Below are positions 1 through 64,000 of a stretch of 64,000 nucleotides of DNA, piece after piece. The notes below the pieces were generated by a model, which was not told the origin of the DNA, ran no database searches, and worked only from the letters and a program-made list of their open reading frames with translations. The stretch spans positions 1,156,501-1,220,500 of the forward strand of contig NZ_CP012358.1 in NCBI RefSeq assembly GCF_001267175.1, written 5' to 3'. This stretch comes from Thiopseudomonas alkaliphila (GTDB lineage Bacteria; Pseudomonadota; Gammaproteobacteria; Pseudomonadales; Pseudomonadaceae). The position numbers and the translations under genes were made by a program. How positions within the stretch are numbered: position 1 is the stretch's first letter; every line of letters starts with the position of its first letter.

Positions 1-725
1 TTGGCGGCAAAGGCTGGCAAAATCGCCAATCCCGCCCCCGCCGCCACCGCTTGCTGCTGAGCTAACACACTGGTACTGCGCAGGCTAGAAGTTAAGGGCT
101 TCACTAACTCATCTAAAAACACTAACTCTTTACTAAATAACAAGTCGTCCACATAGGTCACAAACGCATGATTTTTTAACTGCTCACGCTGAGTGATCGG
201 TGGGTGCTTAGCTAAATAGTCTTTGGCCGCATACAGATGTAATACATAGTCCGTTAGTCGAGTAATGATAAAAGGCCCTCGCTCGGGACGCTCCAACGTA
301 ATCACAATATCCGCTTCATTACGTGACAACTGCACAGCACGGGGAAGCGCCAGCAAATCTATTTTTAAGTGCGGATAGCGCTGACTAAATGCAGACAATT
401 GTGCGGCTAGTAATACCGTACTATAGCCTTCAGTGGCACCAATTCTGACCTGACCGGAAAGCTGCTCGCCTAACAAGGGTAAGCCTTGGGAAATGCCAAC
501 AAAGGCACTCTCCATCGCCTCAACTTGCGGCAATAGCTCGCGCCCAGCTTCAGTTAATTTATAGCCATCGGGCTCTCGTAAAAATAAGCTCTGCCCTAAA
601 CTTTTTTCTAAGCTTTGTACCTTCCGTGACACCGTGGTGTGATCGACCCCCATGCGGCGCGCGGCAATCACTAAACGCCCAGCACGGGCGAGTTCTAAAA
701 AATAACGCAGCTGATCCCAATCCAT
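1..725 (-). CDS. LysR-family transcriptional regulator (C-terminus cut by window edge)
   Basis: Partial gene: reading leftward from an ATG at 725, about 241 codons are present and the end lies outside the window. The N-terminal 60 residues form a LysR-type winged helix-turn-helix (motif RRMGVDHTTVSRKVQSLE), followed by the start of a periplasmic-binding-protein-like effector domain with GATEGYSTVL and a proline-rich RPERGPF segment. It is divergent from the mmsA operon and separated from it by 136 bp containing a symmetric LysR-type operator, so it probably controls that operon. In Pseudomonas aeruginosa the mmsAB regulator is an AraC-type protein, so a LysR protein here would be a different control scheme. 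Family assignment is firm; the target and inducer are inference. Confidence 0.9.
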   Translation of the reverse strand, partial: MDWDQLRYFLELARAGRLVIAARRMGVDHTTVSRKVQSLEKSLGQSLFLREPDGYKLTEAGRELLPQVEAMESAFVGISQGLPLLGEQLSGQVRIGATEGYSTVLLAAQLSAFSQRYPHLKIDLLALPRAVQLSRNEADIVITLERPERGPFIITRLTDYVLHLYAAKDYLAKHPPITQREQLKNHAFVTYVDDLLFSKELVFLDELVKPLTSSLRSTSVLAQQQAVAAGAGLAILPAFAA

Positions 726-751
726 CTTGCCCCCAACCCTATGTGCATTTT

Positions 752-768
752 TGCAGAGTGAATCTGCA
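752..768. promoter_or_regulatory. candidate LysR-type operator
   Basis: Perfect inverted repeat TGCAGA-N5-TCTGCA in the 136-bp gap between the divergent LysR regulator and mmsA. Length and symmetry fit a LysR-family box, which generally contains T-N11-A. Binding by the adjacent regulator is inferred from position only. Confidence 0.5.
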
Positions 769-861
769 GTCATAGGGGTTGCTGTTAATAAAATTGCACT
801 GCTAGCATCAAACCACACCTAGTTGCTAAATCACAAAAATAATTTTATGCCGAGGTAGCGC

Positions 862-2370
862 ATGAGCAATTCACAGATTCCAACGGTTAAACTATTAATT
901 AATGGCGAGTTTATTGAGTCAAAAACTGACCAATGGCGCGATGTCGTTAACCCTGCCACCCAAGAAGTGTTAGCCAAAGTACCTTTTGCTACCGCCGATG
1001 AAATCAATGCTGCCGTGGCTAGCGCCAAACAAGCATTTAGCAGCTGGCGTAAAACCGCGATTGGTACCCGTGCTCGTATCTTTCTAAAATATCAGCAGCT
1101 GATTCGTGAAAATATGGCTGAACTGGCAGCGCTGCTAACCGCTGAACAAGGCAAAACCCTAGCCGATGCTGAAGGTGATGTTTTCCGTGGCCTAGAAGTG
1201 GTAGAGCATGCTGCTGGCATTGGTAATTTGCAGTTGGGCGAACTGGCCAATAACGTGGCTGGCGGCGTAGACACCTACACCCTACTGCAGCCTTTAGGCG
1301 TATGTGCAGGGATCACTCCATTTAACTTTCCCGCCATGATTCCGCTGTGGATGTTTCCCATGGCCATTGTTACCGGTAACACCTTTGTCCTCAAACCCTC
1401 TGAGCAAGACCCTATGGTGACTATGCGCTTAGTTGAAATGGCACTAGAAGCAGGAATTCCAAAAGGGGTATTAAACGTGATTCATGGTGGCCCTGATGCG
1501 GTAAATGGCATCTGTGACCATCCGGATATTAAAGCAGTGTCTTTTGTTGGCTCAACCCATGTTGGCACCCATGTATATAATCGTGCCTCACTCAATGGCA
1601 AACGCGTGCAGTGCATGATGGGGGCAAAAAACCATGCCATCGTGATGCCCGATGCCAATAAAGAGCAAACCTTAAACGCTATTGCTGGCGCAGCCTTTGG
1701 TGCAGCAGGTCAGCGCTGCATGGCCTTGCCAGTCATTGTTTTAGTCGGTGAGAGTAAAGAGTGGTTGCCAGAATTAGTGGCCAAAGCCAAAACCTTAAAA
1801 GTCAATGCAGGCTGCCAAGCTGGCACTGATGTGGGGCCGGTTATCTCTCCTGCCGCTTTAGCGCGAATTACCGATTTGGTTGAGAGCGGCGTTACAGAAG
1901 GCGCGACCCTTGATCTCGATGGCCGTAACCCAAGCGTCCCAGGCTTTGAGCAAGGTAACTTTATTGGTCCTACCATCTTCTCTGATGTGAGCACTAAGAT
2001 GCGCATCTATAACGAAGAGATTTTCGGCCCAGTGCTATGCGTACTCAACGCTGACACCATGGATCAAGCAATCGAAATTATTAACCAAAACCCTAACGGT
2101 AATGGTACCGCTATCTTTACTCGCTCAGGCGCTGCTGCACGTCGCTTCCAAGAAGATATCGATGTCGGTCAAGTAGGGATTAACGTGCCTATCCCTGTTC
2201 CGGTGCCAATTTTCTCATTCACCGGTTCACGCGCATCCAAACTCGGTGACTTAGGCCCTTACGGCAAACAGGTGGTGCAGTTTTACACCCAGACCAAAAC
2301 AGTAACGGCCCGCTGGTTTGATGAAGATGCAGAAGCCGGTGCACTCAATACCACCATTAGTCTTAAGTAA
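862..2370 (+). CDS. mmsA: CoA-acylating methylmalonate-semialdehyde dehydrogenase
   Basis: Oxidises methylmalonate semialdehyde (from valine) or malonate semialdehyde to propionyl-CoA or acetyl-CoA with NAD+ and CoA, releasing CO2. The 502-residue protein has the full aldehyde dehydrogenase fold: [11 protein letters not shown] near residue 153, the cofactor segment SFVGSTHVG near 227, and the catalytic cysteine Cys286 in [10 protein letters not shown], a context typical of MmsA rather than of general aldehyde dehydrogenases. The ATG is close behind AGGTAGCGC. It is the first gene of a four-gene operon for the lower valine pathway (mmsA, mmsB, hydroxyisobutyryl-CoA hydrolase, acyl-CoA dehydrogenase), divergent from a LysR regulator. 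Confidence 0.95.
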
Positions 2371-2381
2371 TACCGCTTAAC

Positions 2382-2417
2382 TCGCTCTGTTGTGTCTATC
2401 ACTACCCAACAGAGCGA
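2382..2417 (+). other. intergenic hairpin between mmsA and mmsB
   Basis: Eleven-base perfect stem (TCGCTCTGTTG pairing with CAACAGAGCGA) with a 14-nt loop, just after the mmsA stop. No T-tract follows, so it looks more like an mRNA processing or stabilising hairpin, or a partial attenuator, than a full terminator. Confidence 0.45.
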
Positions 2418-2473
2418 CCGCTACTGAAGTTCGTTTACTGATTCAACAATAATAAATAACAGCGGAGCTCATC

Positions 2474-3361
2474 ATGCATATTGGATTTTTAGGACTTGGC
2501 AACATGGGCGGCCCAATGGCGGCTAACCTAATTAAAGCCGGTCATCAATTATCTGTTTTCGATTTATCCCAAGCCGCGATTGATTCGGTGGTAGCGCTAG
2601 GCGCTACAGCCTTTACCTCACCTCAAGCCTTAGCCCAAGCGGCTCCTGAGGTATTGATCACAATGCTACCGGCGGCGGCCCATGTAAAGAGTGTGTACTT
2701 AGGTGACGATGGGCTATTGGCTCAACTGCCTAAAGCCACGCACCTAATTGACTGCTCAACCATTGATCCCCACAGCGCCCGTGAGGTAGCCAAAGCTGCG
2801 CAAGCGGCTGGTCACTCAATGATTGATGCACCTGTTTCCGGTGGAACTACTGGAGCTGCAGCTGGCACTCTGACTTTTATGGTCGGTGGCAGCCAAGCCG
2901 AGTTTGATTTCGTGCAGCCAATTCTAAACGCCATAGGCAAAAACATTGTGCACTGTGGTGACAGTGGTAACGGTCAGGTGGCTAAAGTCGCCAATAATAT
3001 GCTGCTGGGTATTTCTATGATTGGCGTGGCAGAGGCCATGGCATTAGGAACTGCCCTAGGTATGGATGCTAAGGTTCTGGCTGGCATTATTAATACCTCT
3101 AGCGGTCGCTGCTGGAGCTCTGAAATTAACAACCCTTACCCAGACGTCTTAGAGAACGCCCCTGCCAGTCGCGGTTATAGTGGCGGCTTTGGCAGTGATC
3201 TCATGCTTAAAGACTTAGGCCTTGCCACTGAAGCCGCACGCTTAAGTAAGCAACCGGTCATGCTAGGTGCTGCAGCACAACAACTGTATCAAGCCTTCAG
3301 TTTACAAGGCCACGGTGGGCTCGATTTCTCTGCCATTATCAAGCTATATCTAAAGGAGTAA
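2474..3361 (+). CDS. mmsB: 3-hydroxyisobutyrate dehydrogenase
   Basis: Oxidises 3-hydroxyisobutyrate to methylmalonate semialdehyde with NAD+, the step before MmsA. The 295-residue protein starts with a Rossmann fold (GLGNMG at residues 7-12), has the substrate-binding DAPVSGGTTGA loop near 118-128 and the catalytic lysine Lys171 in GQVAKVANN. Length and motifs are standard for the 3-hydroxyisobutyrate/beta-hydroxyacid dehydrogenase family. The start follows AGCGGAGCTCATC. It stands 103 bp after mmsA, separated by a hairpin, and 4 bp before the next gene, so it is probably cotranscribed. Confidence 0.95.
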   Translation: MHIGFLGLGNMGGPMAANLIKAGHQLSVFDLSQAAIDSVVALGATAFTSPQALAQAAPEVLITMLPAAAHVKSVYLGDDGLLAQLPKATHLIDCSTIDPHSAREVAKAAQAAGHSMIDAPVSGGTTGAAAGTLTFMVGGSQAEFDFVQPILNAIGKNIVHCGDSGNGQVAKVANNMLLGISMIGVAEAMALGTALGMDAKVLAGIINTSSGRCWSSEINNPYPDVLENAPASRGYSGGFGSDLMLKDLGLATEAARLSKQPVMLGAAAQQLYQAFSLQGHGGLDFSAIIKLYLKE

Positions 3362-3365
3362 GGCT

Positions 3366-4439
3366 GTGAGTGATTTAAACGCATTAATTTTAGCGGAAGT
3401 ACGTAATGGCGTTGGGCATTTAACTCTCAATCGTCCCCAAGCTTATAACGCACTGAATTTAGCCATGGTGCGTTTATTGCAACAGCAACTCAAGGCTTGG
3501 GCCAATGACTCGGCCGTACGCGCGGTAGTGTTACGCGCCACAGGTGAGAAAGCATTTTGCGCCGGCGGGGATATTCGCGAACTCTACGATAATCACTTAT
3601 CTGACAGCCAACTGAATGAAACTTTTTTCAGTGAGGAATATGCCCTTGATTACTTTATCCACACCTATCCCAAGCCTTTTATTGCCTTGGTCGATGGCCT
3701 AGTGCTAGGTGGCGGTATGGGCTTGGTGCAAGGTGCTAAATACCGTTTAGTCACCGAAAAAGCCAAACTGGGTATGCCAGAAGTGGCGATTGGTTATTTT
3801 CCAGATGTCGGCGGTAGTTACTTCTTGTCTCGCCTACCCGATGAAACCGGTACTTATATGGGCGTCACCGGTAATAGTGTGTCAGCAGCTGATGCCTTAG
3901 CTCTAGGACTGGCTGACTGGTACCTTGCTCAAGAGCAAATCGCTGAATTTGATCGCTGCTTAGACACTATGCAATGGGGGCAATCAGCCAACGAGTCAAT
4001 TCGTAGCCTGCTAGAGACCCTCGCCTCTAAACAACTCACTGGCTCGACCCTGCAACCTTTGCGCTCTTTGATTCAACAGCACTTCAGCTTTAATAGCTTG
4101 GCTGAAATTGTTGATTCACTGAGTAAAGAGCCAAATCCTGAGCACCAAGGCTGGGCCAACGCCACACTTGACACACTAAGATCTCGCTCACCGATGGCCA
4201 TGGCCGGCACACTTGAATTATTACGTCGCGGTAGACAGCTCAGCTTAGCGGACTGCTTTCGCTTAGAGTTTCACCTTGATTGTCAATGGTTTGATAAAGG
4301 TGACTTTATGGAAGGGGTGCGCGCATTAATTATCGATAAAGATAAAAATCCACAGTGGAACCCAAGCTGCATCGAAGAATTACAACAAGAACAAACAGAC
4401 GCTTTATTTGCCGGCTTTAGACCAAGCTCCGAGGAATAA
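3366..4439 (+). CDS. 3-hydroxyisobutyryl-CoA hydrolase (enoyl-CoA hydratase/isomerase family)
   Basis: A crotonase-fold protein of 357 residues. The oxyanion-hole segments AFCAGGDIREL and GLVLGGGMGL and the MPEVAIGYFPDVGGSYFLSR segment match the 3-hydroxyisobutyryl-CoA hydrolase subgroup, which frees 3-hydroxyisobutyrate from its CoA ester in valine breakdown. It uses a GTG start preceded by AAGGAG at good spacing. Its position between mmsB and an acyl-CoA dehydrogenase supports the assignment, since these enzymes act in consecutive steps. A plain enoyl-CoA hydratase is the alternative, but the length (about 100 residues longer than short hydratases) argues for the hydrolase. Confidence 0.88.
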   Translation: MSDLNALILAEVRNGVGHLTLNRPQAYNALNLAMVRLLQQQLKAWANDSAVRAVVLRATGEKAFCAGGDIRELYDNHLSDSQLNETFFSEEYALDYFIHTYPKPFIALVDGLVLGGGMGLVQGAKYRLVTEKAKLGMPEVAIGYFPDVGGSYFLSRLPDETGTYMGVTGNSVSAADALALGLADWYLAQEQIAEFDRCLDTMQWGQSANESIRSLLETLASKQLTGSTLQPLRSLIQQHFSFNSLAEIVDSLSKEPNPEHQGWANATLDTLRSRSPMAMAGTLELLRRGRQLSLADCFRLEFHLDCQWFDKGDFMEGVRALIIDKDKNPQWNPSCIEELQQEQTDALFAGFRPSSEE

Positions 4440-4458
4440 AGCGCGTAGGAGTTAAACA

Positions 4459-5610
4459 ATGCAAGACCTTGATCTCACAGAAGAACAACGCATGATTCGG
4501 GATATGGCACGTGATTTTGCCAAATCGGAACTGATTCCAAATGCAGAACAATGGGAAAAAGAAGGTTGGCTGGATCAGCAAGTCCTCAAGCAAATGGGAG
4601 AGCTAGGCTTTTTAGGCATGATGGTACCTGAAGAGTGGAGTGGTTCCTACATTGACTACACCTGCTACGCCCTAGCAGTTGAAGAAATCGCCCGCGGCTG
4701 CGCAGCTACGGGCGCTGTAATGAGTATTCATAACTCCGTAGGCTGCGCGCCTCTTTTGCGCTGGGGCACTGAAGAGCAAAAACAGCAATGGTTACCCAGT
4801 TTAGCCACAGGCGAAATTATCAGCTGCTTTTGTTTAACCGAACCACAAGCGGGCTCTGAAGCGAATAACTTACGCACCAAAGCCGTCGAAGAGGGTGATT
4901 ATTGGGTAGTTAATGGCAGTAAGCAGTTTGTTAGTAACGCCAAACGCGCGGGACTGGCTATTGTGTTTGCCGTCACCGATCCTGATTTAGGCAAAAAAGG
5001 CTTATCGGCTTTTTTAGTGCCTACAGATACACCAGGTTTTGAAGTTGAGCGTATGGAGCACAAGATGGGCCTTAAAGCCTCAGACACCTGCGCCGTTAGC
5101 TTAATTAACTGCCGTATCCCTAAAGAGAATATGCTCGGACCACGGGGCAAAGGCTTAGCTTTGGCTTTATCAGGCTTAGAAGGTGGTCGTTTAGGCATTG
5201 CCGCACAAGCGCTGGGCATTGCCCGCGCAGCTTTTGAAGCAGCTTTAGTATATTCGCGCGATCGCGTGCAGTTTGGAAAACCGATTGCTGAGCACCAAAG
5301 CATTGCCAATATGCTGGCAGATATGCACACCCAAATTAATGCCGCCCGCCTCATGGTTTTACATGCCGCTAAATTACGTACTGCTGGCCTGCCCTGCTTA
5401 AGTGAAGCGTCACAGGCAAAATTATTTGCCTCTGAGATGGCCGAGCGCGTCTGCTCCATGGCCATTCAAGTCCATGGCGGCTATGGCTATTTAGAAGATT
5501 ATGCTGTGGAGCGTCACTATCGCGATGCCCGCATCACCCAGATCTATGAAGGAACCAGCGAGGTGCAGCGCATGCTGATTGCCAGACAGCTGGCTGACTA
5601 TCCTTTGTAG
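4459..5610 (+). CDS. acyl-CoA dehydrogenase, probably isobutyryl-CoA dehydrogenase
   Basis: FAD-dependent dehydrogenase of 383 residues that would desaturate a short branched acyl-CoA and pass electrons to ETF, which is encoded nearby (etfBA, etf-QO). The FAD-binding [13 protein letters not shown], the [11 protein letters not shown] segment and the catalytic base Glu364 in [16 protein letters not shown] are present. The start follows TAGGAGTTAAACA. As the last gene of the mms operon it most likely performs isobutyryl-CoA to methacrylyl-CoA. Substrate choice is inferred from the operon. No enoyl-CoA hydratase for the intermediate step is seen here; it must be elsewhere or be covered by a general hydratase. 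Confidence 0.9.
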
Positions 5611-5645
5611 TAACTGCAACACCGTTACACTTTAGTATCATCCCA

Positions 5646-5679
5646 CGAAAAAACCACCAAGCAATTGGTGGTTTTTTCG
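5646..5679 (+). terminator. terminator of the mms operon
   Basis: Fifteen-base perfect stem flanking a GCAA loop, with A-runs on the left arm and T-runs on the right, 35 bp after the acyl-CoA dehydrogenase stop. It can act in both directions. Confidence 0.9.
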
Positions 5680-5787
5680 TTTCTTGCCTAAGCACTCGCC
5701 TTATCAGCAACTGACGCTGATTAATTCTCCTGCTCTTTAACTCGCATCTCTAAAATAAACTCACATGGATTTATTTAACCAATAAAA

Positions 5788-5812
5788 AAGGCCATCCGCA
5801 TGGATGGCCTTT
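5788..5812 (-). terminator. groESL terminator
   Basis: Hairpin GGCCATCC-GCAT-GGATGGCC with a T-run on the minus-strand side, 27 bp beyond the groEL stop. Confidence 0.85.
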
Positions 5813-5838
5813 TCTAACGCTACGCGAGGTAGAAAGAA

Positions 5839-7491
<1,653 letters not shown>

Positions 7492-7532
7492 TCAAAAGTT
7501 TGCAAATAAACTAAACGTAGTGGTCTGTAAAC

Positions 7533-7826
7533 TTAGGCTTCGATTACTGCGAGAATTTCGCTCTCGCTCATTACCAATAAGTCTTCACCGTCTACTTTTA
7601 CGGTGTTGCTGCCTGAATAAGGGCCAAAGACTACCTTATCGCCTACTTTTACCGCTAACTCGCGAATATCGCCATTCTCCAGAACGCGACCGGTACCCAC
7701 GGCTACGATTTCGCCTTGGTTGGGTTTTTCAGCCGCAGAACCTGGCAGCACGATACCACCAGCGGTTTTAGTTTCTTCTTCACTACGGCGGATTACCACA
7801 CGGTCATGCAGAGGACGAAGCTTCAT
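7533..7826 (-). CDS. groES: co-chaperonin GroES (Hsp10)
   Basis: Heptameric lid of the GroEL chamber. The 97-residue protein has the N-terminal [14 protein letters not shown] strand, the mobile loop [14 protein letters not shown] (residues 16-29) and the C-terminal [15 protein letters not shown]. The start follows GGGAGAGATCGACA. It is the first gene of the groESL operon and is preceded by about 150 nt of leader with two hairpins and a heat-shock promoter. Confidence 0.99.
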
Positions 7827-7861
7827 TGTCGATCTCTCCCAACAGATTTATTTACACACTA

Positions 7862-7939
7862 AATTGATGGTTATCATCAATTGGTTTAGTTAAAAATCTA
7901 TCAGCACTTAGATGCTAATAGAGCGCTCGCTAAGCGAGC
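7862..7939 (-). promoter_or_regulatory. two hairpins in the groES leader
   Basis: In the roughly 150-nt leader between the heat-shock promoter and groES there are two perfect stems: AATTGATG/CATCAATT (7862-7869 with 7875-7882, 5-nt loop) and GCTCGC/GCGAGC (7925-7930 with 7934-7939, 3-nt loop). They could stabilise the message or tune translation. Function is not shown by the sequence. Confidence 0.5.
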
Positions 7940-7981
7940 TGAAAACGGCGTTCTTCACTATTGTTTAGAACTTGGTCTATA

Positions 7982-8009
7982 AGATGGGGGCCACTTTTTT
8001 AATTTCAAG
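7982..8009 (-). promoter_or_regulatory. sigma-32 (RpoH) heat-shock promoter of groESL
   Basis: On the minus strand the -35 box CTTGAAA (8009-8003) and -10 box CCCCATCT (7989-7982) are separated by 13 nt. Both match the RpoH consensus exactly. The -35 box overlaps the last codon of fxsA. Confidence 0.92.
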
Positions 8010-8511
8010 GGTTCAATTCATCTTTTTTTGTAAATGGCTCATCGGCTCGCTGAAACTCACCTTCTAGCACCGCTGGCTCTGTTTCTGCGGCTCTATGGGA
8101 TTGTTGTCGTTGGCGATCATTGGCATCTTGTGCCCGCGCAAAACGTTGTTCATCAAGCTGCTGCTCGCTGCGCTGCACCACCCAGTCCATGACCAAGCCA
8201 CGCATAAAGGGTAGCAAACACAGCACTCCCAAAAAATCACTGATAAAGCCAGGGATCAAGAGCAATACGCCACCGACAGCCATTAATAAGCCATTAAGCA
8301 TTTCACGCTCAGGTGGCAACCCTTGCATTAACCGTTCACGGGCCCGTAATGCAGTCGCTACGCCAGCCACACGAATCAGAGTAATCCCTGCAATGGCTGA
8401 TAAAATAATCAACAATATCGTCGCCAGCACGCCAATCTTGCTGCCCACTTGGATCAACACCACCAGCTCTAAAATCGGAAACAATACAAACAAAAAAGAA
8501 AACAAGCGCAT
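8005..8511 (-). CDS. fxsA: FxsA family inner-membrane protein
   Basis: Small membrane protein of 168 residues. FxsA of E. coli relieves F-plasmid exclusion of phage T7 when overproduced; its normal role is unclear. The sequence begins with a hydrophobic segment (MRLFSFLFVLFPILELVVLI), followed by the conserved transmembrane segments GVLATILLIILSAIAG and GVLLLIPGFISDFLGVLCLL, and a polar, Gln/Arg/Glu-rich tail of about 50 residues. It lies directly upstream of groES, as in Pseudomonas and enterics. Its last codons contain the groESL -35 box, so the two transcription units overlap physically. Confidence 0.93.
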   Translation of the reverse strand: MRLFSFLFVLFPILELVVLIQVGSKIGVLATILLIILSAIAGITLIRVAGVATALRARERLMQGLPPEREMLNGLLMAVGGVLLLIPGFISDFLGVLCLLPFMRGLVMDWVVQRSEQQLDEQRFARAQDANDRQRQQSHRAAETEPAVLEGEFQRADEPFTKKDELNP

Positions 8512-8582
8512 TCAGTTACATCCTGCTTTAGCGTTAAGTCATAGTGGTTAATGGAGCCAAGCACAGGCTTATTCAAGCACCA

Positions 8583-10088
8583 TCAACCATTTTTTTGTAT
8601 CTGCCAATACCACAGAATCAAAATTAAGGTTGGCACGCCCAAACTGGCGCTGATCATAAAAAATTGCTGGTAGCCGAAATGCTCAACTAACACTCCTGAA
8701 TAACCGCCGACTAAACGAGGTAAAAACAGCATCAGTGAACTTAGCAATGCATATTGGGTAGCCGAGAATTTAAGGTTAGTTAGGCTTGACAAGAAAGCAA
8801 CAAAGGCTGAAGTAGCCAAGCCCATACTGAAGCTATCTAAACTGACAATTAACATCAGTAAATGTAAATTAGTGCCAGCGCTAACCAATGCGGCATAAAA
8901 TAAATTGGTGATGGCTGAGGTAATTCCACCAATAAATAGAATCGGCATCACCCCAAAGCGAAAAATCAGCACGCCGCCCAAGCCTGCGCCGAGTAAAGTC
9001 ATAATCAAGCCAAAAACTTTTGTTACGCCCGCGATCTGATCCTTACTAAAGCCTTGATCCAGATAAAATACGTTGGCCATCACCATGGTTACGGTATCTG
9101 ACATCCGGTAAGTCGATACCAGCCCTATCAGCAACAGTGCTTGCCAACGGTAACGCAACACAAAATCAGTAATTGGAGTCAGCACTGGCTGCAAGCCTGT
9201 ACGGCCCATTCTCGATAAGCACAACCCACTTAAGATCAGGTACAACAGTGCGCGGAGTAATGCGCGGTCTTCTTTGATCAAGCCCAGCCAACTTAGCTCA
9301 CCATTAATCACTCGCATAAAATCAGTATTAAAGAGCTGGGTTGCTAGTGCCGGCAATGAAACCAGTAACACCACTAATACCAATACCGAAAGTAACTGAT
9401 GCCCTAAGCCATACACCGATTGGGTGTAACCCAGCTCGGCACTTAATGCGGGTTCTTTCATCCACAGCGTGGTCAGCAATCCTGGCAGCATTAGCAAGGC
9501 AAAAATTAAATAGGTGCTCGCCCAAGCCGCATGACGATAATCTAGCCCCGTTGAACCAAACCATTCCGCCAAATACAAAGGTCCTGCAGTAGCTAGTAAA
9601 ATCGCAATCCGATAACCCGCCATATAACTAGCCGCCATTGCCGCCTGACGTGATTCATCCGCAATTTCTAGTCGATAGGCATCTACCGCAATATCCTGGG
9701 TAGCGGAAGCAAAAGCCACTGCAACTGCCAACGCAATCAGTTCGGCCAAGTGAGTTTTGGGATCACTTAAGGCCATCCCGGCTAAACTAATGGCGATCAC
9801 CAATTGAGAAAAGACCAACCACGATCGACGGCGTCCCAAGCGCCCAATAATCGGCAAACGCCACTGATCCAGCATCGGTGACCACACCCACTTAAAGGCG
9901 TAAGCCAAACCAATTAAGCTGGCATAACCAATGGTTTCACGCGCTACCCCCGCCTCACGTAACCACACCGACAGAGTGGAAAATACCAGCATATAAGGTA
10001 GGCCGGCGGAAAAGCCTAAAAATAATAAGGCCAGAGCCGCTGGGTTAGCATAAGCTTCTAGCGCTCCACGCCAGGCCTTACTCGACAT
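8583..10088 (-). CDS. AmpG-like muropeptide MFS permease
   Basis: Major facilitator of 501 residues with about 14 hydrophobic segments. The N-terminal FLGFSAGLPYMLVFSTLSVWL motif region, KWVWSPMLDQW and the SATQDIAVDAYRLE motif are typical of AmpG, which imports GlcNAc-anhydroMurNAc peptides during cell-wall recycling and thereby influences AmpC beta-lactamase induction. The start is an ATG at 10088. Next gene downstream is fxsA, 71 bp away; upstream is an alkyltransferase-like gene in the same orientation. Pseudomonas carries two AmpG-type permeases, so which paralogue this is cannot be settled here. Confidence 0.88.
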   Translation of the reverse strand: MSSKAWRGALEAYANPAALALLFLGFSAGLPYMLVFSTLSVWLREAGVARETIGYASLIGLAYAFKWVWSPMLDQWRLPIIGRLGRRRSWLVFSQLVIAISLAGMALSDPKTHLAELIALAVAVAFASATQDIAVDAYRLEIADESRQAAMAASYMAGYRIAILLATAGPLYLAEWFGSTGLDYRHAAWASTYLIFALLMLPGLLTTLWMKEPALSAELGYTQSVYGLGHQLLSVLVLVVLLVSLPALATQLFNTDFMRVINGELSWLGLIKEDRALLRALLYLILSGLCLSRMGRTGLQPVLTPITDFVLRYRWQALLLIGLVSTYRMSDTVTMVMANVFYLDQGFSKDQIAGVTKVFGLIMTLLGAGLGGVLIFRFGVMPILFIGGITSAITNLFYAALVSAGTNLHLLMLIVSLDSFSMGLATSAFVAFLSSLTNLKFSATQYALLSSLMLFLPRLVGGYSGVLVEHFGYQQFFMISASLGVPTLILILWYWQIQKNG

Positions 10089-10129
10089 TGATTTGCTTCA
10101 TTAAACTTAGATCCATCATTGTATTGCCC

Positions 10130-10468
10130 TTACTCAAGGCGACCGGCGCACCACTCAACATGCGCTAAACATACGCGGTCTTGGGTTATTACTACACCTT
10201 CTTGCTGCAACCTTTGCCGCTGTATCCGCCCCGGCTCAGTTGCACTCGATAAGCTAAGCTTACCGCCTGCTGCCACTACCCGGTGCCAAGGTAAAGAGCT
10301 ATCAGAGGGTAATTGACTTAAAGTAGTTCCCACCCAGCGCGCGGCACGCCCTAAGCCTGCCAACTGGGCTAACTTACCATAAGTCATCACTTTGCCAGGA
10401 GGGATAGCCTGTAAACTGGCAAATAGCATAAACTGCTTTTGCTCTGTCGTCAGTTTTTGTCGTGGCAT
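10130..10468 (-). CDS. alkyltransferase-like protein (ATL, MGMT-family DNA-binding protein)
   Basis: Protein of 112 residues equivalent to the C-terminal DNA-binding domain of O6-methylguanine methyltransferase (IPPGKVMTYGKLAQLAG). The usual active-site PCHRV is PWHRV here (SSLPWHRVVAAGGKL). Trp in place of the alkyl-accepting Cys marks the alkyltransferase-like proteins, which bind O6-alkylguanine and hand it to nucleotide excision repair instead of repairing it directly. The length matches this class. It is 41 bp from the AmpG-like gene and may share its transcript. Confidence 0.92.
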   Translation of the reverse strand: MPRQKLTTEQKQFMLFASLQAIPPGKVMTYGKLAQLAGLGRAARWVGTTLSQLPSDSSLPWHRVVAAGGKLSLSSATEPGRIQRQRLQQEGVVITQDRVCLAHVEWCAGRLE

Positions 10469-10528
10469 TGAACCTCATTCGCCTCCATTACTCTTAGTCT
10501 TAAATTTATACCCTAAAACCACTCCCTT

Positions 10529-11554
10529 ATGCTTAGTTATTACCCTTTGTCTTACCTTAAATATGGTTTGTTATTCTGCGCCACACTGCTTAGCCAGTTA
10601 AGTCATGCTGACACTGTCTGGTTAAAAAACGATGATCGCCTGACCGGTACTATTGTTGTGTTAGATCGTGGCAAGCTTTTACTTAAAACCGATTACGCTG
10701 GCACCATTACCTTAGATGTGGCCAAAATCTCAACTCTTGAAAGTGATCGTCCACTCTTGGTCAAACCATCAGTTAACGCCTCACAACAAGCTAAATCCCT
10801 TAAGCGCGGGCCAGAAGGTAGCGTACAGCTAGTTAACGGTGAACAACCCATCACCTTAGCTCTGGAAAACATCTATCAAATGATGCCACCTAAACCCTTA
10901 GTTGAAGATTTTTATCTCAAGGGCAATGTGCACCTGTCGGCTGACTATAAAAAGAAAGAAAGTGACGTAAAAGATTACAGTGTTGCGGTGAATAACGAGC
11001 TTCGTCATGGACGCTGGCGGCACCTTATGGCACTAGAATATGACCATGAAATTAAAAATGACAGTAAAAAGACTGATACGCTCGACTTACAATACGATCT
11101 TGACCGTTTTATAAGCGAGCAATGGTTCTGGAAAGGCAAGGCGAAATACGTCAACGACAAACTAGAGGATTTGCGCAAACAAGAAACCCTAGGTACCGGC
11201 CCTGGTTATCAGTTTTGGGATAATGAGCTGGGCGCCTTTTCTCTCACTACATTATTTAATCACCATCATTATAAATACGCCGATCGCACTCTGAAAAAAT
11301 TTAACTCTGGCACCCTAAGCTGGAACTACAACCGTTATTTTTTAGCCAAAACCCTTGAGCTTTACAGCACTGGCGAAGTCGGTAAGCCCTTTATTAGTGA
11401 GGTGGATTACATTCTAGATCTTGAGGCAGGTGCCCGTTACAAGGTGAATAGCTGGGCTTCTCTGACCTTAAAAACCGAGTGGGATAAAATCGCTAGCAAA
11501 CACGGCAACTTAAATGATCGCCGTTACCTGATCGGGGTTGGGGTTGGCTGGTAA
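10529..11554 (+). CDS. DUF481 family outer-membrane beta-barrel protein
   Basis: Exported protein of 341 residues. A signal peptide (YGLLFCATLLSQLSHA, residues 12-27) precedes a small domain with DTVWLKNDDRLTGTIVVLD, seen in proteins that pair it with DUF481. The rest is rich in alternating aromatic and polar strands and ends in a strand closing with ...GVGVGW, as expected of an outer-membrane barrel. Function of the family is unknown. The start ATG has no clear ribosome site, so the precise N-terminus is uncertain. It is divergent from the ATL gene and ends at a strong bidirectional terminator shared with etfA. Confidence 0.85.
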   Translation: MLSYYPLSYLKYGLLFCATLLSQLSHADTVWLKNDDRLTGTIVVLDRGKLLLKTDYAGTITLDVAKISTLESDRPLLVKPSVNASQQAKSLKRGPEGSVQLVNGEQPITLALENIYQMMPPKPLVEDFYLKGNVHLSADYKKKESDVKDYSVAVNNELRHGRWRHLMALEYDHEIKNDSKKTDTLDLQYDLDRFISEQWFWKGKAKYVNDKLEDLRKQETLGTGPGYQFWDNELGAFSLTTLFNHHHYKYADRTLKKFNSGTLSWNYNRYFLAKTLELYSTGEVGKPFISEVDYILDLEAGARYKVNSWASLTLKTEWDKIASKHGNLNDRRYLIGVGVGW

Positions 11555-11593
11555 CCCCAGTCAACTTCTAGCCGTTGCTTATTTAGTGCGATA

Positions 11594-11627
11594 AAAAAAC
11601 CCATAACTTTGCAGTTATGGGTTTTTT
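11594..11627. terminator. bidirectional terminator between the DUF481 gene and etfA
   Basis: Fifteen-base perfect stem with a TTGC loop, A-run on one side and T-run on the other, between two convergent genes. Confidence 0.93.
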
Positions 11628-11659
11628 CTTAGACTGGCGTAATCCAGCAACAAAGCAAC

Positions 11660-12589
11660 TTATAGCGCTGCTTCTAGCTCTGGGACCACGTCAAATAAGT
11701 CAGCCACTAAGCCGTAGTCTGCTACCTGGAAAATAGGCGCATCTTCGTCTTTGTTAATGGCGACGATAACTTTAGAGTCTTTCATACCTGCAAGGTGTTG
11801 AATCGCTCCAGAGATACCTACTGCGATGTATAGTTGTGGTGCAACGATTTTACCGGTTTGACCCACTTGCATATCGTTAGGTACAAAGCCTGCGTCAACT
11901 GCGGCACGTGAAGCACCCACAGCGGCACCGATTTTGTCAGCCAGCTTATACAGCATTTCGAAGTTTTCGCCGTTTTGTAAACCACGACCACCTGAAATAA
12001 CTACTTTAGCTGAAGTGAGCTCTGGACGATCTGATTTAGCTAGCTCTTCACTTACAAAGCTAGAGATGCCTGCATCAGCAGCATTGGTCACTTCCTCAAC
12101 AGCAGCAGAACCACCTTCAGCAGGCGCTGCATCAAAACCTGTTGCACGTACAGTGATCACTTTAATTGGTGCTGAAGATTGAACGGTAGCAATAGCGTTA
12201 CCTGCATAGATAGGACGCTTGAACGTATCAGCGCTTTCTACTGCAATGATCTCAGAGATTTGATCAACGTCTAATAACGCAGCAACACGTGGCAGTACGT
12301 TTTTACCGGTGGTGGTTGCCGGAGCCAAGATGTGGCTGTAAGCCTTACCTAAGTCAGCAATCAGTGGCGCAACGTTTTCAGGTAACTGATGACCGAAAGC
12401 AGCGTTATCTGCTACCAGCACTTTGTTAACACCTTCAATTTTCGCAGCTGCAGCAGCTACCTCGGCACAACCTGCACCCGCTACTAAAACATCAACATCA
12501 CCACCAATAGCTTTGGCTGCCGATACAGTGTTCAGGGTAGCGGCACCCAGAGCAGCGTTAGTGTGATCTGCAATAACCAAAATAGCCAT
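11660..12589 (-). CDS. etfA: electron transfer flavoprotein, alpha subunit
   Basis: FAD-binding subunit of the soluble ETF, which collects electrons from acyl-CoA dehydrogenases and passes them to ETF-quinone oxidoreductase. The 309 residues include the C-terminal FAD domain: [57 protein letters not shown] (in part) and [17 protein letters not shown]. Its ATG overlaps the etfB stop by one base (TAATG), so the two subunits are translationally coupled. Confidence 0.98.
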
Positions 12590-13338
12590 TAGATTACTTT
12601 CGCCTCATTTTTTAATTTATCAACTAACTCAGCAACATCTTTCACTTTGATGCCCGCGCTACGCGCTGCTGGTGCTTCAACCTTTAAGGTTTTCACTGTT
12701 GATGCAGTAGAAACACCTAGGTCAGCTACGCTGAGGGTTTCTAACGGTTTTTTCTTCGCTTTCATAATGTTCGGCAAAGAAGCGTAACGTGGCTCATTTA
12801 GACGTAAGTCAGTGGTTACGATTGCTGGCAGATTTAGCGCAACAGTCTCTAAACCACCGTCGATCTCACGTGTAACATTCACTTTATCGCCAGCAACTTC
12901 TACTTTAGAAGCAAAAGTACCTTGCGCATAACCAGTTAATGCACCCAGCATTTGACCTGTTTGGTTGTTATCGCTATCAATCGCCTGCTTACCTAGCATG
13001 ATGATTTGCGGCTGCTCTTTATCAACCACTGCTTTTAAGATTTTAGCCACTGCTAAAGAGCCTAGCTCTTCTTCAGTTTCAACTAAAATCGCGCGGTCAA
13101 CACCTAAAGCTAATGCCGTGCGTAACTGCTCTTGGGCAGTACTTGGGCCAATAGAAACTGCAACAATCTCCGTAGCTACGCCCTGCTCTTTCAAGCGGAC
13201 GGCTTCCTCTACGCCGATTTCACAGAATGGATTCATTGACATCTTGACGTTGGCTAGATCAACACCCGTATTGTCCGCTTTAACACGTACTTTAACGTTG
13301 TAATCTACCACTCGTTTGACAGCTACAAGAACCTTCAT
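12589..13338 (-). CDS. etfB: electron transfer flavoprotein, beta subunit
   Basis: AMP-binding partner of EtfA. The ATG at 13338 gives [18 protein letters not shown] and 249 residues, the normal family length, and has GAGGAA just upstream; an in-frame extension of 15 codons has no support. Signatures include [15 protein letters not shown] and the family motif [21 protein letters not shown] region near residues 150-170. It is the first gene of etfBA. The 403-bp gap to the divergent etf-QO holds a PsrA-like palindrome and a good sigma-70 promoter for the other side. Confidence 0.98.
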
Positions 13339-13549
13339 GGATTCCTCGTTATCTCCGGTGAGTAAAGAAATAGCCAAGCACACATGCTATTGGCCTGATA
13401 TTCAGTGCAAGCTACTCCGAAATAGAGTAATACATGCAAAAATCTAAAAAATTTGAGTTATCTTGAACGTAACCGCTTACGGGGTCAACACAGAACACGC
13501 TAAAAGACCCTGTACAACGACTATTATTAATGAGTTTCTCACAAAAATT

Positions 13550-13563
13550 CAAACGATCGTTTA
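13550..13563. promoter_or_regulatory. candidate PsrA-type operator
   Basis: CAAAC-GATC-GTTTA contains the 12-bp palindrome AAACGATCGTTT. It resembles the Pseudomonas PsrA box (G/C)AAAC-N2-4-GTTT(G/C), differing at the last base. It abuts the -35 box of the etf-QO promoter in the etfBA/etf-QO divergent region. PsrA is known to respond to long-chain fatty acids. Confidence 0.5.
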
Positions 13564-13565
13564 TA

Positions 13566-13594
13566 TTGGATACACTCTACAGCCTAGCTATAAT
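13566..13594 (+). promoter_or_regulatory. sigma-70 promoter for etf-QO
   Basis: TTGGAT, 17-nt spacer, TATAAT. The -10 is perfect. It would give a leader of about 140 nt before the GTG of etf-QO. The surrounding 13339-13741 gap is otherwise AT-rich and has no credible gene. Confidence 0.7.
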
Positions 13595-13741
13595 GCAGAA
13601 CAAGGCTTTGAAACCAGGTTTTTCTTTAGTTTACGTCAAAACTTATAGTATATTTACCTATTAGACTAAAGACTTTTACTAGATGCTGGCTACAGATTAA
13701 AATTACTTATAATTCTAAATCATTGTGACGAGGAGACGCTT

Positions 13742-15394
13742 GTGGAACGCGAATACATGGAATTCGACGTGGTTATTGTTGGTGCTGGCCCTGCTGGGCT
13801 TTCCGCAGCTTGCCGACTAAAACAGAAAGCCAACGAAGCTGGGCAAGAGCTTAGCGTCTGTGTGGTAGAGAAAGGCGCAGAAGTCGGTGGCCATATTTTA
13901 TCAGGTGCCGTGTTTGAAACTCGCGCGTTAGATGAGCTCTTTCCTGACTGGAAAGAACTGGGCGCACCGTTAAACACTCCCGTCACCCGTGACGATATTT
14001 ATCTACTGAAAAACGCTGAAAAAGCGCAAAAAGTGCCGAACATGTTTGTGCCAAAAACCATGCACAACGAAGGCAACTACATTATCTCAGCCGGTAACCT
14101 GTGCCGCTGGTTAGCGCAACAGGCTGAAAACCTTGGGGTTGAAGTATACCCAGGCTTCCCAGCTTACGAAGCCTTAATCGATGAAAATAACGTAGTACGC
14201 GGAATTCTCACCGGTGACATGGGGGTTGATCGCGACGGTAACCACAAAGCCGATTACGTACCCGGCATGGAATTACGTGCTAAATACACGTTCTTTGCTG
14301 AAGGTTGCCGTGGCCACATCGGTAAGCAGTTAATCAAGCATTATGGCTTAGATAGCGAATCTGATCCTCAGCATTACGGTATCGGAATCAAAGAAATTTG
14401 GGATATTGATCCAAGCAAACACGAGCCAGGTTTAGTGGTGCACACTGCTGGCTGGCCATTGGATGATGAAAACCCAGGTGGTTCTTTCCTCTATCACATT
14501 GAAAACAACCAAGTAGTAGTGGGTTTAATTGTTGACCTGTCTTACAGCAACCCACACTTATCGCCATTTGATGAGTTCCAACGCTACAAACATCACCCGG
14601 TGGTAAGTCAGTACTTAGAAGGCGGTAGCCGTGTTGCCTATGGTGCGCGTGCAATCACTAAAGGTGGCTTTAACTCCTTACCTAAAATGGTCTTCCCAGG
14701 TGGCGCACTCATTGGTTGTGATTTAGGTACGCTTAACTTTGCCAAAATTAAGGGTAACCACACCGCCATGAAGTCCGGCATGTTAGCTGCCGAAGCTGCA
14801 GCTGAAGCCTTACTTGGCGGCAGCGAAGGTGGTAACGAGTTAACGGGTTATGTAGAAGGCTACAAAAACAGCTGGTTATACGATGACCTGTACCGCAGCC
14901 GTAACTTTGGTGCAGCTATTCACAAGTTTGGTGCCTTTGTTGGTGGTGCCTTTAACTTTATCGATCAAAATATTTTTGGCGGTAAAATCCCTGTTACCCT
15001 GCGTGACACCAAGCCAGACTATGCTCAGCTGAAAAAAGCCTCTGAAGCGAAGAAGATTGACTATCCAAAACCAGATGGCAAGCTCAGCTTTGATAAGCTC
15101 AGCTCAGTGTTCTTGTCCAATACGAGCCATGAAGCCAACCAGCCCGTGCACTTAAAACTGGCTGACCCCAGCATTCCGTTAGACAAAAACCTACCTTTAT
15201 ATGATGAGCCAGCACAGCGTTACTGCCCGGCTGGCGTATATGAAGTGGTAACTAGCGATGATGGCGATAAGCGCTTCCAGATCAACGCTGAAAACTGCGT
15301 ACACTGTAAAACCTGTGATATTAAAGACCCATCACAGAACATCACCTGGGTTACTCCAGAAGGTGGCGGCGGTCCTAACTATCCCAACATGTAA
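13742..15394 (+). CDS. electron transfer flavoprotein-ubiquinone oxidoreductase
   Basis: Membrane-associated FAD/4Fe-4S enzyme that moves electrons from ETF to ubiquinone. The 550-residue protein opens with FDVVIVGAGPAGLSAACRL (FAD Rossmann fold), includes the conserved GGFNSLPKMVFPGGALIG region and ends with the iron-sulfur domain containing YCPAGVYEV and ENCVHCKTCDIKDP. A GTG at 13742 is chosen because GAGGAG lies at proper spacing; an ATG five codons later would give nearly the same protein. It is divergent from etfBA and is the electron exit for the acyl-CoA dehydrogenase in the mms operon. Often called etfD or etf-QO. Confidence 0.97.
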   Translation: MEREYMEFDVVIVGAGPAGLSAACRLKQKANEAGQELSVCVVEKGAEVGGHILSGAVFETRALDELFPDWKELGAPLNTPVTRDDIYLLKNAEKAQKVPNMFVPKTMHNEGNYIISAGNLCRWLAQQAENLGVEVYPGFPAYEALIDENNVVRGILTGDMGVDRDGNHKADYVPGMELRAKYTFFAEGCRGHIGKQLIKHYGLDSESDPQHYGIGIKEIWDIDPSKHEPGLVVHTAGWPLDDENPGGSFLYHIENNQVVVGLIVDLSYSNPHLSPFDEFQRYKHHPVVSQYLEGGSRVAYGARAITKGGFNSLPKMVFPGGALIGCDLGTLNFAKIKGNHTAMKSGMLAAEAAAEALLGGSEGGNELTGYVEGYKNSWLYDDLYRSRNFGAAIHKFGAFVGGAFNFIDQNIFGGKIPVTLRDTKPDYAQLKKASEAKKIDYPKPDGKLSFDKLSSVFLSNTSHEANQPVHLKLADPSIPLDKNLPLYDEPAQRYCPAGVYEVVTSDDGDKRFQINAENCVHCKTCDIKDPSQNITWVTPEGGGGPNYPNM

Positions 15395-15413
15395 TGGCCT
15401 AACGCCGTTACCG

Positions 15414-15442
15414 AAAAAGCCAACCCTAGGGTTGGCTTTTTT
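15414..15442. terminator. terminator between etf-QO and the FMN reductase gene
   Basis: GCCAACCC-TA-GGGTTGGC palindrome flanked by five A and six T, between convergent genes, so it can serve both. Confidence 0.92.
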
Positions 15443-15468
15443 ATTGAGCGATTAATCCGCTGAGAGTG

Positions 15469-16041
15469 TCAGTTCTCGCGTTGTTGCTGCTGCACAAAGG
15501 TTACAAACTCTGCTAAATACTCTTTTAAGCGCTGCCGTAATACGTCATTAATAAGGCGCCCATCCGCATCAAATTCTTGCTCTGCTAAAGAAACCAGCAC
15601 TCGCTTGCCACACCAAGGGATTGCGCCTAAAAAACGTAAAACTGAAAGCCAAGCATCTTGCGCCAAGATGGTGCCAAAGCCACCAGTAGAAGCCCCAATA
15701 ACGCCAAAAGGCTTGCCCGCAAATACCTGTGGCACATCCGCTGGCGGCCGCGAAGCCCAGTCAATCGCATTTTTAAATACACCCGGGATGCCGTTGTTAT
15801 ATTCAGGGGTTGCCAAAATAACCCCATCAGCCGTAGCAAAAGCCTGTTTTAAGCTAATCACCGCCTCAGGCAATCCCAACTCTGCTTCTAGATCAGCATT
15901 ATATAAAGGAATATTTTCAATGGTTCTGAGCTCAAGGGTTGCTCCTTCCGGCATCAGTTCTAGCGCCGCTTGCAGCAAATGATGGTTATAAGACCCTTTG
16001 CGTAAACTTCCTACCACACCTACGATATGCACCATCTTCAT
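15469..16041 (-). CDS. NAD(P)H-dependent FMN reductase (ChrR/YieF family)
   Basis: Flavodoxin-like quinone/metal reductase of 190 residues. GSLRKGSYNHHLLQAA near the start binds FMN phosphate and TPEYNNGIPGVFKNAIDWAS is the family hallmark. Members reduce quinones, azo dyes or chromate with NAD(P)H and are often thought to protect against redox stress; the true substrate here is unknown. It is convergent with etf-QO. About 100 bp upstream begins the displaced terminator of guaA and the left end of the integrated element, so in the ancestral chromosome guaA would have been its upstream neighbour. Confidence 0.9.
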   Translation of the reverse strand: MKMVHIVGVVGSLRKGSYNHHLLQAALELMPEGATLELRTIENIPLYNADLEAELGLPEAVISLKQAFATADGVILATPEYNNGIPGVFKNAIDWASRPPADVPQVFAGKPFGVIGASTGGFGTILAQDAWLSVLRFLGAIPWCGKRVLVSLAEQEFDADGRLINDVLRQRLKEYLAEFVTFVQQQQREN

Positions 16042-16140
16042 TCTCCGTCATGGGTTAGACGGAGATTAGAGTGTGGTTTAGGGCAGAAGTTAGGATGGGG
16101 TTATTCTTTGTGGCTATTAAATATTAGAATTTGCAATATA

Positions 16141-16164
16141 AAAGCCCGCAATTAAGCGGGCTTT
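16141..16164 (-). terminator. original guaA terminator, displaced by the mobile element
   Basis: Hairpin AAAGCCCGC-AATTAA-GCGGGCTTT followed on the minus strand by a short T-run. A similar hairpin (27808-27829) lies behind the intact guaA. This copy sits on the chromosomal side of the left attachment repeat and is best read as guaA's ancestral terminator. Confidence 0.7.
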
Positions 16165-16196
16165 AGGATGTTTTAGCTATTTAATGCCTAGCCATG

Positions 16197-16222
16197 CAGA
16201 CGTGGAATCACTCCCACTCTAT
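16197..16222. repeat. left attachment site (att) with a guaA 3'-end remnant
   Basis: 26-bp segment matching 27865-27890 at 23 of 26 positions. On the minus strand 16225-16208 still reads Thr-Ile-Glu-Trp-Glu-stop, the same C-terminus as the intact GuaA. This is the displaced chromosomal 3' end left by site-specific integration into guaA. Confidence 0.88.
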
Positions 16223-16225
16223 TGT

Positions 16226-16555
16226 AAATGGTAGAAAAAACCCGTTAAATTACAACAAGTTACAAAGCAAAGCAGAAGCAATGCCATGAATAGTACCATT
16301 TTCAGTTTAAAAGAGAAAAATATGGTCAATCTACGTTAGGCACATTGCAGCACAGCCAACTCACTCGCCTCGGCTTATACTCGCCGCCCCTTCGTAGATA
16401 AATGGTGAAGGCAGTAGGTCACCCCTGATACAGCCTTGCCGTGCTCATGCTGCCTCAAAGGGCCTATGTTAAACCTACCAGCATATCAAACAAAGCATTA
16501 TCTATACTCCTAGGTTTTGCCTCGGACTCTTATGCGAACCTGTCGGCACAAACAA
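16226..16555. other. left-end non-coding stretch of the element
   Basis: About 330 bp between the left att site and the terminator of the trb operon. I see no credible gene, tRNA or strong repeat. A short ORF at 16441-16674 runs against the terminator and a neighbouring gene and is not convincing. Confidence 0.5.
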
Positions 16556-16579
16556 AAAGGCGGTCACCGGACCGCCTTT
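16556..16579 (-). terminator. terminator of the trbJKL operon
   Basis: Ten-base GC-rich stem AAAGGCGGTC/GACCGCCTTT with an ACCG loop, followed on the minus strand by TT and GTTTG, 17 bp past the last small gene. Confidence 0.85.
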
Positions 16580-16595
16580 ATTCAAACTCAAAGCA

Positions 16596-16820
16596 TCAGC
16601 CGCACGCTTGCCGCAGCATCCCGACCGCTGTCTTGAAATCCTCCTGCGTCGCTCGGCCGGTTTCCGCTTGGTAATACACAATTGTGAACATATTCATCAC
16701 CGCTTCCGACAGTTGGCAAATCCGCTGTGCATCTGCCTGGTCTATGAACTCCAAGGAAGAAAGAATATCAGCTGCTTGCTGTACTGCTCGGCTCGCTTCG
16801 TTAAACTGTTGTACTGTCAT
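16596..16820 (-). CDS. hypothetical 74-residue protein, last gene of the trb operon
   Basis: I do not recognise this protein. It is short, mostly helical in appearance (NEASRAVQQAADILSS, RICQLSEAVMNMF), without a signal peptide or membrane segment, and ends with a Cys-Gly. It has a good ribosome site (GAGGTGAATC) and lies 62 bp after a 66-residue gene, in the same direction as trbJKL, before a strong terminator. Position makes it a likely cotranscribed accessory of the mating-pair genes, but nothing in the sequence assigns a function. Confidence 0.65.
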   Translation of the reverse strand: MTVQQFNEASRAVQQAADILSSLEFIDQADAQRICQLSEAVMNMFTIVYYQAETGRATQEDFKTAVGMLRQACG

Positions 16821-16882
16821 GATTCACCTCATGGGGTGTTGATTGAAAGTGCCGGGCTGGGTGCCACCAGCCCGGTGCGTCA

Positions 16883-17080
16883 TTACTGATTAAGACCAGC
16901 AGCTTCTGCGAAGGGTGATTGCTCAGTCTTAAAGTCCGGTTGTCGCTTGATAGATACAGGCCGCTCCGGGACTGGGTCTTCCCGATTCACAAAGGCCGCA
17001 ACCTCCGCCTCATAATCGACCGTTTCTTCTCCTGGCGTTTCAACAAGGGCCGCAAGTGCGGCCAGGTCTTTAGCTTTCAT
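16883..17080 (-). CDS. small protein sharing C-terminal motifs with the adjacent TrbL
   Basis: About 65 residues, no recognised family. Two segments repeat motifs of the adjacent TrbL: EAEVAAFVNRED resembles TrbL's C-terminal SDEVAAFVNKKD, and QSPFAEAAGLNQ resembles TrbL's VSPFAEAAGFNG. The order of the two motifs is reversed relative to TrbL. The ATG at 17080 has AGGA seven bases upstream; a GTG directly before it is also possible, following the trbL stop at once (TAAGTGATG). The repeated motifs may be short recognition or docking peptides, but that is inference. Confidence 0.65.
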   Translation of the reverse strand: MKAKDLAALAALVETPGEETVDYEAEVAAFVNREDPVPERPVSIKRQPDFKTEQSPFAEAAGLNQ

Positions 17081-17083
17081 CAC

Positions 17084-18622
17084 TTAGTCCTTTTTGTTCA
17101 CAAACGCTGCTACTTCATCTGAATACTCATCAGATACGCCGCTGATGCTGTTGCCGCTGAATTCATGACTGGTTTCGGCCTCTACTGGCTCGTCGATGCT
17201 TGCGCGAATTGATGCCGCTAGCTTGCCACCTGCTGTATCCGCTACACGCTCTTTGAAGCCTTCCGACACTTGGCCACCTATGCCTTTTGCCAGCTCGCTA
17301 GCAGTGCCAACAGCCATTTTTGCAGCATGACCGAAACCGCCGCCATCACCGCTGCCGCTTTTGCCGCTTTCTTTCATGGAATCAGAACTGCCAGCAGCTT
17401 GCTGTCCTTTCATTGTGTCTGCGCCTTGGTCTGGTTGAGTGCTGGCTGAGCCGCCACCTGAGCCACCGGAGTCACCACTTGAACCATTAAAGCCAGCTGC
17501 TTCAGCAAAGGGCGATACGTTTTCACTAGCACCGCTGCCCGCTCCGACAGTTTCAATGCTGACCATTGCGCCTGAACCACTTGAACCACTACCACTTTCA
17601 GCAGCTGCAGCACCGGCTTTTTCGAAAGCAGCTTTAATTGCTGAAGCACCGCCTGCACTTGATGTTACCACTCCCATTGCAGCCTTCCCTGCCATGGCAA
17701 CACCACCCATAGCCATGCCTGCTGCTGCCATACCTGCACCCATCACCGCCCCAGCCCCAAATGAACTACCCGCCGAAGCCGCCGCGCCACCGCCAGGAAT
17801 CAAGCCCGCCATGACATTCGGAATCGTATTGACAAGAATCACCAAGACAAGCGAAACAACAAAAATCACCAGCAGCTCATCCATTGAAGCTTTAGCAGCA
17901 AGACTTGTGTGATAACCGTCAATAATGGATACAGCGATACCGACTAGCAGCGTCATTGTCATTAGCTTCAATGCAATACCTGCCACGCTTCTAAAGTAGT
18001 TCAGCGCAATATCCGAAGTCCACCGCGCACCACCGAAGCCCAGGACAAACACACCGGCATAGGCAAGCACCCAGGCTGTTACAAGGGCTAGGAGCACGTT
18101 AGCAGCGACCACTGCCATGCAAGCAAGAATTGCCAGGGTAGTCAGAAATATCGACAAGTTATCAATTGGACTTGTTACGCTGTACGACTTCGCCGCTTTT
18201 CCAATAATGTCAAACGCAATATCAATGGGCGTTGACGGGTTCAGTCCACGGCCCAGCCCGGACGCTTCCGAGCCTATCGTTCTCAACGAATTGATAATAT
18301 CCATAGCGAAGCTTGGTCCGTTCATCAGCAGCCACCAGAAGAATCCAGTGAACACCGTAAACCTCACAAACTCCGCAAAGAACTCGCCAATGTCGGCCTT
18401 GCGCAAGGCCATCATGCCGAACGTCCAAACCATAGAAATCACAACCAACGTCCAAAACAACCAGGTAGCATGCCCGGAAATCGTTCCCGACCAACTTGAA
18501 CTTGCATTAAGAAATCTATCTGATACCTCATTCAAAACCCCGCCTCTTTCAATCGCTGCAGCTGCAGACTGAGAAAGGAATACCAGCACCGACCCAAAAA
18601 CCAAACGTAATACAGTTTTCAT
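17084..18622 (-). CDS. trbL: TrbL/VirB6-like conjugation channel protein
   Basis: Polytopic inner-membrane component of P-type (IncP) type IV secretion systems. A signal-like N-terminus (LRLVFGSVLVFLSQSAAAA) precedes a stretch of about 300 residues with several hydrophobic helices, including FWTLVVISMVWTFGMMAL and LLVIFVVSLVLVILVNTI, then a Gly/Ser/Ala-rich low-complexity tail of about 180 residues. The ATG at 18622 is preferred: AAGGAG is eight bases upstream, and the protein of about 512 residues is close to RP4 TrbL as I recall it. It follows the trbK-like gene by one base. The rest of the trb system is absent, so it could only act with a helper plasmid's channel. Confidence 0.88.
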   Translation of the reverse strand: MKTVLRLVFGSVLVFLSQSAAAAIERGGVLNEVSDRFLNASSSWSGTISGHATWLFWTLVVISMVWTFGMMALRKADIGEFFAEFVRFTVFTGFFWWLLMNGPSFAMDIINSLRTIGSEASGLGRGLNPSTPIDIAFDIIGKAAKSYSVTSPIDNLSIFLTTLAILACMAVVAANVLLALVTAWVLAYAGVFVLGFGGARWTSDIALNYFRSVAGIALKLMTMTLLVGIAVSIIDGYHTSLAAKASMDELLVIFVVSLVLVILVNTIPNVMAGLIPGGGAAASAGSSFGAGAVMGAGMAAAGMAMGGVAMAGKAAMGVVTSSAGGASAIKAAFEKAGAAAAESGSGSSGSGAMVSIETVGAGSGASENVSPFAEAAGFNGSSGDSGGSGGGSASTQPDQGADTMKGQQAAGSSDSMKESGKSGSGDGGGFGHAAKMAVGTASELAKGIGGQVSEGFKERVADTAGGKLAASIRASIDEPVEAETSHEFSGNSISGVSDEYSDEVAAFVNKKD

Positions 18623-18623
18623 A

Positions 18624-18679
18624 TCAGTACTCCTTGCTCTTAGAGCGATCAACAGGCGTTTCTAACCCCTTATAAATAT
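18624..18679 (-). repeat. duplicated gene tail (trbK end; second copy at 18778-18833, trbJ end)
   Basis: About 56 bp at the end of the trbK-like gene align with the end of trbJ (18778-18833). Both encode YKGLxxPVxRSKSKEY, and both place the codons AAG GAG of Lys-Glu as the ribosome site of the following gene, with the same TAC TGA T ATG AAA junction. Confidence 0.8.
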
Positions 18680-18776
18680 CGGGAATACCTTCTTTCGGCT
18701 GCTCTGGTTCAGGCTTCCCACACCCTGCTAGGGTTGAAGAAAAAACAAGGACGAATATGCACATGATTTTTTTCAT
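18624..18776 (-). CDS. TrbK-like entry-exclusion lipoprotein
   Basis: Fifty-residue lipoprotein too short for usual ORF calling. A signal peptide (MKKIMCIFVLVFSSTLAG) leads to a lipobox LAGC with Cys19 as the lipid-bearing residue, then a short polar tail ending YKGLETPVDRSKSKEY. In IncP plasmids TrbK is a small lipoprotein encoded between trbJ and trbL that blocks entry of related plasmids. Here the gene has the same place and type, one base from trbL and one base after trbJ. Its last 16 residues match the TrbJ tail at 13 positions. The TrbK assignment rests on position, size and lipobox. Confidence 0.8.
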   Translation of the reverse strand: MKKIMCIFVLVFSSTLAGCGKPEPEQPKEGIPDIYKGLETPVDRSKSKEY

Positions 18777-18777
18777 A

Positions 18778-19575
18778 TCAGTACTCCTTACTTTTCGAGC
18801 GATTCACTGGCTCTTGCAACCCTTTGTACAGATGCTCATGCGCTGCTCGCTCGATTGCCTCACGGTCTGCATCCGCCTGCATTTTTGCGCCCACGGCTGT
18901 TTGCTGGGCAAGTAAAATGCCGCGAATTTGCAGGAGCTGGTTTGCCTGCTGGCTGGCAAGCTGATTAGCGAAGCCAAGGGCTTGCATCTGTCCTTCTGCA
19001 CTCTGCGCTGCACCCTGCAAACGCTGAAGCTGCCCGGCATCTTTCTGCAATGCTTCTTGCTGATTACGAACGGTTTTCAGCAAATCATCATTTGCCTTTT
19101 TTCTGCTCTCGCTCGCCAGCTGCCGATTTTCATTCATGGCGTTCCATTCTGCTTCTGTACAGCCGCCGCTGCCGTTGAAACACGGGCTGCTGCGGTAGTA
19201 AGCAACGTCCTGGAACTTGGCTAGATAGTTGTCAAGGCTGCCCAGTCGATTCTGGTAAAACGCTAAAGTGTTTTGAGCCTCGATCAGCTTGTTCATGGTC
19301 GCTTGCGCCTGGTCCCAGATATATGCAGCCGGGGCCATAGTGTTTTGCAGCATGTTTTCATACTGCTGCAGCTGCGTAGCGTATTGCTCAATCTGCTTTT
19401 GATACTGCTCAACTTGCTTCAACGTCTGTGCAACAGACTCAAAAGCAGTCACTGTTGTTTGAATAATGTTTGCAGCATCAATAGTTGGAATACCCGCATA
19501 AATTGGGGTAGTGATGCCAGTTGCGAGCGCAACGGCAAGTGCGGTTTTAGCCGCTAAAATACGAACACGATTCAT
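18778..19575 (-). CDS. trbJ: TrbJ, P-type mating-pair formation protein (VirB5-like)
   Basis: Exported protein of 265 residues. A signal peptide (ALAVALATGITTPIYAG) is followed by the TrbJ hallmark TVTAFESVAQTLKQVEQYQK and YATQLQQYENMLQNTMAPAAY, with long Gln-rich coiled-coil helices through the middle and C-terminus. In IncP plasmids TrbJ is needed for mating-pair formation and also works with TrbK in entry exclusion. It is the first gene of the trbJ-trbK-trbL run in the element. A KorB operator lies inside codons 6 to 10, so a helper plasmid's KorB could shut the operon down. Upstream is 172 bp with a 7-bp inverted repeat. Confidence 0.88.
   Translation of the reverse strand: MNRVRILAAKTALAVALATGITTPIYAGIPTIDAANIIQTTVTAFESVAQTLKQVEQYQKQIEQYATQLQQYENMLQNTMAPAAYIWDQAQATMNKLIEAQNTLAFYQNRLGSLDNYLAKFQDVAYYRSSPCFNGSGGCTEAEWNAMNENRQLASESRKKANDDLLKTVRNQQEALQKDAGQLQRLQGAAQSAEGQMQALGFANQLASQQANQLLQIRGILLAQQTAVGAKMQADADREAIERAAHEHLYKGLQEPVNRSKSKEY
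19546..19558. promoter_or_regulatory. KorB operator inside the trbJ 5' end
   Basis: TTTAGCCGCTAAA, an exact match to the IncP KorB operator TTTAGC(G/C)GCTAAA, with one further symmetric T/A pair outside. It lies in the first codons of trbJ, about 20 bp into the gene, where bound KorB could affect the operon promoter. Confidence 0.85.
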
Positions 19576-19651
19576 ACCGAGTACCTACAGTAAAGTAATT
19601 AGACTTGTTGGCTAATCTGCCCCACATCTGCTGTGGGTTGGGTCTTTACTG

Positions 19652-19674
19652 TGACAGTTCGCCTTTGACTGTCA
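19652..19674. promoter_or_regulatory. inverted repeat upstream of trbJ
   Basis: TGACAGT-N9-ACTGTCA in the 172-bp gap between fitB and trbJ, a candidate operator for the trbJKL promoter. A smaller repeat, CCCACA-N5-TGTGGG, lies at 19621-19637. No -10/-35 pair stands out. Confidence 0.4.
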
Positions 19675-19747
19675 TGGCACCCTGACCTTAGCGACACCGT
19701 TACGCCCGGCCTTATTTATTTAGCTTCGGTGTATGTACTGCTAGTTG

Positions 19748-20173
19748 TTACTCGCTCTCACTCCAAGGGTTAATCACTTTCAATCCCGCTGCTTCAAACG
19801 GGCTTGTATCTCTTGTTGCAACAATAAAACCGCCTTCGTGCGCTGTTGCTGCTATTACTGCATCTGCAGCTGCAATGCCGCTACCGGACTTTTTAGCAGT
19901 TGCAAGCACCTCTGCATAAGCTCTTGTGCATGACATATCAAACGACAACACACGCCCTGCAAACAACGGCAACAGCCTTTCTTCAATCCTTGAACTAAGC
20001 AGTTTTTTACGCTTGCCATCCGGCATCAGCGCAGCACCTGCGCGAATCTCCGCAACGGTCATTGCAGACAAATACAGCGTCTCAAGTGGCTGGTCATTCA
20101 GCCAGGCCAAAACACGCTCATCAGCCTTTGCCCGGAACTGTTCAGATAGAACATTTGTATCAAGCAAAATCAT
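19748..20173 (-). CDS. fitB: PIN-domain toxin (FitB/VapC type)
   Basis: Ribonuclease toxin of 141 residues. The four acidic residues of the PIN active site are visible: Asp5 (MILLDTN), Glu42 (TVAEIRAG), Asp104 (AAADAVIAATA) and Asp122 (VATRDTSPFEAAG). The C-terminal FEAAGLKVINPW closes the fold as in FitB. Its ATG overlaps the antitoxin stop by one base (TAATG). Together they would stabilise the element. FitB is the closest name by sequence style; VapC is the broader family. Confidence 0.92.
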   Translation of the reverse strand: MILLDTNVLSEQFRAKADERVLAWLNDQPLETLYLSAMTVAEIRAGAALMPDGKRKKLLSSRIEERLLPLFAGRVLSFDMSCTRAYAEVLATAKKSGSGIAAADAVIAATAHEGGFIVATRDTSPFEAAGLKVINPWSESE

Positions 20174-20424
20174 TAAAAACTCACAGCCCGTGCCGGTGAG
20201 TGGTCGCGTTCAAAACCTGCTGCTTCTTCATCAGTCAGTTTTACTTCACGCCCGATTTCGCCCAACAAATTGCCCAACTTGACGCGCCCTTCAGGTTTTA
20301 CTGCCTGCTCAAAAATGGCCAGCATTTCCGCCTGGAGTGATCTGCCGTGTTGTGCTGCTCGGACTCGAATCGCTCTGTGTACCTCTTCGGGAACGTCCCG
20401 AACTGTTACTGCTCGCACTCCCAT
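20173..20424 (-). CDS. fitA: FitA-type ribbon-helix-helix antitoxin
   Basis: Antitoxin of about 83 residues. The N-terminal VRAVTVRDVPEEVHRAIRVR is a ribbon-helix-helix DNA-binding domain, and the C-terminal part (EEAAGFERDHSPARAVSF) is the type that inserts into the PIN toxin's active site, as in FitAB. The ATG at 20424 is preferred over an upstream TTG because AGGAGG is eight bases before it. A strong promoter with inverted repeats lies just upstream, so autorepression by FitAB is likely. Confidence 0.88.
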   Translation of the reverse strand: MGVRAVTVRDVPEEVHRAIRVRAAQHGRSLQAEMLAIFEQAVKPEGRVKLGNLLGEIGREVKLTDEEAAGFERDHSPARAVSF

Positions 20425-20457
20425 AATCAAACCCTCCTAATGTAGTCTATGCTTTCA

Positions 20458-20486
20458 ATTATATGAAACGCTTTCAAAGGTAGCAA
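20458..20486 (-). promoter_or_regulatory. fitAB promoter with overlapping inverted repeats
   Basis: On the minus strand TTGCTA, 17-nt spacer, TATAAT. Inverted repeats overlap it: TTTCA-N6-TGAAA around the -10 and GAAA-CGC-TTTC in the spacer, fitting autoregulation by a ribbon-helix-helix antitoxin. The oriT begins about 20 bp away. Confidence 0.75.
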
Positions 20487-20507
20487 GCGCCTTTGTATTT
20501 TTGCCAG

Positions 20508-20632
20508 GCGGTAGCCGATAGCCTCGCAGAGCAGGATTCACGTTGAGCGCCGAAGGTGCGAATAAGTGTAAGTGAAGAGACCACCATGCTTGCATGGTGG
20601 GCCTACTTCACACATCCTGCCCGCTGCTCAGC
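20508..20632. other. IncP (RK2/RP4)-type origin of transfer, oriT
   Basis: The stretch closely follows the RK2 oriT as I know it: GATAGCCTCGCAGAGCAGGA, then GTTGAGCGCCG, AGGTGCGAATAAG, an AGTGAAGA arm, a large inverted repeat (CCACCATG/CATGGTGG with outer GTGAAG/CTTCAC), GTGGGCCTACTTCAC and CATCCTGCCCG. The conserved nic motif YATCCTGY is at 20613-20620, so the cut would fall between 20619 and 20620. In RK2 the inverted repeat is the TraJ site and TraI is the relaxase; neither gene is in this element. Confidence 0.92.
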
Positions 20633-20943
20633 TGTTGTTTCCTCGCAACCCCATTATTCAATCTCTCACTACCTTTGCACTTTTACCTTTCATTTGCCGT
20701 TGCCAAGGCTATAACAGCGTTATAACGCGCTCCAATGAGCACTAGCAGCGCTGTAGTAGTGGCCCAATAGCGCTGAAATAGCGCACTTATAGCGTTCTCG
20801 AGCTGATCAGAAAAATATGAAAAGAACGAGAAAAGCAAGGTTATACGCCAAGAAAAAATCCGTCATGGCCTGTCGCCTATCTGCTGGTGATTATCTGCAT
20901 GCCACCTCCCGCTCAGCCCAATTGCATTTTTCATACAGGCAGC

Positions 20944-20996
20944 CTATTGACACTTGAGGGGCATGGATCAGGCGCACTATTGACACTTGAGGGGCA
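20944..20996. repeat. two TrfA-type (RK2 oriV) iterons
   Basis: CTATTGACACTTGAGGGGCA occurs twice, at 20944-20963 and 20977-20996, 33 bp apart (about three helical turns) in the same orientation. TTGACACTTGAGGGGC is the TrfA-binding iteron core of the RK2 replication origin. Two iterons are fewer than in RK2 oriV. They lie between the oriT and the repC-like gene, in a 788-bp gene-free region. Confidence 0.88.
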
Positions 20997-21040
20997 CAGC
21001 ACTGCAGGCGACCTTGCGTCCCTTCTCTTGGCGTTCAACC

Positions 21041-21126
21041 ATCGGCCTATGGCCGATTGATAAAGCCCAAACGGGCTTTATCCATAAAAGGAGTGGTCAC
21101 TCGCATCCAGCGAGGGATAACTCCTT
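21041..21126. other. cluster of three hairpins beside the iterons
   Basis: Three consecutive perfect or near-perfect stems: ATCGGCC/GGCCGAT (21041-21057), GATAAAGCCC/GGGCTTTATC (21059-21082, loop AAAC) and a nested one with AAGGAGT/ACTCCTT outside CTCGC/GCGAG (21088-21126). They could be replication initiation or single-strand origin structures, or end the rep transcript. Confidence 0.6.
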
Positions 21127-21181
21127 CTGGATACCCTGAAGTATCCTGAATATACTGCTAAACCCTCAAAAAATCGGGCCG

Positions 21182-21234
21182 CTGTGACACGCCTTCGGGC
21201 CCCTGTGACACGCTATCGGGCCCCTGTGACACGC
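21182..21234. repeat. 21-bp direct repeats across the stop codon of the repC-like gene
   Basis: CTGTGACACGC begins at 21182, 21203 and 21224, giving a 21-bp period. The linking part is CTTCGGGCCC or TATCGGGCCC. The second copy contains the repC-like stop codon (21213-21215). Such helical-phase repeats are typical initiator-binding iterons. Confidence 0.8.
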
Positions 21235-21977
21235 TTTACCCTGTTCTCAACGTCTACTTCGATACCGACCTCAGCCAAACCGTTAGCATCCTCTCTTATC
21301 CGCCGCCGATAATTACGCAGGGTCATGCTATCGATTTTTTTACCACCTACAGCGCAAAGCAGTGTGTCCAGATGCCATCCACCAACTGGAACGCTTCTAT
21401 GCGTAAATACATGGCGAGCAACCGCTTGGCTGATTCCATGCTGCAGTCTGGCAATAGGCCCCGGCGAGTAATACAGAGACAAGTCCCTTTCCAGCAAGAT
21501 GACCAAGGCTACGCCCAGCCGCACACGCCATAAATTACGCTCACCACCGGTAAGAGGATCATGGCGAGACATGGGTGACGGAATAACGTGGTCTATCAAT
21601 CCTCCAATGATGCTGCTGCCAGACCGTTCCAGCTCCGGTGTTACAATTTCTACCGTAGCAGCCCGCAGATCAGCCAGTAGTTTCTGGATACGACCATGGC
21701 TGTACTGGTGATCAGATAGTGTTCGACGCAGTTTCGCTGGGTCAACTAGCAGCTCGATACCACCATCTGATATTTCTCGACGCCGTTCAGCTACATACAA
21801 CATGGACTCCACAACATCTGCGTGACGCTGGCCTAGCCTGCCAGTTACGCGGCATCTTCCAAATCCAGTCTCCATCCACTGGCCTGCTCGCTCTCGCGGG
21901 CGTTGGCTGGGCTGATAGATCATCAATCGGGCCTGCAATGCGGTACTGGTTGGAACAACCTGGTTACCAGTTGTCAT
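21213..21977 (-). CDS. plasmid-type replication initiator (RepC-like)
   Basis: Basic protein of 254 residues directly after a RepA helicase gene, overlapping it by 14 bp, in the place of repC in IncQ plasmids. Visible segments are RLGVALVILLERDLSLYYSP, ARLQHGISQAVARHVFTH, GGWHLDTLLCAVGG and a basic DNA-binding stretch MTLRNYRRRIREDANGLAE, consistent with a winged-helix initiator. It is not recognisably TrfA or RSF1010 RepC. The last codons lie inside a series of 21-bp repeats and end Arg-Val-Thr-Gly-Ala-Arg. Its own binding site may be those repeats or the nearby TrfA-type iterons. Confidence 0.75.
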   Translation of the reverse strand: MTTGNQVVPTSTALQARLMIYQPSQRPRERAGQWMETGFGRCRVTGRLGQRHADVVESMLYVAERRREISDGGIELLVDPAKLRRTLSDHQYSHGRIQKLLADLRAATVEIVTPELERSGSSIIGGLIDHVIPSPMSRHDPLTGGERNLWRVRLGVALVILLERDLSLYYSPGPIARLQHGISQAVARHVFTHRSVPVGGWHLDTLLCAVGGKKIDSMTLRNYRRRIREDANGLAEVGIEVDVENRVKRVTGAR

Positions 21978-22815
21978 TGCCGCTCCTCGCGACAGACTTT
22001 AGTTTCGCAGACGGTTGGTATCTCTGACGCTCAAGCACAGCTGGCTTGAGCACACCGCCTTCGTGGCGTCTAAGCCAGCATTCCTTAAAAGGTGCACCGT
22101 AATTTGCTTTGCTGACACCGTATCGGACGAAATACCCTCTCTGGCTATCTTCAACACCCCATGTCTCGGCTTCTGACTGGGTCATACCTGACAGATATGA
22201 CTGCCAGCGGATGTTATCTACCAGAACCGACGATCCCCGACTGGCCTGTTGCTGGTCGCCAGAGCCCGAGGCGGATGCACTTTTGTTGGCATGATGTAAA
22301 AACACAATAGCGCAGCCGGTCTCAGCGGCTATCGCCTCCATGCGTCCAACGACCTGGGACATCGCTCCACTGGCGTTTTCCTCTTCGATATGGAAACGCC
22401 TAAGGGTATCGAGGATCATCAAGCGACGACCCCTTGCAGAGCGTTTTAGAGCATCAAACCAGTTCGCAGCCAAGATATTGGGGCATTTTCCAATTAACGG
22501 CTCAATCAACAAGCCATCGGCCACGATCTGCCTTTGCTCGGTTGTTAGGTATGCACCAAGAGCATGCAGGCGATGGTGGATGGCTGTGGGCGGATCTTCG
22601 GCGGGCAAGTAAATCACCAAACCAGTAGGCAGTTCGCCTATACCCAATAGATCGGGGCCACCGGCAATCTGGGCTGCCAACTGCAAGGCAAGCATGGATT
22701 TACCCGCACCTCCTGGCGATACAATCGCACCTACAGTACCAGCCACCATATTTGGCAAAACGTAATCCAGGGGTGGCGGCTGCTCAGTAAAAGCAGCCAT
22801 AAGGTCAAGTGCCAT
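21964..22815 (-). CDS. repA: RepA hexameric replicative helicase, IncQ (RSF1010) type
   Basis: DNA helicase of 283 residues. PPPLDYVLPNMVAGTVGA, the Walker A loop SPGGAGKS (residues 33-40), VIYLPAEDPPTAIHHRLHAL, the Walker B segment RRLMILDTLRRFHIEEEN and QQQASRGSSVLVDNIRWQSY all match RSF1010 RepA closely as I remember it. The ATG at 22815 (MALDLMAAF) is chosen: it follows the alpA stop by one base, has GAGGGG upstream and gives the RSF1010 RepA length, whereas the longer frame would overlap alpA by 134 bp. IncQ primase/mobilization gene repB/mobA is missing. Confidence 0.93.
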   Translation of the reverse strand: MALDLMAAFTEQPPPLDYVLPNMVAGTVGAIVSPGGAGKSMLALQLAAQIAGGPDLLGIGELPTGLVIYLPAEDPPTAIHHRLHALGAYLTTEQRQIVADGLLIEPLIGKCPNILAANWFDALKRSARGRRLMILDTLRRFHIEEENASGAMSQVVGRMEAIAAETGCAIVFLHHANKSASASGSGDQQQASRGSSVLVDNIRWQSYLSGMTQSEAETWGVEDSQRGYFVRYGVSKANYGAPFKECWLRRHEGGVLKPAVLERQRYQPSAKLKSVARSGNDNW

Positions 22816-22816
22816 A

Positions 22817-23044
22817 TCAGCCCCTCGCATCGCCAGGGCGGGCTGCCTGGATACCTGACGACTTACGTGCATCAATCCACTCTTCGACTTCCGACAAATC
22901 CCATGCAACGTTTCTGGAAGTGAGCGCGATACGGCGTGGAAACTCTCCACGCTGCTCCAAGTTGTAGATGGTCCTCGACGAGAGCGGAATGATCTCTAGG
23001 AGCTTTTTTCTGTTGATGAGTGTTTTGCTAGTTATAGATTGCAT
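22817..23044 (-). CDS. AlpA-family helix-turn-helix regulator/excisionase
   Basis: DNA-binding protein of 75 residues. LINRKKLLEIIPLSSRTIYNL and the NVAWDLSEVEEWIDARK wing are the AlpA (MerR-like) fold found in phage P4-type elements and integrative islands, where such proteins act as excisionases or activators of the integrase. An AGGAGG ribosome site precedes the ATG. It is the first gene of alpA-repA-repC, so excision control and replication may be switched on together. It faces the HTH gene at 23134 across a 90-bp divergent region. Confidence 0.88.
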   Translation of the reverse strand: MQSITSKTLINRKKLLEIIPLSSRTIYNLEQRGEFPRRIALTSRNVAWDLSEVEEWIDARKSSGIQAARPGDARG

Positions 23045-23133
23045 GATCCGACCTCCTGTTGCTTACGGATGCCCTATCCTGCCTAGCAATTCATATAGAG
23101 ACAGCCTTATACTTACCCAAAAAGGTTGACACT

Positions 23134-24111
23134 ATGAAAAAAGAACAAACTATTACTATTTGTGAAGGATGCGACCCCAACATCTCAAAAGCCATCAAAC
23201 GCTTTCAGGGGCGTTGGCGCCCCTACTCCATCGCTTCCCGACGCTACCACATCAGACGGTTAATAAAAGAAATCATTGATCCTGCTGTAGCCAGCTACAT
23301 GAAAACTCTGCCAGCGCACTACTCAGGCTTCGTAGCTGGTGCCGGGACAGGAATAGCCTTCAGTGAGATTATCCGATTAGTCGGATTTGATTCGATGGTT
23401 CAACTGCAGCGACAGTTGCTACGCCAATTCATCAAGACAGAAGACAGGCAGGACTCAAGGGATCAACGCTTTGTTGCAACCATAGAAACACTAACCGGCC
23501 TGGTTTGGGACTGCGCATGCAAACGTCCTAAAAAATCTACTGTCAAAACAGGTGTCAATTTAAACGCGCAACGTCAGCATGGCTTTTGTGATCTATGTGG
23601 AGAACTGACCGAGTTCGCCAGCTTCATGGCAACGGCCGCTGATGATCAAATCAATGACGTAGAGCTGCAAGAACGCAAGAAACTCGAACTCAGCCATCAA
23701 TACTGTGCCGAGCACAAACCTATCCTGTCTGACGGCAGTCGGAACCCTGCCTATCGGCAAGCAAAGCGATCTCTCAAGCAATTCAACCTCGAGCTTGATC
23801 GGCTTAGTCGTCAGTGCGTAAAGCGCACCACCCCGCAAGCAGCCTCAGGCGACCCTCTGGTGGATCGTTATTTCCATCAGTACATCTTGGCTCAGACCTT
23901 ACAACCAGCCGACAAAGGAGAACTGCGCAACCAGGCGCGGCTAATGGTGGACCTGAAGCTATCAGATCGCAAAAAACAAATTCTGATACTTCAATGGGAT
24001 GGGCTCAATCAGTCGGAGATCGCTCGACAACTGGGCATCGAACGACAGACGGTGTCAAAGGCGCTGAAGTCGTTGGCCTCGATACCCTTGCTACTCCAAC
24101 TGAAAAGGTAA
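23134..24111 (+). CDS. putative regulator with C-terminal HTH and cysteine pairs
   Basis: I do not recognise the family. The protein has about 325 residues from the ATG at 23134 (AAAAGG upstream). A longer frame needs a TTG and is less likely. Visible features are ICEGCDP near the start, HGFCDLCGEL and HQYCAEHK in the middle, which together look like a small zinc site, and a C-terminal sigma-region-4/LuxR-like HTH (LNQSEIARQLGIERQTVSKAL). It is the only rightward gene of the element's right half, divergent from alpA. An exact KorB operator in a hairpin lies just behind it. A regulatory role is inference. Confidence 0.75.
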   Translation: MKKEQTITICEGCDPNISKAIKRFQGRWRPYSIASRRYHIRRLIKEIIDPAVASYMKTLPAHYSGFVAGAGTGIAFSEIIRLVGFDSMVQLQRQLLRQFIKTEDRQDSRDQRFVATIETLTGLVWDCACKRPKKSTVKTGVNLNAQRQHGFCDLCGELTEFASFMATAADDQINDVELQERKKLELSHQYCAEHKPILSDGSRNPAYRQAKRSLKQFNLELDRLSRQCVKRTTPQAASGDPLVDRYFHQYILAQTLQPADKGELRNQARLMVDLKLSDRKKQILILQWDGLNQSEIARQLGIERQTVSKALKSLASIPLLLQLKR

Positions 24112-24120
24112 AACACCAAG

Positions 24121-24145
24121 GGAAATTTTAGCGGCTAAAATTTCC
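24121..24145. promoter_or_regulatory. KorB operator within an 11-bp palindrome
   Basis: The palindrome GGAAATTTTAG-CGG-CTAAAATTTCC contains TTTAGCGGCTAAA at 24127-24139, an exact KorB operator. It lies between the ends of the convergent HTH and OLD-type nuclease genes. It could also act as a weak transcript-end hairpin, though no T-run follows. Confidence 0.8.
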
Positions 24146-24297
24146 TGACTCGGATTTAGCCCAAACTCTATCAGACAGAAAACAACCAAGGCAGATGTTC
24201 GATTTACTCATATACATTGAGTCGCAGCCACTCGGTTGATACTGAAAGGGCACGACCCAATGCAAAGTAACGATGCACGAAGAAATCCTTATCGATT

Positions 24298-26163
24298 CTA
24301 CTCAGCTTGTATACCTGGAAGCTTCTTGAGAACGACTGTATTAACGTTTTCATCGATACCGATTTTGAAAGGAAAAGAATCACGTTTAAAGAGAGAGCTG
24401 TGGATTTCAACCTCGATTCGAAGACTCCTGCTATCACTGCAATTACTTAGATGAAACACCCCCGCATACGAGCCAACGGTCGTTCTTGCAATCGCGTTCA
24501 GCTGGTCATCAGTCGACGTATTTTCCATCGAGAGAAAAACTGCGGTTAAAGCAGCCCCAAGCTTAGGCCGAAGTAAAAGATCCTCATCGACACGATGATT
24601 CGGAGCAATTTGCTTCAGTGCTGAAATAACATCAGCGTAGTTGCTTTCTATACTACTTACGCATGACTGGCTGAACGTTGCCGCAACAGCTGCAGCTAGC
24701 TCAGGTTTGCTCTTGTCTTTTGACTTATCATCAAAATAATTTTCGATTGCTCCACGCCGCAAAAAAAAACATCCAAGTTGAGCAAGCGCGTCAATTAACA
24801 CTTGGAAACGGGTAGCAAGACCTGAAGCAGCTTCACCCGCTGATGCATCGAAAGTTTCTGGTTCAGTTAGCAGACGCGCAAGAGTTACACGCTGAAGGCT
24901 TTTCGATTTAGAATCACCACTTGACCAGTCTTCATACGTCTCCGCAGCCGCTGATACAGCAACATTGTGATTCTTGATGAACTCCGACAGATCGGTACGC
25001 AAGTTCCTATCTAAGTCTATGATAGACCTCTGCCCGATGCTCTCAGCAACTGATGATGCTGCAGGCTGGTTACTGAAGTCTCGAACCAGCGTATTATCAT
25101 CCGCTAAAGCATCCAAATCTGCGAGTACAGCAACATGCTTACCCATCAAGCGAAACAGTTTTGCCGCCTCCACGAACTCGCCTTTACCTGTCACCGGTAA
25201 AATCTGAGCGTTGCGAGCCAACAGACGTTGATCCAATCGACTAGCGAGCTGGGTAGCAATGATTTCGTCGCTAGGCCCTTCTACCAATAGCACGCGCTCA
25301 GCAAACATCGCCATACGATGAGTAGCACTGAGTCGAGCTATCAATGCCGAAAGCTTGGTGCGCTTTAGAATATCGTCATTTGTTTTGACTTGTGCAGGAG
25401 CTCTAAACGCAGAGCTGAAGAATGCGATCGACGGCAACTCGCGCAATGACTGCAGAGACACCATAGTCGTCGAATGAGTTGCAATAACAATAAGCTTCTT
25501 GTTCGTGTCGCAAGGATCTCCAGCAACGCTCCGCATCTCCTCAAGAATGAAGGCCTGATGCTGAGGATGCAATGAGATTTCAGGCTCGTCTATCAATAGC
25601 GCACCAATTTCATCATTATGGATGGCTGCTAGCAGGGCAATTAATTGGATGATACCACTAGCCTCATGGTTTGCCGCATACGTACTGCCACCTAGCAATG
25701 AAGCAATTTCAACAGTTAATCCTGACTGCGACCAACTCAACTCAACACTTCGATCAAACAGCTGTTGTAGTCGTGCCTCAACCTTCAGGCGTAGATCTGC
25801 TCTTTGATTTAGTGCTAGCAAAACTCCCGTAATCGACTCTAGATCCCACCACTGACTTTGAAAGTAAGTTTGGCCCACAGCGGCATTCTCTGATTCTATC
25901 GAGTTTGGATGGTCGACCGCTGACCGGTATCGCTCCATCGGGCTAGTTCGCCCTGCCGAGAGAAAATGCACTTTGCGCGTCGCCCCAAGAATCCCTGATG
26001 ATGCCACAGCATTTTTGATCGCACGCAATGCACGTGTTTTGCCTGTTCCGTTCGGGCCTACCAGTATCGTCAAGCCAGGTTGAACCTCAATAACACCCTG
26101 ACTAGGCGCTTGTCCTACCAAATCGATATTAACCACCAAGGGCCAATTTTGATCATCTGACAT
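24298..26163 (-). CDS. OLD-type ABC ATPase/TOPRIM nuclease, likely phage or plasmid defence
   Basis: Protein of 621 residues joining two domains. An ABC-type ATPase has Walker A GPNGTGKT (36-43), Walker B LLIDEPEISLHPQH from 189, and the switch His230 (ATHST). A TOPRIM nuclease domain follows, with Glu295 in LLVEGPSDE, VTGKGEF near 324, the DLD pair Asp349/Asp351 and GAIENY (471-476). This is the architecture of overcoming-lysogenization-defect (OLD) nucleases; stand-alone members resemble P2 Old, two-gene ones pair with a UvrD-like helicase (Gabija). No such helicase is adjacent. A fused PARIS-like system is a second option. Likely cargo of the element. Confidence 0.85.
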   Translation of the reverse strand: MSDDQNWPLVVNIDLVGQAPSQGVIEVQPGLTILVGPNGTGKTRALRAIKNAVASSGILGATRKVHFLSAGRTSPMERYRSAVDHPNSIESENAAVGQTYFQSQWWDLESITGVLLALNQRADLRLKVEARLQQLFDRSVELSWSQSGLTVEIASLLGGSTYAANHEASGIIQLIALLAAIHNDEIGALLIDEPEISLHPQHQAFILEEMRSVAGDPCDTNKKLIVIATHSTTMVSLQSLRELPSIAFFSSAFRAPAQVKTNDDILKRTKLSALIARLSATHRMAMFAERVLLVEGPSDEIIATQLASRLDQRLLARNAQILPVTGKGEFVEAAKLFRLMGKHVAVLADLDALADDNTLVRDFSNQPAASSVAESIGQRSIIDLDRNLRTDLSEFIKNHNVAVSAAAETYEDWSSGDSKSKSLQRVTLARLLTEPETFDASAGEAASGLATRFQVLIDALAQLGCFFLRRGAIENYFDDKSKDKSKPELAAAVAATFSQSCVSSIESNYADVISALKQIAPNHRVDEDLLLRPKLGAALTAVFLSMENTSTDDQLNAIARTTVGSYAGVFHLSNCSDSRSLRIEVEIHSSLFKRDSFPFKIGIDENVNTVVLKKLPGIQAE

Positions 26164-26370
26164 ATGTTATCTCTCGCTATTTTTCGATATGGAGCCCCTA
26201 AATGGGCGATTATGTTTGTACTCACTCATCTGCTCACATTGTTCCCACTCAGCCTAAAGTGCTCGAACAAAAAACGTATCGACAGACGACTGGCCGCATA
26301 CAGTAGTTGTGAGTTCGGCTCTATCTCACCCGACAAGATTTACCGATTCCCTTCGTATTCAGTGGCAATC

Positions 26371-27570
26371 TCAACGAACACTTCCGCTAGTCCACTCATC
26401 AATCATATCTGCCCAATCCTGCAACATAGCCGCTCGCTGCTCCCGGTACTCGGCCTTGTTGTAAACAGCTCTCACGCCCTTTTGTTCATGCGCCAGACAC
26501 TTCTCAATCCAGTCAGTGTTGTAACCAGCCTCATGCAACAAGGTACTGGCAGTACGACGCAGATCATGCGGTCCGAACTTGGCAAGCGATTTACCATCTT
26601 TTTGCGCTGCTTTGTAAGTCCAGTCGAGCACCCTGTTGATGGTGCTGGAAGCCGTCGGCTGCTCAGTGTTGTACCTAGATGGCAACACAAAATCAGAACC
26701 ACCAGCAAAAGTTTTTAGAGCAATAAAAATATCCAGTGCCTGCCGTGAGAGAAACACTAAATGTGGCTTGCGGCGTTTCATCCTTTCCTTTGGGATCGTC
26801 CAAAGCGCTTCAGTAAAATTGACTTCATCCCAGGTTGCGTTATTCAACTCGCCCTTGCGCACCATAGTCAGCAACAGCAGCTTGGCGGCGGCGCGATTTG
26901 TTGGGCTTGTACCCACCCGCTCCAGGTAGTGGTACATCAAACCAATTTCTTCTGGCGTCAACGCTCGGTCACGCGGCTCAAAACGGGCAATACTGCTTGG
27001 TCGCACCAATTCAGCCGGGTTTTCAATCTTCTGTCCGCGCTCGATTGCCCAGCGGAAAACATGAAGCACTACTTCACGCGCATGAACTGCTGTCGCAGGT
27101 GCACCTCGCTCGACTATGCTGTCAGTCAATGCCCGCAAGTCTTCATGAGTAATTTCGCTCAGCTTTTGATTGGAGAATTTCGGCTTCAGCTCACGCTCAT
27201 AAACTCCTCGACGCATATCGCGAGTCGAGTCTGCCATCTGGTATCCCCTTAGCCATTTTTCAGCCCAGGCACCAAATGTTTCCGCATCCTTGACTCGTGC
27301 CTTGTCTCGAGCTTTTTCTCTGGCCGGAGACTTTCCTTCAGCGATCATCTTTTTGGCGTCGCCTAGCTTTTCACGAGCTTCAGCCAAAGTAATGCCACCA
27401 GAGCCATAGCGACCGAAGGTGATGGTTTCCTGCCTGCCATTGATCGAGTAGTTATAACGAAACGAAACAGTTCCTGCGGGTGTAACGGCTGCATAGAGCC
27501 CATCCCGGTCATTCACTTTGTAGAGTTTGTCTTTAGGTTTTAGATTTCGCAGCTTGGTATCGGTCAGCAT
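26371..27570 (-). CDS. int: tyrosine integrase (P4-type, DUF4102 N-terminus), guaA-specific
   Basis: Site-specific recombinase of 399 residues. The N-terminus (LTDTKLRNLKPKDKLYKVND, DRDGLYAAVTPAGTVSFR) is the arm-binding DUF4102 domain. The catalytic domain shows Arg in TMVRKGEL, His335 and Arg338 in HDLRRT, His361 in LAHEQ and the nucleophile, probably Tyr370, in AVYNKAEY. It is 305 bp from the intact guaA and reads away from it, the usual position for an integrase next to its attachment site. Direct repeats upstream look like its arm sites. The guaA 3' end is a known integration site for islands of this type. Confidence 0.95.
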   Translation of the reverse strand: MLTDTKLRNLKPKDKLYKVNDRDGLYAAVTPAGTVSFRYNYSINGRQETITFGRYGSGGITLAEAREKLGDAKKMIAEGKSPAREKARDKARVKDAETFGAWAEKWLRGYQMADSTRDMRRGVYERELKPKFSNQKLSEITHEDLRALTDSIVERGAPATAVHAREVVLHVFRWAIERGQKIENPAELVRPSSIARFEPRDRALTPEEIGLMYHYLERVGTSPTNRAAAKLLLLTMVRKGELNNATWDEVNFTEALWTIPKERMKRRKPHLVFLSRQALDIFIALKTFAGGSDFVLPSRYNTEQPTASSTINRVLDWTYKAAQKDGKSLAKFGPHDLRRTASTLLHEAGYNTDWIEKCLAHEQKGVRAVYNKAEYREQRAAMLQDWADMIDEWTSGSVR

Positions 27571-27595
27571 ATGCCTTGTCCTTCTTCCGTTATCG

Positions 27596-27751
27596 ATACC
27601 ATGCTGAAAACTTGAAAGTTATTGCATATTTTATCTATATAAAACAGTAACTTATAGAAATCCAATACCATGCTCATACAAGAAAGTGCTGCATGGTACT
27701 AAAACTGCTCATGGCATCGTTCGGCGATAGTACCAGTTTTAATACCATGCT
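27596..27751. repeat. candidate integrase arm-type binding sites
   Basis: ATACCATGCT occurs three times in direct orientation (27596-27605, 27665-27674, 27742-27751), with an inverted GCATGGTA at 27691-27698. They fill the 305-bp gap between the integrase start and the right att site, where arm sites are expected. Otherwise the gap is AT-rich and gene-free. Confidence 0.65.
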
Positions 27752-27807
27752 AAAACAGTGCTTACCGCTTCCCTCTATTGCCAGATAGTGCCAAACAAAA
27801 TCAAAAA

Positions 27808-27829
27808 AAGCCCGTAAAATCACGGGCTT
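27808..27829 (-). terminator. guaA terminator supplied by the element
   Basis: Hairpin AAGCCCGT-AAAATC-ACGGGCTT with a seven-T run on the minus strand. It lies on the element side of the right att site, so the element brings its own terminator for guaA. Confidence 0.88.
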
Positions 27830-27864
27830 AGAGTCGCTTAATGCTTTTAGATGCCTGGTCATGC

Positions 27865-27890
27865 CAGACGTGTAATCATTCCCACTCGAT
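27865..27890. repeat. right attachment site (att) overlapping the guaA 3' end
   Basis: 26-bp segment matching 16197-16222 at 23 positions; it spans the GuaA codons Ile-Glu-Trp-Glu, the stop and 11 bp beyond. The recombination point lies within one of its identical blocks, for example CAGACGTG or TCCCACTC. Confidence 0.88.
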
Positions 27891-29441
27891 AGTCGCTGGT
27901 GGTTTACTTGACACATCATAAACCACGCGGGAAATACCCTCGATTTCATTAATGATTCTGCCAGAGACTTTCTCCAATAAATCATAGGGTAAGTGCGCCC
28001 AACGGGCGGTCATAAAGTCGATGGTCTCTACTGCACGTAGCGAAACCACCCACGCATAACGGCGCGCATCGCCTACTACACCCACAGATTTAACCGGCAC
28101 AAAGACCACAAAAGCTTGACTGGTTTTATCGTACCAACCGGCATTGCGTAACTCTTCAATAAAAATATGGTCTGCTTGGCGTAGCAAGTCGGCGTATTCT
28201 TTCTTAATCTCACCTAAAATCCGCACGCCTAGGCCAGGCCCTGGGAATGGGTGGCGATACACCATGCTTTCAGGGAGGCCAAGCTCTACACCCAGTTTGC
28301 GCACTTCATCTTTGAACAATTCGCGTAGTGGCTCAACCAGTTCAAACTTCATATCTTCAGGTAAACCGCCGACGTTGTGGTGCGATTTAATTACCTTAGC
28401 TTTACCGTGCTTAACCGCCGCCGATTCAATCACATCCGGATAAATCGTACCCTGCGCTAAGAAGTCGATGCCTTCAAGTTTGCTCGCTTCTTCATCAAAA
28501 ACCTCAATAAAGGTGCGACCAATAATTTTGCGTTTTTCTTCAGGATCAGTAACACCTGCAAGCAGCCCTAAAAAGCGCTCTTCAGCATCTACTCGGATTA
28601 CCTTTACGCCCATATTCTCGGCAAACATCTGCATCACCTGATCGCCCTCGCCTAAGCGCAGCAAACCATGATCCACAAACACACAGGTTAATTGATCGCC
28701 AATCGCACGGTGTAATAACGCCGCTACTACGGATGAATCTACCCCGCCCGATAAACCTAACAACACCTGCTTATCACCGACCTGAGAGCGGACGGTAGCA
28801 ATGGCATCATCAATAATATTGCTTGGCGTCCATAACGCCTCACAACCACAAATGCGCTGCACAAAGCGAGCTAAAATTTCATTGCCTTGGGTGGTGTGAG
28901 TGACTTCTGGATGGAATTGCACGGCGTAGAATTGACGCTCTTCGTTAGCCATGGCCGCAATCGGGCAGCTAGGCGTGCTGGCTAAGGTGACAAAACCTTC
29001 TGGCAACACCGTAACCTTATCGCCATGACTCATCCACACGTCCAAGTTAGCACCGTCATCGCGAATGCCGTCTAACAACGGACTATTGGCGGTAACTGTT
29101 ACTTGCGCCGAACCAAACTCACTGGCAGCAGAGCTTTCTACCTTGCCACCTAACTGCTCAGCCATGGTTTGCATACCGTAGCACACGCCCAATAGCGGTA
29201 AGCCTAGCTCAAACACATACTCAGGCGCTCGCGGGCTGCCCATTTGGTGCACTGACTCAGGGCCACCGGACAGAATAATACCGCGTGGATCAAACTCACG
29301 GATTACCTGCTCTTCGATATCAAACGGATGAATTTCGCAAAACACGCCTAAGCTGCGAATGCGACGAGCAATCAATTGAGTGTATTGGGAACCAAAGTCC
29401 AGCACGAGGATGCGATGGGCGTGGATATCTTGAGCAGTCAT
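27876..29441 (-). CDS. guaA: GMP synthase (glutamine-hydrolysing)
   Basis: Converts XMP to GMP using ATP and the amide of glutamine. The glutamine amidotransferase domain comes first ([33 protein letters not shown] with the nucleophilic Cys, FHPEVTHT), then the ATP-pyrophosphatase P-loop [16 protein letters not shown] and the dimerisation domain ending in KPPATIEWE. The ATG at 29441 ([16 protein letters not shown]) gives 521 residues; 13 upstream in-frame codons are not supported. The last codons and stop overlap the right att site, so the element restores a full-length gene. It follows guaB with a hairpin between them. Confidence 0.98.
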
Positions 29442-29475
29442 CGGAGTTATCTCAAAAATAAATAAAAGTCTAAAA

Positions 29476-29504
29476 GACAAACCGCCTAAAATTGGCGGTT
29501 TGTC
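29476..29504 (-). terminator. hairpin between guaB and guaA
   Basis: Eleven-base perfect stem GACAAACCGCC/GGCGGTTTGTC with a 7-nt loop and four T afterwards on the minus strand. It may partly end guaB transcripts or attenuate guaA. Confidence 0.65.
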
Positions 29505-29520
29505 GGGGTGTTACTCACAC

Positions 29521-31083
<1,563 letters not shown>

Positions 31084-31149
31084 TTAAGCCCCTAGTATTT
31101 TTCATACCAGCTGCGATCACTCATCCTCTTGTTTGTCTTTAATGGGTGG

Positions 31150-31599
31150 TTACTTAACCACGGTTAGCGTAGGTCGCCCTTTAGCCGGTTTGACAGCGGA
31201 AGCTTCGCTAGTCTCTGGTGGCATATCATCTGCAGCACTATCAACCACAGCTAAGGTCGGCTCTGCTTCATCGCTTGCGGGCAGCGCTAATTCTTCTGGC
31301 TCAAAGAACATGCCTTGCCCATTCTCTCTGGCATAAATGGCTAAGACGGCAGCAATAGGGATATACACTTGAAATGGCACGCCACCAAAGCGCGCTTCAA
31401 AACTAACGGCCTCATTATCCATCTGCAAGTAACGCACTGCTGCAGGTGAAACATTGAGCACGATCTGTCCATCTTGGGCAAATCCTTCGGGCAAGTTTGC
31501 CCCTGGATATTCACTGATTACCAACAAGTGCGGAGTGCACTGGTTATCCACCAACCACTCATGTAACGCACGAATCAGATATGGACGACTGGAGTTCAT
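31150..31599 (-). CDS. sspB: ClpXP adaptor SspB
   Basis: Delivers ssrA-tagged and some other proteins to ClpXP. The 149-residue protein begins SSRPYLIRALHEWLVDNQCTPHLLV (in part) as in SspB, includes the peptide-binding GQIVLNVSPAAVRYLQM and a middle VYIPIAAVLAIYARENGQGM, and ends in a variable linker with the ClpX-binding tail RPTLTVVK. It is 12 bp after sspA in the same direction and is cotranscribed with it. Confidence 0.96.
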   Translation of the reverse strand: MNSSRPYLIRALHEWLVDNQCTPHLLVISEYPGANLPEGFAQDGQIVLNVSPAAVRYLQMDNEAVSFEARFGGVPFQVYIPIAAVLAIYARENGQGMFFEPEELALPASDEAEPTLAVVDSAADDMPPETSEASAVKPAKGRPTLTVVK

Positions 31600-31611
31600 A
31601 GGCTCTCCTAA

Positions 31612-32232
31612 TTAAGGACGCATCAATAGCTCAGCTTCGGTTAAACTTTCCCGAAAAGCTTCACGCTCAAAATTGCGCTCCATATATTCAATTAAGGGTG
31701 CGGCAGCTTTCGGCAGCTCAATGCCTAAAGCTGGCAAACGCCACAACAATGGCAACAAACAGCAATCAACCAAGCTGTACTCTTCACTCATAAAGTAAGG
31801 CATGCTGGCAAATACTGGAGCCACCCCTATTAAGCTTTCTCGCAGCTCTTTACGGGCTTTGTTGCGCGGCGTTTCTTTGGTGTTTTTATCTAAAATAAGT
31901 TCAGCTAACTGGCACCAGTCACGCTCGATGCGATGCATCAGCATACGACTATTAGCCCGAGCTACAGGATACACAGGTAATAAAGGAGGATGAGGATAAC
32001 GCTCATCGAGGTATTCCATAATCACCGTAGACTCATATAACGCAAGATCACGATCGACTAAAGTTGGAACAGTCCCATAAGGATTAACATCAGTTAGAGA
32101 AGCAGGACACTCACCCGCCACCACATCAAACATCTCCGCTGTTACTGCCTTCTCTGCCAGCACCAGACGCACACGATGTGAATACTGATCAACTGGATCC
32201 GAGTAGCAGCCCAATTTATTTGGAACGGCCAT
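31612..32232 (-). CDS. sspA: stringent starvation protein A
   Basis: RNA-polymerase-associated protein with a glutathione-transferase fold but no GST activity; in E. coli it supports stationary-phase and acid survival. The ATG at 32232 ([20 protein letters not shown]) follows a strong AGGAGGAAAGCC site and gives 206 residues; 15 upstream in-frame codons are rejected. Conserved segments are [20 protein letters not shown] and [16 protein letters not shown]. It sits between petC and sspB, as in Pseudomonas. Confidence 0.97.
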
Positions 32233-32273
32233 GGCTTTCCTCCTTAAAAAATAATTACGCTTATCGCATAAAA

Positions 32274-32301
32274 ACACACGCGCCTCGAGGGGCGCGTGTG
32301 T
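32274..32301. terminator. terminator of the petABC operon
   Basis: Eleven-base stem ACACACGCGCC/GGCGCGTGTGT with a 6-nt loop; T-runs on both strands. Confidence 0.88.
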
Positions 32302-32329
32302 GGTTTTTACTTATACTGCTGAACTGCTC

Positions 32330-33115
32330 TTAATGAACATCTTTCCAGTACTCACGCTTCAAGAAGTAAGCGAAGACAAAGAAAAATGCTAAGAATAACA
32401 GCACATAAGTACCAATACGCTGACTCTGAAGCTTCACTGGGTTAGCAGAATAAGCTAAGAACGTGACAAGGTTTTGAATTTTCTGGTCAAATTCAGCTTC
32501 AGTTAGAGTACCAGTTTTCGGCAGCACTGTAAGTTCGTTGTCAGACTCTTTAGTTAAAGGTGTGCCAGTTAAGGGGTCAAACACCTTTTTACCTTTTTCA
32601 TCGACGGCTTGAACTTGAGCAGTACCCACTGTTTGTACACCTTGTAGGTGTACTAAAACGTTAGGCATACCAACGTTCGGGAATACTACGTTGTTCACCC
32701 CAAATGGACGGCTTTCGTCCACATAGAATGAGCGCATATAGTTATATACCCAATCATTACCACGCACGCGGGCAACTAAGGTTAAATCAGGTGGCGCAAC
32801 ACCAAACCATTTTTTGGCTTGATCTGGCGTCATACTGGCTTTCATGTGATCGCCATATTTAGCGTCACTTGGAAACACCAAGTTTTCCATCATTAACTCT
32901 TCGCTAATTCCTAAGTCATCAGCTACACGCTCATAACGCTGGAATTTAGCCCCGTGACAGCCCATGCAGTAGTTAGCAAAAGTGCGCGCACCATCTTGCA
33001 AGGCTGCTTTATCGGTTAGGTCTACCTTAATTGATTGCCATTCGTAGTTTGGCACCTCTGCAAAGCCTAATGTCGGCAATGCAGCAAATAGTAATGCAAT
33101 AATTCGCTTTTTCAT
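32330..33115 (-). CDS. petC: ubiquinol-cytochrome c reductase, cytochrome c1
   Basis: Haem c subunit of the bc1 complex, passing electrons from the Rieske centre to cytochrome c. The ATG at 33115 (MKKRIIALLFAALPTLGFA) starts a signal peptide and overlaps the petB stop by one base. The haem-binding motif is CMGCH (YCMGCHGAKF), the axial methionine probably lies in FPNVGMPNVLVHL, and a C-terminal membrane anchor (IGTYVLLFLAFFFVFAYFL) follows. The 261 residues fit the usual length. A longer in-frame extension of 61 codons into petB is not real. Confidence 0.97.
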   Translation of the reverse strand: MKKRIIALLFAALPTLGFAEVPNYEWQSIKVDLTDKAALQDGARTFANYCMGCHGAKFQRYERVADDLGISEELMMENLVFPSDAKYGDHMKASMTPDQAKKWFGVAPPDLTLVARVRGNDWVYNYMRSFYVDESRPFGVNNVVFPNVGMPNVLVHLQGVQTVGTAQVQAVDEKGKKVFDPLTGTPLTKESDNELTVLPKTGTLTEAEFDQKIQNLVTFLAYSANPVKLQSQRIGTYVLLFLAFFFVFAYFLKREYWKDVH

Positions 33116-34326
33116 TAGCCAGTCACCCTTTCTGGAACCGGTTTGGTTTTTTCCATGCTGGTATAGAACGGCATGAGGATAAAGTACAGGAAGTACAGCA
33201 CTGTACAAATCTGTGAGATCAAGGTGAAAGTAGGCGTTGGCTGTTGTACACCCATGTAACCTAAAATCACGAATGAAATACAGAAAATCCATAACCAAAG
33301 TTTGCTCATCCAGCCTTTGTAACGCATAGAGCGCACTGGGCTACGATCTAACCATGGCAACACAAACAGCAGCGCAATAGAGGCGCCCATGGCAACCACA
33401 CCCATTAACTTGTCAGGAACTGCACGCAAAATCGCATAGAACGGGGTGAAGTACCAAACTGGGGCAATGTGCTCTGGGGTTTTAAAGGCGTTAGCTTGTT
33501 CAAAGTTCGGTTTTTCTAAGAAGAAACCACCCATTTCTGGGAAGAAGAACACAACAAAGCAGAACACAAATAAGAACACCACCACACCCACGATATCTTT
33601 AACCGTGTAGTACGGGTGGAATGGAATACCATCTAAAGGTACGCCGTTCTCGTCTTTGTGTTTTTTGATATCGATACCGTCTGGGTTGTTCGAACCCACC
33701 TCGTGCAGCGCAATAATATGCACCACCACTAGACCTAACAATACGATCGGCACTGCAATGACATGCAATGCAAAGAAGCGGTTTAGGGTAATACCTGAAA
33801 TCAGGTAGTCACCACGAATCCACTCAGTTAAGTCAGCACCAATAACTGGAATCGCACCAAATAGGGAGATAATTACCTGGGCACCCCAGTAGGACATTTG
33901 TCCCCAAGGCAGCAGATAACCCATGAACGCCTCAGCCATTAAGGCTAAGTAAATTAACATCCCGAAGATCCACACCAGCTCCCGCGGCTTCTGGTAAGAG
34001 CCATACAACAATCCACGGAACATGTGCAAATACACCACCACGAAGAACGCTGAAGCGCCTGTGGAGTGCAGATAGCGCAGAATCCAACCATACTCAACAT
34101 CACGCATGATGTATTCAACGGAAGCAAACGCACCTTCAGCAGAGGGCTCATAGCTCATGGTTAGCCAAATACCGGTGAGGATCTGGTTAACTAACACTAA
34201 GAGGGCTAAGGAACCAAAGAAGTAGTAAAAGTTAAAGTTCTTTGGTGCGTAGTATTTAGAGAGATGATCTTCCCACATTTTAGTTGCGGGAAAACGGGCG
34301 TCGACCCACTCCATGAACTTACTCAT
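33115..34326 (-). CDS. petB: ubiquinol-cytochrome c reductase, cytochrome b
   Basis: Membrane core of the bc1 complex carrying two b haems and the two quinone sites. The 403-residue protein has at least eight membrane helices, the haem-ligand segments LRYLHSTGASAFFVVVYLHM and RFFALHVIAVPIVLLGLVVV, the Qo-site GYLLPWGQMSYWGA and the PEW-region equivalent at HIAPVWYFTPFYAILRA. Both flanking junctions are one-base overlaps of the TAATG type, so all three subunits are translationally coupled. Confidence 0.98.
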   Translation of the reverse strand: MSKFMEWVDARFPATKMWEDHLSKYYAPKNFNFYYFFGSLALLVLVNQILTGIWLTMSYEPSAEGAFASVEYIMRDVEYGWILRYLHSTGASAFFVVVYLHMFRGLLYGSYQKPRELVWIFGMLIYLALMAEAFMGYLLPWGQMSYWGAQVIISLFGAIPVIGADLTEWIRGDYLISGITLNRFFALHVIAVPIVLLGLVVVHIIALHEVGSNNPDGIDIKKHKDENGVPLDGIPFHPYYTVKDIVGVVVFLFVFCFVVFFFPEMGGFFLEKPNFEQANAFKTPEHIAPVWYFTPFYAILRAVPDKLMGVVAMGASIALLFVLPWLDRSPVRSMRYKGWMSKLWLWIFCISFVILGYMGVQQPTPTFTLISQICTVLYFLYFILMPFYTSMEKTKPVPERVTG

Positions 34327-34919
34327 TACGCGGTCTCCTGATCTATACCGATGATCACAATTTCATCAGTTTCGTAAGAATGCGGAGGTACTGGCAAGTT
34401 TAAAGGTGCAGGCTGCCCCTTGAATACGCGGCCAGCGAGGTCATATTTAGAACCGTGGCATGCACAAAAATAACCGCCAACCCAGTCTGGCCCTAAATCT
34501 GCAGGAGCAACTTCAGGACGGTAGGTAGGAGCACAACCTAAGTGAGTGCATAAACCTTCAACAATTAGCAGGTTAGGCTTAATTGCACGGTTTTTTGGAT
34601 CCACATAAGTCGGTTGCTCAGAGTGCTCAGAGCTTGGGTCTGATACTACGCTATCGAGCTTAGCCAGATTACTCATCACCTCATCGGTACGGTTTACAAT
34701 AAAGACCGGCTTACCACGCCACTCAGCAACTACCTGCTGGCCTGGTTCCACCTTACTAATGTTAACGCGCACCGGTGCTCCCGCGGCCTTAGCCTTCGCA
34801 CTGGGTTGCCAAGAACCCAGAAACGGGATAGCAGCACCAACCGCTCCAGCAGCACCTACTACCGAAGTAGCGGCCACCAGAAAGCGACGTCGGCCTGCAT
34901 TCACGCCGTCTTTGCTCAT
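34326..34919 (-). CDS. petA: ubiquinol-cytochrome c reductase, Rieske iron-sulfur subunit
   Basis: 2Fe-2S subunit of the bc1 complex. Cluster motifs CTHLGCAP and CACHGSKYD are present. The N-terminus has a twin-arginine-like GRRRFL followed by a hydrophobic anchor (LVAATSVVGAAGAVGAAI), which fits Tat export. The ATG at 34919 (MSKDGVNAGRRRF) has GGGAG eight bases upstream; an ATG six codons earlier is possible. It is the first gene of petABC. Confidence 0.97.
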   Translation of the reverse strand: MSKDGVNAGRRRFLVAATSVVGAAGAVGAAIPFLGSWQPSAKAKAAGAPVRVNISKVEPGQQVVAEWRGKPVFIVNRTDEVMSNLAKLDSVVSDPSSEHSEQPTYVDPKNRAIKPNLLIVEGLCTHLGCAPTYRPEVAPADLGPDWVGGYFCACHGSKYDLAGRVFKGQPAPLNLPVPPHSYETDEIVIIGIDQETA

Positions 34920-35124
34920 CAAGTCGTCTCCCATCAACAGTTTTGCCTGTGTTACAGGCTTTCTTTTCTATTAAAAGCTAGCAGCATTATCAAAGTGCAC
35001 AGATGTTAAAGAAAAGACACACTTAAGACAAGGGAATGAGGCATGCCCCCGCCACTAAAGTGCGATTCGTTGACCTAACAACGAAGCATTTTCTAAACCT
35101 AGCTTTTGCACTAATTTTATATAA

Positions 35125-35159
35125 AAAACGCCCAGAATCCTCTCGGAAACGGGCGTTTT
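35125..35159 (-). terminator. rplM-rpsI terminator
   Basis: AAAACGCCC/GGGCGTTTT stem with a 17-nt loop and six T on the minus strand, 19 bp after rpsI. Confidence 0.8.
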
Positions 35160-35177
35160 GATATACGGTAGAGCGTA

Positions 35178-35570
35178 TCAGCGCTTGGAGAACTGAGGAC
35201 GCTTACGTGCTTTACGCAGACCGATTTTCTTACGCTCCACTTCACGCGCATCACGGGTAACAAAGCCCGCCTTACGTAAAGCACCACGTAGGGTTTCGTC
35301 GTATTCGATCAGCGCACGGGTAATACCGTGACGGATCGCACCCGCTTGACCACTCGCACCACCACCAGCAACAGTCACGTATACATCAAACTTCTCTAGA
35401 GTCTCAGTTAACTCTAAAGGCTGACGTACCATCATACGCGAGGTTTCACGGCCGAAGAAAACTTCTAAGCTGCGATTGTTAATAGAAATGCTGCCTGTAC
35501 CTGGACGTAAGAATACGCGTGCAGTTGCAGCCTTGCGACGGCCTGTGCCGTAATTTTGATTCGCCGACAT
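35178..35570 (-). CDS. rpsI: 30S ribosomal protein S9
   Basis: Small-subunit protein of 130 residues reaching the P-site with its C-terminal tail ([17 protein letters not shown]). [20 protein letters not shown] near the start and [15 protein letters not shown] are the conserved S9 signatures. It is 15 bp after rplM in the usual rplM-rpsI operon. Confidence 0.99.
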
Positions 35571-35585
35571 AGTCTACTATTCCCG

Positions 35586-36014
35586 TTAAATCTTAAGTTC
35601 TTGGGGCTGCTGTGCAGTGTGCGGATGCTCAGCACCTGCATACACTTTCAGCTTGCGATACATCGCACGACCCAGTGGATTGTTAGGCAACATACCCTTA
35701 ACTGCGTTTTCAATCACGCGCTCAGGTGCCTTAGCAATTAACTTCTCGAAGCTGATTTCTTTGATACCGCCTGGGAAACCAGTGTGAGAGTAGTAGATTT
35801 TGTCTGATGTTTTCTTGCCGGTAACACGCACTTGTTCTGCGTTGATAACTACGATGTAGTCACCCGCGTCAACGTGTGGAGTGTATTCAGGCTTGTGCTT
35901 ACCACGTAAACGGCTAGCGATTTCTGTAGCCAGACGACCCAGGGTCTGACCTGCAGCGTCGACAACATACCAGTCGCGCTTAACTGTTTCCGGTTTTGCT
36001 GTAAATGTTTTCAT
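35586..36014 (-). CDS. rplM: 50S ribosomal protein L13
   Basis: Early-assembling large-subunit protein. The ATG at 36014 ([20 protein letters not shown]) gives 142 residues, identical to the usual length; an ATG two codons upstream is ignored. Conserved segments are [38 protein letters not shown] and [19 protein letters not shown]. It leads the rplM-rpsI operon. Confidence 0.99.
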
Positions 36015-36387
36015 TAGCAATTGGCCTCAAGGCCGTCTCATCAATTAAAAGACGGCGAATCCTACTGAATAGTGCTTACTTTGACAAGTCAAAGGTGCCG
36101 AATAATCGACGCTATTTACGGGGGCTCGGGTCTTAGCGTGGTCATATTTGCGGCAGTTATGTATATGTTCGGCAGGTCTGCATCTCCCGCCTTCCCTTCT
36201 CAATTGATTAGGCTTTATCAAGAAAAGAGCCGCGCTATTATGCCAAACGAGTGAAAAATTGCAACTCAATACCTAAGAAAGTTGCCATTTTCCGCAGAAG
36301 TACACTTTTTTCGAGCAGAGGCGTAGTATCAAGCAGCTGCCTGCACACTAAGTCAGCGCTTGATTGCTTTGCATGTTAGGAGTACGC
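36015..36387. other. divergent intergenic region between rplM and the SulP gene
   Basis: 373 bp without a credible gene. A perfect CTTTGAC-AA-GTCAAAG palindrome at 36079-36094 overlaps a minus-strand TTGACT that could be the -35 box of rplM. No clear promoter for the SulP gene stands out. Confidence 0.4.
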
Positions 36388-38097
36388 ATGTATTTTCCCC
36401 CACTGTTTTCGGCTTGGAAACACACCTTAAGCGCGGGCTATAACGCGCAACGCTTACGCAGCGATATTATCGCTGGAATTACTGTCGGGATTATTGCCAT
36501 CCCTTTGGCCATGGCTCTCTCAATTGCCATTGGCTTGCCACCACAACATGGCTTATACACCGTACTGGTTGCAGGTTTTTTAATTGCCTTACTGGGCGGC
36601 TCACGACTCAACGTATCAGGGCCAACCGCTGCCTTTGTAGTCATTTTGCTACCCATTACCCAGCAATTTGGCTTAGCAGGGCTATTAATTTGCACCCTGA
36701 TGGCAGGCGCTATTTTAATCGGCATGGCACTACTGCGTGCTGGCTCGTTACTGCAATTTATTCCCTACCCGGTCACCTTGGGCTTTACCGCTGGAATCGG
36801 CATTGTACTGGCCACCTTACAAATGAAAGATGCCCTAGGCCTGAGCAATATTGGCCCGAGCAGTAATTTTTTAGAACAGGTACAGCAACTAGTTCTAGCC
36901 CTACCAAGTATCCAACTGGGAGACAGCTTAATCGCAGCGATCACCTTAACTATTTTGATTGCTTGGCCGCGCTTCTTCCCTCGTGTTCCAGGGCATTTAC
37001 CTGCCTTAGTCATAGGCACTTTATTGGCCATCACTTTTAAGCATTTTGATTGGCCAGTTGCCACCTTGGGCGAGCGCTTTAGTTACTTTGTTGAGGGCGT
37101 TGAGTACCCCGGTATTCCACCTTTCTTACCCTCCTTTGCCTGGCCATGGACACTGCCTGGACCCAGTGGCGAACCGCTGGTGCTCTCTTTTGAGCTATTT
37201 AGACAACTACTGGCTCCCGCATTTGCCATTGCCATGCTAGGCGCCATTGAGTCATTGCTCTGTGCGGTCGTCGCTGATGGCATGGCAGGCACTAAGCATG
37301 ACTCCAACGGCGAACTCTTTGCCCAGGGCATAGGCAACCTCGTCGCCCCCTTGTTTGGCGGCATTACCGCCACCGCTGCGATAGCCCGCAGCGCTGCTAA
37401 CGTGCGAGCAGGCGCTTACTCACCAATGGCTGCGATGACTCATGCGTTAGTCGTATTACTGGCAATGCTGTTTCTAGCACCGCTCTTTAGCCTATTGCCA
37501 ATGTCCGCTTTGGCAGCGCTACTATTGATGGTGGCCTGGAATATGAGCGAGCCCAAGCATGTGATCCATACCTTAAAGATAGCTCCACGTAATGATATTT
37601 TAGTGCTACTTACCTGCTTAATTTTGACTGTGCTGTTCGACATGGTCTTAGCCGTTGGCGTCGGTTTAATCCTAGCGGCTGGTTTATTTATTAAGCACAT
37701 CAGTGAAACGACTGACACTCGCCCTAGTCATGCGCCACATATCAAAGCTTTACAAGATCTTCCCGATAGTATTTGCAGCTACAGTATCCGCGGCCCCTTA
37801 TTTTTTGGCGCAGCAGAGAAAGCGCTCAGCGTACTACGCCAAGTCCAACCAAGCATTAAGGTCGTGATCATTGATATGAGTGCAGTTCCGGTGTTGGATA
37901 TGACAGCAATTGCAGGGCTAACTAAGGTACTCGAGGATTATCGTCAGCGAGATATTGGTGTGATTTTAGTAGGGACTACCAGTCGTTTACGTTTAAAGAT
38001 GCGCCGCGCCAATATTCGACTCAGCCCTAAACAATTGTCTTATGTGCGTGATTTTGAGCAAGCTCGAGCTCGGGCTGAAAGCTGGCTAACAGCTTAA
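36388..38097 (+). CDS. SulP-family anion transporter with STAS domain
   Basis: Inner-membrane transporter of 569 residues from the ATG at 36388, which has AGGAG at good spacing; a TTG eight codons upstream is unlikely. The N-terminal signature DIIAGITVGIIAIPLAMALS and GLYTVLVAGFLIALLGGSR, about 12 hydrophobic segments, the LVAPLFGGITATAAIARSA motif and a C-terminal STAS domain (VVIIDMSAVPVLDMTAIAGL, about residues 440-555) define the family. Substrates range over sulfate, bicarbonate and C4-dicarboxylates; it resembles DauA/YchM in layout. It is monocistronic here, so the context gives no substrate clue. Confidence 0.92.
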   Translation: MYFPPLFSAWKHTLSAGYNAQRLRSDIIAGITVGIIAIPLAMALSIAIGLPPQHGLYTVLVAGFLIALLGGSRLNVSGPTAAFVVILLPITQQFGLAGLLICTLMAGAILIGMALLRAGSLLQFIPYPVTLGFTAGIGIVLATLQMKDALGLSNIGPSSNFLEQVQQLVLALPSIQLGDSLIAAITLTILIAWPRFFPRVPGHLPALVIGTLLAITFKHFDWPVATLGERFSYFVEGVEYPGIPPFLPSFAWPWTLPGPSGEPLVLSFELFRQLLAPAFAIAMLGAIESLLCAVVADGMAGTKHDSNGELFAQGIGNLVAPLFGGITATAAIARSAANVRAGAYSPMAAMTHALVVLLAMLFLAPLFSLLPMSALAALLLMVAWNMSEPKHVIHTLKIAPRNDILVLLTCLILTVLFDMVLAVGVGLILAAGLFIKHISETTDTRPSHAPHIKALQDLPDSICSYSIRGPLFFGAAEKALSVLRQVQPSIKVVIIDMSAVPVLDMTAIAGLTKVLEDYRQRDIGVILVGTTSRLRLKMRRANIRLSPKQLSYVRDFEQARARAESWLTA

Positions 38098-38143
38098 GTC
38101 TAGCGCCAGCGACCACTTACCTGTGGTCGCTCCGGCGGATGAC

Positions 38144-38701
38144 TTACAACCCTTTTACCGCAAAAATGCCCGGCGCATTACGCCAGTAACCAATGTAATC
38201 CATGCCATAACCAAAAATATAACGGTCAACACAGCTCAGTCCAGTAAAGTCAGCCTTGAGCCCGGGGCGCGCTTTACGATCGTGATCTTTATCAATTAAC
38301 ACCGCGGTATAGACATTGGCAGCCTCTTCCTTACGGCAAAACTCAGCGATCGCTGACAAAGTGTGTCCTTCATCTAAGATATCATCGACAATAATCACAT
38401 TGCGCCCACGCAGTGAAATTTCAGGCTTAGCCTTCCAAAACAGCTCACCACCACTGATCTCATTGCGGTAACGGCTAGCATGCAAATAGGAATACTCCAG
38501 CGGAAAATTCAGCTGCGACAAGAGCTTGCCTGCAAAAATTAAACCGCCATTCATTACGCAAAAAACAATCGGGTTAGCGTCAGCTAGTTGCGCAGTAATT
38601 TCTGCTGCCACCTTGCTAATCGACGCCTCAACCTGCTGTTCGGTGTAAAGCACATCCGCCTCAGCCATTACCTGTTTAATTTGCTCAATATCAGTAGACA
38701 C
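38144..38701 (-). CDS. hpt: hypoxanthine-guanine phosphoribosyltransferase
   Basis: Purine salvage: makes IMP or GMP from the base and PRPP. The 185-residue protein has the PRPP-binding motif NVIIVDDILDEGHTLSAIAE and the flexible-loop region YLHASRYRNEISGGELFWKA (in part), as in the Pseudomonas enzyme. It is divergent from upp-uraA, grouping purine and pyrimidine salvage. Confidence 0.95.
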   Translation of the reverse strand: MSTDIEQIKQVMAEADVLYTEQQVEASISKVAAEITAQLADANPIVFCVMNGGLIFAGKLLSQLNFPLEYSYLHASRYRNEISGGELFWKAKPEISLRGRNVIIVDDILDEGHTLSAIAEFCRKEEAANVYTAVLIDKDHDRKARPGLKADFTGLSCVDRYIFGYGMDYIGYWRNAPGIFAVKGL

Positions 38702-38829
38702 AACCGTACTCCAAAAAATAAAGCGGAAAAGGTACTGCTTAGATTGATGAAGCGCAAGATTAAAACTTAGAGTTAGCGCAATTTTAGTTTAATCTTAGCC
38801 CGTCCATCTGTTTTATGAGAGCTGTCAGC

Positions 38830-39468
38830 ATGCCTGTGTACGAAATCCAACACCCTTTAGTGCGCCACAAACTCGGTCTAATGCGCCGCGCCGACATTAG
38901 CACTAAAAACTTCCGTGAGTTATCCCAAGAATTAGGCGCCCTACTCACCTACGAAGCCACCAAAGATCTCCCCCTCGAGCTGCATGAAATTGAAGGCTGG
39001 AATGGCCCCGTTGCGGTTGAGCGGATTGTTGGCAAAAAAATCACCGTCGTGCCTATTTTACGTGCAGGAATTGGCATGCTAGATGGCGTGCTCACTTTAA
39101 TTCCTAGCGCCAAAGTCAGTGCCGTGGGCGTTGCCCGCAACGAGGACACCCTTGAGGCACACACTTATCTAGAAAAACTCGCTCCAGAAATTAACGAGCG
39201 AATGTCGCTGATTATTGATCCTATGCTTGCCACTGGGAACTCCATGGTTGCTACCATTGACCTGCTAAAGCGCGCCGGCTGTAAGGAGATTCGCGCCATG
39301 GTTCTTGTGGCCGCTCCCGAGGGCATTAAAACCGTCAACGATGCACATCCCGATGTAAAAATCTTTACGGCATCAATTGATCAAGGGCTCAATGAAAAGA
39401 GCTATATCATTCCCGGCCTTGGCGATGCTGGCGATAAAATTTTTGGTACTAAGCAAAAGGATAGCTAA
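38830..39468 (+). CDS. upp: uracil phosphoribosyltransferase
   Basis: Makes UMP from uracil and PRPP. The ATG at 38830 ([20 protein letters not shown]) gives 212 residues, the family length; five upstream in-frame codons are ignored. The uracil/PRPP motif is [20 protein letters not shown], and the C-terminal [16 protein letters not shown] is the conserved uracil-binding loop. It lies 3 bp before uraA and forms an import-and-salvage operon with it. Confidence 0.98.
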
Positions 39469-39471
39469 GCC

Positions 39472-40737
39472 ATGCAGTCCCCTGTCGTTACTGAGCCTCT
39501 CTGGAAACAAGCGCTAGCTGGCGCCCAGATGCTGTTTGTGGCCTTTGGTGCCTTGGTGCTAATGCCCTTAATTACTGGGATGGACCCTAACGTAGCACTT
39601 TTCACCGCTGGCCTTGGCACTTTACTATTTCAATTAGTCACTGGCCGCCAAGTACCGGTTTTTTTAGCCTCCAGCTTTGCTTTTATCGCCCCCATTCTGG
39701 CTGCTAAAAGTAGCTTTGGCATGCCAGCTGTCTTAGGCGGAATCGTAGCAGCTGGCGTGGTGTATATGCTGCTCAGCGCCGCTGTGCATCTAAAAGGCAG
39801 TGGTTTTATTGACCGCCTGCTACCGCCTGTAGTGATTGCTCCAGTGATTATCTGTATCGGTTTAGCCCTATCACCCACTGCGGTGAATATGGCCATGGGC
39901 AAAGCCGGCGATGCCAGCGCGCAACTGGTGCCTTATAACACCGCCATGATCATCTCGATGAGCGCCCTAGTCAGCACCGTGTTAGTGGCTGCTTTAGGTA
40001 AAGGCCTGTTTCGCTTAGTACCCATTCTGGTCGGAATCATCGTCGGTTATGGGCTATCGCTCGGCTTTGGCATTGTCGATACTGCCGCAATTAATGCAGC
40101 ACCTTGGGTCGCTCTACCGCAATTTATGGCGCCCGAGTTTCACTGGGGAGCGATTCTTTATATGTTGCCGGTTGCACTAGCGCCAGCCATTGAACACATT
40201 GGCGGCGTTGTCGCAGTAGGTAACGTGACAGGGCAAAACTACATTAAACGCCCGGGTTTACACCGCACTTTACTGGGTGATGGCATAGCCACTTCTGCTG
40301 CGGGCATGCTGGGCGGGCCGCCAAATACCACCTATTCTGAAGTGACTGGTGCAGTGATGCTCACCCGTAACTTCAATCCTAAAGTGATGACCTGGGCAGC
40401 AGTTTTTGCTGTGGTGCTGGCCTTTATTGGTAAGTTTGGTGCAGCCTTGCAGAGTATTCCGGTTCCAGTGATGGGCGGCATTTTATGCCTACTTTTTGGC
40501 TCCATTGCAGTGGTTGGCCTCAATACCTTGATTCGCAATCAAGTGGACTTATCTGAAGCCCGCAGCTTAATCATTGTGTCCGTTACCTTAGTGTTTGGCA
40601 TTGGCGGCATGGTGCTTGGCAATGGTGAGTTTGCGCTATCTGGCATCTCGTTATGTGCCTTAGTGGCCATGCTGCTCAATTTAGTTTTACCGGGCGGCAA
40701 TGCGTGGCGTAAGTCACCACCTAGCTTAGATATTTAA
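39472..40737 (+). CDS. uraA: uracil permease (NCS2 family)
   Basis: Uracil:proton symporter of 421 residues with about 14 membrane segments. Signatures include PVFLASSFAFIAPILAAK, the catalytic AIEHIGGVVAVGNVTGQNY with the Glu that binds uracil, and GGPPNTTYSEVTGAVMLTR. It is 3 bp downstream of upp, whose enzyme traps the imported uracil as UMP. A strong terminator follows. Confidence 0.96.
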   Translation: MQSPVVTEPLWKQALAGAQMLFVAFGALVLMPLITGMDPNVALFTAGLGTLLFQLVTGRQVPVFLASSFAFIAPILAAKSSFGMPAVLGGIVAAGVVYMLLSAAVHLKGSGFIDRLLPPVVIAPVIICIGLALSPTAVNMAMGKAGDASAQLVPYNTAMIISMSALVSTVLVAALGKGLFRLVPILVGIIVGYGLSLGFGIVDTAAINAAPWVALPQFMAPEFHWGAILYMLPVALAPAIEHIGGVVAVGNVTGQNYIKRPGLHRTLLGDGIATSAAGMLGGPPNTTYSEVTGAVMLTRNFNPKVMTWAAVFAVVLAFIGKFGAALQSIPVPVMGGILCLLFGSIAVVGLNTLIRNQVDLSEARSLIIVSVTLVFGIGGMVLGNGEFALSGISLCALVAMLLNLVLPGGNAWRKSPPSLDI

Positions 40738-40749
40738 GTTGCCACCTAC

Positions 40750-40791
40750 AAAAACGCGCCGCTGAGATAATGAACTCAGCGGCGCGTTTTT
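40750..40791. terminator. terminator between uraA and thiC
   Basis: Seventeen-base perfect stem with an 8-nt loop (AAAAACGCGCCGCTGAG on the left), followed by T-runs; the convergent genes can share it. Confidence 0.95.
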
Positions 40792-40819
40792 TATCGCTTA
40801 CATTAAACCTGCGTCAATG

Positions 40820-42718
<1,899 letters not shown>

Positions 42719-42790
42719 CTAGTACACTTTTTATTAGAAATGGGCGAACCTGAGGGCAAGGGCTAGCCTACCTAAATGAAGGTAAGCATG

Positions 42791-42880
42791 TCTTGTTCCC
42801 TACGCGGGGATTACCCCGATCAGGTTCAACGGGATCTGGCAAATACCAATCTCAGCCTCAAGGGCCCCCCGACAAGAACA
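42791..42880 (-). ncRNA. TPP riboswitch (thi box) of thiC
   Basis: On the minus strand the RNA contains the conserved GGCTGAGA, the CCCGTTGAACCTGATC block and GCGTAGGGAACAAG, i.e. the pyrimidine- and pyrophosphate-sensing helices of the THI element, ending about 90 nt before thiC. TPP binding would lower thiC expression. The rest of the 42710-43088 gap has no further recognisable feature. Confidence 0.96.
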
Positions 42881-43088
42881 AGGGCCAGTCTACGCACTCT
42901 GTACCTCAATGAGCAAGCCTGTTTTGTTCTTCACTTCTGTAGACTTAAGTCAAGCGACTGCTTAGTCACTACCAGTTAGCCTTATATTTCTTATAAATCA
43001 GCATAGACTCCAAGTGATTGATGATTGACCAAACGTGCACGCCCCTTTAGCCTTAACGCATTGATCTGTACTTTCAAGGAAGCGATTT

Positions 43089-44543
43089 ATGTTATTGCCA
43101 CGCCTGTCACTTGCGTTAGCCGTTAGCTTTACCATTAGCAGTTTCGCCTATGCCAACCCCGCGTTAAGCAAGCCCTCGGTCATGGATATTTACCAACAAG
43201 CGCTGACCAATAATCCTGATTTAGCCGCGGCCCATGCAGATTTAAAAGCTAAACAAGAGCTCACACCACAAGCCAAGGCTGGCTTACTGCCTCAGCTCTC
43301 AGCTGCTGCAGGTACTAGCCATAATCGCACCTCGGTCGATACCACCTTAGGCACTATCCGTAAAAATCGTAGTGGCCACTCCTACCAAGCCTCACTCTCT
43401 CAACCTTTATTTCGCTTAGATCGCTGGTACCAGCTAAAATCAGCCGAGTCAGCCAGTGAGCAAGCCACCTTAGAGTATTCTGCGGTTGAGCAAGGCCTAA
43501 TTTTACAATCTGCTGAAGTGTATTTTGCAGTGTTACGTGCCCAAGATAACCTCGCTGCTACCCGAGCTGAAGAAGCAGCTTTTAATCGCCAATTTGAACT
43601 CGCCAATGAGCGCTTTGATGTAGGGCTGTCGGATAAAACCGACGTTCTTCAAGCACAAGCAGCCTTTGATGCGGCGCGAGCTAACCGCATAGTGGCCCAG
43701 CGCATGGTCGATGAGGCCTACCAAGCCTTAACCACCCTAACCAACCAACACTACACTGGGCTTAAAGGGGTTAAGCATAACTTACCGATTGTTGCCCCCA
43801 GCCCTAACGATGCTACTTCCTGGGTTAATACAGCCGCGGAGCAAAACTTACAACTGCAAGCCATTCACCATGCCGTTAACGCCGCTGAACAAGGGGTTAA
43901 GCAACGCAAATCAGCGTTTGCCCCTTCAGTCGATGCAGTTGCCCAATACCAACGGGGCGATAACGATGCGCTCGGCATGGTCAACAGCCTGCCTGATTTA
44001 CCCGACTTAGCTGGTGTAGTTCCGCGTTATAACGGCAATGCCAGCCAGCGCAGTATTGGCATTCAGCTCACTATTCCGCTCTATACCGGTGGCATGCTCA
44101 GCTCGCAAGTGCGTGAAGGGGTCTACCGTTTAGATCAAGCCGAACAAATGCGCGAAAGTTTACGACGCCAGGTGGTGCAAGATACCCGTAACTATCACCG
44201 CGCGGTGAATACCGATGTAGACACTGTGCAAGCACGCCGCCAAGCCATTATTTCTGGCTTAAGTGCAGTGGAAGCCACACAAATTGGTTACGACGTAGGC
44301 ACCCGCAATATTATTGATGTGCTAGATGCCCAGCGCCAGCTCTATGCCGCAGTGCGCAACTACAATAATGCTCGCTATGACTACATCTTAAATAATCTAC
44401 GCTTACAACAAGCAGTAGGGACTTTAAGCCCTGCTGCACTGCAAGATTTAGGCCTGTATTTAAACCCTAACTATGATCCCGATGCTGACTTTCTACCGCC
44501 TAACTTAGAGGCAGAAATTGAGGCCAATTTACGCCGTCGCTAA
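43089..44543 (+). CDS. tolC: TolC-family outer-membrane efflux/secretion channel
   Basis: Trimeric exit duct of 484 residues for efflux pumps or type I secretion. A signal peptide (LSLALAVSFTISSFAYA) precedes two related TolC repeats with long coiled-coil helices. Seen motifs are VMDIYQQALTNNPDLAAA, PLFRLDRWYQLKSAE, QPLF-type strands, GLSDKTDVLQAQAAFDAARA in the first repeat and GTRNIIDVLDAQRQLYAA in the second. It stands alone, so it may serve several systems. A start site AAGGAAGCGATTT precedes the ATG. Confidence 0.93.
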   Translation: MLLPRLSLALAVSFTISSFAYANPALSKPSVMDIYQQALTNNPDLAAAHADLKAKQELTPQAKAGLLPQLSAAAGTSHNRTSVDTTLGTIRKNRSGHSYQASLSQPLFRLDRWYQLKSAESASEQATLEYSAVEQGLILQSAEVYFAVLRAQDNLAATRAEEAAFNRQFELANERFDVGLSDKTDVLQAQAAFDAARANRIVAQRMVDEAYQALTTLTNQHYTGLKGVKHNLPIVAPSPNDATSWVNTAAEQNLQLQAIHHAVNAAEQGVKQRKSAFAPSVDAVAQYQRGDNDALGMVNSLPDLPDLAGVVPRYNGNASQRSIGIQLTIPLYTGGMLSSQVREGVYRLDQAEQMRESLRRQVVQDTRNYHRAVNTDVDTVQARRQAIISGLSAVEATQIGYDVGTRNIIDVLDAQRQLYAAVRNYNNARYDYILNNLRLQQAVGTLSPAALQDLGLYLNPNYDPDADFLPPNLEAEIEANLRRR

Positions 44544-44586
44544 TCGATTACTGCCTAGCTACTTTTCATCGACCGCCAAGCAATAA

Positions 44587-44650
44587 ACCTTTGCCATTTT
44601 TTGTGGCAAAGGTATGCTAGACCTGCCTGTGATTACGAGCTTAATCACAG
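44587..44650. other. two hairpins between the tolC and phoH genes
   Basis: ACCTTTGCCA/TGGCAAAGGT (44587-44613, loop TTTTTTG) and CTGTGATTA/TAATCACAG (44627-44650, 6-nt loop). Neither has a clear T-run, so termination is only possible. Confidence 0.45.
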
Positions 44651-44689
44651 CAAACTTTCTTTGATTAATAAAGGCTAACTGAAAAACTC

Positions 44690-45673
44690 TTGAACGCATC
44701 AATCAAACCTCTTCGCTTCTCGCTAGACTCTTTTGAAGCCGCGCGCTTCGCTAATCTTTGTGGCCAATACGATGAACACCTGCGCTTAATTGAACAACGC
44801 ACAGGGATTGAGATTCGTAATCGTGCCGAACACTTTGAGTTAATCGGCAGCAGTGAAAAAACCCAAGCCGTTGAGCGCTTATTGCGCCGCCTGTACCGTG
44901 AAACTAAAACCTCTGAACTCACCCCAGATATGGTCCATCTGTTCCTACAAGAATCAGCCATGGACGACTTAGTGGCGAATCCAGTCAGTAACATTGCCCT
45001 AAAAACTCGTAAAGGCTTTATTAAGCCACGCGGCGCTAATCAGCAAGGGTATGTGCAATCGATTTTAGAGCATGATATTAACTTTGGCATTGGTCCTGCT
45101 GGCACCGGAAAAACCTATCTGGCGGTTGCCTGTGCGGTTGATGCCCTAGAAAAAGAGCAGATTCAGCGCATTTTATTAGTTCGTCCTGCGGTAGAGGCGG
45201 GTGAAAAGCTGGGTTTTTTACCCGGTGACTTATCGCAAAAAATCGACCCTTACCTGCGTCCTTTATATGACGCACTCTACGAAATGCTTGGTTTTGAACA
45301 TGTCAATCGCCTGATTGAACGGCAAGTCATTGAAGTGGCGCCCTTAGCCTATATGCGCGGTCGTACTCTCAACAATAGCTTTATTATTTTAGATGAGAGC
45401 CAAAACACCACTGTTGAACAAATGAAAATGTTCTTAACCCGTATTGGTTTTGGTTCAACAGCAGTTATTACCGGTGACATTACCCAAGTCGACTTGCCGC
45501 GCGGTACACGCTCTGGTTTACGCCATGTCACGGAAGTCTTAAAAGATGTGCCTGGCATCGGCTTTACTCACTTTAAATCCAGTGATGTAGTGCGCCATCC
45601 GTTGGTGCAACGAATTGTGGAAGCCTACGCTAAATTTGAACAGCGCCACGAGGCACAAAATGGTCACGCTTGA
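44690..45673 (+). CDS. ybeZ: PhoH-like ATPase (YbeZ)
   Basis: Cytoplasmic NTPase of 327 residues, functionally linked to YbeY in ribosome RNA processing. [15 protein letters not shown] is Walker A and [11 protein letters not shown] is Walker B; a KH-like N-terminal part precedes them. No ATG lies near the family's N-terminus, so a TTG at 44690 (reading [13 protein letters not shown]) is taken, in line with relatives that start at this position. Its end overlaps ybeY by 14 bp, forming ybeZ-ybeY-corC. Confidence 0.93.
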
Positions 45674-46139
45674 TTTACAAATTGCCAGCACGGCTCCGCA
45701 CTTACCTAGCTATGAGCAGCTTTTAACTTGGTGCCAAACCGCACTCCAACAGCGCACTGCGGCCTCTGAGCTGACTATTCGAATTGTTGACTTAGCTGAA
45801 GGTTTAGCTCTAAATTCGCAGTGGCGCGGAAAAGACTATGCCACCAATGTCTTGTCTTTTCCGGCTGACATTCCAGAGGGTTTATTAGATATTCCTTTAC
45901 TGGGAGATTTAGTGATTTGTGCACCGGTAGTGGCCCAAGAAGCCAACGAGCAGCATAAATCCCTAGAAGCCCACTGGGCACATTTAGTGCTCCATGGCTG
46001 CTTGCACTTACTGGGCTTTGATCATATTGAAGATGATGAAGCTGAAGAAATGGAAAGTTTAGAGCAACAGATGATGGCAGAACTGGGTCACCCCGACCCC
46101 TATCGTGACGACGAACTAACGGATTACACACACTCATGA
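45660..46139 (+). CDS. ybeY: endoribonuclease YbeY
   Basis: Zinc metalloprotein of 159 residues for 16S rRNA 3'-end maturation and ribosome quality control. The zinc motif [15 protein letters not shown] (HX3HX5H) is intact, as is [13 protein letters not shown]. The ATG at 45660 lies within the end of ybeZ and has GAGG before it; the 15 codons further upstream are not used. It overlaps corC by 4 bp (ATGA). Confidence 0.96.
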
Positions 46140-46981
46140 GCGACGAACACTCGAGTAACGGGCATAAGTCTTGGCTAGATCGTATCGCCCAAGCTTTTGC
46201 CCAAGAACCCAAAACCCGCCAAGAACTCTTTGATTTACTGCGGGAAGCAAATCGCAACAAACTACTCGACAACGATGCCCTCGCCATTATCGAGGGAGCA
46301 ATAGAAGTGGCTGACCAGCAAGTGCGAGACATTATGATTCCGCGCTCAAAAATGGTCAGCATTAAGGCAACCCAAACTCCTGAAGAGTTTTTGCCTGCCA
46401 TTATGGAAGCGGCACATTCTCGTTACCCTGTAACGGGTGAAACAACCGATGAAGTACTGGGAATTTTGCTGGCCAAGGATTTGCTCCCCTTAATTCTTAA
46501 CCAAGAACTCCGGGAAAACTTTGATCTCAAGATTCTTATGCGGCCGTGTAATTTTGTGCCTGAATCCAAACGCCTAAACGTATTACTCAAAGAGTTTCGG
46601 GCCAACCATAACCATATGGCCGTGGTCATTGATGAATATGGCGGCGTGGCTGGATTGGTCACCATTGAGGACGTGCTAGAGCAAATCGTAGGCGACATTG
46701 AAGATGAGCATGACGTTGAAGAAGATATGCACATTCAGCGGGTGCCAGGTGGCGACTATATTGTCAAAGCGCTCACCCACATCGATGACTTTAATGAGTT
46801 CTTTGCCAGCGGCTTTTCTGAAGATGAGTTTGATACCATCGGTGGAGTTGTGATGAGCGCCTTTGGTCACCTGCCTAAACGCAATGAAACCATTGAAATT
46901 GACGGCCTGCGCTTTCGTGTGATTAATGCCGATAGTCGCCGTTTACACCTACTACGGGTGACACGCACCAATACACCTTAA
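46136..46981 (+). CDS. corC: CorC/YbeX CBS-domain protein
   Basis: Cytoplasmic protein of 281 residues: N-terminal [20 protein letters not shown], a pair of CBS domains ([20 protein letters not shown] and the [20 protein letters not shown] segment), and a C-terminal CorC_HlyC transporter-associated domain ([20 protein letters not shown]). It has been linked to magnesium/cobalt efflux and to ribosome metabolism with YbeY/YbeZ. It overlaps ybeY by 4 bp and is followed 68 bp later by lnt. Confidence 0.94.
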
Positions 46982-46994
46982 TCTCAAGCTAATA

Positions 46995-47015
46995 AGGGCT
47001 AGCTAAGCTAGCCCT
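46995..47015 (+). other. hairpin between corC and lnt
   Basis: AGGGCTAG-CTAAG-CTAGCCCT stem without a T-run; a processing or weak termination site. Confidence 0.4.
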
Positions 47016-47049
47016 ACTCTTGAATCCAGTGATAGGGATACAACACGCC

Positions 47050-48576
47050 ATGCAGCGGATACTTCAACCAGGCTGGAGCGGCCACTTTATCAGTCTGTTG
47101 ATGGGTGGACTCATTACTCTATCGCTCGCTCCTTTTAACTTCTGGCCACTGGCACTGGTTGCTGTGGCTTGGTTGTATCTTGCAGTTAATGAGCTTTCGC
47201 CCAAGCAAAGCTTTGCCCGTGGCTGGTGGTTTGGTTTTGGTGCATTCTTAAGTGGCACCAGTTGGGTGTATGTCAGCATCCACAACTTTGGTAATGCGCC
47301 GTCTTGGCTAGCAGGCTTACTCACCTTAGGTTTTGTCGGCGGACTAGGCTTGCTGCATGCCATCCAAGCGTGGGCCTGGAGCCGCTGGTTCAAACCAGCC
47401 TCCAGCAGCTTTAGCGCACCCTTTGCCTTTGCTGCGCTTTGGGTAGCCTTTGAAGCCTTTCGCGGCTGGTTTTTAACGGGCTTTCCTTGGCTCTATTTAG
47501 GCTACAGCCAAGTCGAAGGTCCATTTTCTGGTTTAGTACCCGTCGGCGGCGTGTGGCTTGCAAGCTTTGCCTTAGCCTTATGTGGCGCACTACTCGGTTA
47601 CGCTTTACTCCAACGCCACCGTGCATCGGCCATCTGGCAAAGTCTGGTCAGTTTAAGCGCCCTACTCTTAGGTGCTTTAGCGCTACATAATAATTTATGG
47701 ACTCAGCCTAAATCCAACAAACCGCTGTCAGTGATTGCTATTCAGGCCAATGTCGAGCAAAACCTCAAGTGGGACCCCGCTGCTCTCAATCAACAGCTGC
47801 AACTCTACCGACAAATGACCCTAGCTGCCGGTGGCGCTGATTTAGTGATCTGGCCTGAAACGGCGGTGCCCTATATGAAAGATCTGGCGTTTGATTATTT
47901 AGCCCTAATGGATGACTGGGCACGCGCTAACCACAGTAGTTTTATCACTGGCATTCCCATTCGCCAACACAATGAACACGGAGAGCTGCGCTACTACAAT
48001 GGGATGACCACAGGTGGCCAAGCCCAAGGTGATTACCTTAAGCAAAAATTAGTCCCTTTTGGTGAGTACGTCCCCCTTCAAGAAACCTTGCGCGGCCTCA
48101 TTGAGTTTTTTGATTTGCCCATGTCTGATTTTGCCAAAGGTCCAACTCAGCAAAGCCCAATTCAGGCTGGGGAATATCAAATTGCCCCCTACATTTGCTA
48201 TGAGGTAGTGTACCCAGAATTTGCTGCCGAGTTAGCAGCGCAAAGCGATGTGTTACTGACGATCAGTAATGATACCTGGTTTGGCCGTTCACTCGGCCCG
48301 CTCCAGCACCTGCAAATGGCGCAAATGCGTGCCCTTGAAGCAGGCCGCTGGATGGTACGTGCCACCAATAATGGGGTTTCGGTGATTATTGATCCTAAAG
48401 GTAAAATCACCGAGCGCATTCCACAATTCGAGCAAGCGGTTCTCAGCGGTGAAGTGCTACCGATGCAAGGCCTGACGCCTTATCTGCAATGGCGCTCTTG
48501 GCCATTAATCATGCTCAGTAGCCTGTTTTTATTTTTAGGCTTTTGGAAGCGCCGTTCTTTATTTGAGGATCAATAG
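47050..48576 (+). CDS. lnt: apolipoprotein N-acyltransferase
   Basis: Adds the third acyl chain to lipoproteins in the inner membrane. The 508-residue protein has about six N-terminal membrane segments and a nitrilase-like domain with the catalytic triad visible as Glu in VIWPETAVPY, Lys in KQKLVPFGEYVPL and Cys in APYICYEVVYPE. The ATG at 47050 (MQRILQPGWSGHF) fits relatives; a TTG ten codons upstream is less likely. It ends 7 bp into the convergent next gene. Confidence 0.95.
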   Translation: MQRILQPGWSGHFISLLMGGLITLSLAPFNFWPLALVAVAWLYLAVNELSPKQSFARGWWFGFGAFLSGTSWVYVSIHNFGNAPSWLAGLLTLGFVGGLGLLHAIQAWAWSRWFKPASSSFSAPFAFAALWVAFEAFRGWFLTGFPWLYLGYSQVEGPFSGLVPVGGVWLASFALALCGALLGYALLQRHRASAIWQSLVSLSALLLGALALHNNLWTQPKSNKPLSVIAIQANVEQNLKWDPAALNQQLQLYRQMTLAAGGADLVIWPETAVPYMKDLAFDYLALMDDWARANHSSFITGIPIRQHNEHGELRYYNGMTTGGQAQGDYLKQKLVPFGEYVPLQETLRGLIEFFDLPMSDFAKGPTQQSPIQAGEYQIAPYICYEVVYPEFAAELAAQSDVLLTISNDTWFGRSLGPLQHLQMAQMRALEAGRWMVRATNNGVSVIIDPKGKITERIPQFEQAVLSGEVLPMQGLTPYLQWRSWPLIMLSSLFLFLGFWKRRSLFEDQ

Positions 48577-48791
48577 CTAGAGTTAGGTGAATCATGGGGA
48601 TGAATATCACCGTACACCTCTTCAGGATCAACATCATTTAGCAGTAAAACTTCTTTTACCGCTTCAATATGCGCTAGCACCTGCTGATAGTTGTCACCGT
48701 ACTCATACTGGGTCACCTCAATCGCGTTGGGCATATAGCTAAAAGCAATTTTTAAGGCGGTTAATGCCTGTTCATTCAACTTGTCACTCAT
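48570..48791 (-). CDS. conserved hypothetical 73-residue protein
   Basis: Small acidic protein with no recognised domain (NEQALTALKIAFSYMPNAIE, then an Asp/Glu-rich end DVDPEEVYGDIHPHD). An AGGAG ribosome site precedes the ATG. A small gene after lnt is also found in Pseudomonas, so it looks genuine. It overlaps the lnt stop by 7 bp on the opposite strand. Function unknown. Confidence 0.75.
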   Translation of the reverse strand: MSDKLNEQALTALKIAFSYMPNAIEVTQYEYGDNYQQVLAHIEAVKEVLLLNDVDPEEVYGDIHPHDSPNSSY

Positions 48792-48808
48792 GGCGTTGCT
48801 CCTGTTGA

Positions 48809-49183
48809 TTAAGTTCTAAATACGTAAAGCGCCCAGCCTGCCCATAGCAGTAAGTGCAAGCTGACAATACCCCAAAATACCCACAGAAAAGCCGTCTTTT
48901 GGGTTTTATGACGCAGCCATTGCTGAGCTAAGTAAGCGCCTGGCCAGCCTCCTAACAACTCTAGCCAGTGCAAGTTTTTTTCAGCGATACGTGGTCGCTG
49001 CTGAACTGCACGCTGCTTATCCACAAAGTACTGAATAAAACTCACCACACTAAACAGCAAATAAATAACAACTGGATAAATAGTTGCATGACGCCAATAA
49101 AATAAAGCGAATCCCGCTATTAACAGCAGCATTGCTAATCCATAACAACGCCGTGACCAAACCGCGGTAGTGGTTTTTTGCAT
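48809..49183 (-). CDS. DUF1294 membrane protein
   Basis: Inner-membrane protein of 124 residues with three hydrophobic segments and the DUF1294 hallmark ELLGGWPGAYLAQQWLRHKT followed by KTAFLWVFW. The ATG at 49183 has AAGGGA upstream; a start seven codons earlier would overlap the preceding gene. Function of the family is unknown. It follows the AEC transporter gene by 10 bp. Confidence 0.85.
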   Translation of the reverse strand: MQKTTTAVWSRRCYGLAMLLLIAGFALFYWRHATIYPVVIYLLFSVVSFIQYFVDKQRAVQQRPRIAEKNLHWLELLGGWPGAYLAQQWLRHKTQKTAFLWVFWGIVSLHLLLWAGWALYVFRT

Positions 49184-49193
49184 AACGATCCCT

Positions 49194-50129
49194 TTATCCT
49201 TCAATGATATACAACAGATATAAACCTAAATTGATAGTCACAATCGACAATAAGGTGCTCAGTACAATAATCCGCGCCGCTAATTGCTCATCCGCCCCTA
49301 CCGCTTTAGCCATGACGTAGCTGGCAGCCGCTGCAGGACTGGCAAAATATAAAAATAAAATACCTAAGTCTTGACCACTAAAGCCTACGCCAGCCGCGCC
49401 TAAGGTTGCCAATAAAGGCAAACTAAACACTTTCAAGACACTGGCAGTCAGTGCCCCCGCTGCCGGCTTAGTGGTGCGATGCAGTGCTAAGGTGGCACCA
49501 ATACAAAGTAGCGCGAGCGGCAACGAGAGTGAACCAAAGGTTTTGATTGATCCTAATAACCATGCTGGCAAAGCCAGCTGCCAATAAGCAATCGGCAGCG
49601 CCAGCAACACACTAATAATCAATGGATTTTTAATGATACTTAACATTACCTGGCGCCAGCTATGTTGACTGTGTGGGCTATACACCTCTAGCACAATCAC
49701 TGCTAACACGTTATACAACAGGATCACCAAGCCAGCCAGCACGCCTCCCACTGACAAGCCATAATCCCCATATAAGCTGCCGGCTAGAGCTAAACCAACA
49801 ATCCCATTATTGCCACGAAACGCCCCTTGCACCAAAACTCCACGCAACGGCCGTGGATAACGCAAACACACAAGCCAAGCTAAGGCAAAGGTCACTAAGG
49901 TGGCGAGGGTAAAATAGCCCATCAGCTTTGGCTGCCAGGCATAAGCAAAATCTGCTTGCACAATCGCTGCAAATAATAACGCCGGTAACGCCGCCTTAAA
50001 TACTAGATTGGAGGCCACCGCCATAAAATGATCATCAATCCAAGCCACGCGGCGCAACAACCAACCCAACAACAGCAAGGAAAAAACCGGTGCGGTAACG
50101 CTTAGGGTGTTAAAAAATAGCGCAAGCAT
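49194..50129 (-). CDS. AEC-family (auxin efflux carrier type) transporter
   Basis: Membrane carrier of 311 residues with about ten hydrophobic segments in two inverted halves (LLGWLLRRVAWIDDHFM at the start, GNNGIVGLALAGSLYGDYGL in the middle, FASPAAAASYVMAKAVGADE near the end), typical of AEC permeases, which move small organic acids. The substrate cannot be inferred. It is flanked by yigB and DUF1294 in the same direction. Confidence 0.9.
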   Translation of the reverse strand: MLALFFNTLSVTAPVFSLLLLGWLLRRVAWIDDHFMAVASNLVFKAALPALLFAAIVQADFAYAWQPKLMGYFTLATLVTFALAWLVCLRYPRPLRGVLVQGAFRGNNGIVGLALAGSLYGDYGLSVGGVLAGLVILLYNVLAVIVLEVYSPHSQHSWRQVMLSIIKNPLIISVLLALPIAYWQLALPAWLLGSIKTFGSLSLPLALLCIGATLALHRTTKPAAGALTASVLKVFSLPLLATLGAAGVGFSGQDLGILFLYFASPAAAASYVMAKAVGADEQLAARIIVLSTLLSIVTINLGLYLLYIIEG

Positions 50130-50155
50130 GGGCTGCTCTGATAAGGGCCGGAGAT

Positions 50156-50845
50156 TTAAAATATATCAAGTAATTGTGCCAAACGCTGAATTTGATAAGT
50201 TGGCTCAATTGCATGCTGCCAAGGCACTTGGGTAGGGTTAAACCATACCGTGCGAATTCCCATTTGCTGCGCACCTAAAATATCATCCTGCGGATTATCA
50301 CCAATATGCACCAACTGTGCTGGCGTAATATCGGCTACCGCTAATAGCCGCTGATAAGCTTGAGGATCAGGCTTGCCTACACCTATTTGCTCTGCATTCA
50401 AGGCATGTTGAAAATAATCACTCAGCCCTACTTGCTGAATATCCGCGTTGCCATTGGTTAAGGCCAACAAGGGATAGCGCTCAGCCAACTGTTGTAAAGT
50501 ACTCAAGGTATCGTGGAAAAAAGTCACTTGCTGCCTAGCCTGTAAGTAAGCGGCAAAAGCCTGCTGACTTAACACTTCAGCCTGTTTCAGGCTATAGCCC
50601 GCCTGCTGCAAAGCTTGCTGAATCATTAACCGCCGCACGCGGCTCACTTGAAAGTGCCAATCGGGATTTTGCTCAATAATCTTTGCCCGTAATGGCACCC
50701 GCAGCTGTGCAAAATCTGCGCCTAAGCGTGGAGCATATTGCACCAGCCAGTCCACCAACACTTGCTCGGCATGGACCATAGTTGGTGCAATCGGCCAGAG
50801 GGTATCATCAAGATCAAAGCTTAAATATAAAGGCGGCTTGTGCAT
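50156..50845 (-). CDS. yigB: HAD-superfamily phosphatase, YigB-like
   Basis: Haloacid dehalogenase-type hydrolase of 229 residues. Motif I is LSFDLDDTLWP with the nucleophilic Asp, motif II LLALTNGN, motif III Lys in VGKPDPQAYQ and motif IV HIGDNPQDDILGA. In E. coli the gene after xerC is yigB, a phosphatase in riboflavin synthesis; the same order here (DUF484-xerC-yigB) supports the name. It begins 2 bp after the xerC stop. Confidence 0.88.
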   Translation of the reverse strand: MHKPPLYLSFDLDDTLWPIAPTMVHAEQVLVDWLVQYAPRLGADFAQLRVPLRAKIIEQNPDWHFQVSRVRRLMIQQALQQAGYSLKQAEVLSQQAFAAYLQARQQVTFFHDTLSTLQQLAERYPLLALTNGNADIQQVGLSDYFQHALNAEQIGVGKPDPQAYQRLLAVADITPAQLVHIGDNPQDDILGAQQMGIRTVWFNPTQVPWQHAIEPTYQIQRLAQLLDIF

Positions 50846-50847
50846 AA

Positions 50848-51750
50848 CTAGTCTTCCCCTTTACGTTTTGCCCGTGGATGTGCCTGATCATAGACTTGGG
50901 CTAGATGCTGAAAATCCAAGTGGGTATAGATTTGCGTGGTACTAATATCGGCGTGGCCCAACAATTCTTGAACCGCCCGTAAATCTTGCGAGGACTCTAA
51001 TAAATGGCTAGCAAAAGAATGACGTAACATGTGTGGATGCAAATGCTGACCTAGCTCCCGCGCTCCGGCTAAACGCACGCGCTCACGGACAGTGGAAGCA
51101 GCAATCCGCTTACCTCGCACCCCTAAAAATAAAGCGTCATCCTGCGCTGCTACCTGGCCACGAACTGTTAACCACTGCCTAATGGCCTCACAGGCTTGCG
51201 GCCCCACTGGTAAAAATCGCTCTTTTCGGCCCTTACCTAAAACCCGCACCTGCCCTGCGACTAAATCAATATCGGGCAAATTCAGTCCGGTTAATTCAGA
51301 TAAACGCAGCCCTGAAGAGTAAAATAATTCCAACATCGCATGATCACGCCGCTGTACAAAATCATTCCCTTGGGGCGCATCTAAGAGTTGCGTTGCCCGA
51401 TCAACATCGAGTAAGCGCGGTAGCTTTTTCGCTTGTTTAGGTGGCCGAATACCCTTCGCCGGATCATGTCGACAGTGCCCTTCACGCAATAAATAGCCAT
51501 ATAAGCTGCGCACCGCCGACAGCAAACGGGCAATGCTGCGGCTAGCTAAGTTTTGCTTATGCAACTCACCCACTAGCCAACGGATATGACTAGGCTCAAC
51601 CTGCTGCCAGTCAGTTAAGTGCTGCTTGCACAGTAGCCGAGCTGCCTTAGATAAATCATTACGGTAGGCAATTAAAGTATGCACAGATAGCTGCTTAACC
51701 GTTTGCAAGTGGGCTAAATACTGCTCAATTGCTGCGGTAAAGCCAAGCAT
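50848..51750 (-). CDS. xerC: tyrosine recombinase XerC
   Basis: Resolves chromosome dimers at dif with XerD. The 300-residue protein has the SAM-like N-terminal domain ([20 protein letters not shown]) and the catalytic residues: Arg in [12 protein letters not shown], Lys in GKGRKER, His and Arg in [12 protein letters not shown], His in LGHADIS and the nucleophile Tyr in [11 protein letters not shown]. It overlaps the DUF484 gene by one base and lies in the conserved dapF-DUF484-xerC-yigB order. Confidence 0.97.
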
Positions 51751-52415
51751 TAAACTATCTCCCAGGTGCTCAGCAAGCGTGCCAAGACATCTGCCAAATA
51801 GCGTAAAAACAGGGTATCCATCTGGCTATCATAATAATGCAAGCTTGGATGACCAATGGCTAACAAGCCTTTAGTTTCTTGGTAATACAACTCAGCAACC
51901 GCACACGAGCCTACCCGCGATAAGGGCTGCTCAGTAAAGATATAAGCCAAGTCAGCAGCGGCTAAACGACCACTGATAGGTTGCGGCACATTGAGTAAAT
52001 GGCCCAAGCGCTGTCGGGCTTCGCTAGGTTGGATGACCCTGCCTGCCATCAATGGCTGTTCACTAAACAATAGTAGGCTATAAAACGGCACCTGAAACAC
52101 ATGCCGCAGGTGCTCGTCTAAACTACTCAAGGCTTCATCTAAACTGCCTGCCTCAAGCAGGGCCAAGGTCAGCAAGCGAGTTTTTTCAAACAGCTGACTA
52201 TTATCTCGGGCAATAGCCATTAACTCATGGTTGGCCTTGGTTTGCTCTGCCAACTTAGCTCTAAGTAGCTGCAGCTGTTTTTCCACCAGCGAAATAGTAC
52301 CCGGATGATGATGCGGGATCCGTAGCTGCAGCAATAACTCCGTATGTTCTTGAAAAAAATCCGGATGCAGAGCGAGGTACTCCGCCACTTGCTCTGCCGT
52401 CATACTGTGTTTCAT
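51750..52415 (-). CDS. DUF484 family protein
   Basis: Protein of 221 residues with a short N-terminal helix ([20 protein letters not shown]), a coiled-coil part ([20 protein letters not shown]) and a C-terminal GAF-like domain. Conserved between dapF and xerC in gammaproteobacteria; its function is not established. It overlaps the upstream dapF-like gene by 4 bp (ATGA). Confidence 0.9.
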
Positions 52416-53173
52416 ACCCTGATTTTTCCTTCATACACCCGCTCAGCACTGGCGCAAATCACTGCTGGTGCGTTGGCATCAGGCCAACTAACAAGCAATG
52501 GCCCATGCGCGGTGCTAATGGTCGCCGGTGATCCGAGCCGAGCTTGACTCATGGCAAATAACGCCGCTGCACTTGCAGCCTCAATCTGATCGCACAGATG
52601 CAGCCGTTGTAAACACCAGCGGCTATGACTGGCGCTACTATGGCTGGTCAAGGTTAATAGGCTTACTCTCAGCGCGTGCTCACGGAATACGTCAGTCCAC
52701 TGACGATGCAATTGCTCAACCGTTAACTGCTGCTCGCTAAGCCAAATGGCATGATTCTGCTGTAACAGCATAATCCGCTGCTGCTGTGCATTGGAGCTAA
52801 TGTGGATAGCAGCCACCTCCACTTCAATCAAGCCATCATTGCGCAACTGCGCAGTAAATCGATCCTGGGATGTCTCTAACTGCAGCCGCTGCTTTAAAGT
52901 TAAGCGTTTATCAATTGCAAAGCGCACCACGCAGCGCAAATCAGCTACCGCTGGCAATACTTCATCACCTGCCGAATTAAATACCCGACAGCGAAAATCC
53001 ACATCAGGCCGAGTCGGTACTTCCACCGTAATCAAGCGCTCAAAGCCAATTCCTGTCTTGCGCTGGCTCCACTCTTTAATTAAGCGCGGCTGCACATAGG
53101 CATGCTGACCAACAAGGTCAATCACCATGAAGTCAACTCCAAGGCTGTGCATCTTAGTAAAACGCAACAGCAT
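52412..53173 (-). CDS. degenerate diaminopimelate epimerase homologue (DapF-like)
   Basis: The first 60 residues (LLRFTKMHSLGVDFMVIDLV) and the last strand ([10 protein letters not shown]) are clearly DapF, and the gene sits in the dapF position between lysA and DUF484. But the catalytic motif CGNGARC is replaced by AVADLRC, putting Ala75 in place of the first catalytic Cys. The substrate Asn in HGLGNDF is Val13, the GNPH motif is missing, and the second catalytic motif ACGTGACAAA is not recognisable (LCDQIEAASAAA). The protein is 253 residues against about 275. The frame is open, so it is not a simple pseudogene. Epimerase activity is very unlikely; a working dapF may be elsewhere. Confidence 0.85.
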   Translation of the reverse strand: MLLRFTKMHSLGVDFMVIDLVGQHAYVQPRLIKEWSQRKTGIGFERLITVEVPTRPDVDFRCRVFNSAGDEVLPAVADLRCVVRFAIDKRLTLKQRLQLETSQDRFTAQLRNDGLIEVEVAAIHISSNAQQQRIMLLQQNHAIWLSEQQLTVEQLHRQWTDVFREHALRVSLLTLTSHSSASHSRWCLQRLHLCDQIEAASAAALFAMSQARLGSPATISTAHGPLLVSWPDANAPAVICASAERVYEGKIRV

Positions 53174-53178
53174 GTGAC

Positions 53179-54429
53179 TTACTCCGTGGGGATTTGCTCG
53201 TGGGCAAGTAACTCGGCAATGGTTTCTCGGCGACGGGCTAAATGCACTCGATCACCATCCACTAATACTTCAGCAGCACGGCCACGACTATTGTAATTCG
53301 AGCTCATAACAAAGCCATAAGCTCCTGCAGAACAAACCGCCAGCAAATCACCCTCGGCTAAGGCTAAGCGCCGTTCTTTACCTAAAAAGTCTCCGGTTTC
53401 GCAGACAGGACCAACCACATCGTATTCATACTCCGCAGTGTCGCGCGGCTTAACTGGCACAATATCCATCCAAGCCTCATACAATGCCGGGCGAATCAGA
53501 TCATTCATTGCCGCATCAACCACCGCAAAGTTTTTATGCTCGGTGTGTTTTAGATACTCCACTTGAGTCAATAAAACACCTGCATTAGCAGCAATATAAC
53601 GGCCTGGCTCAAAAATCAGCTTAAGCGCGCGACCGGCAATTTTTTGCCGAACGGCAGCCATATACTCACCTGCACAAGGTGGTTGCTCATCGCGATACTT
53701 AACTCCTAACCCACCGCCTAAGTCTAAGTGTTCAATGACAATGCCTTGCTCGGCTAAGCGATCAACCAGCACTAACACTCGATCTAAGGCATCTAAAAAA
53801 GGCGCCAGCGTCGTCAATTGTGAGCCAATATGGCAATCAACACCCACCACTTTAAGATGACTCAAGGCTGCCGCGCGGGTGTATACGGCTTCGGCTAGAT
53901 TAATATCAATCCCAAACTTATTATCTTTTAAGCCGGTAGAGATATAGGGGTGAGTCCCCGCATCCACATCTGGATTCACTCGCAGTGAAACCGGAGCAAT
54001 CACATTCATACTGGCAGCCACTTGCTGTAAGCGCTCAAGCTCTTCTGTAGACTCCACGTTAAAGCAGTACACGCCTACTTCTAACGCGCGGCGCATTTCC
54101 GCAGCGGTTTTACCGACGCCAGAAAACACCACCCGCTCAGGCTTTCCACCTGCAGCTAAAACCCGCTCTAACTCGCCGACTGAGACAATATCAAAGCCGG
54201 CGCCCAACTTAGCTAAAACATTCAATACCGCTAAGTTAGAGTTAGCTTTTACTGCAAAACAGACCATCGACGGCTGCCCGTCTAAGGCATCAGCATAAGA
54301 GCGATACTGCGCCTCTAAATGGGCTTTAGAATACACATAGGTCGGTGTGCCATACTGCTCAGCAATAGCTGTGAGCGCAGTGTTTTCAGCAAACAGCTGA
54401 CCATTACGATAGGTAAAAACATTACTCAT
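53179..54429 (-). CDS. lysA: diaminopimelate decarboxylase
   Basis: PLP enzyme making lysine from meso-diaminopimelate. The 416-residue fold-III protein has the PLP lysine in CFAVKANSNLAVL, the HIGSQL segment, DLGGGLGVKY, FEPGRYIAANAGVL and the partner-site CSAGAYGFVMSSNYNSR. It is 5 bp from the DapF-like gene and 14 bp after lptM. The full catalytic set contrasts with the degraded neighbour. Confidence 0.97.
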   Translation of the reverse strand: MSNVFTYRNGQLFAENTALTAIAEQYGTPTYVYSKAHLEAQYRSYADALDGQPSMVCFAVKANSNLAVLNVLAKLGAGFDIVSVGELERVLAAGGKPERVVFSGVGKTAAEMRRALEVGVYCFNVESTEELERLQQVAASMNVIAPVSLRVNPDVDAGTHPYISTGLKDNKFGIDINLAEAVYTRAAALSHLKVVGVDCHIGSQLTTLAPFLDALDRVLVLVDRLAEQGIVIEHLDLGGGLGVKYRDEQPPCAGEYMAAVRQKIAGRALKLIFEPGRYIAANAGVLLTQVEYLKHTEHKNFAVVDAAMNDLIRPALYEAWMDIVPVKPRDTAEYEYDVVGPVCETGDFLGKERRLALAEGDLLAVCSAGAYGFVMSSNYNSRGRAAEVLVDGDRVHLARRRETIAELLAHEQIPTE

Positions 54430-54443
54430 TGATCACTCCACAC

Positions 54444-54584
54444 TTACAGTTCATAGCGATCTTTACGATGCTCTTGCGCCGCTTTTTCATCATCAGGGTG
54501 ATATAACGCCCCTTTTTGTCCGCAGCCCACAGCGCCAGCTAAGAGTAGAGAAACCATCAACAACGGAAGCCAAGTACGCTTCAT
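54444..54584 (-). CDS. lptM: LPS-assembly lipoprotein LptM (YifL)
   Basis: Short lipoprotein of 46 residues. A signal peptide (MKRTWLPLLMVSLLLAGAVG) leads to Cys21 in GCGQKGALYHPDD, the LptM/YifL signature. LptM helps oxidative maturation of the LptD/E translocon. It stands just upstream of lysA, as in other gammaproteobacteria, with AAGGAA before the ATG. Confidence 0.92.
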   Translation of the reverse strand: MKRTWLPLLMVSLLLAGAVGCGQKGALYHPDDEKAAQEHRKDRYEL

Positions 54585-54745
54585 TAGACATTTCCTTTCA
54601 AAATTCAATAATGCTCCGAGTATACCGACCCAGCCTAAACTTGCCTATGCACAGAGACAAAGCCTAGGTAGGATTAGTGTAATTATTTTGTGACCTAAGC
54701 TTTCTAAGAGCTTGATTTTTTTACTGACTACGAGGCCAATCCCCG

Positions 54746-55078
54746 ATGAGTATCAGCGAAGCGACGTTCCATGAGTTAGTCGATCAAACCCAGCGCCAAA
54801 TTGAAGACTTACTTGAAGCCACCGATCTAGACTTTGACTTAGAAAATAGTGGCGGTATTTTGACTATTATCTGCGAGAACCAAAGCCAAGTAATTATTAG
54901 CCGCCAAGCGCCTCTTAAACAGTTATGGGTCGCGGCACGCAGCGGCGGCTTTCATTTTGACTATGACAACGAGCAACAGCAATGGCTCGACAGCAGCAGC
55001 GCACAACCACTGGCAGAGCGCTTACAAGCGGTGTTTAGCGAGCAAGCCGGTGAAAGCCTAGACTTTAGCAGCCTCTAA
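54746..55078 (+). CDS. cyaY: iron-sulfur donor/regulator CyaY (frataxin)
   Basis: Frataxin-fold iron-binding protein of 110 residues that tunes Fe-S cluster assembly through IscS. The acidic first helix (FHELVDQTQRQIEDLLEATD) and strands such as GGILTIICENQSQVIIS and the IWLA-type segment LKQLWVAARSGGFHFDYD are typical. It is divergent from lptM-lysA, an arrangement common in Pseudomonas. Confidence 0.94.
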   Translation: MSISEATFHELVDQTQRQIEDLLEATDLDFDLENSGGILTIICENQSQVIISRQAPLKQLWVAARSGGFHFDYDNEQQQWLDSSSAQPLAERLQAVFSEQAGESLDFSSL

Positions 55079-55193
55079 ATTTATTTGTGCTGGGCAATCT
55101 TGCATATTTAAAGCGCTGTGGTAGCTTATTGCTTTCCTTTCTAGCTTATTTTTTATAGCTACAAATCGTTTAAATTCTCATTTTTATATTTTT

Positions 55194-55221
55194 AAACCCC
55201 GCTGATAACTTAGCGGGGTTT
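55194..55221 (+). terminator. cyaY terminator
   Basis: AAACCCCGCT/AGCGGGGTTT stem, 8-nt loop, then TTC. It lies 116 bp after cyaY. Confidence 0.85.
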
Positions 55222-55255
55222 TTCATTCTATTGCGCTCTAAAAGGAGGCAACTCT

Positions 55256-55663
55256 ATGTCAACTAAACCAGCGATCACTCTCACGCGTTTAGATATGCAG
55301 CGTTTAGAACGCTTATTAGACTCCCTTGATGACTTTACGCCAGCGGCTGAAGCTTTAGAGCAAGAGATTGCCCGTGCTCAGGTAATTGGTCACTTAGAAA
55401 TCGCCCATGACATCGTCACCATGAACTCCAAAGTGCACTGCATTGAAGAGAACAGTCAAAAAGAATATGTGGTGACACTGGTCTATCCACAGGATGCAGG
55501 TAATCCTGGCACTGTATCCGTGCTGGCGCCAATTGGGTCAGCACTACTCGGTCTGAGCTGCGGCCAATCAATTAACTGGCCCACCAGTGCCACTAAAAGC
55601 TTGCAGCTGAAAGTGCAACAAATCGAGTATCAACCCGAAGCAGCCGGTGACTTCACGCTCTAG
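55256..55663 (+). CDS. rnk: nucleoside diphosphate kinase regulator (GreA/Rnk family)
   Basis: Protein of 135 residues with a short N-terminal helical arm (TLTRLDMQRLERLLDSLDDF) and a C-terminal GreA-like FKBP domain (TVSVLAPIGSALLGLSCGQ). Rnk binds RNA polymerase at the secondary channel and affects Ndk levels. An AAAGGAGG ribosome site is close to the ATG. Confidence 0.92.
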   Translation: MSTKPAITLTRLDMQRLERLLDSLDDFTPAAEALEQEIARAQVIGHLEIAHDIVTMNSKVHCIEENSQKEYVVTLVYPQDAGNPGTVSVLAPIGSALLGLSCGQSINWPTSATKSLQLKVQQIEYQPEAAGDFTL

Positions 55664-55673
55664 CCTAGAGCTA

Positions 55674-55712
55674 GGCTAAGCCAAGGCATGTATCACCGCG
55701 CTTGGCTTAGCC
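55674..55712. terminator. hairpin between convergent rnk and trxC
   Basis: Twelve-base perfect stem GGCTAAGCCAAG/CTTGGCTTAGCC with a 15-nt loop. Its T-tract is weak. Confidence 0.7.
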
Positions 55713-55732
55713 TTCATTGAGCAATAGTTAAC

Positions 55733-56164
55733 TTATAAACTGATTCCTTGAGCTTGCAGCCACTGTTCTAATTGAGCTGCCGACAACGCCCCACTCATAC
55801 GAGCAATCTCTTGCCCAGCCTGATACAAAATTAACGTTGGAATTGAACGAATGCCAAGCTCACCGGCTAACGACTGCTGCTCTTCACTGTTTAATGAGGC
55901 AAACCGACATTTGGCGAAAAAGTCTTCTGCTGCGGCCTCAAAAGTTGGAGCAAACTGACGACAAGGACCACACCAACTGGCCCACACATCAATCAGTAAT
56001 GGCAAGTCTCCCTTAATTTGTTGGGCAAAGTTTTGCTGAGTGAGGGTTAACGGGCTATCTACTAGCACCTCAGCTTTACATTGCCCACAATGCGGATTAT
56101 CGACTAAACGCTGTTTAGGTACACGATTTAAAGCGCCACATGCCGCGCAAGGAGTCACTAACAT
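55733..56164 (-). CDS. trxC: thioredoxin 2 (TrxC)
   Basis: Cytoplasmic dithiol reductase of 143 residues with the N-terminal zinc module of TrxC (CAACG and CGQC pairs) and the active site WCGPC in DVWASWCGPCRQFAP. The cis-Pro segment IRSIPTLILY follows. The ATG at 56164 is chosen, because GAGG is five bases upstream; a GTG two codons earlier is unlikely. Confidence 0.94.
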   Translation of the reverse strand: MLVTPCAACGALNRVPKQRLVDNPHCGQCKAEVLVDSPLTLTQQNFAQQIKGDLPLLIDVWASWCGPCRQFAPTFEAAAEDFFAKCRFASLNSEEQQSLAGELGIRSIPTLILYQAGQEIARMSGALSAAQLEQWLQAQGISL

Positions 56165-56316
56165 AACCACCTCTATCGATTAAAAACGAAGTTCTAGTCA
56201 GCATAGCCCTATTGCACAAAAATTCAATTTTCAATCAGTGATACCGTCTGCCAAGCCACTCAGTTGCTAACCGCCTGAAGACCGCTATACCTAGCACACA
56301 GTATAGGAGGTCAGCT

Positions 56317-56829
56317 ATGGCGCTTAATTACCACACCCAGCAGGGAATTACATTATTTGAACTGATGATTACTCTGGCATTGGTTGCGATCCTAGCCAGC
56401 TTAGCGCTGCCAGCATTCGAGCCGTTGATCAAACGTAATCAAGTCCAGGTACTCACACTGCAACTAACGCGCAGCTTGGCGTATGCGCGTAGCCAAGCCA
56501 TTACCCAACATGCCCCAATTAGCCTGTGTGGTTCCAGCAATGGCAGCGACTGCAGTGCTAGCTGGCAGTCGGGCTGGCGAATTTATCAGCCCAATAATCA
56601 GCAAACATTACGCTTTGTTCGCCTCGAATCAACTCAGCTACAACTGCAATGGCGCGGCTTTCGCCCGCAGATTCACTACTTGGCCGATGGCACAACACCA
56701 ACTAGTAACGGCCGTTTACTGCTGTGCGCGCAAGACCAATTACAGCAATTACTGATTCTTAATCGTCAAGGCCGTTTGCGTACTGCTAACCTAAGTGAAC
56801 GTCAAGAAAACCAAGCCTTTTGCCAATAG
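56317..56829 (+). CDS. GspH/FimT-type pseudopilin
   Basis: Minor pilin or pseudopilin of 170 residues with a class III signal: cleavage after Gly10 with Glu at position +5 (QG-ITLFELMITLALVAI), a hydrophobic helix and a GspH-type globular domain. A disulfide-capable pair of Cys is present (CGSSNGSDC). Members initiate type IV pili or type II secretion pseudopili. No other pilin gene is nearby. AGGAGG precedes the ATG. Confidence 0.9.
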   Translation: MALNYHTQQGITLFELMITLALVAILASLALPAFEPLIKRNQVQVLTLQLTRSLAYARSQAITQHAPISLCGSSNGSDCSASWQSGWRIYQPNNQQTLRFVRLESTQLQLQWRGFRPQIHYLADGTTPTSNGRLLLCAQDQLQQLLILNRQGRLRTANLSERQENQAFCQ

Positions 56830-57034
56830 CTTACAGATTCACATTCACCATCGACTAAGACAGTGGTAGAATCCGACCCATCTTTTGCGTCTCATGGGTT
56901 TTATCTGCTGTCAGTATTCACAGCAGAGCGCTAATTTTCCGGCAAAGGCTTCAGCATTTAACCCGATGAGCGTTCATGCACTGGTATTCAATCCATCTTG
57001 TCACTAGATGCAGTGCACTTATTAATCTACTCGT

Positions 57035-58348
57035 GTGAAATTTAGCCCTGAATCCATGCAAATTATTGCTGCAAAACACCATCAATTAACCAACCAAAAC
57101 TTCTCTCACAATGCGGTTCAGGTTGCTTTAACCATTCAACAGGCTGGCTTTGAGGCTTATTTAGTCGGCGGCTGTGTACGTGATTCGTTACTCGGCATGC
57201 GCCCTAAAGACTTCGATGTAGCGACCAACGCCACACCTGAGCAAGTCAAAGCCATTTTTAATCGTAACGCGCGAATTATTGGCCGACGCTTTAAATTAGT
57301 GCATGTTTATTTCGGCCGCGAACTCATTGAAATCGCCACCTTTCGGAGTGATCACGCCGAACAGCCTAGCCATAACACGGATCGCTCGGCGCATAACGAA
57401 AAAGGCCGCATTCTGCGAGATAACGTCTACGGTACCCGCGATGATGATGCAGTGCGCCGCGACTTTACCATTAATGCCTTGTACTTTGATCCAAACTCGC
57501 AACAGATCTATGACTACGCCCACGGCGTACGAGATATCCAACAGCGTTTAATTCAGTTAATCGGCGATCCACGCCAACGCTATTTAGAAGACCCCGTTCG
57601 GATGCTGCGTGCTATTCGCTTTGCGGCCAAACTTAACTTTGCGATTGAAGAAAAAACCGCCGCACCGATTCCTGAGTTAGCGCCGCTCTTGCGTGATATT
57701 CCCGCCGCGCGTTTATATGATGAAAGCCTGAAGTTATTTTTATCTGGCTATGCCCTGAAAACCTTTCATGCCTTACAACAATTTGGTTTATTTGGTCAGT
57801 TATTTCCGGCCACCCAGTTACTGATAGAACAAGGCTCGCAGCATGCGCAGTTATTGGTTGAAAATGCGCTACGCAATACCGATGAGCGGATTCATGCAGG
57901 TAAACCTGTCACCCCCGCCTTTTTATTTGCCGCGCTAATTTGGCCCGATGTGCTGGCCCGTAGCCAGAACCTTGAAGCCCAAGGCATGCATTCCATTGAG
58001 GCCTTACAAGAAGCGGCACACTGGGCGATGCACAATCAGGTGCAGCGAGTTGCTATCCCGAAACGCTTTACCCTGCCCGCCCGTGAAATATGGGCCTTAC
58101 AGCAGCGCTTAGGCCGTCGCCAAGGTAAACGTGCAGAAGCCTTATTGGCCCATCCACGCTTTCGTGCAGCCTACGATTTTTTACTGCTGCGGGAAAGCGC
58201 AGGCGAAGCCACCGATGATTTAGGTGATTGGTGGACCCACTATCAAGTGGCTGAGCCTGAACAGCGCCAGCAGATGCAAGCAGCCCTAGGCCGAGCAAAG
58301 AATGGTGCCAATAAAGCCAAGCGGCGCTACCGCAAACGTACTAACTGA
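57035..58348 (+). CDS. pcnB: poly(A) polymerase I
   Basis: Adds 3' poly(A) tails that promote RNA decay. The 437-residue protein has the nucleotidyltransferase signature AYLVGGCVRDSLLGMRPKDF with the DFDVATNATP catalytic acidic pair, DAVRRDFTINALYFD and YLEDPVRMLRAIRFAAKL, and a basic tail (NKAKRRYRKR). A GTG start at 57035 is given, but an ATG 21 bp later is possible since neither has a clear ribosome site. It leads pcnB-folK. Confidence 0.93.
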   Translation: MKFSPESMQIIAAKHHQLTNQNFSHNAVQVALTIQQAGFEAYLVGGCVRDSLLGMRPKDFDVATNATPEQVKAIFNRNARIIGRRFKLVHVYFGRELIEIATFRSDHAEQPSHNTDRSAHNEKGRILRDNVYGTRDDDAVRRDFTINALYFDPNSQQIYDYAHGVRDIQQRLIQLIGDPRQRYLEDPVRMLRAIRFAAKLNFAIEEKTAAPIPELAPLLRDIPAARLYDESLKLFLSGYALKTFHALQQFGLFGQLFPATQLLIEQGSQHAQLLVENALRNTDERIHAGKPVTPAFLFAALIWPDVLARSQNLEAQGMHSIEALQEAAHWAMHNQVQRVAIPKRFTLPAREIWALQQRLGRRQGKRAEALLAHPRFRAAYDFLLLRESAGEATDDLGDWWTHYQVAEPEQRQQMQAALGRAKNGANKAKRRYRKRTN

Positions 58349-58384
58349 ATCTACTTCGCCCGCCATGAGAGTTAAAGTTAAGCC

Positions 58385-58909
58385 GTGACTTCTTCTATTG
58401 TTTATCTGGGTTTAGGCAGTAACCTCAAGCAACCCGAACTGCAACTACAACACGCATTAAGCGCACTGGCGCAATTGCCTAATAGCCAGTTATTGGATTA
58501 TTCATCCCTTTATTCCAGCACCCCGATTGGGGTGCCTGGCCAACCGCGTTACGTTAATGCAGTGGCAAAACTTAAAACCGACTTAGCACCTTTAGCCTTG
58601 CTTGACCAACTGCAAGCGATCGAACTCAATCAAGGGCGCATCCGTGACGGCGAACGTTGGGGACCGCGCACCCTAGATCTGGATATTTTACTGATTGATC
58701 AGCGCAGTATTTGCTCAGAAAGACTCACCGTGCCCCATTATCAAATGCATTTGCGGGCTTTTGTATTACAGCCTTTACTGGAAATTAGTACACCAGCACT
58801 GTGCCTGCCCAGCGGTCAGCAACTTGCACAACTGATTCAAGAATGTCCGCCAGACCCCGATTTACATATCATTAAGTCGCGTACTGCCCTTGAGCTGCCT
58901 ATACTTTAG
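58385..58909 (+). CDS. folK: 2-amino-4-hydroxy-6-hydroxymethyldihydropteridine pyrophosphokinase
   Basis: HPPK of folate synthesis, 174 residues. YLGLGSNLKQPELQL, the YSSLYSSTPIGVPGQPRYVN loop and the signature GERWGPRTLDLDILL (RxxxxGPRTLDLDIL) are all present. The start is GTG at 58385. It sits between pcnB and panB, as in Pseudomonas. Confidence 0.95.
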   Translation: MTSSIVYLGLGSNLKQPELQLQHALSALAQLPNSQLLDYSSLYSSTPIGVPGQPRYVNAVAKLKTDLAPLALLDQLQAIELNQGRIRDGERWGPRTLDLDILLIDQRSICSERLTVPHYQMHLRAFVLQPLLEISTPALCLPSGQQLAQLIQECPPDPDLHIIKSRTALELPIL

Positions 58910-59007
58910 TATTAATCAAGAAGCGCTTGGCATGTTGACTTAAGCCACTGAGAACAAGAATATAACAGCCCTATTGCGTGCCTTGCCGGCACCTAAGAGG
59001 AATAACA

Positions 59008-59808
59008 ATGAAGCCAAACATTACACTGACAACACTTAATAAACTGAAACAACAGGGTGAAAAAATCACTATGTTGACCAGTTACGATGCCACATTTTCC
59101 CATGTAGCAAGTAGCCATGGCGTTGAAGTCATTCTGGTTGGCGATTCGTTAGGCATGGTACTCCAAGGTCACGACAGCACCTTACCGGTTTCCATTGCTG
59201 ATATGGCTTACCACACTGCTGCAGTTAAACGCGGCAATCAGGGCGCATTAATTGTTAGCGATCTACCATTTATGGCAGCCGCGACTCTTGAGCAAACCTA
59301 TGCCAGTTGCGCCCAGCTGATGCAAGCAGGTGCCCACGTAGTTAAATTAGAAGGCGGCGCTTGGTTAGCAGACACCGTACAACGCCTTAATGAGCGCGGC
59401 ATTCCAAGCTGTATTCACCTTGGACTCACCCCACAATCGGTCAATGTTTTTGGTGGCTATAAAGTACAAGGTCGTGGTGATGCTGCCCAAAAACTATTTG
59501 ATGACTGCTGCGAATTAGCCGCAGCAGGCGCTGCTATGCTACTTCTGGAGTGTGTGCCTAGCGAACTAGCCAGCCGTATCAGCCAAGCGGTTGAAATTCC
59601 AGTGATAGGCATTGGTGCAGGACCAGGGGCTGACGGACAAGTCTTAGTGCTACACGATATGCTGGGACTCTCTTTAACCGGCCGCGTCCCTAAGTTCGTA
59701 AAAAACTTTATGCAAGACCAACCTTCCATTAGCTCTGCTATCGCTGCCTATGTTAAGGCAGTTAAAGATGGCTCTTTCCCTGCTCAGGAACACGAATTTT
59801 CCGCATGA
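59008..59808 (+). CDS. panB: ketopantoate hydroxymethyltransferase
   Basis: First step of pantothenate synthesis: transfers a hydroxymethyl group from methylene-THF to 2-oxoisovalerate. The ATG at 59008 is chosen for its AAGAGG site, giving 266 residues. Motifs are [34 protein letters not shown] and [13 protein letters not shown]. It overlaps panC by 4 bp (ATGA). Confidence 0.97.
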
Positions 59809-60653
59809 ACACCTTAACCACTGTTGCCCAAGTTCGCGAAGCAGTAAAAAACTGCCGTGAGCAGGGTTTACGTATTGCTTTAGTTCCTACAATGGGCAAT
59901 CTACACTCAGGCCATATTGCCCTAGTTAAACACGCACTAGCACACGCCGATGTCGTCATTGCCAGTATCTTTGTTAATCCCATTCAGTTTGGCCCCAACG
60001 AAGACCTAGCGACCTATCCACGCACCTTACAGCAAGACCAAGAAAAGTTGGCCGCTGCAGGCTGCCACTTGCTGTTTACCCCAAGCGTTGAAGAAATGTA
60101 CCCCGCTGGCTTAAACGCACAAAGTACAATCCGTGTGCCTTTAGTCTCTGAGGGCTTGTGCGGTGGTAGTCGCCCTGGGCATTTCGATGGTGTTGCCACA
60201 GTAGTGAGCAAGTTATTTAATATCGTCCAACCCGATATGGCGGTCTTTGGTGAAAAAGACTTCCAGCAGTTGGCTGTTATCCGTAAATTAGTGGCTGACT
60301 TTAACTTGCCCATTGAAATTCTTGGTGCTCCAATTGTACGCGATGCTGACGGTCTTGCACTGTCTTCACGTAATGGCTACCTCAGTGATGAAGAGCGCCA
60401 ACAAGCTCCGGCTTTATTCCACTGCTTAAAGGCGCTGGTTGAGAAAATTGTGCAAAATCCGCTCGAAATGGCTTCGGCTATGGAGCACACTAAGGCCCAA
60501 TTAAGCGCCACGGGCTTCACCCCGGACTATCTTGAAGTGCGTGATGCAGACACCCTGGCCCCTTGGTCTGAGGAATCGCGCGCGGGGGTTGTCTTAGTGG
60601 CTGCCACCATCGGCACTACCCGTTTAATCGATAACCTAAGCTTTACTCTTTAA
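59805..60653 (+). CDS. panC: pantothenate synthetase
   Basis: Ligates pantoate and beta-alanine with ATP. The 282-residue protein has [18 protein letters not shown] (HIGH-like), [46 protein letters not shown] and the KMSKS-like LSSRNGYLS. It overlaps panB and lies 75 bp before panD, whose enzyme supplies the beta-alanine. Confidence 0.97.
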
Positions 60654-60660
60654 TTTTGTC

Positions 60661-60685
60661 TGCAAGCCATTTGAGGTGGCTTGCA
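60661..60685 (+). other. hairpin between panC and panD
   Basis: TGCAAGCCA/TGGCTTGCA nine-base stem with a 7-nt loop, eight bases after panC. Its T-run is short, so partial termination or a processing site. Confidence 0.5.
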
Positions 60686-60728
60686 TTTAGCCTGGCACTA
60701 CTTTTAAGCGTCTGTTGAGGAAAATACT

Positions 60729-61109
60729 ATGCAAAGCATCATGTTGAAAGCTAAGCTGCATCGCGCCGTGACCACTCACGCAGTGATTGATTACGAAGGC
60801 TCTTGCGCGATTGATAGTGACTGGCTCGATATGAGCGGCATTCGCGATAACGAACAAATTCAAATTTATAACGTAGATAATGGTGAACGTTTCACTACCT
60901 ATGCAATTCGTGGTGAAGCTGGGAGCAAAATCATTTCGGTCAATGGCGCAGCGGCCCATAAAGCAGCCGTAGGCGATCGCCTAATTATTTGTGCCTACGC
61001 AATCTACGATGAAAGCGAATTAGATGCGCACCAACCACGTATTTTATACATGGACGCCAACGGTGATTTAAGCCATAGCAGCCACGCTATTCCTGTACAG
61101 CTGGCTTAA
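60729..61109 (+). CDS. panD: aspartate 1-decarboxylase
   Basis: Pyruvoyl enzyme making beta-alanine for pantothenate. The self-cleavage site Gly24-Ser25 is in DYEGSCAID, with the conserved [15 protein letters not shown]. The 126 residues are the full length of the proenzyme. It has AGGAAAAT before the ATG and completes the panBCD set. Confidence 0.97.
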
Positions 61110-61124
61110 TCGTTGTTACTTACC

Positions 61125-61148
61125 CTGCCCTTAATTAAGGGCAGTTTT
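61125..61148 (+). terminator. panD terminator
   Basis: CTGCCCTT-AATT-AAGGGCAG, a perfect 20-bp palindrome followed by TTTT, just before pgi. Confidence 0.75.
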
Positions 61149-61159
61149 GGATCTGCCTT

Positions 61160-62821
61160 ATGACCACGCTAAATCATACTGATGCCAGTTTACTGCCTGC
61201 TTGGAAAGCGTTAGAGACGCACCAGTTGGCGATGCAGGCCTACTCGATGCGCGACGCTTTCGCCGAAGACCCGCAGCGCTTTGCTAAGTATTCCTTGCAG
61301 CATGAAGGTTTACTGCTGGATTTTTCTAAAAACCTCATCACCGAGCAAACCCTTGAGCTCTTGCAAGACCTAGCCCAGCAAACTGGCGTGAAAACAGCGA
61401 TTCAACAAATGTTTAGTGGCGAGGCGATTAATGGTTCAGAGCAGCGCCCTGCTTTACATACGGCGCTGCGACGCCCGATAGGCGATCGGCTAGAAGTTAA
61501 CGGCCAAGACATCATTCCCGAGATTCATCAAGTATTGCAGCGTATTACTGAGCTGGTAGGTAAAATCCACAATGGCTTATGGCGAGGCTATACAGAAAAA
61601 GCCATTACCGATGTGGTTAATATTGGCATTGGCGGCTCTTTTTTAGGTCCACAGTTAGTTTCTGAAGCTTTATTACCCTATGCCCAACAAGGGGTACGCT
61701 GTCATTTTTTAGCCAATATTGATGGCAGTGAATTCCACGAACTGAGCCAGCAGCTCCAAGCCGAAACTACGCTGTTTGTTATTTCTAGCAAATCATTTAG
61801 CACTCTAGAAACCTTAAAAAACGCTGAAACTGCCCGTAGCTGGTACTTTGCTCAGGGTGGCTGCCCAGATAAGCTGGATCGTCACTTTATTGCCGTCTCA
61901 AGTAATACCCAAGCCGCTGAACAGTTTGGCATCGCCTCAGCTAACGTATTTCCTGTATGGGACTGGGTGGGCGGACGTTACTCTTTATGGTCAGCGATTG
62001 GCTTACCTATTGCGCTGTCGATTGGCATTGCCAATTTTAAAGAGCTACTGGCTGGCGCTTGGGATATGGACCAACATTTTCAAAGCGCGCCATTTAAGCA
62101 AAATATGCCAATGCTAATGGCACTTTTAGGGATTTGGTACGGTAATTTTTGGGGCGCGCAAAGCCAGGCGATTTTGCCCTATGATCATTACCTGAGAAAC
62201 TTCACCCAGCATTTACAACAGCTGGATATGGAGTCTAATGGTAAACAAGTACGTCAAGATGGCGCGCAACTGAATTATCAAAGCGGTCCAGTAATTTGGG
62301 GAGGCGTAGGCTGTAATGGTCAGCACGCCTATCACCAATTACTGCACCAAGGCACACTGCTCATCCCTGCCGACTTTATTGTACCCATTGTGAGCTACAA
62401 TCCTATTGGTGATCATCATCAATGGCTGTACGCCAACTGTTTATCGCAAAGTCAGGCACTAATGCAAGGCAAAACTCTAGAAGAGGCTACTGCTGAACTA
62501 CAAGCTGCAGGCTATAGCACAGCAGCCGTCACGGCTATTGCTCCACACAAAGTTATTCCAGGTAACCGCCCCAGCAATACCCTAGTTCTTGAGCGGGTTA
62601 GCCCGCGTAATCTAGGTGCATTAATTGCACTCTATGAGCACAAAGTATTTGTCCAAAGTGTTATCTGGGGTACCAATGCCTTTGACCAATGGGGTGTTGA
62701 GCTTGGGAAAGTCCTAGGCCATGAAGTGTATCAGCAACTCATAGGAAGCCATGCAGCAGCCGAACTTGATCCTTCTACCCAAGGCTTAATTCAGTTTTTC
62801 CGCCAGCGACACCGCGGTTAG
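61160..62821 (+). CDS. pgi: glucose-6-phosphate isomerase
   Basis: Interconverts glucose-6-phosphate and fructose-6-phosphate. The 553-residue protein shows the substrate and active-site segments [19 protein letters not shown] (in part), [35 protein letters not shown], the QLDMESNGK segment and a C-terminal [12 protein letters not shown]. It follows panD with a terminator in between. Confidence 0.97.
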
Positions 62822-62956
62822 CATCTGCCGATCATACAAGCCGGCAGCCCATTTTTTGGAGTATGGAAGATCTGCAACTCCCTATCAGCTAAACGAATAA
62901 CAATTAAAATCATTCATTTGGCTTATTAAACTTGCAGGACATTTGATATAGGATTC

Positions 62957-62995
62957 ATCTAGAGTAATCTAGTATTTTATCTAGCTAAATCTAAG
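62957..62995. promoter_or_regulatory. phased ATCTAG repeats upstream of the thiolase gene
   Basis: ATCTAG at 62957, 62967 and 62979, and ATCTAAG at 62989, spaced 10 to 12 bp, directly before the thiolase ribosome site. Spacing near one helical turn suggests a protein-binding array. Confidence 0.5.
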
Positions 62996-63021
62996 TAAAT
63001 CTTACCAGCAAAGGTGTAATT

Positions 63022-64000
63022 ATGCGTGAAGTCGTAATTGTTGCAGCAAAACGTACTGCTATTGGTGCCTTCCAAGGCAGCCTAGCCAATGTCTCAGCGC
63101 CTGACTTAGGCGCTGCAGTTATCCGTGATTTACTAGCAGAAACCAAAGTAGCCGCAGAACAGGTTGATGAAGTCATTCTCGGCCAAGTATTAACTGCAGC
63201 CAGCGGACAAAACCCAGCGCGTCAGTCAGTTATTAAAGCCGGTATGCCCGTTCAAGTGCCTGCTTTTACCTTAAACAAGGTGTGTGGTTCAGGTCTTAAA
63301 GCTCTGCACTTAGCAACCCAAGCAATTCGTTGTGGCGACGCCGAGATTATTATTGCTGGTGGCCAAGAAAATATGAGCCTATCTCCCTATGTGCTGCCAA
63401 AAGCACGGACTGGCTTACGCATGGGTCATGCACAAATGGTTGATAGCATGATCGAAGACGGCCTGTGGGATGCATTCAACAATTACCACATGGGCATTAC
63501 AGCGGAAAATCTAGTAGAAAAGTACGGCCTAACCCGTGAAGAGCAAGATGCCTTTGCTGCTGCTTCCCAGCAAAAAGCAGCTGCTGCTGTAGAAGCTGGC
63601 GTATTTGCCGATGAAATCACTCCAGTTGAAATTCCACAACGTAAAGGCGATCCGATCGTCTTTGCAAAAGATGAGCAGCCACGTGCAGGCACCACCGCTG
63701 AATCATTAGCTAAGTTACGCCCTGCCTTTAAAAAAGACGGTAGCGTCACTGCAGGTAACGCCTCAACCCTAAACGACGGCGCTGCTGCGGTCATGCTAAT
63801 GAGCAAAGAAAAAGCTCAAGAATTAGGCTTACCAGTACTGGCAACCATCAAAGCCTATGCCAACGCAGGTGTTGATCCAGCAATCATGGGAATTGGTCCT
63901 GTTGATGCCACCAAACGCTGCTTAGCAAAAGCCGGCTGGGCGCTCAATGACCTAGACTTAGTCGAAGCTAACGAAGCCTTCGCTGCTCAAGCCCTATCAG
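63022..64000 (+). CDS. acetyl-CoA acetyltransferase (thiolase), C-terminus cut by window edge
   Basis: Condenses or cleaves acetoacetyl-CoA. The first 326 codons are present. They include the acyl-accepting cysteine in [29 protein letters not shown] and the [17 protein letters not shown] segment; the [10 protein letters not shown] motif is the last part before the edge, and the C-terminal Cys motif lies outside. The ATG at 63022 follows AAAGG. Isologues are phaA and atoB; the downstream genes that would decide between polyhydroxybutyrate and degradation roles are not visible. Confidence 0.95.

Follow-up and report, generated by a model that had tools for sequence, protein, structure and literature searches.

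Structure and gene content of the island

The 3' end of guaA in the 64-kb window (the whole stretch of DNA that was analysed; the host is probably Thiopseudomonas alkaliphila) carries a chromosomal element, whose features are listed in Table 1. Paired copies of the core TCCCACTC at 16212-16219 and 27880-27887, both within the imperfect direct repeats, set its length at about 11.68 kb, and the limits proposed by the sequence-only reading (16197-27890) were accurate within about 20 bases.

Table 1. Features of the guaA-integrated element, in coordinates of the window.
Feature	Position	Strand	Evidence
Left attachment repeat, distal to guaA	16176..16232		imperfect direct repeat with 27843-27900
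ptaRNA1-type type I toxin	16596..16820	-	Pfam PF12703, 71.9 bits
ptaRNA1 antisense RNA antitoxin	16814..16882	+	Rfam RF01811, 59.4 bits
66-aa ORF, tail like TrbL C-terminus (by eye)	16883..17083	-	ORF list
trbL (VirB6-type)	17084..18652	-	NCBIfam TIGR02783, 252 bits (cut-off 128.85)
trbK-position lipoprotein, 50 aa	18624..18776	-	position; lipobox LAGC
trbJ (VirB5-type)	18778..19575	-	NCBIfam NF010452, 360.5 bits (cut-off 286)
KorB operator 1, within first trbJ codons	19546..19558		exact TTTAGCSGCTAAA
VapC-type toxin	19748..20173	-	NF047863, E 4.8e-12, under curated cut-off
FitA-type antitoxin	20173..20430	-	label from similarity to GIsul2 neighbour gene
oriT (traJ-II)	20520..20622	-	Rfam RF01760, 96.3 bits (gathering score 40)
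RK2-type TrfA iteron 1	20948..20962	+	exact
RK2-type TrfA iteron 2	20981..20995	+	exact
Three 21-bp direct repeats at repC 3' end	21173..21237		repeat-family search
repC-type replication protein, 254 aa	21213..21977	-	downstream of repA; 583 homologues
repA helicase	21964..22950	-	Pfam AAA_25, 107.5 bits
alpA, probable excisionase/regulator	22817..23044	-	PF05930, 49.9 bits
orf325, conserved protein with HTH and CxxC...CxxH, in divergent orientation to alpA	23134..24111	+	
KorB operator 2, between convergent orf325 and OLD genes	24127..24139		exact
OLD/GajA-like ATPase-TOPRIM	24298..26163	-	PF20469, 54.9 bits; PADLOC GajA and Old partial matches
Tyrosine integrase	26371..27570	-	PF00589, 81.7 bits
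Attachment repeat at guaA 3' end	27843..27900		imperfect direct repeat with left attachment repeat

Profile and exact-motif matches confirmed the IncP-type oriT, the two RK2 iterons and the two KorB operators described in the sequence-only reading, and no other exact KorB operator was found in the 64-kb window. The nic motif of the oriT lies at about 20614-20623, and its 20-nt nic region is identical to the R751 sequence in alignment. The trbJ-trbK-trbL slice of the same reading held for trbJ and trbL, which pass their NCBIfam cut-offs, while trbK is assigned by position and lipobox only: the product resembles R751 TrbK in the leader alone and gave no match to NCBIfam TrbK. For trbL, the ATG at 18622 is the better start given the overlap with trbK. 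The claimed lack of a relaxase, coupling protein and T4SS ATPase was borne out, since R751 TraI, TraJ, TraK, TraG, TrbB, TrbE, TrbG, TrbI, KorB and TrfA gave no tblastn match in the window (E 1e-6).

The name repC reflects the position of the gene and relatives that adjoin RepA on small plasmids. Homology of RepC to TrfA was considered and rejected: R751 TrfA has no tblastn match in the window, and RepC has no Pfam match. The three 21-bp repeats may be iterons at an origin belonging to the element itself, and the true start of repA is probably nearer 22820. The AlphaFold model of orf325 (mean pLDDT 81.8, pTM 0.52) matched no PDB structure at E <= 0.001, and family searches in Pfam and NCBIfam gave no match for the 66-aa ORF. 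The FitA-type antitoxin has no NCBIfam match and shows a 45% tblastn match to the FitA-like gene of GIsul2 over 0.7 of the length. The OLD/GajA-like gene is probable defence cargo. Islands of the GIsul2 type bear sul2 and arsenic resistance; no sul2, CR2 or ars genes were recognised in this element by Pfam and NCBIfam annotation.

Relationship to GIsul2 and other guaA islands

GIsul2/GI12K occupies the same guaA site and resembles the window element in integrase (89% identity), alpA (85%), repA (80%) and trbJ (68%), as well as in the ptaRNA1 toxin, the oriT, the KorB operator in trbJ and the iteron, which is single in GIsul2. Also shared with this type of element are att repeats on both flanks, a tyrosine integrase adjoining the 3' end of guaA, the alpA and repA helicase module, and a trbJ-trbK-trbL slice (trbK by position only) without relaxase or other transfer genes. 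The GIsul2 recombination site is given as GAGTGGGA, the reverse complement of TCCCACTC (PMC9376610). However, the window RepC, whose family is common to the 59 relatives described below, is not the IncQ-type RepC of GIsul2, and the two gave no tblastn match in either direction. Compared with GIsul2, which has a KorB operator at trbJ only, the window element additionally carries orf325, the OLD cargo, the VapC-type toxin, the second KorB operator and the second iteron. Judged by its sequence, it is a divergent relative or variant of GIsul2, not GIsul2 proper.

The sequence-only reading knew of no described IncP-dependent counterpart, a view superseded by the GIsul2 literature. Two reports describe the guaA site, int, alpA, repA, trbJ/K/L and the ptaRNA1 toxin, and already propose both an IncP helper, by which GIsul2 would pass from cell to cell, and reshaping of the mating channel (PMC5704250; PMC9376610). 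Excision of GIsul2 by Int with AlpA has been shown in print, and its mobilisation rose on AlpA expression (PMC9376610). No report of IncP sites as a conserved island property was found among the matches listed in the open-licence literature, and PMC9376610 mentions KorB, iteron and oriT 0 times.

Other IncP relatives carry more of the transfer machinery. The IncP islands at guaA in Brucella and Burkholderia glumae share the site, the trbJ-trbK-trbL genes and the IncP relation with the window element, and have a MobP relaxase and TraJ/TraK (PMC5704250); this MOB-P relaxase TraI and TraJ/TraK are their own, unlike the window, in which tblastn with the R751 queries found none. Similarly, mobilizable IncP-typed plasmids such as pF010_2 have the trbJ-K-L slice, the ptaRNA1 toxin, KorB operators and TrfA-type iterons, but they encode traI/traJ/traK and parA of their own and, being plasmids, are not integrated at guaA.

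Conservation of KorB operators among relatives

Relatives were collected by RepC (59 loci) and by TrbJ, and the operator was never the search key. With 2-3 mismatches allowed, KorB-motif and iteron counts were ordinary for 64 kb (39 of 100 shuffles reached each of them); the argument is carried by the exact matches and by the relatives. The exact KorB operator occurs in 60 copies in 27 of the 59 RepC-found loci and in many genera, which counters the suspicion of remnants confined to one strain; 119 permuted palindromes averaged 0.034 copies in the same loci, and none exceeded 2. The exact 13-mer is kept while its flanks vary. Loci share descent, and the counts given here and below are not independent events.

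Classing of 83 loci revealed that the operator follows the type of trb slice. L121, which would have been the 84th, is a second entry for the contig of L007 and was left out, as were the window, L001 and L062; GIsul2 itself is counted as L116 (RepC 100% identical). The operator was present in all 33 loci with an IncP-type slice, at least twice in 26 and once in 7, and was found in none of the 12 sisters whose slice is of the pL902 type, none of the 5 with another trbL, 4 of the 27 without a trb match and 3 of the 6 complete transfer systems. Of the 4 operator-bearing loci without a trb match, L035 and L054 are cut off close to repC by the end of the contig, 20 kb of L041 contain no IncP slice, and L008 encodes a TraJ of IncP type. 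Because the operator is single in GIsul2 and in 7 of 33 IncP-slice loci, a second KorB site is not required. Window-type repC or alpA/repA genes are found in 27 of the 33 and not in 6 (L118-L120 and L124-L126); across 12-18 kb, these six gave no match for guaA, integrase, alpA, repA or repC. The TrbJ identity limits were chosen by us (45% for this classing, 50% for operator-position counts).

Operator 2 lies in an inverted repeat with 12-bp arms, weak and terminator-like on the minus strand, which would fit a terminator between convergent genes with an incidental KorB match. We regard this as extremely improbable: terminator-like matches in the region are no more frequent than in shuffles (10 vs a mean of 11.5), perfect arms span 7 bp or less in 36 of 62 operator copies, and the permuted palindromes are nearly absent.

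At trbJ, the operator was present in 23 of 23 loci chosen without regard to it. R751 and pBP136 trbJ carry it at the equivalent place, which indicates that the trbJ operator was inherited from IncP plasmids, so that recruitment is not shown by this copy alone. The IncP sites might then be passive leftovers of a fragment captured with trbJ-trbL, and an operator at the end of traJ in two islands also matches its IncP counterpart. However, operators also stand beside orf325 and alpA, outside the trb and tra modules. In 14 of 23 relatives with orf325, an operator is within 450 bp of its 3' side (9 of 23 lack one in this interval, some because of a contig end). TrbJ proteins whose genes hold the exact operator share only 51-98% identity, and the Leu codon TTA of the operator accounts for 4.7% of Leu codons elsewhere in these genes (the 22 ORFs of this test were selected by the operator they contain, which makes 22/22 circular, and the codon frequencies alone were used). 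Furthermore, in 18 TrbJ places gathered blind to the operator, it was found in 11 of 12 slices (no trbI match within 1.5 kb; two of the 12 duplicate L005 and L007) vs 2 of the 6 that have trbI upstream. The leftover explanation is thus already disfavoured, and we hold it to be decidedly unlikely.

Exact KorA operators were absent from the 59 loci, whereas the positive controls R751 and pBP136 have two each. KorC-like sites, sought with a presumed pattern, were absent as well. Within the stretches examined, tblastn with R751 KorB, TrfA, TrbB, TrbE, TrbG and TrbI gave 0 of 59, and TraG gave matches of 23-26% alone, in 3 loci. Beyond the collected loci, the guaA places in 37 genomes of one genus were not close (best-scoring 71% DNA identity), and in viral contigs four stretches fit a TrbJ pattern, none of which encodes a relative.

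Origin of transfer, iterons and probable identity of the helper

The oriT was found in 22 of 22 tested island loci. The RK2 iteron (at most 1 mismatch) occurs in 23 of 33 IncP-slice loci, being missing from 10, vs 0 of 12 pL902-slice sisters; shuffled iterons gave 0-5 matches vs 29 observed (at most 2 mismatches). Iteron positions were assigned by eye, and the match in L016 lies outside the repC-oriT interval.

An oriT of the traJ-II type is also present in the pL902-type sisters L040 and L044, as would be expected if another MOB-P/MPF-T plasmid, recognising a comparable oriT, were the main mobiliser, and the IncP sites dated from a past helper. This seems unlikely to us, as KorB operators and RK2 iterons track the IncP-type slice and are missing from the 12 pL902-slice sisters, and the nic 20-mer is identical to that of R751. 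The dependence on an IncP plasmid put forward in the sequence-only reading gains support at the sequence level, its sites being conserved in relatives and absent from sisters with another helper.

A proposed partition-based model of helper exploitation

We consider it likely, with a probability of about 0.6, that this GIsul2-related island is mobilised by IncP plasmids and that loading of helper KorB leads to co-partition and competition with the helper. Int, aided by AlpA, would excise the island, and RepA-RepC would maintain the excised circle. Helper TraI/TraJ would nick the island oriT and the helper channel would carry its DNA, with the island TrbJ, TrbK-position lipoprotein and TrbL predicted to replace the helper's own channel subunits. 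Helper TrfA on the iterons beside the island origin may tie copy numbers or add incompatibility. KorB is the ParB-type partition protein of IncP plasmids, and each operator would thus act as a borrowed centromere through which the island shares and titrates the helper partition apparatus. The trbJ operator would also place the channel genes under KorB control. Since operator 2 is intergenic, hijack of partition or titration of KorB fits it better than the simple detection of a helper first suggested. KorB is a CTP-dependent sliding clamp that loads on its operator (PMC11790492).

The operators may instead serve mainly as transcriptional switches, by which KorB from an established helper silences excision, replication and channel genes, the island being active only just after helper arrival. 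Five loci (L018, L020, L021, L029 and L036) have operators at a distance of 213-371 bp upstream of alpA, four of them together with a one-mismatch KorA-like site, and RK2 KorB with KorA silences promoters across more than 1 kb (PMC11790492). However, some 1.1 kb separate operator 2 of the window from alpA, and the genes on either side of this operator are convergent. KorA, the clamp-locking partner in long-range silencing (PMC11790492), has no exact operator in the 59 loci. We see the switch as a tenable explanation, though a less than probable one.

The putative borrowing of helper partition sites has a parallel in SGI1, which has no relaxase (PMC5704250) and in which two sites that mimic parS and bind ParB are described, one upstream of S004-repA and the other upstream of traHS (PMC10954446). 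Like the window element, SGI1 combines the lack of a relaxase with its own oriT and channel subunits, and both have two helper ParB/KorB-type sites, the first near the replication module and the second at the operon for the channel. Their genes are unrelated and their integration sites differ (trmE in SGI1, guaA here), and SGI1 has an IncC helper and AcaCD-activated promoters; no SGI1-type gene is among the proteins annotated with Pfam and NCBIfam, and the sites match IncP KorB rather than IncC ParB. SGI1 functions have been shown experimentally, whereas the window element is known from sequence alone. The copies of helper sites uphold the analogy drawn earlier: the element appears to work like SGI1, and is not SGI1.

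Conserved IncP partition and replication sites would offer a concrete mechanism for GIsul2-type transfer and point to the helper, and they suggest that satellites of IncC and of IncP plasmids each evolved theft of a helper centromere on their own. In a broader proposal, to which we give even chances, guaA islands are plasmid satellites with an integrase-AlpA-RepA chassis and swappable helper-docking cassettes, the partition hijack of SGI1 having arisen anew in the IncP version. For each prey plasmid, the cassette would hold the oriT, the iteron for replication and the channel subunits of that plasmid, plus the partition operator in the case of IncP, and with it a satellite would ride on, divide with and drive out its helper. 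A palindrome comparable to KorB was not found in common between the sister islands and pL902, only an iteron and a short repeat. The pL902 iteron was detected in 3 of 12 pL902-slice sisters vs 0 of 33 IncP-slice loci, which suggests that the choice of helper can be read from the sequence.

Structure of the guaA element and its relation to GIsul2

The element is 11,676 bp long (G+C 49.8%, versus 48.0% in the remaining window) and is bounded by two imperfect direct repeats, the right one of which is the 3' end of guaA. An ETF-QO protein encoded in the flank shares 100% identity with Thiopseudomonas alkaliphila proteins, which makes this species the most likely host. Reading from guaA, the gene order is an integrase, an OLD/GajA-like ATPase, orf325 on the opposite strand, alpA, repA and repC, followed by three 21-bp repeats and the pair of RK2 iterons; beyond these lie oriT, a FitA/VapC-type toxin-antitoxin system, trbJ, a lipoprotein gene in the trbK position, trbL, a 66-aa ORF and, together with its antisense RNA, the ptaRNA1 toxin. 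TraI, TraJ, TraK, TraG, TrbB, TrbE, TrbG, TrbI, KorB and TrfA of the IncP plasmid R751 found no match in the window (tblastn, E 1e-6), which confirms the sequence-only reading that IncP-type sites and a trb slice (trbJ-(trbK)-trbL) stand here without a relaxase or other transfer genes. The OLD/GajA-like protein is probably anti-phage cargo, and orf325, for which PDB comparison gave no significant match, is a candidate master regulator.

Predicted features of the element and its surroundings (positions in the window)
Feature	Position	Location	Description
Direct repeats	16212-16219; 27880-27887	element ends	core TCCCACTC
66-aa ORF	16883-17083	downstream of trbL	AAFVN and PFAEAAG motifs, as in the TrbL C-terminus
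TrbL C-terminus	17084-17510
Near-duplicate tails	18616-18679; 18770-18833	C-termini of TrbJ and the lipoprotein	78% DNA identity over 64 nt
KorB operator 1	19546-19558	first trbJ codons
RK2 iterons	20948-20995
orf325	23134-24111	divergent from alpA	HTH protein, CxxC...CxxH pattern, conserved; in 23/59 relatives
KorB operator 2	24127-24139	between orf325 and OLD genes
OLD/GajA-like protein	24298-26163	between integrase and orf325	ATPase-TOPRIM protein
TPP riboswitch	42780-42881	chromosomal part	81.1 bits

By its sequence, the lipoprotein has a TrbJ tail replacing the usual C-terminus of TrbK, which could alter entry exclusion, and the 66-aa ORF looks as if it were a split-off or duplicated TrbL tail.

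The closest described element is GIsul2, which shares the integration site and has the common genes in identical order (identity to the window: integrase 89%, AlpA 85%, RepA 80%, TrbJ 68%). In Guedon 2017 (PMC5704250), GIsul2 is listed without relaxase, with TrbJ, TrbK and TrbL and with the helper "Proposed: IncP plasmids", and reshaping of the helper's mating channel is suggested. PMC9376610 reports that GIsul2 excision and integration are integrase-dependent and increased by AlpA, and restates the IncP helper as a suggestion only; the terms KorB, oriT, iteron and TrfA are absent from that paper. The central idea of the earlier reading, an element dependent on an IncP helper, had therefore been published before, as a proposal, for the GIsul2 family: its outline stands, while it claimed too much novelty for the helper choice and too little for the conservation. 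No paper treating KorB together with GIsul2 was found in the open-licence literature searched. As far as these searches reach, the new observations are the widespread exact IncP partition and replication sites in islands, missing from sister islands with the trb slice of another plasmid type (pL902, about 35 kb), and the matching iteron of that second plasmid type in some sisters.

Distribution of KorB operators among relatives

Among 59 loci gathered by RepC homology (1.01 Mb in total), the exact KorB operator was found in 60 copies in 27 loci, so it is not a remnant confined to one strain, while 119 permuted palindromes of equal half-site composition gave a mean of 0.034 copies (maximum 2) in the same loci. 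The operator was present in 24/24 loci with IncP-type TrbJ or TraJ (at least 50% identity) and in 3/35 loci without them, two of the three being truncated by contig ends. It lies at the first trbJ codons in 23/23 trbJ loci. In 14 of the 23 orf325 loci (15 copies) its distance to the orf325 3' end is roughly 29-391 bp, and in five loci (8 copies) it is 213-371 bp upstream of alpA; the other 14 copies are 1.9-2.3 kb upstream of alpA (3), at the traJ end (2) or elsewhere (9). Because R751 and another IncP plasmid, pBP136, also have the trbJ-start operator, this copy is inherited. The orf325- and alpA-side operators adjoin island genes, outside IncP transfer-region genes, and the bases flanking the exact 13-mer differ between copies. 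R751 KorB had no match in any of the 59 loci. A one-mismatch KorA-like site, GTTTAGCTTAAC, adjoins alpA-side operators in one lineage (L020 8769, L021 8769, L029 8779 and L036 858) and could be due to chance or common descent.

A second, independent set came from searching 398 Pseudomonadaceae genomes with TrbJ, which yielded 18 places in 17 genomes; the trbJ-start operator was found there in 11/12 slices (two of which duplicate first-set loci) versus 2/6 places with trbI upstream. After removal of one duplicate, 83 loci were classed on wider stretches as IncP-type slice (33), pL902-type slice (12), other trbL (5), no trb (27) or complete system (6). The KorB operator occurred anywhere in the locus in 33/33, 0/12, 0/5, 4/27 and 3/6 of them, respectively, and the RK2 iteron (at most one mismatch) in 23/33, 0/12, 0/5, 1/27 and 0/6 (Fisher test for the operator in IncP versus pL902 slices: 3.5e-11, which is no true probability because the loci share descent). 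Six of the 33 IncP-slice loci had no guaA-island gene within the 12-18 kb examined, thus the operator trait extends beyond the guaA-island chassis.

These six loci (L118, L119, L120, L124, L125 and L126) each have an IncP-type trb slice with 3-6 KorB operators, and guaA-type integrase, alpA, repC and guaA were unmatched there in the 12-18 kb examined; they may represent a second chassis exploiting KorB operators. The mobilizable plasmid pF010_2 (L061), with a trbJ-K-L slice, KorB operators near parA and an exact KorA operator, is a plasmid counterpart of the guaA islands.

Possible roles of the IncP-type sites

KorB of RP4 (IncP) is both a ParB-type partition protein and a global regulator (PMC10954446); the protein is a CTP-dependent clamp that is loaded at its operator, and KorA serves as the lock in long-range silencing (PMC11790492). 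A promoter role of operator 2 in the window is unlikely, since the exact KorA operator was found in 0/59 loci and the genes on either side of the site are convergent, both facing it with their 3' ends. According to PMC10954446, SGI1 has two parS mimics, upstream of S004-repA and upstream of traHS, which bind IncC ParB and make SGI1 more stable and the plasmid less stable; the window has this layout with IncP sites. Given this match and the poor fit of operator 2 to a promoter role, we favour partition hijack and titration as the main role, with trb operon regulation as the second. Helper KorB on the island operators would hijack and titrate helper partition, and KorB at the trbJ operator would regulate the trb operon. 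TrfA would be able to bind the iterons, which adjoin the origin of the island itself, and so tie copy number or add incompatibility.

Sister islands of the pL902 type

The 12 pL902-slice loci have alpA (12/12), mostly the same integrase type (10/12) and often the same repC family (7/12), and neither KorB operator nor RK2 iteron was found in them. Their TrbJ is nearest to that of ~35-kb plasmids such as pL902 (67-78% identical among those compared); in pL902 an iteron array of six copies, three exact, adjoins the rep gene. L040, L107 and L111 have the exact 16-bp pL902 iteron in the interval from repC to the trb genes, as does L038, assigned to the "other trbL" class by the cut-offs used; L034 also has it on a contig that stops before any trb gene. 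This iteron was found in 0/33 IncP-slice loci, and in the 59 loci (at most two mismatches) it gave 5 matches versus 0-2 for shuffled 16-mers. These sequences point to islands being able to carry the iteron of the plasmid supplying their channel-subunit type, the same direction as in the IncP case. The exact iteron is missing from 9/12 sisters in this modest sample; the helper of these may be another relative. A repeat, GCGATTCTATGCGA, is present in pL902 (26981 and 31187, close to the iterons and close to traK) as well as in two sister islands (L038 15853-15995, L040 15113-15235), and is possibly part of an oriT or origin region.

oriT and proposed loss of the relaxase

The traJ-II oriT model matched in 22/22 island loci tested and in the R751 control, and the 20-nt nic region of the window is identical to that of R751. 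Seven relatives have a long match to IncP-type TraI (62-72% identity), and L004 has TraJ with TraI only as a short fragment; this pattern suggests that islands without a relaxase have lost it secondarily. Two islands have two complete oriT copies each in opposite orientation (L032 4336-4438 and 8818-8921; L039 7536-7638 and 12010-12113), the first copy lying near the orf325-side KorB operator.
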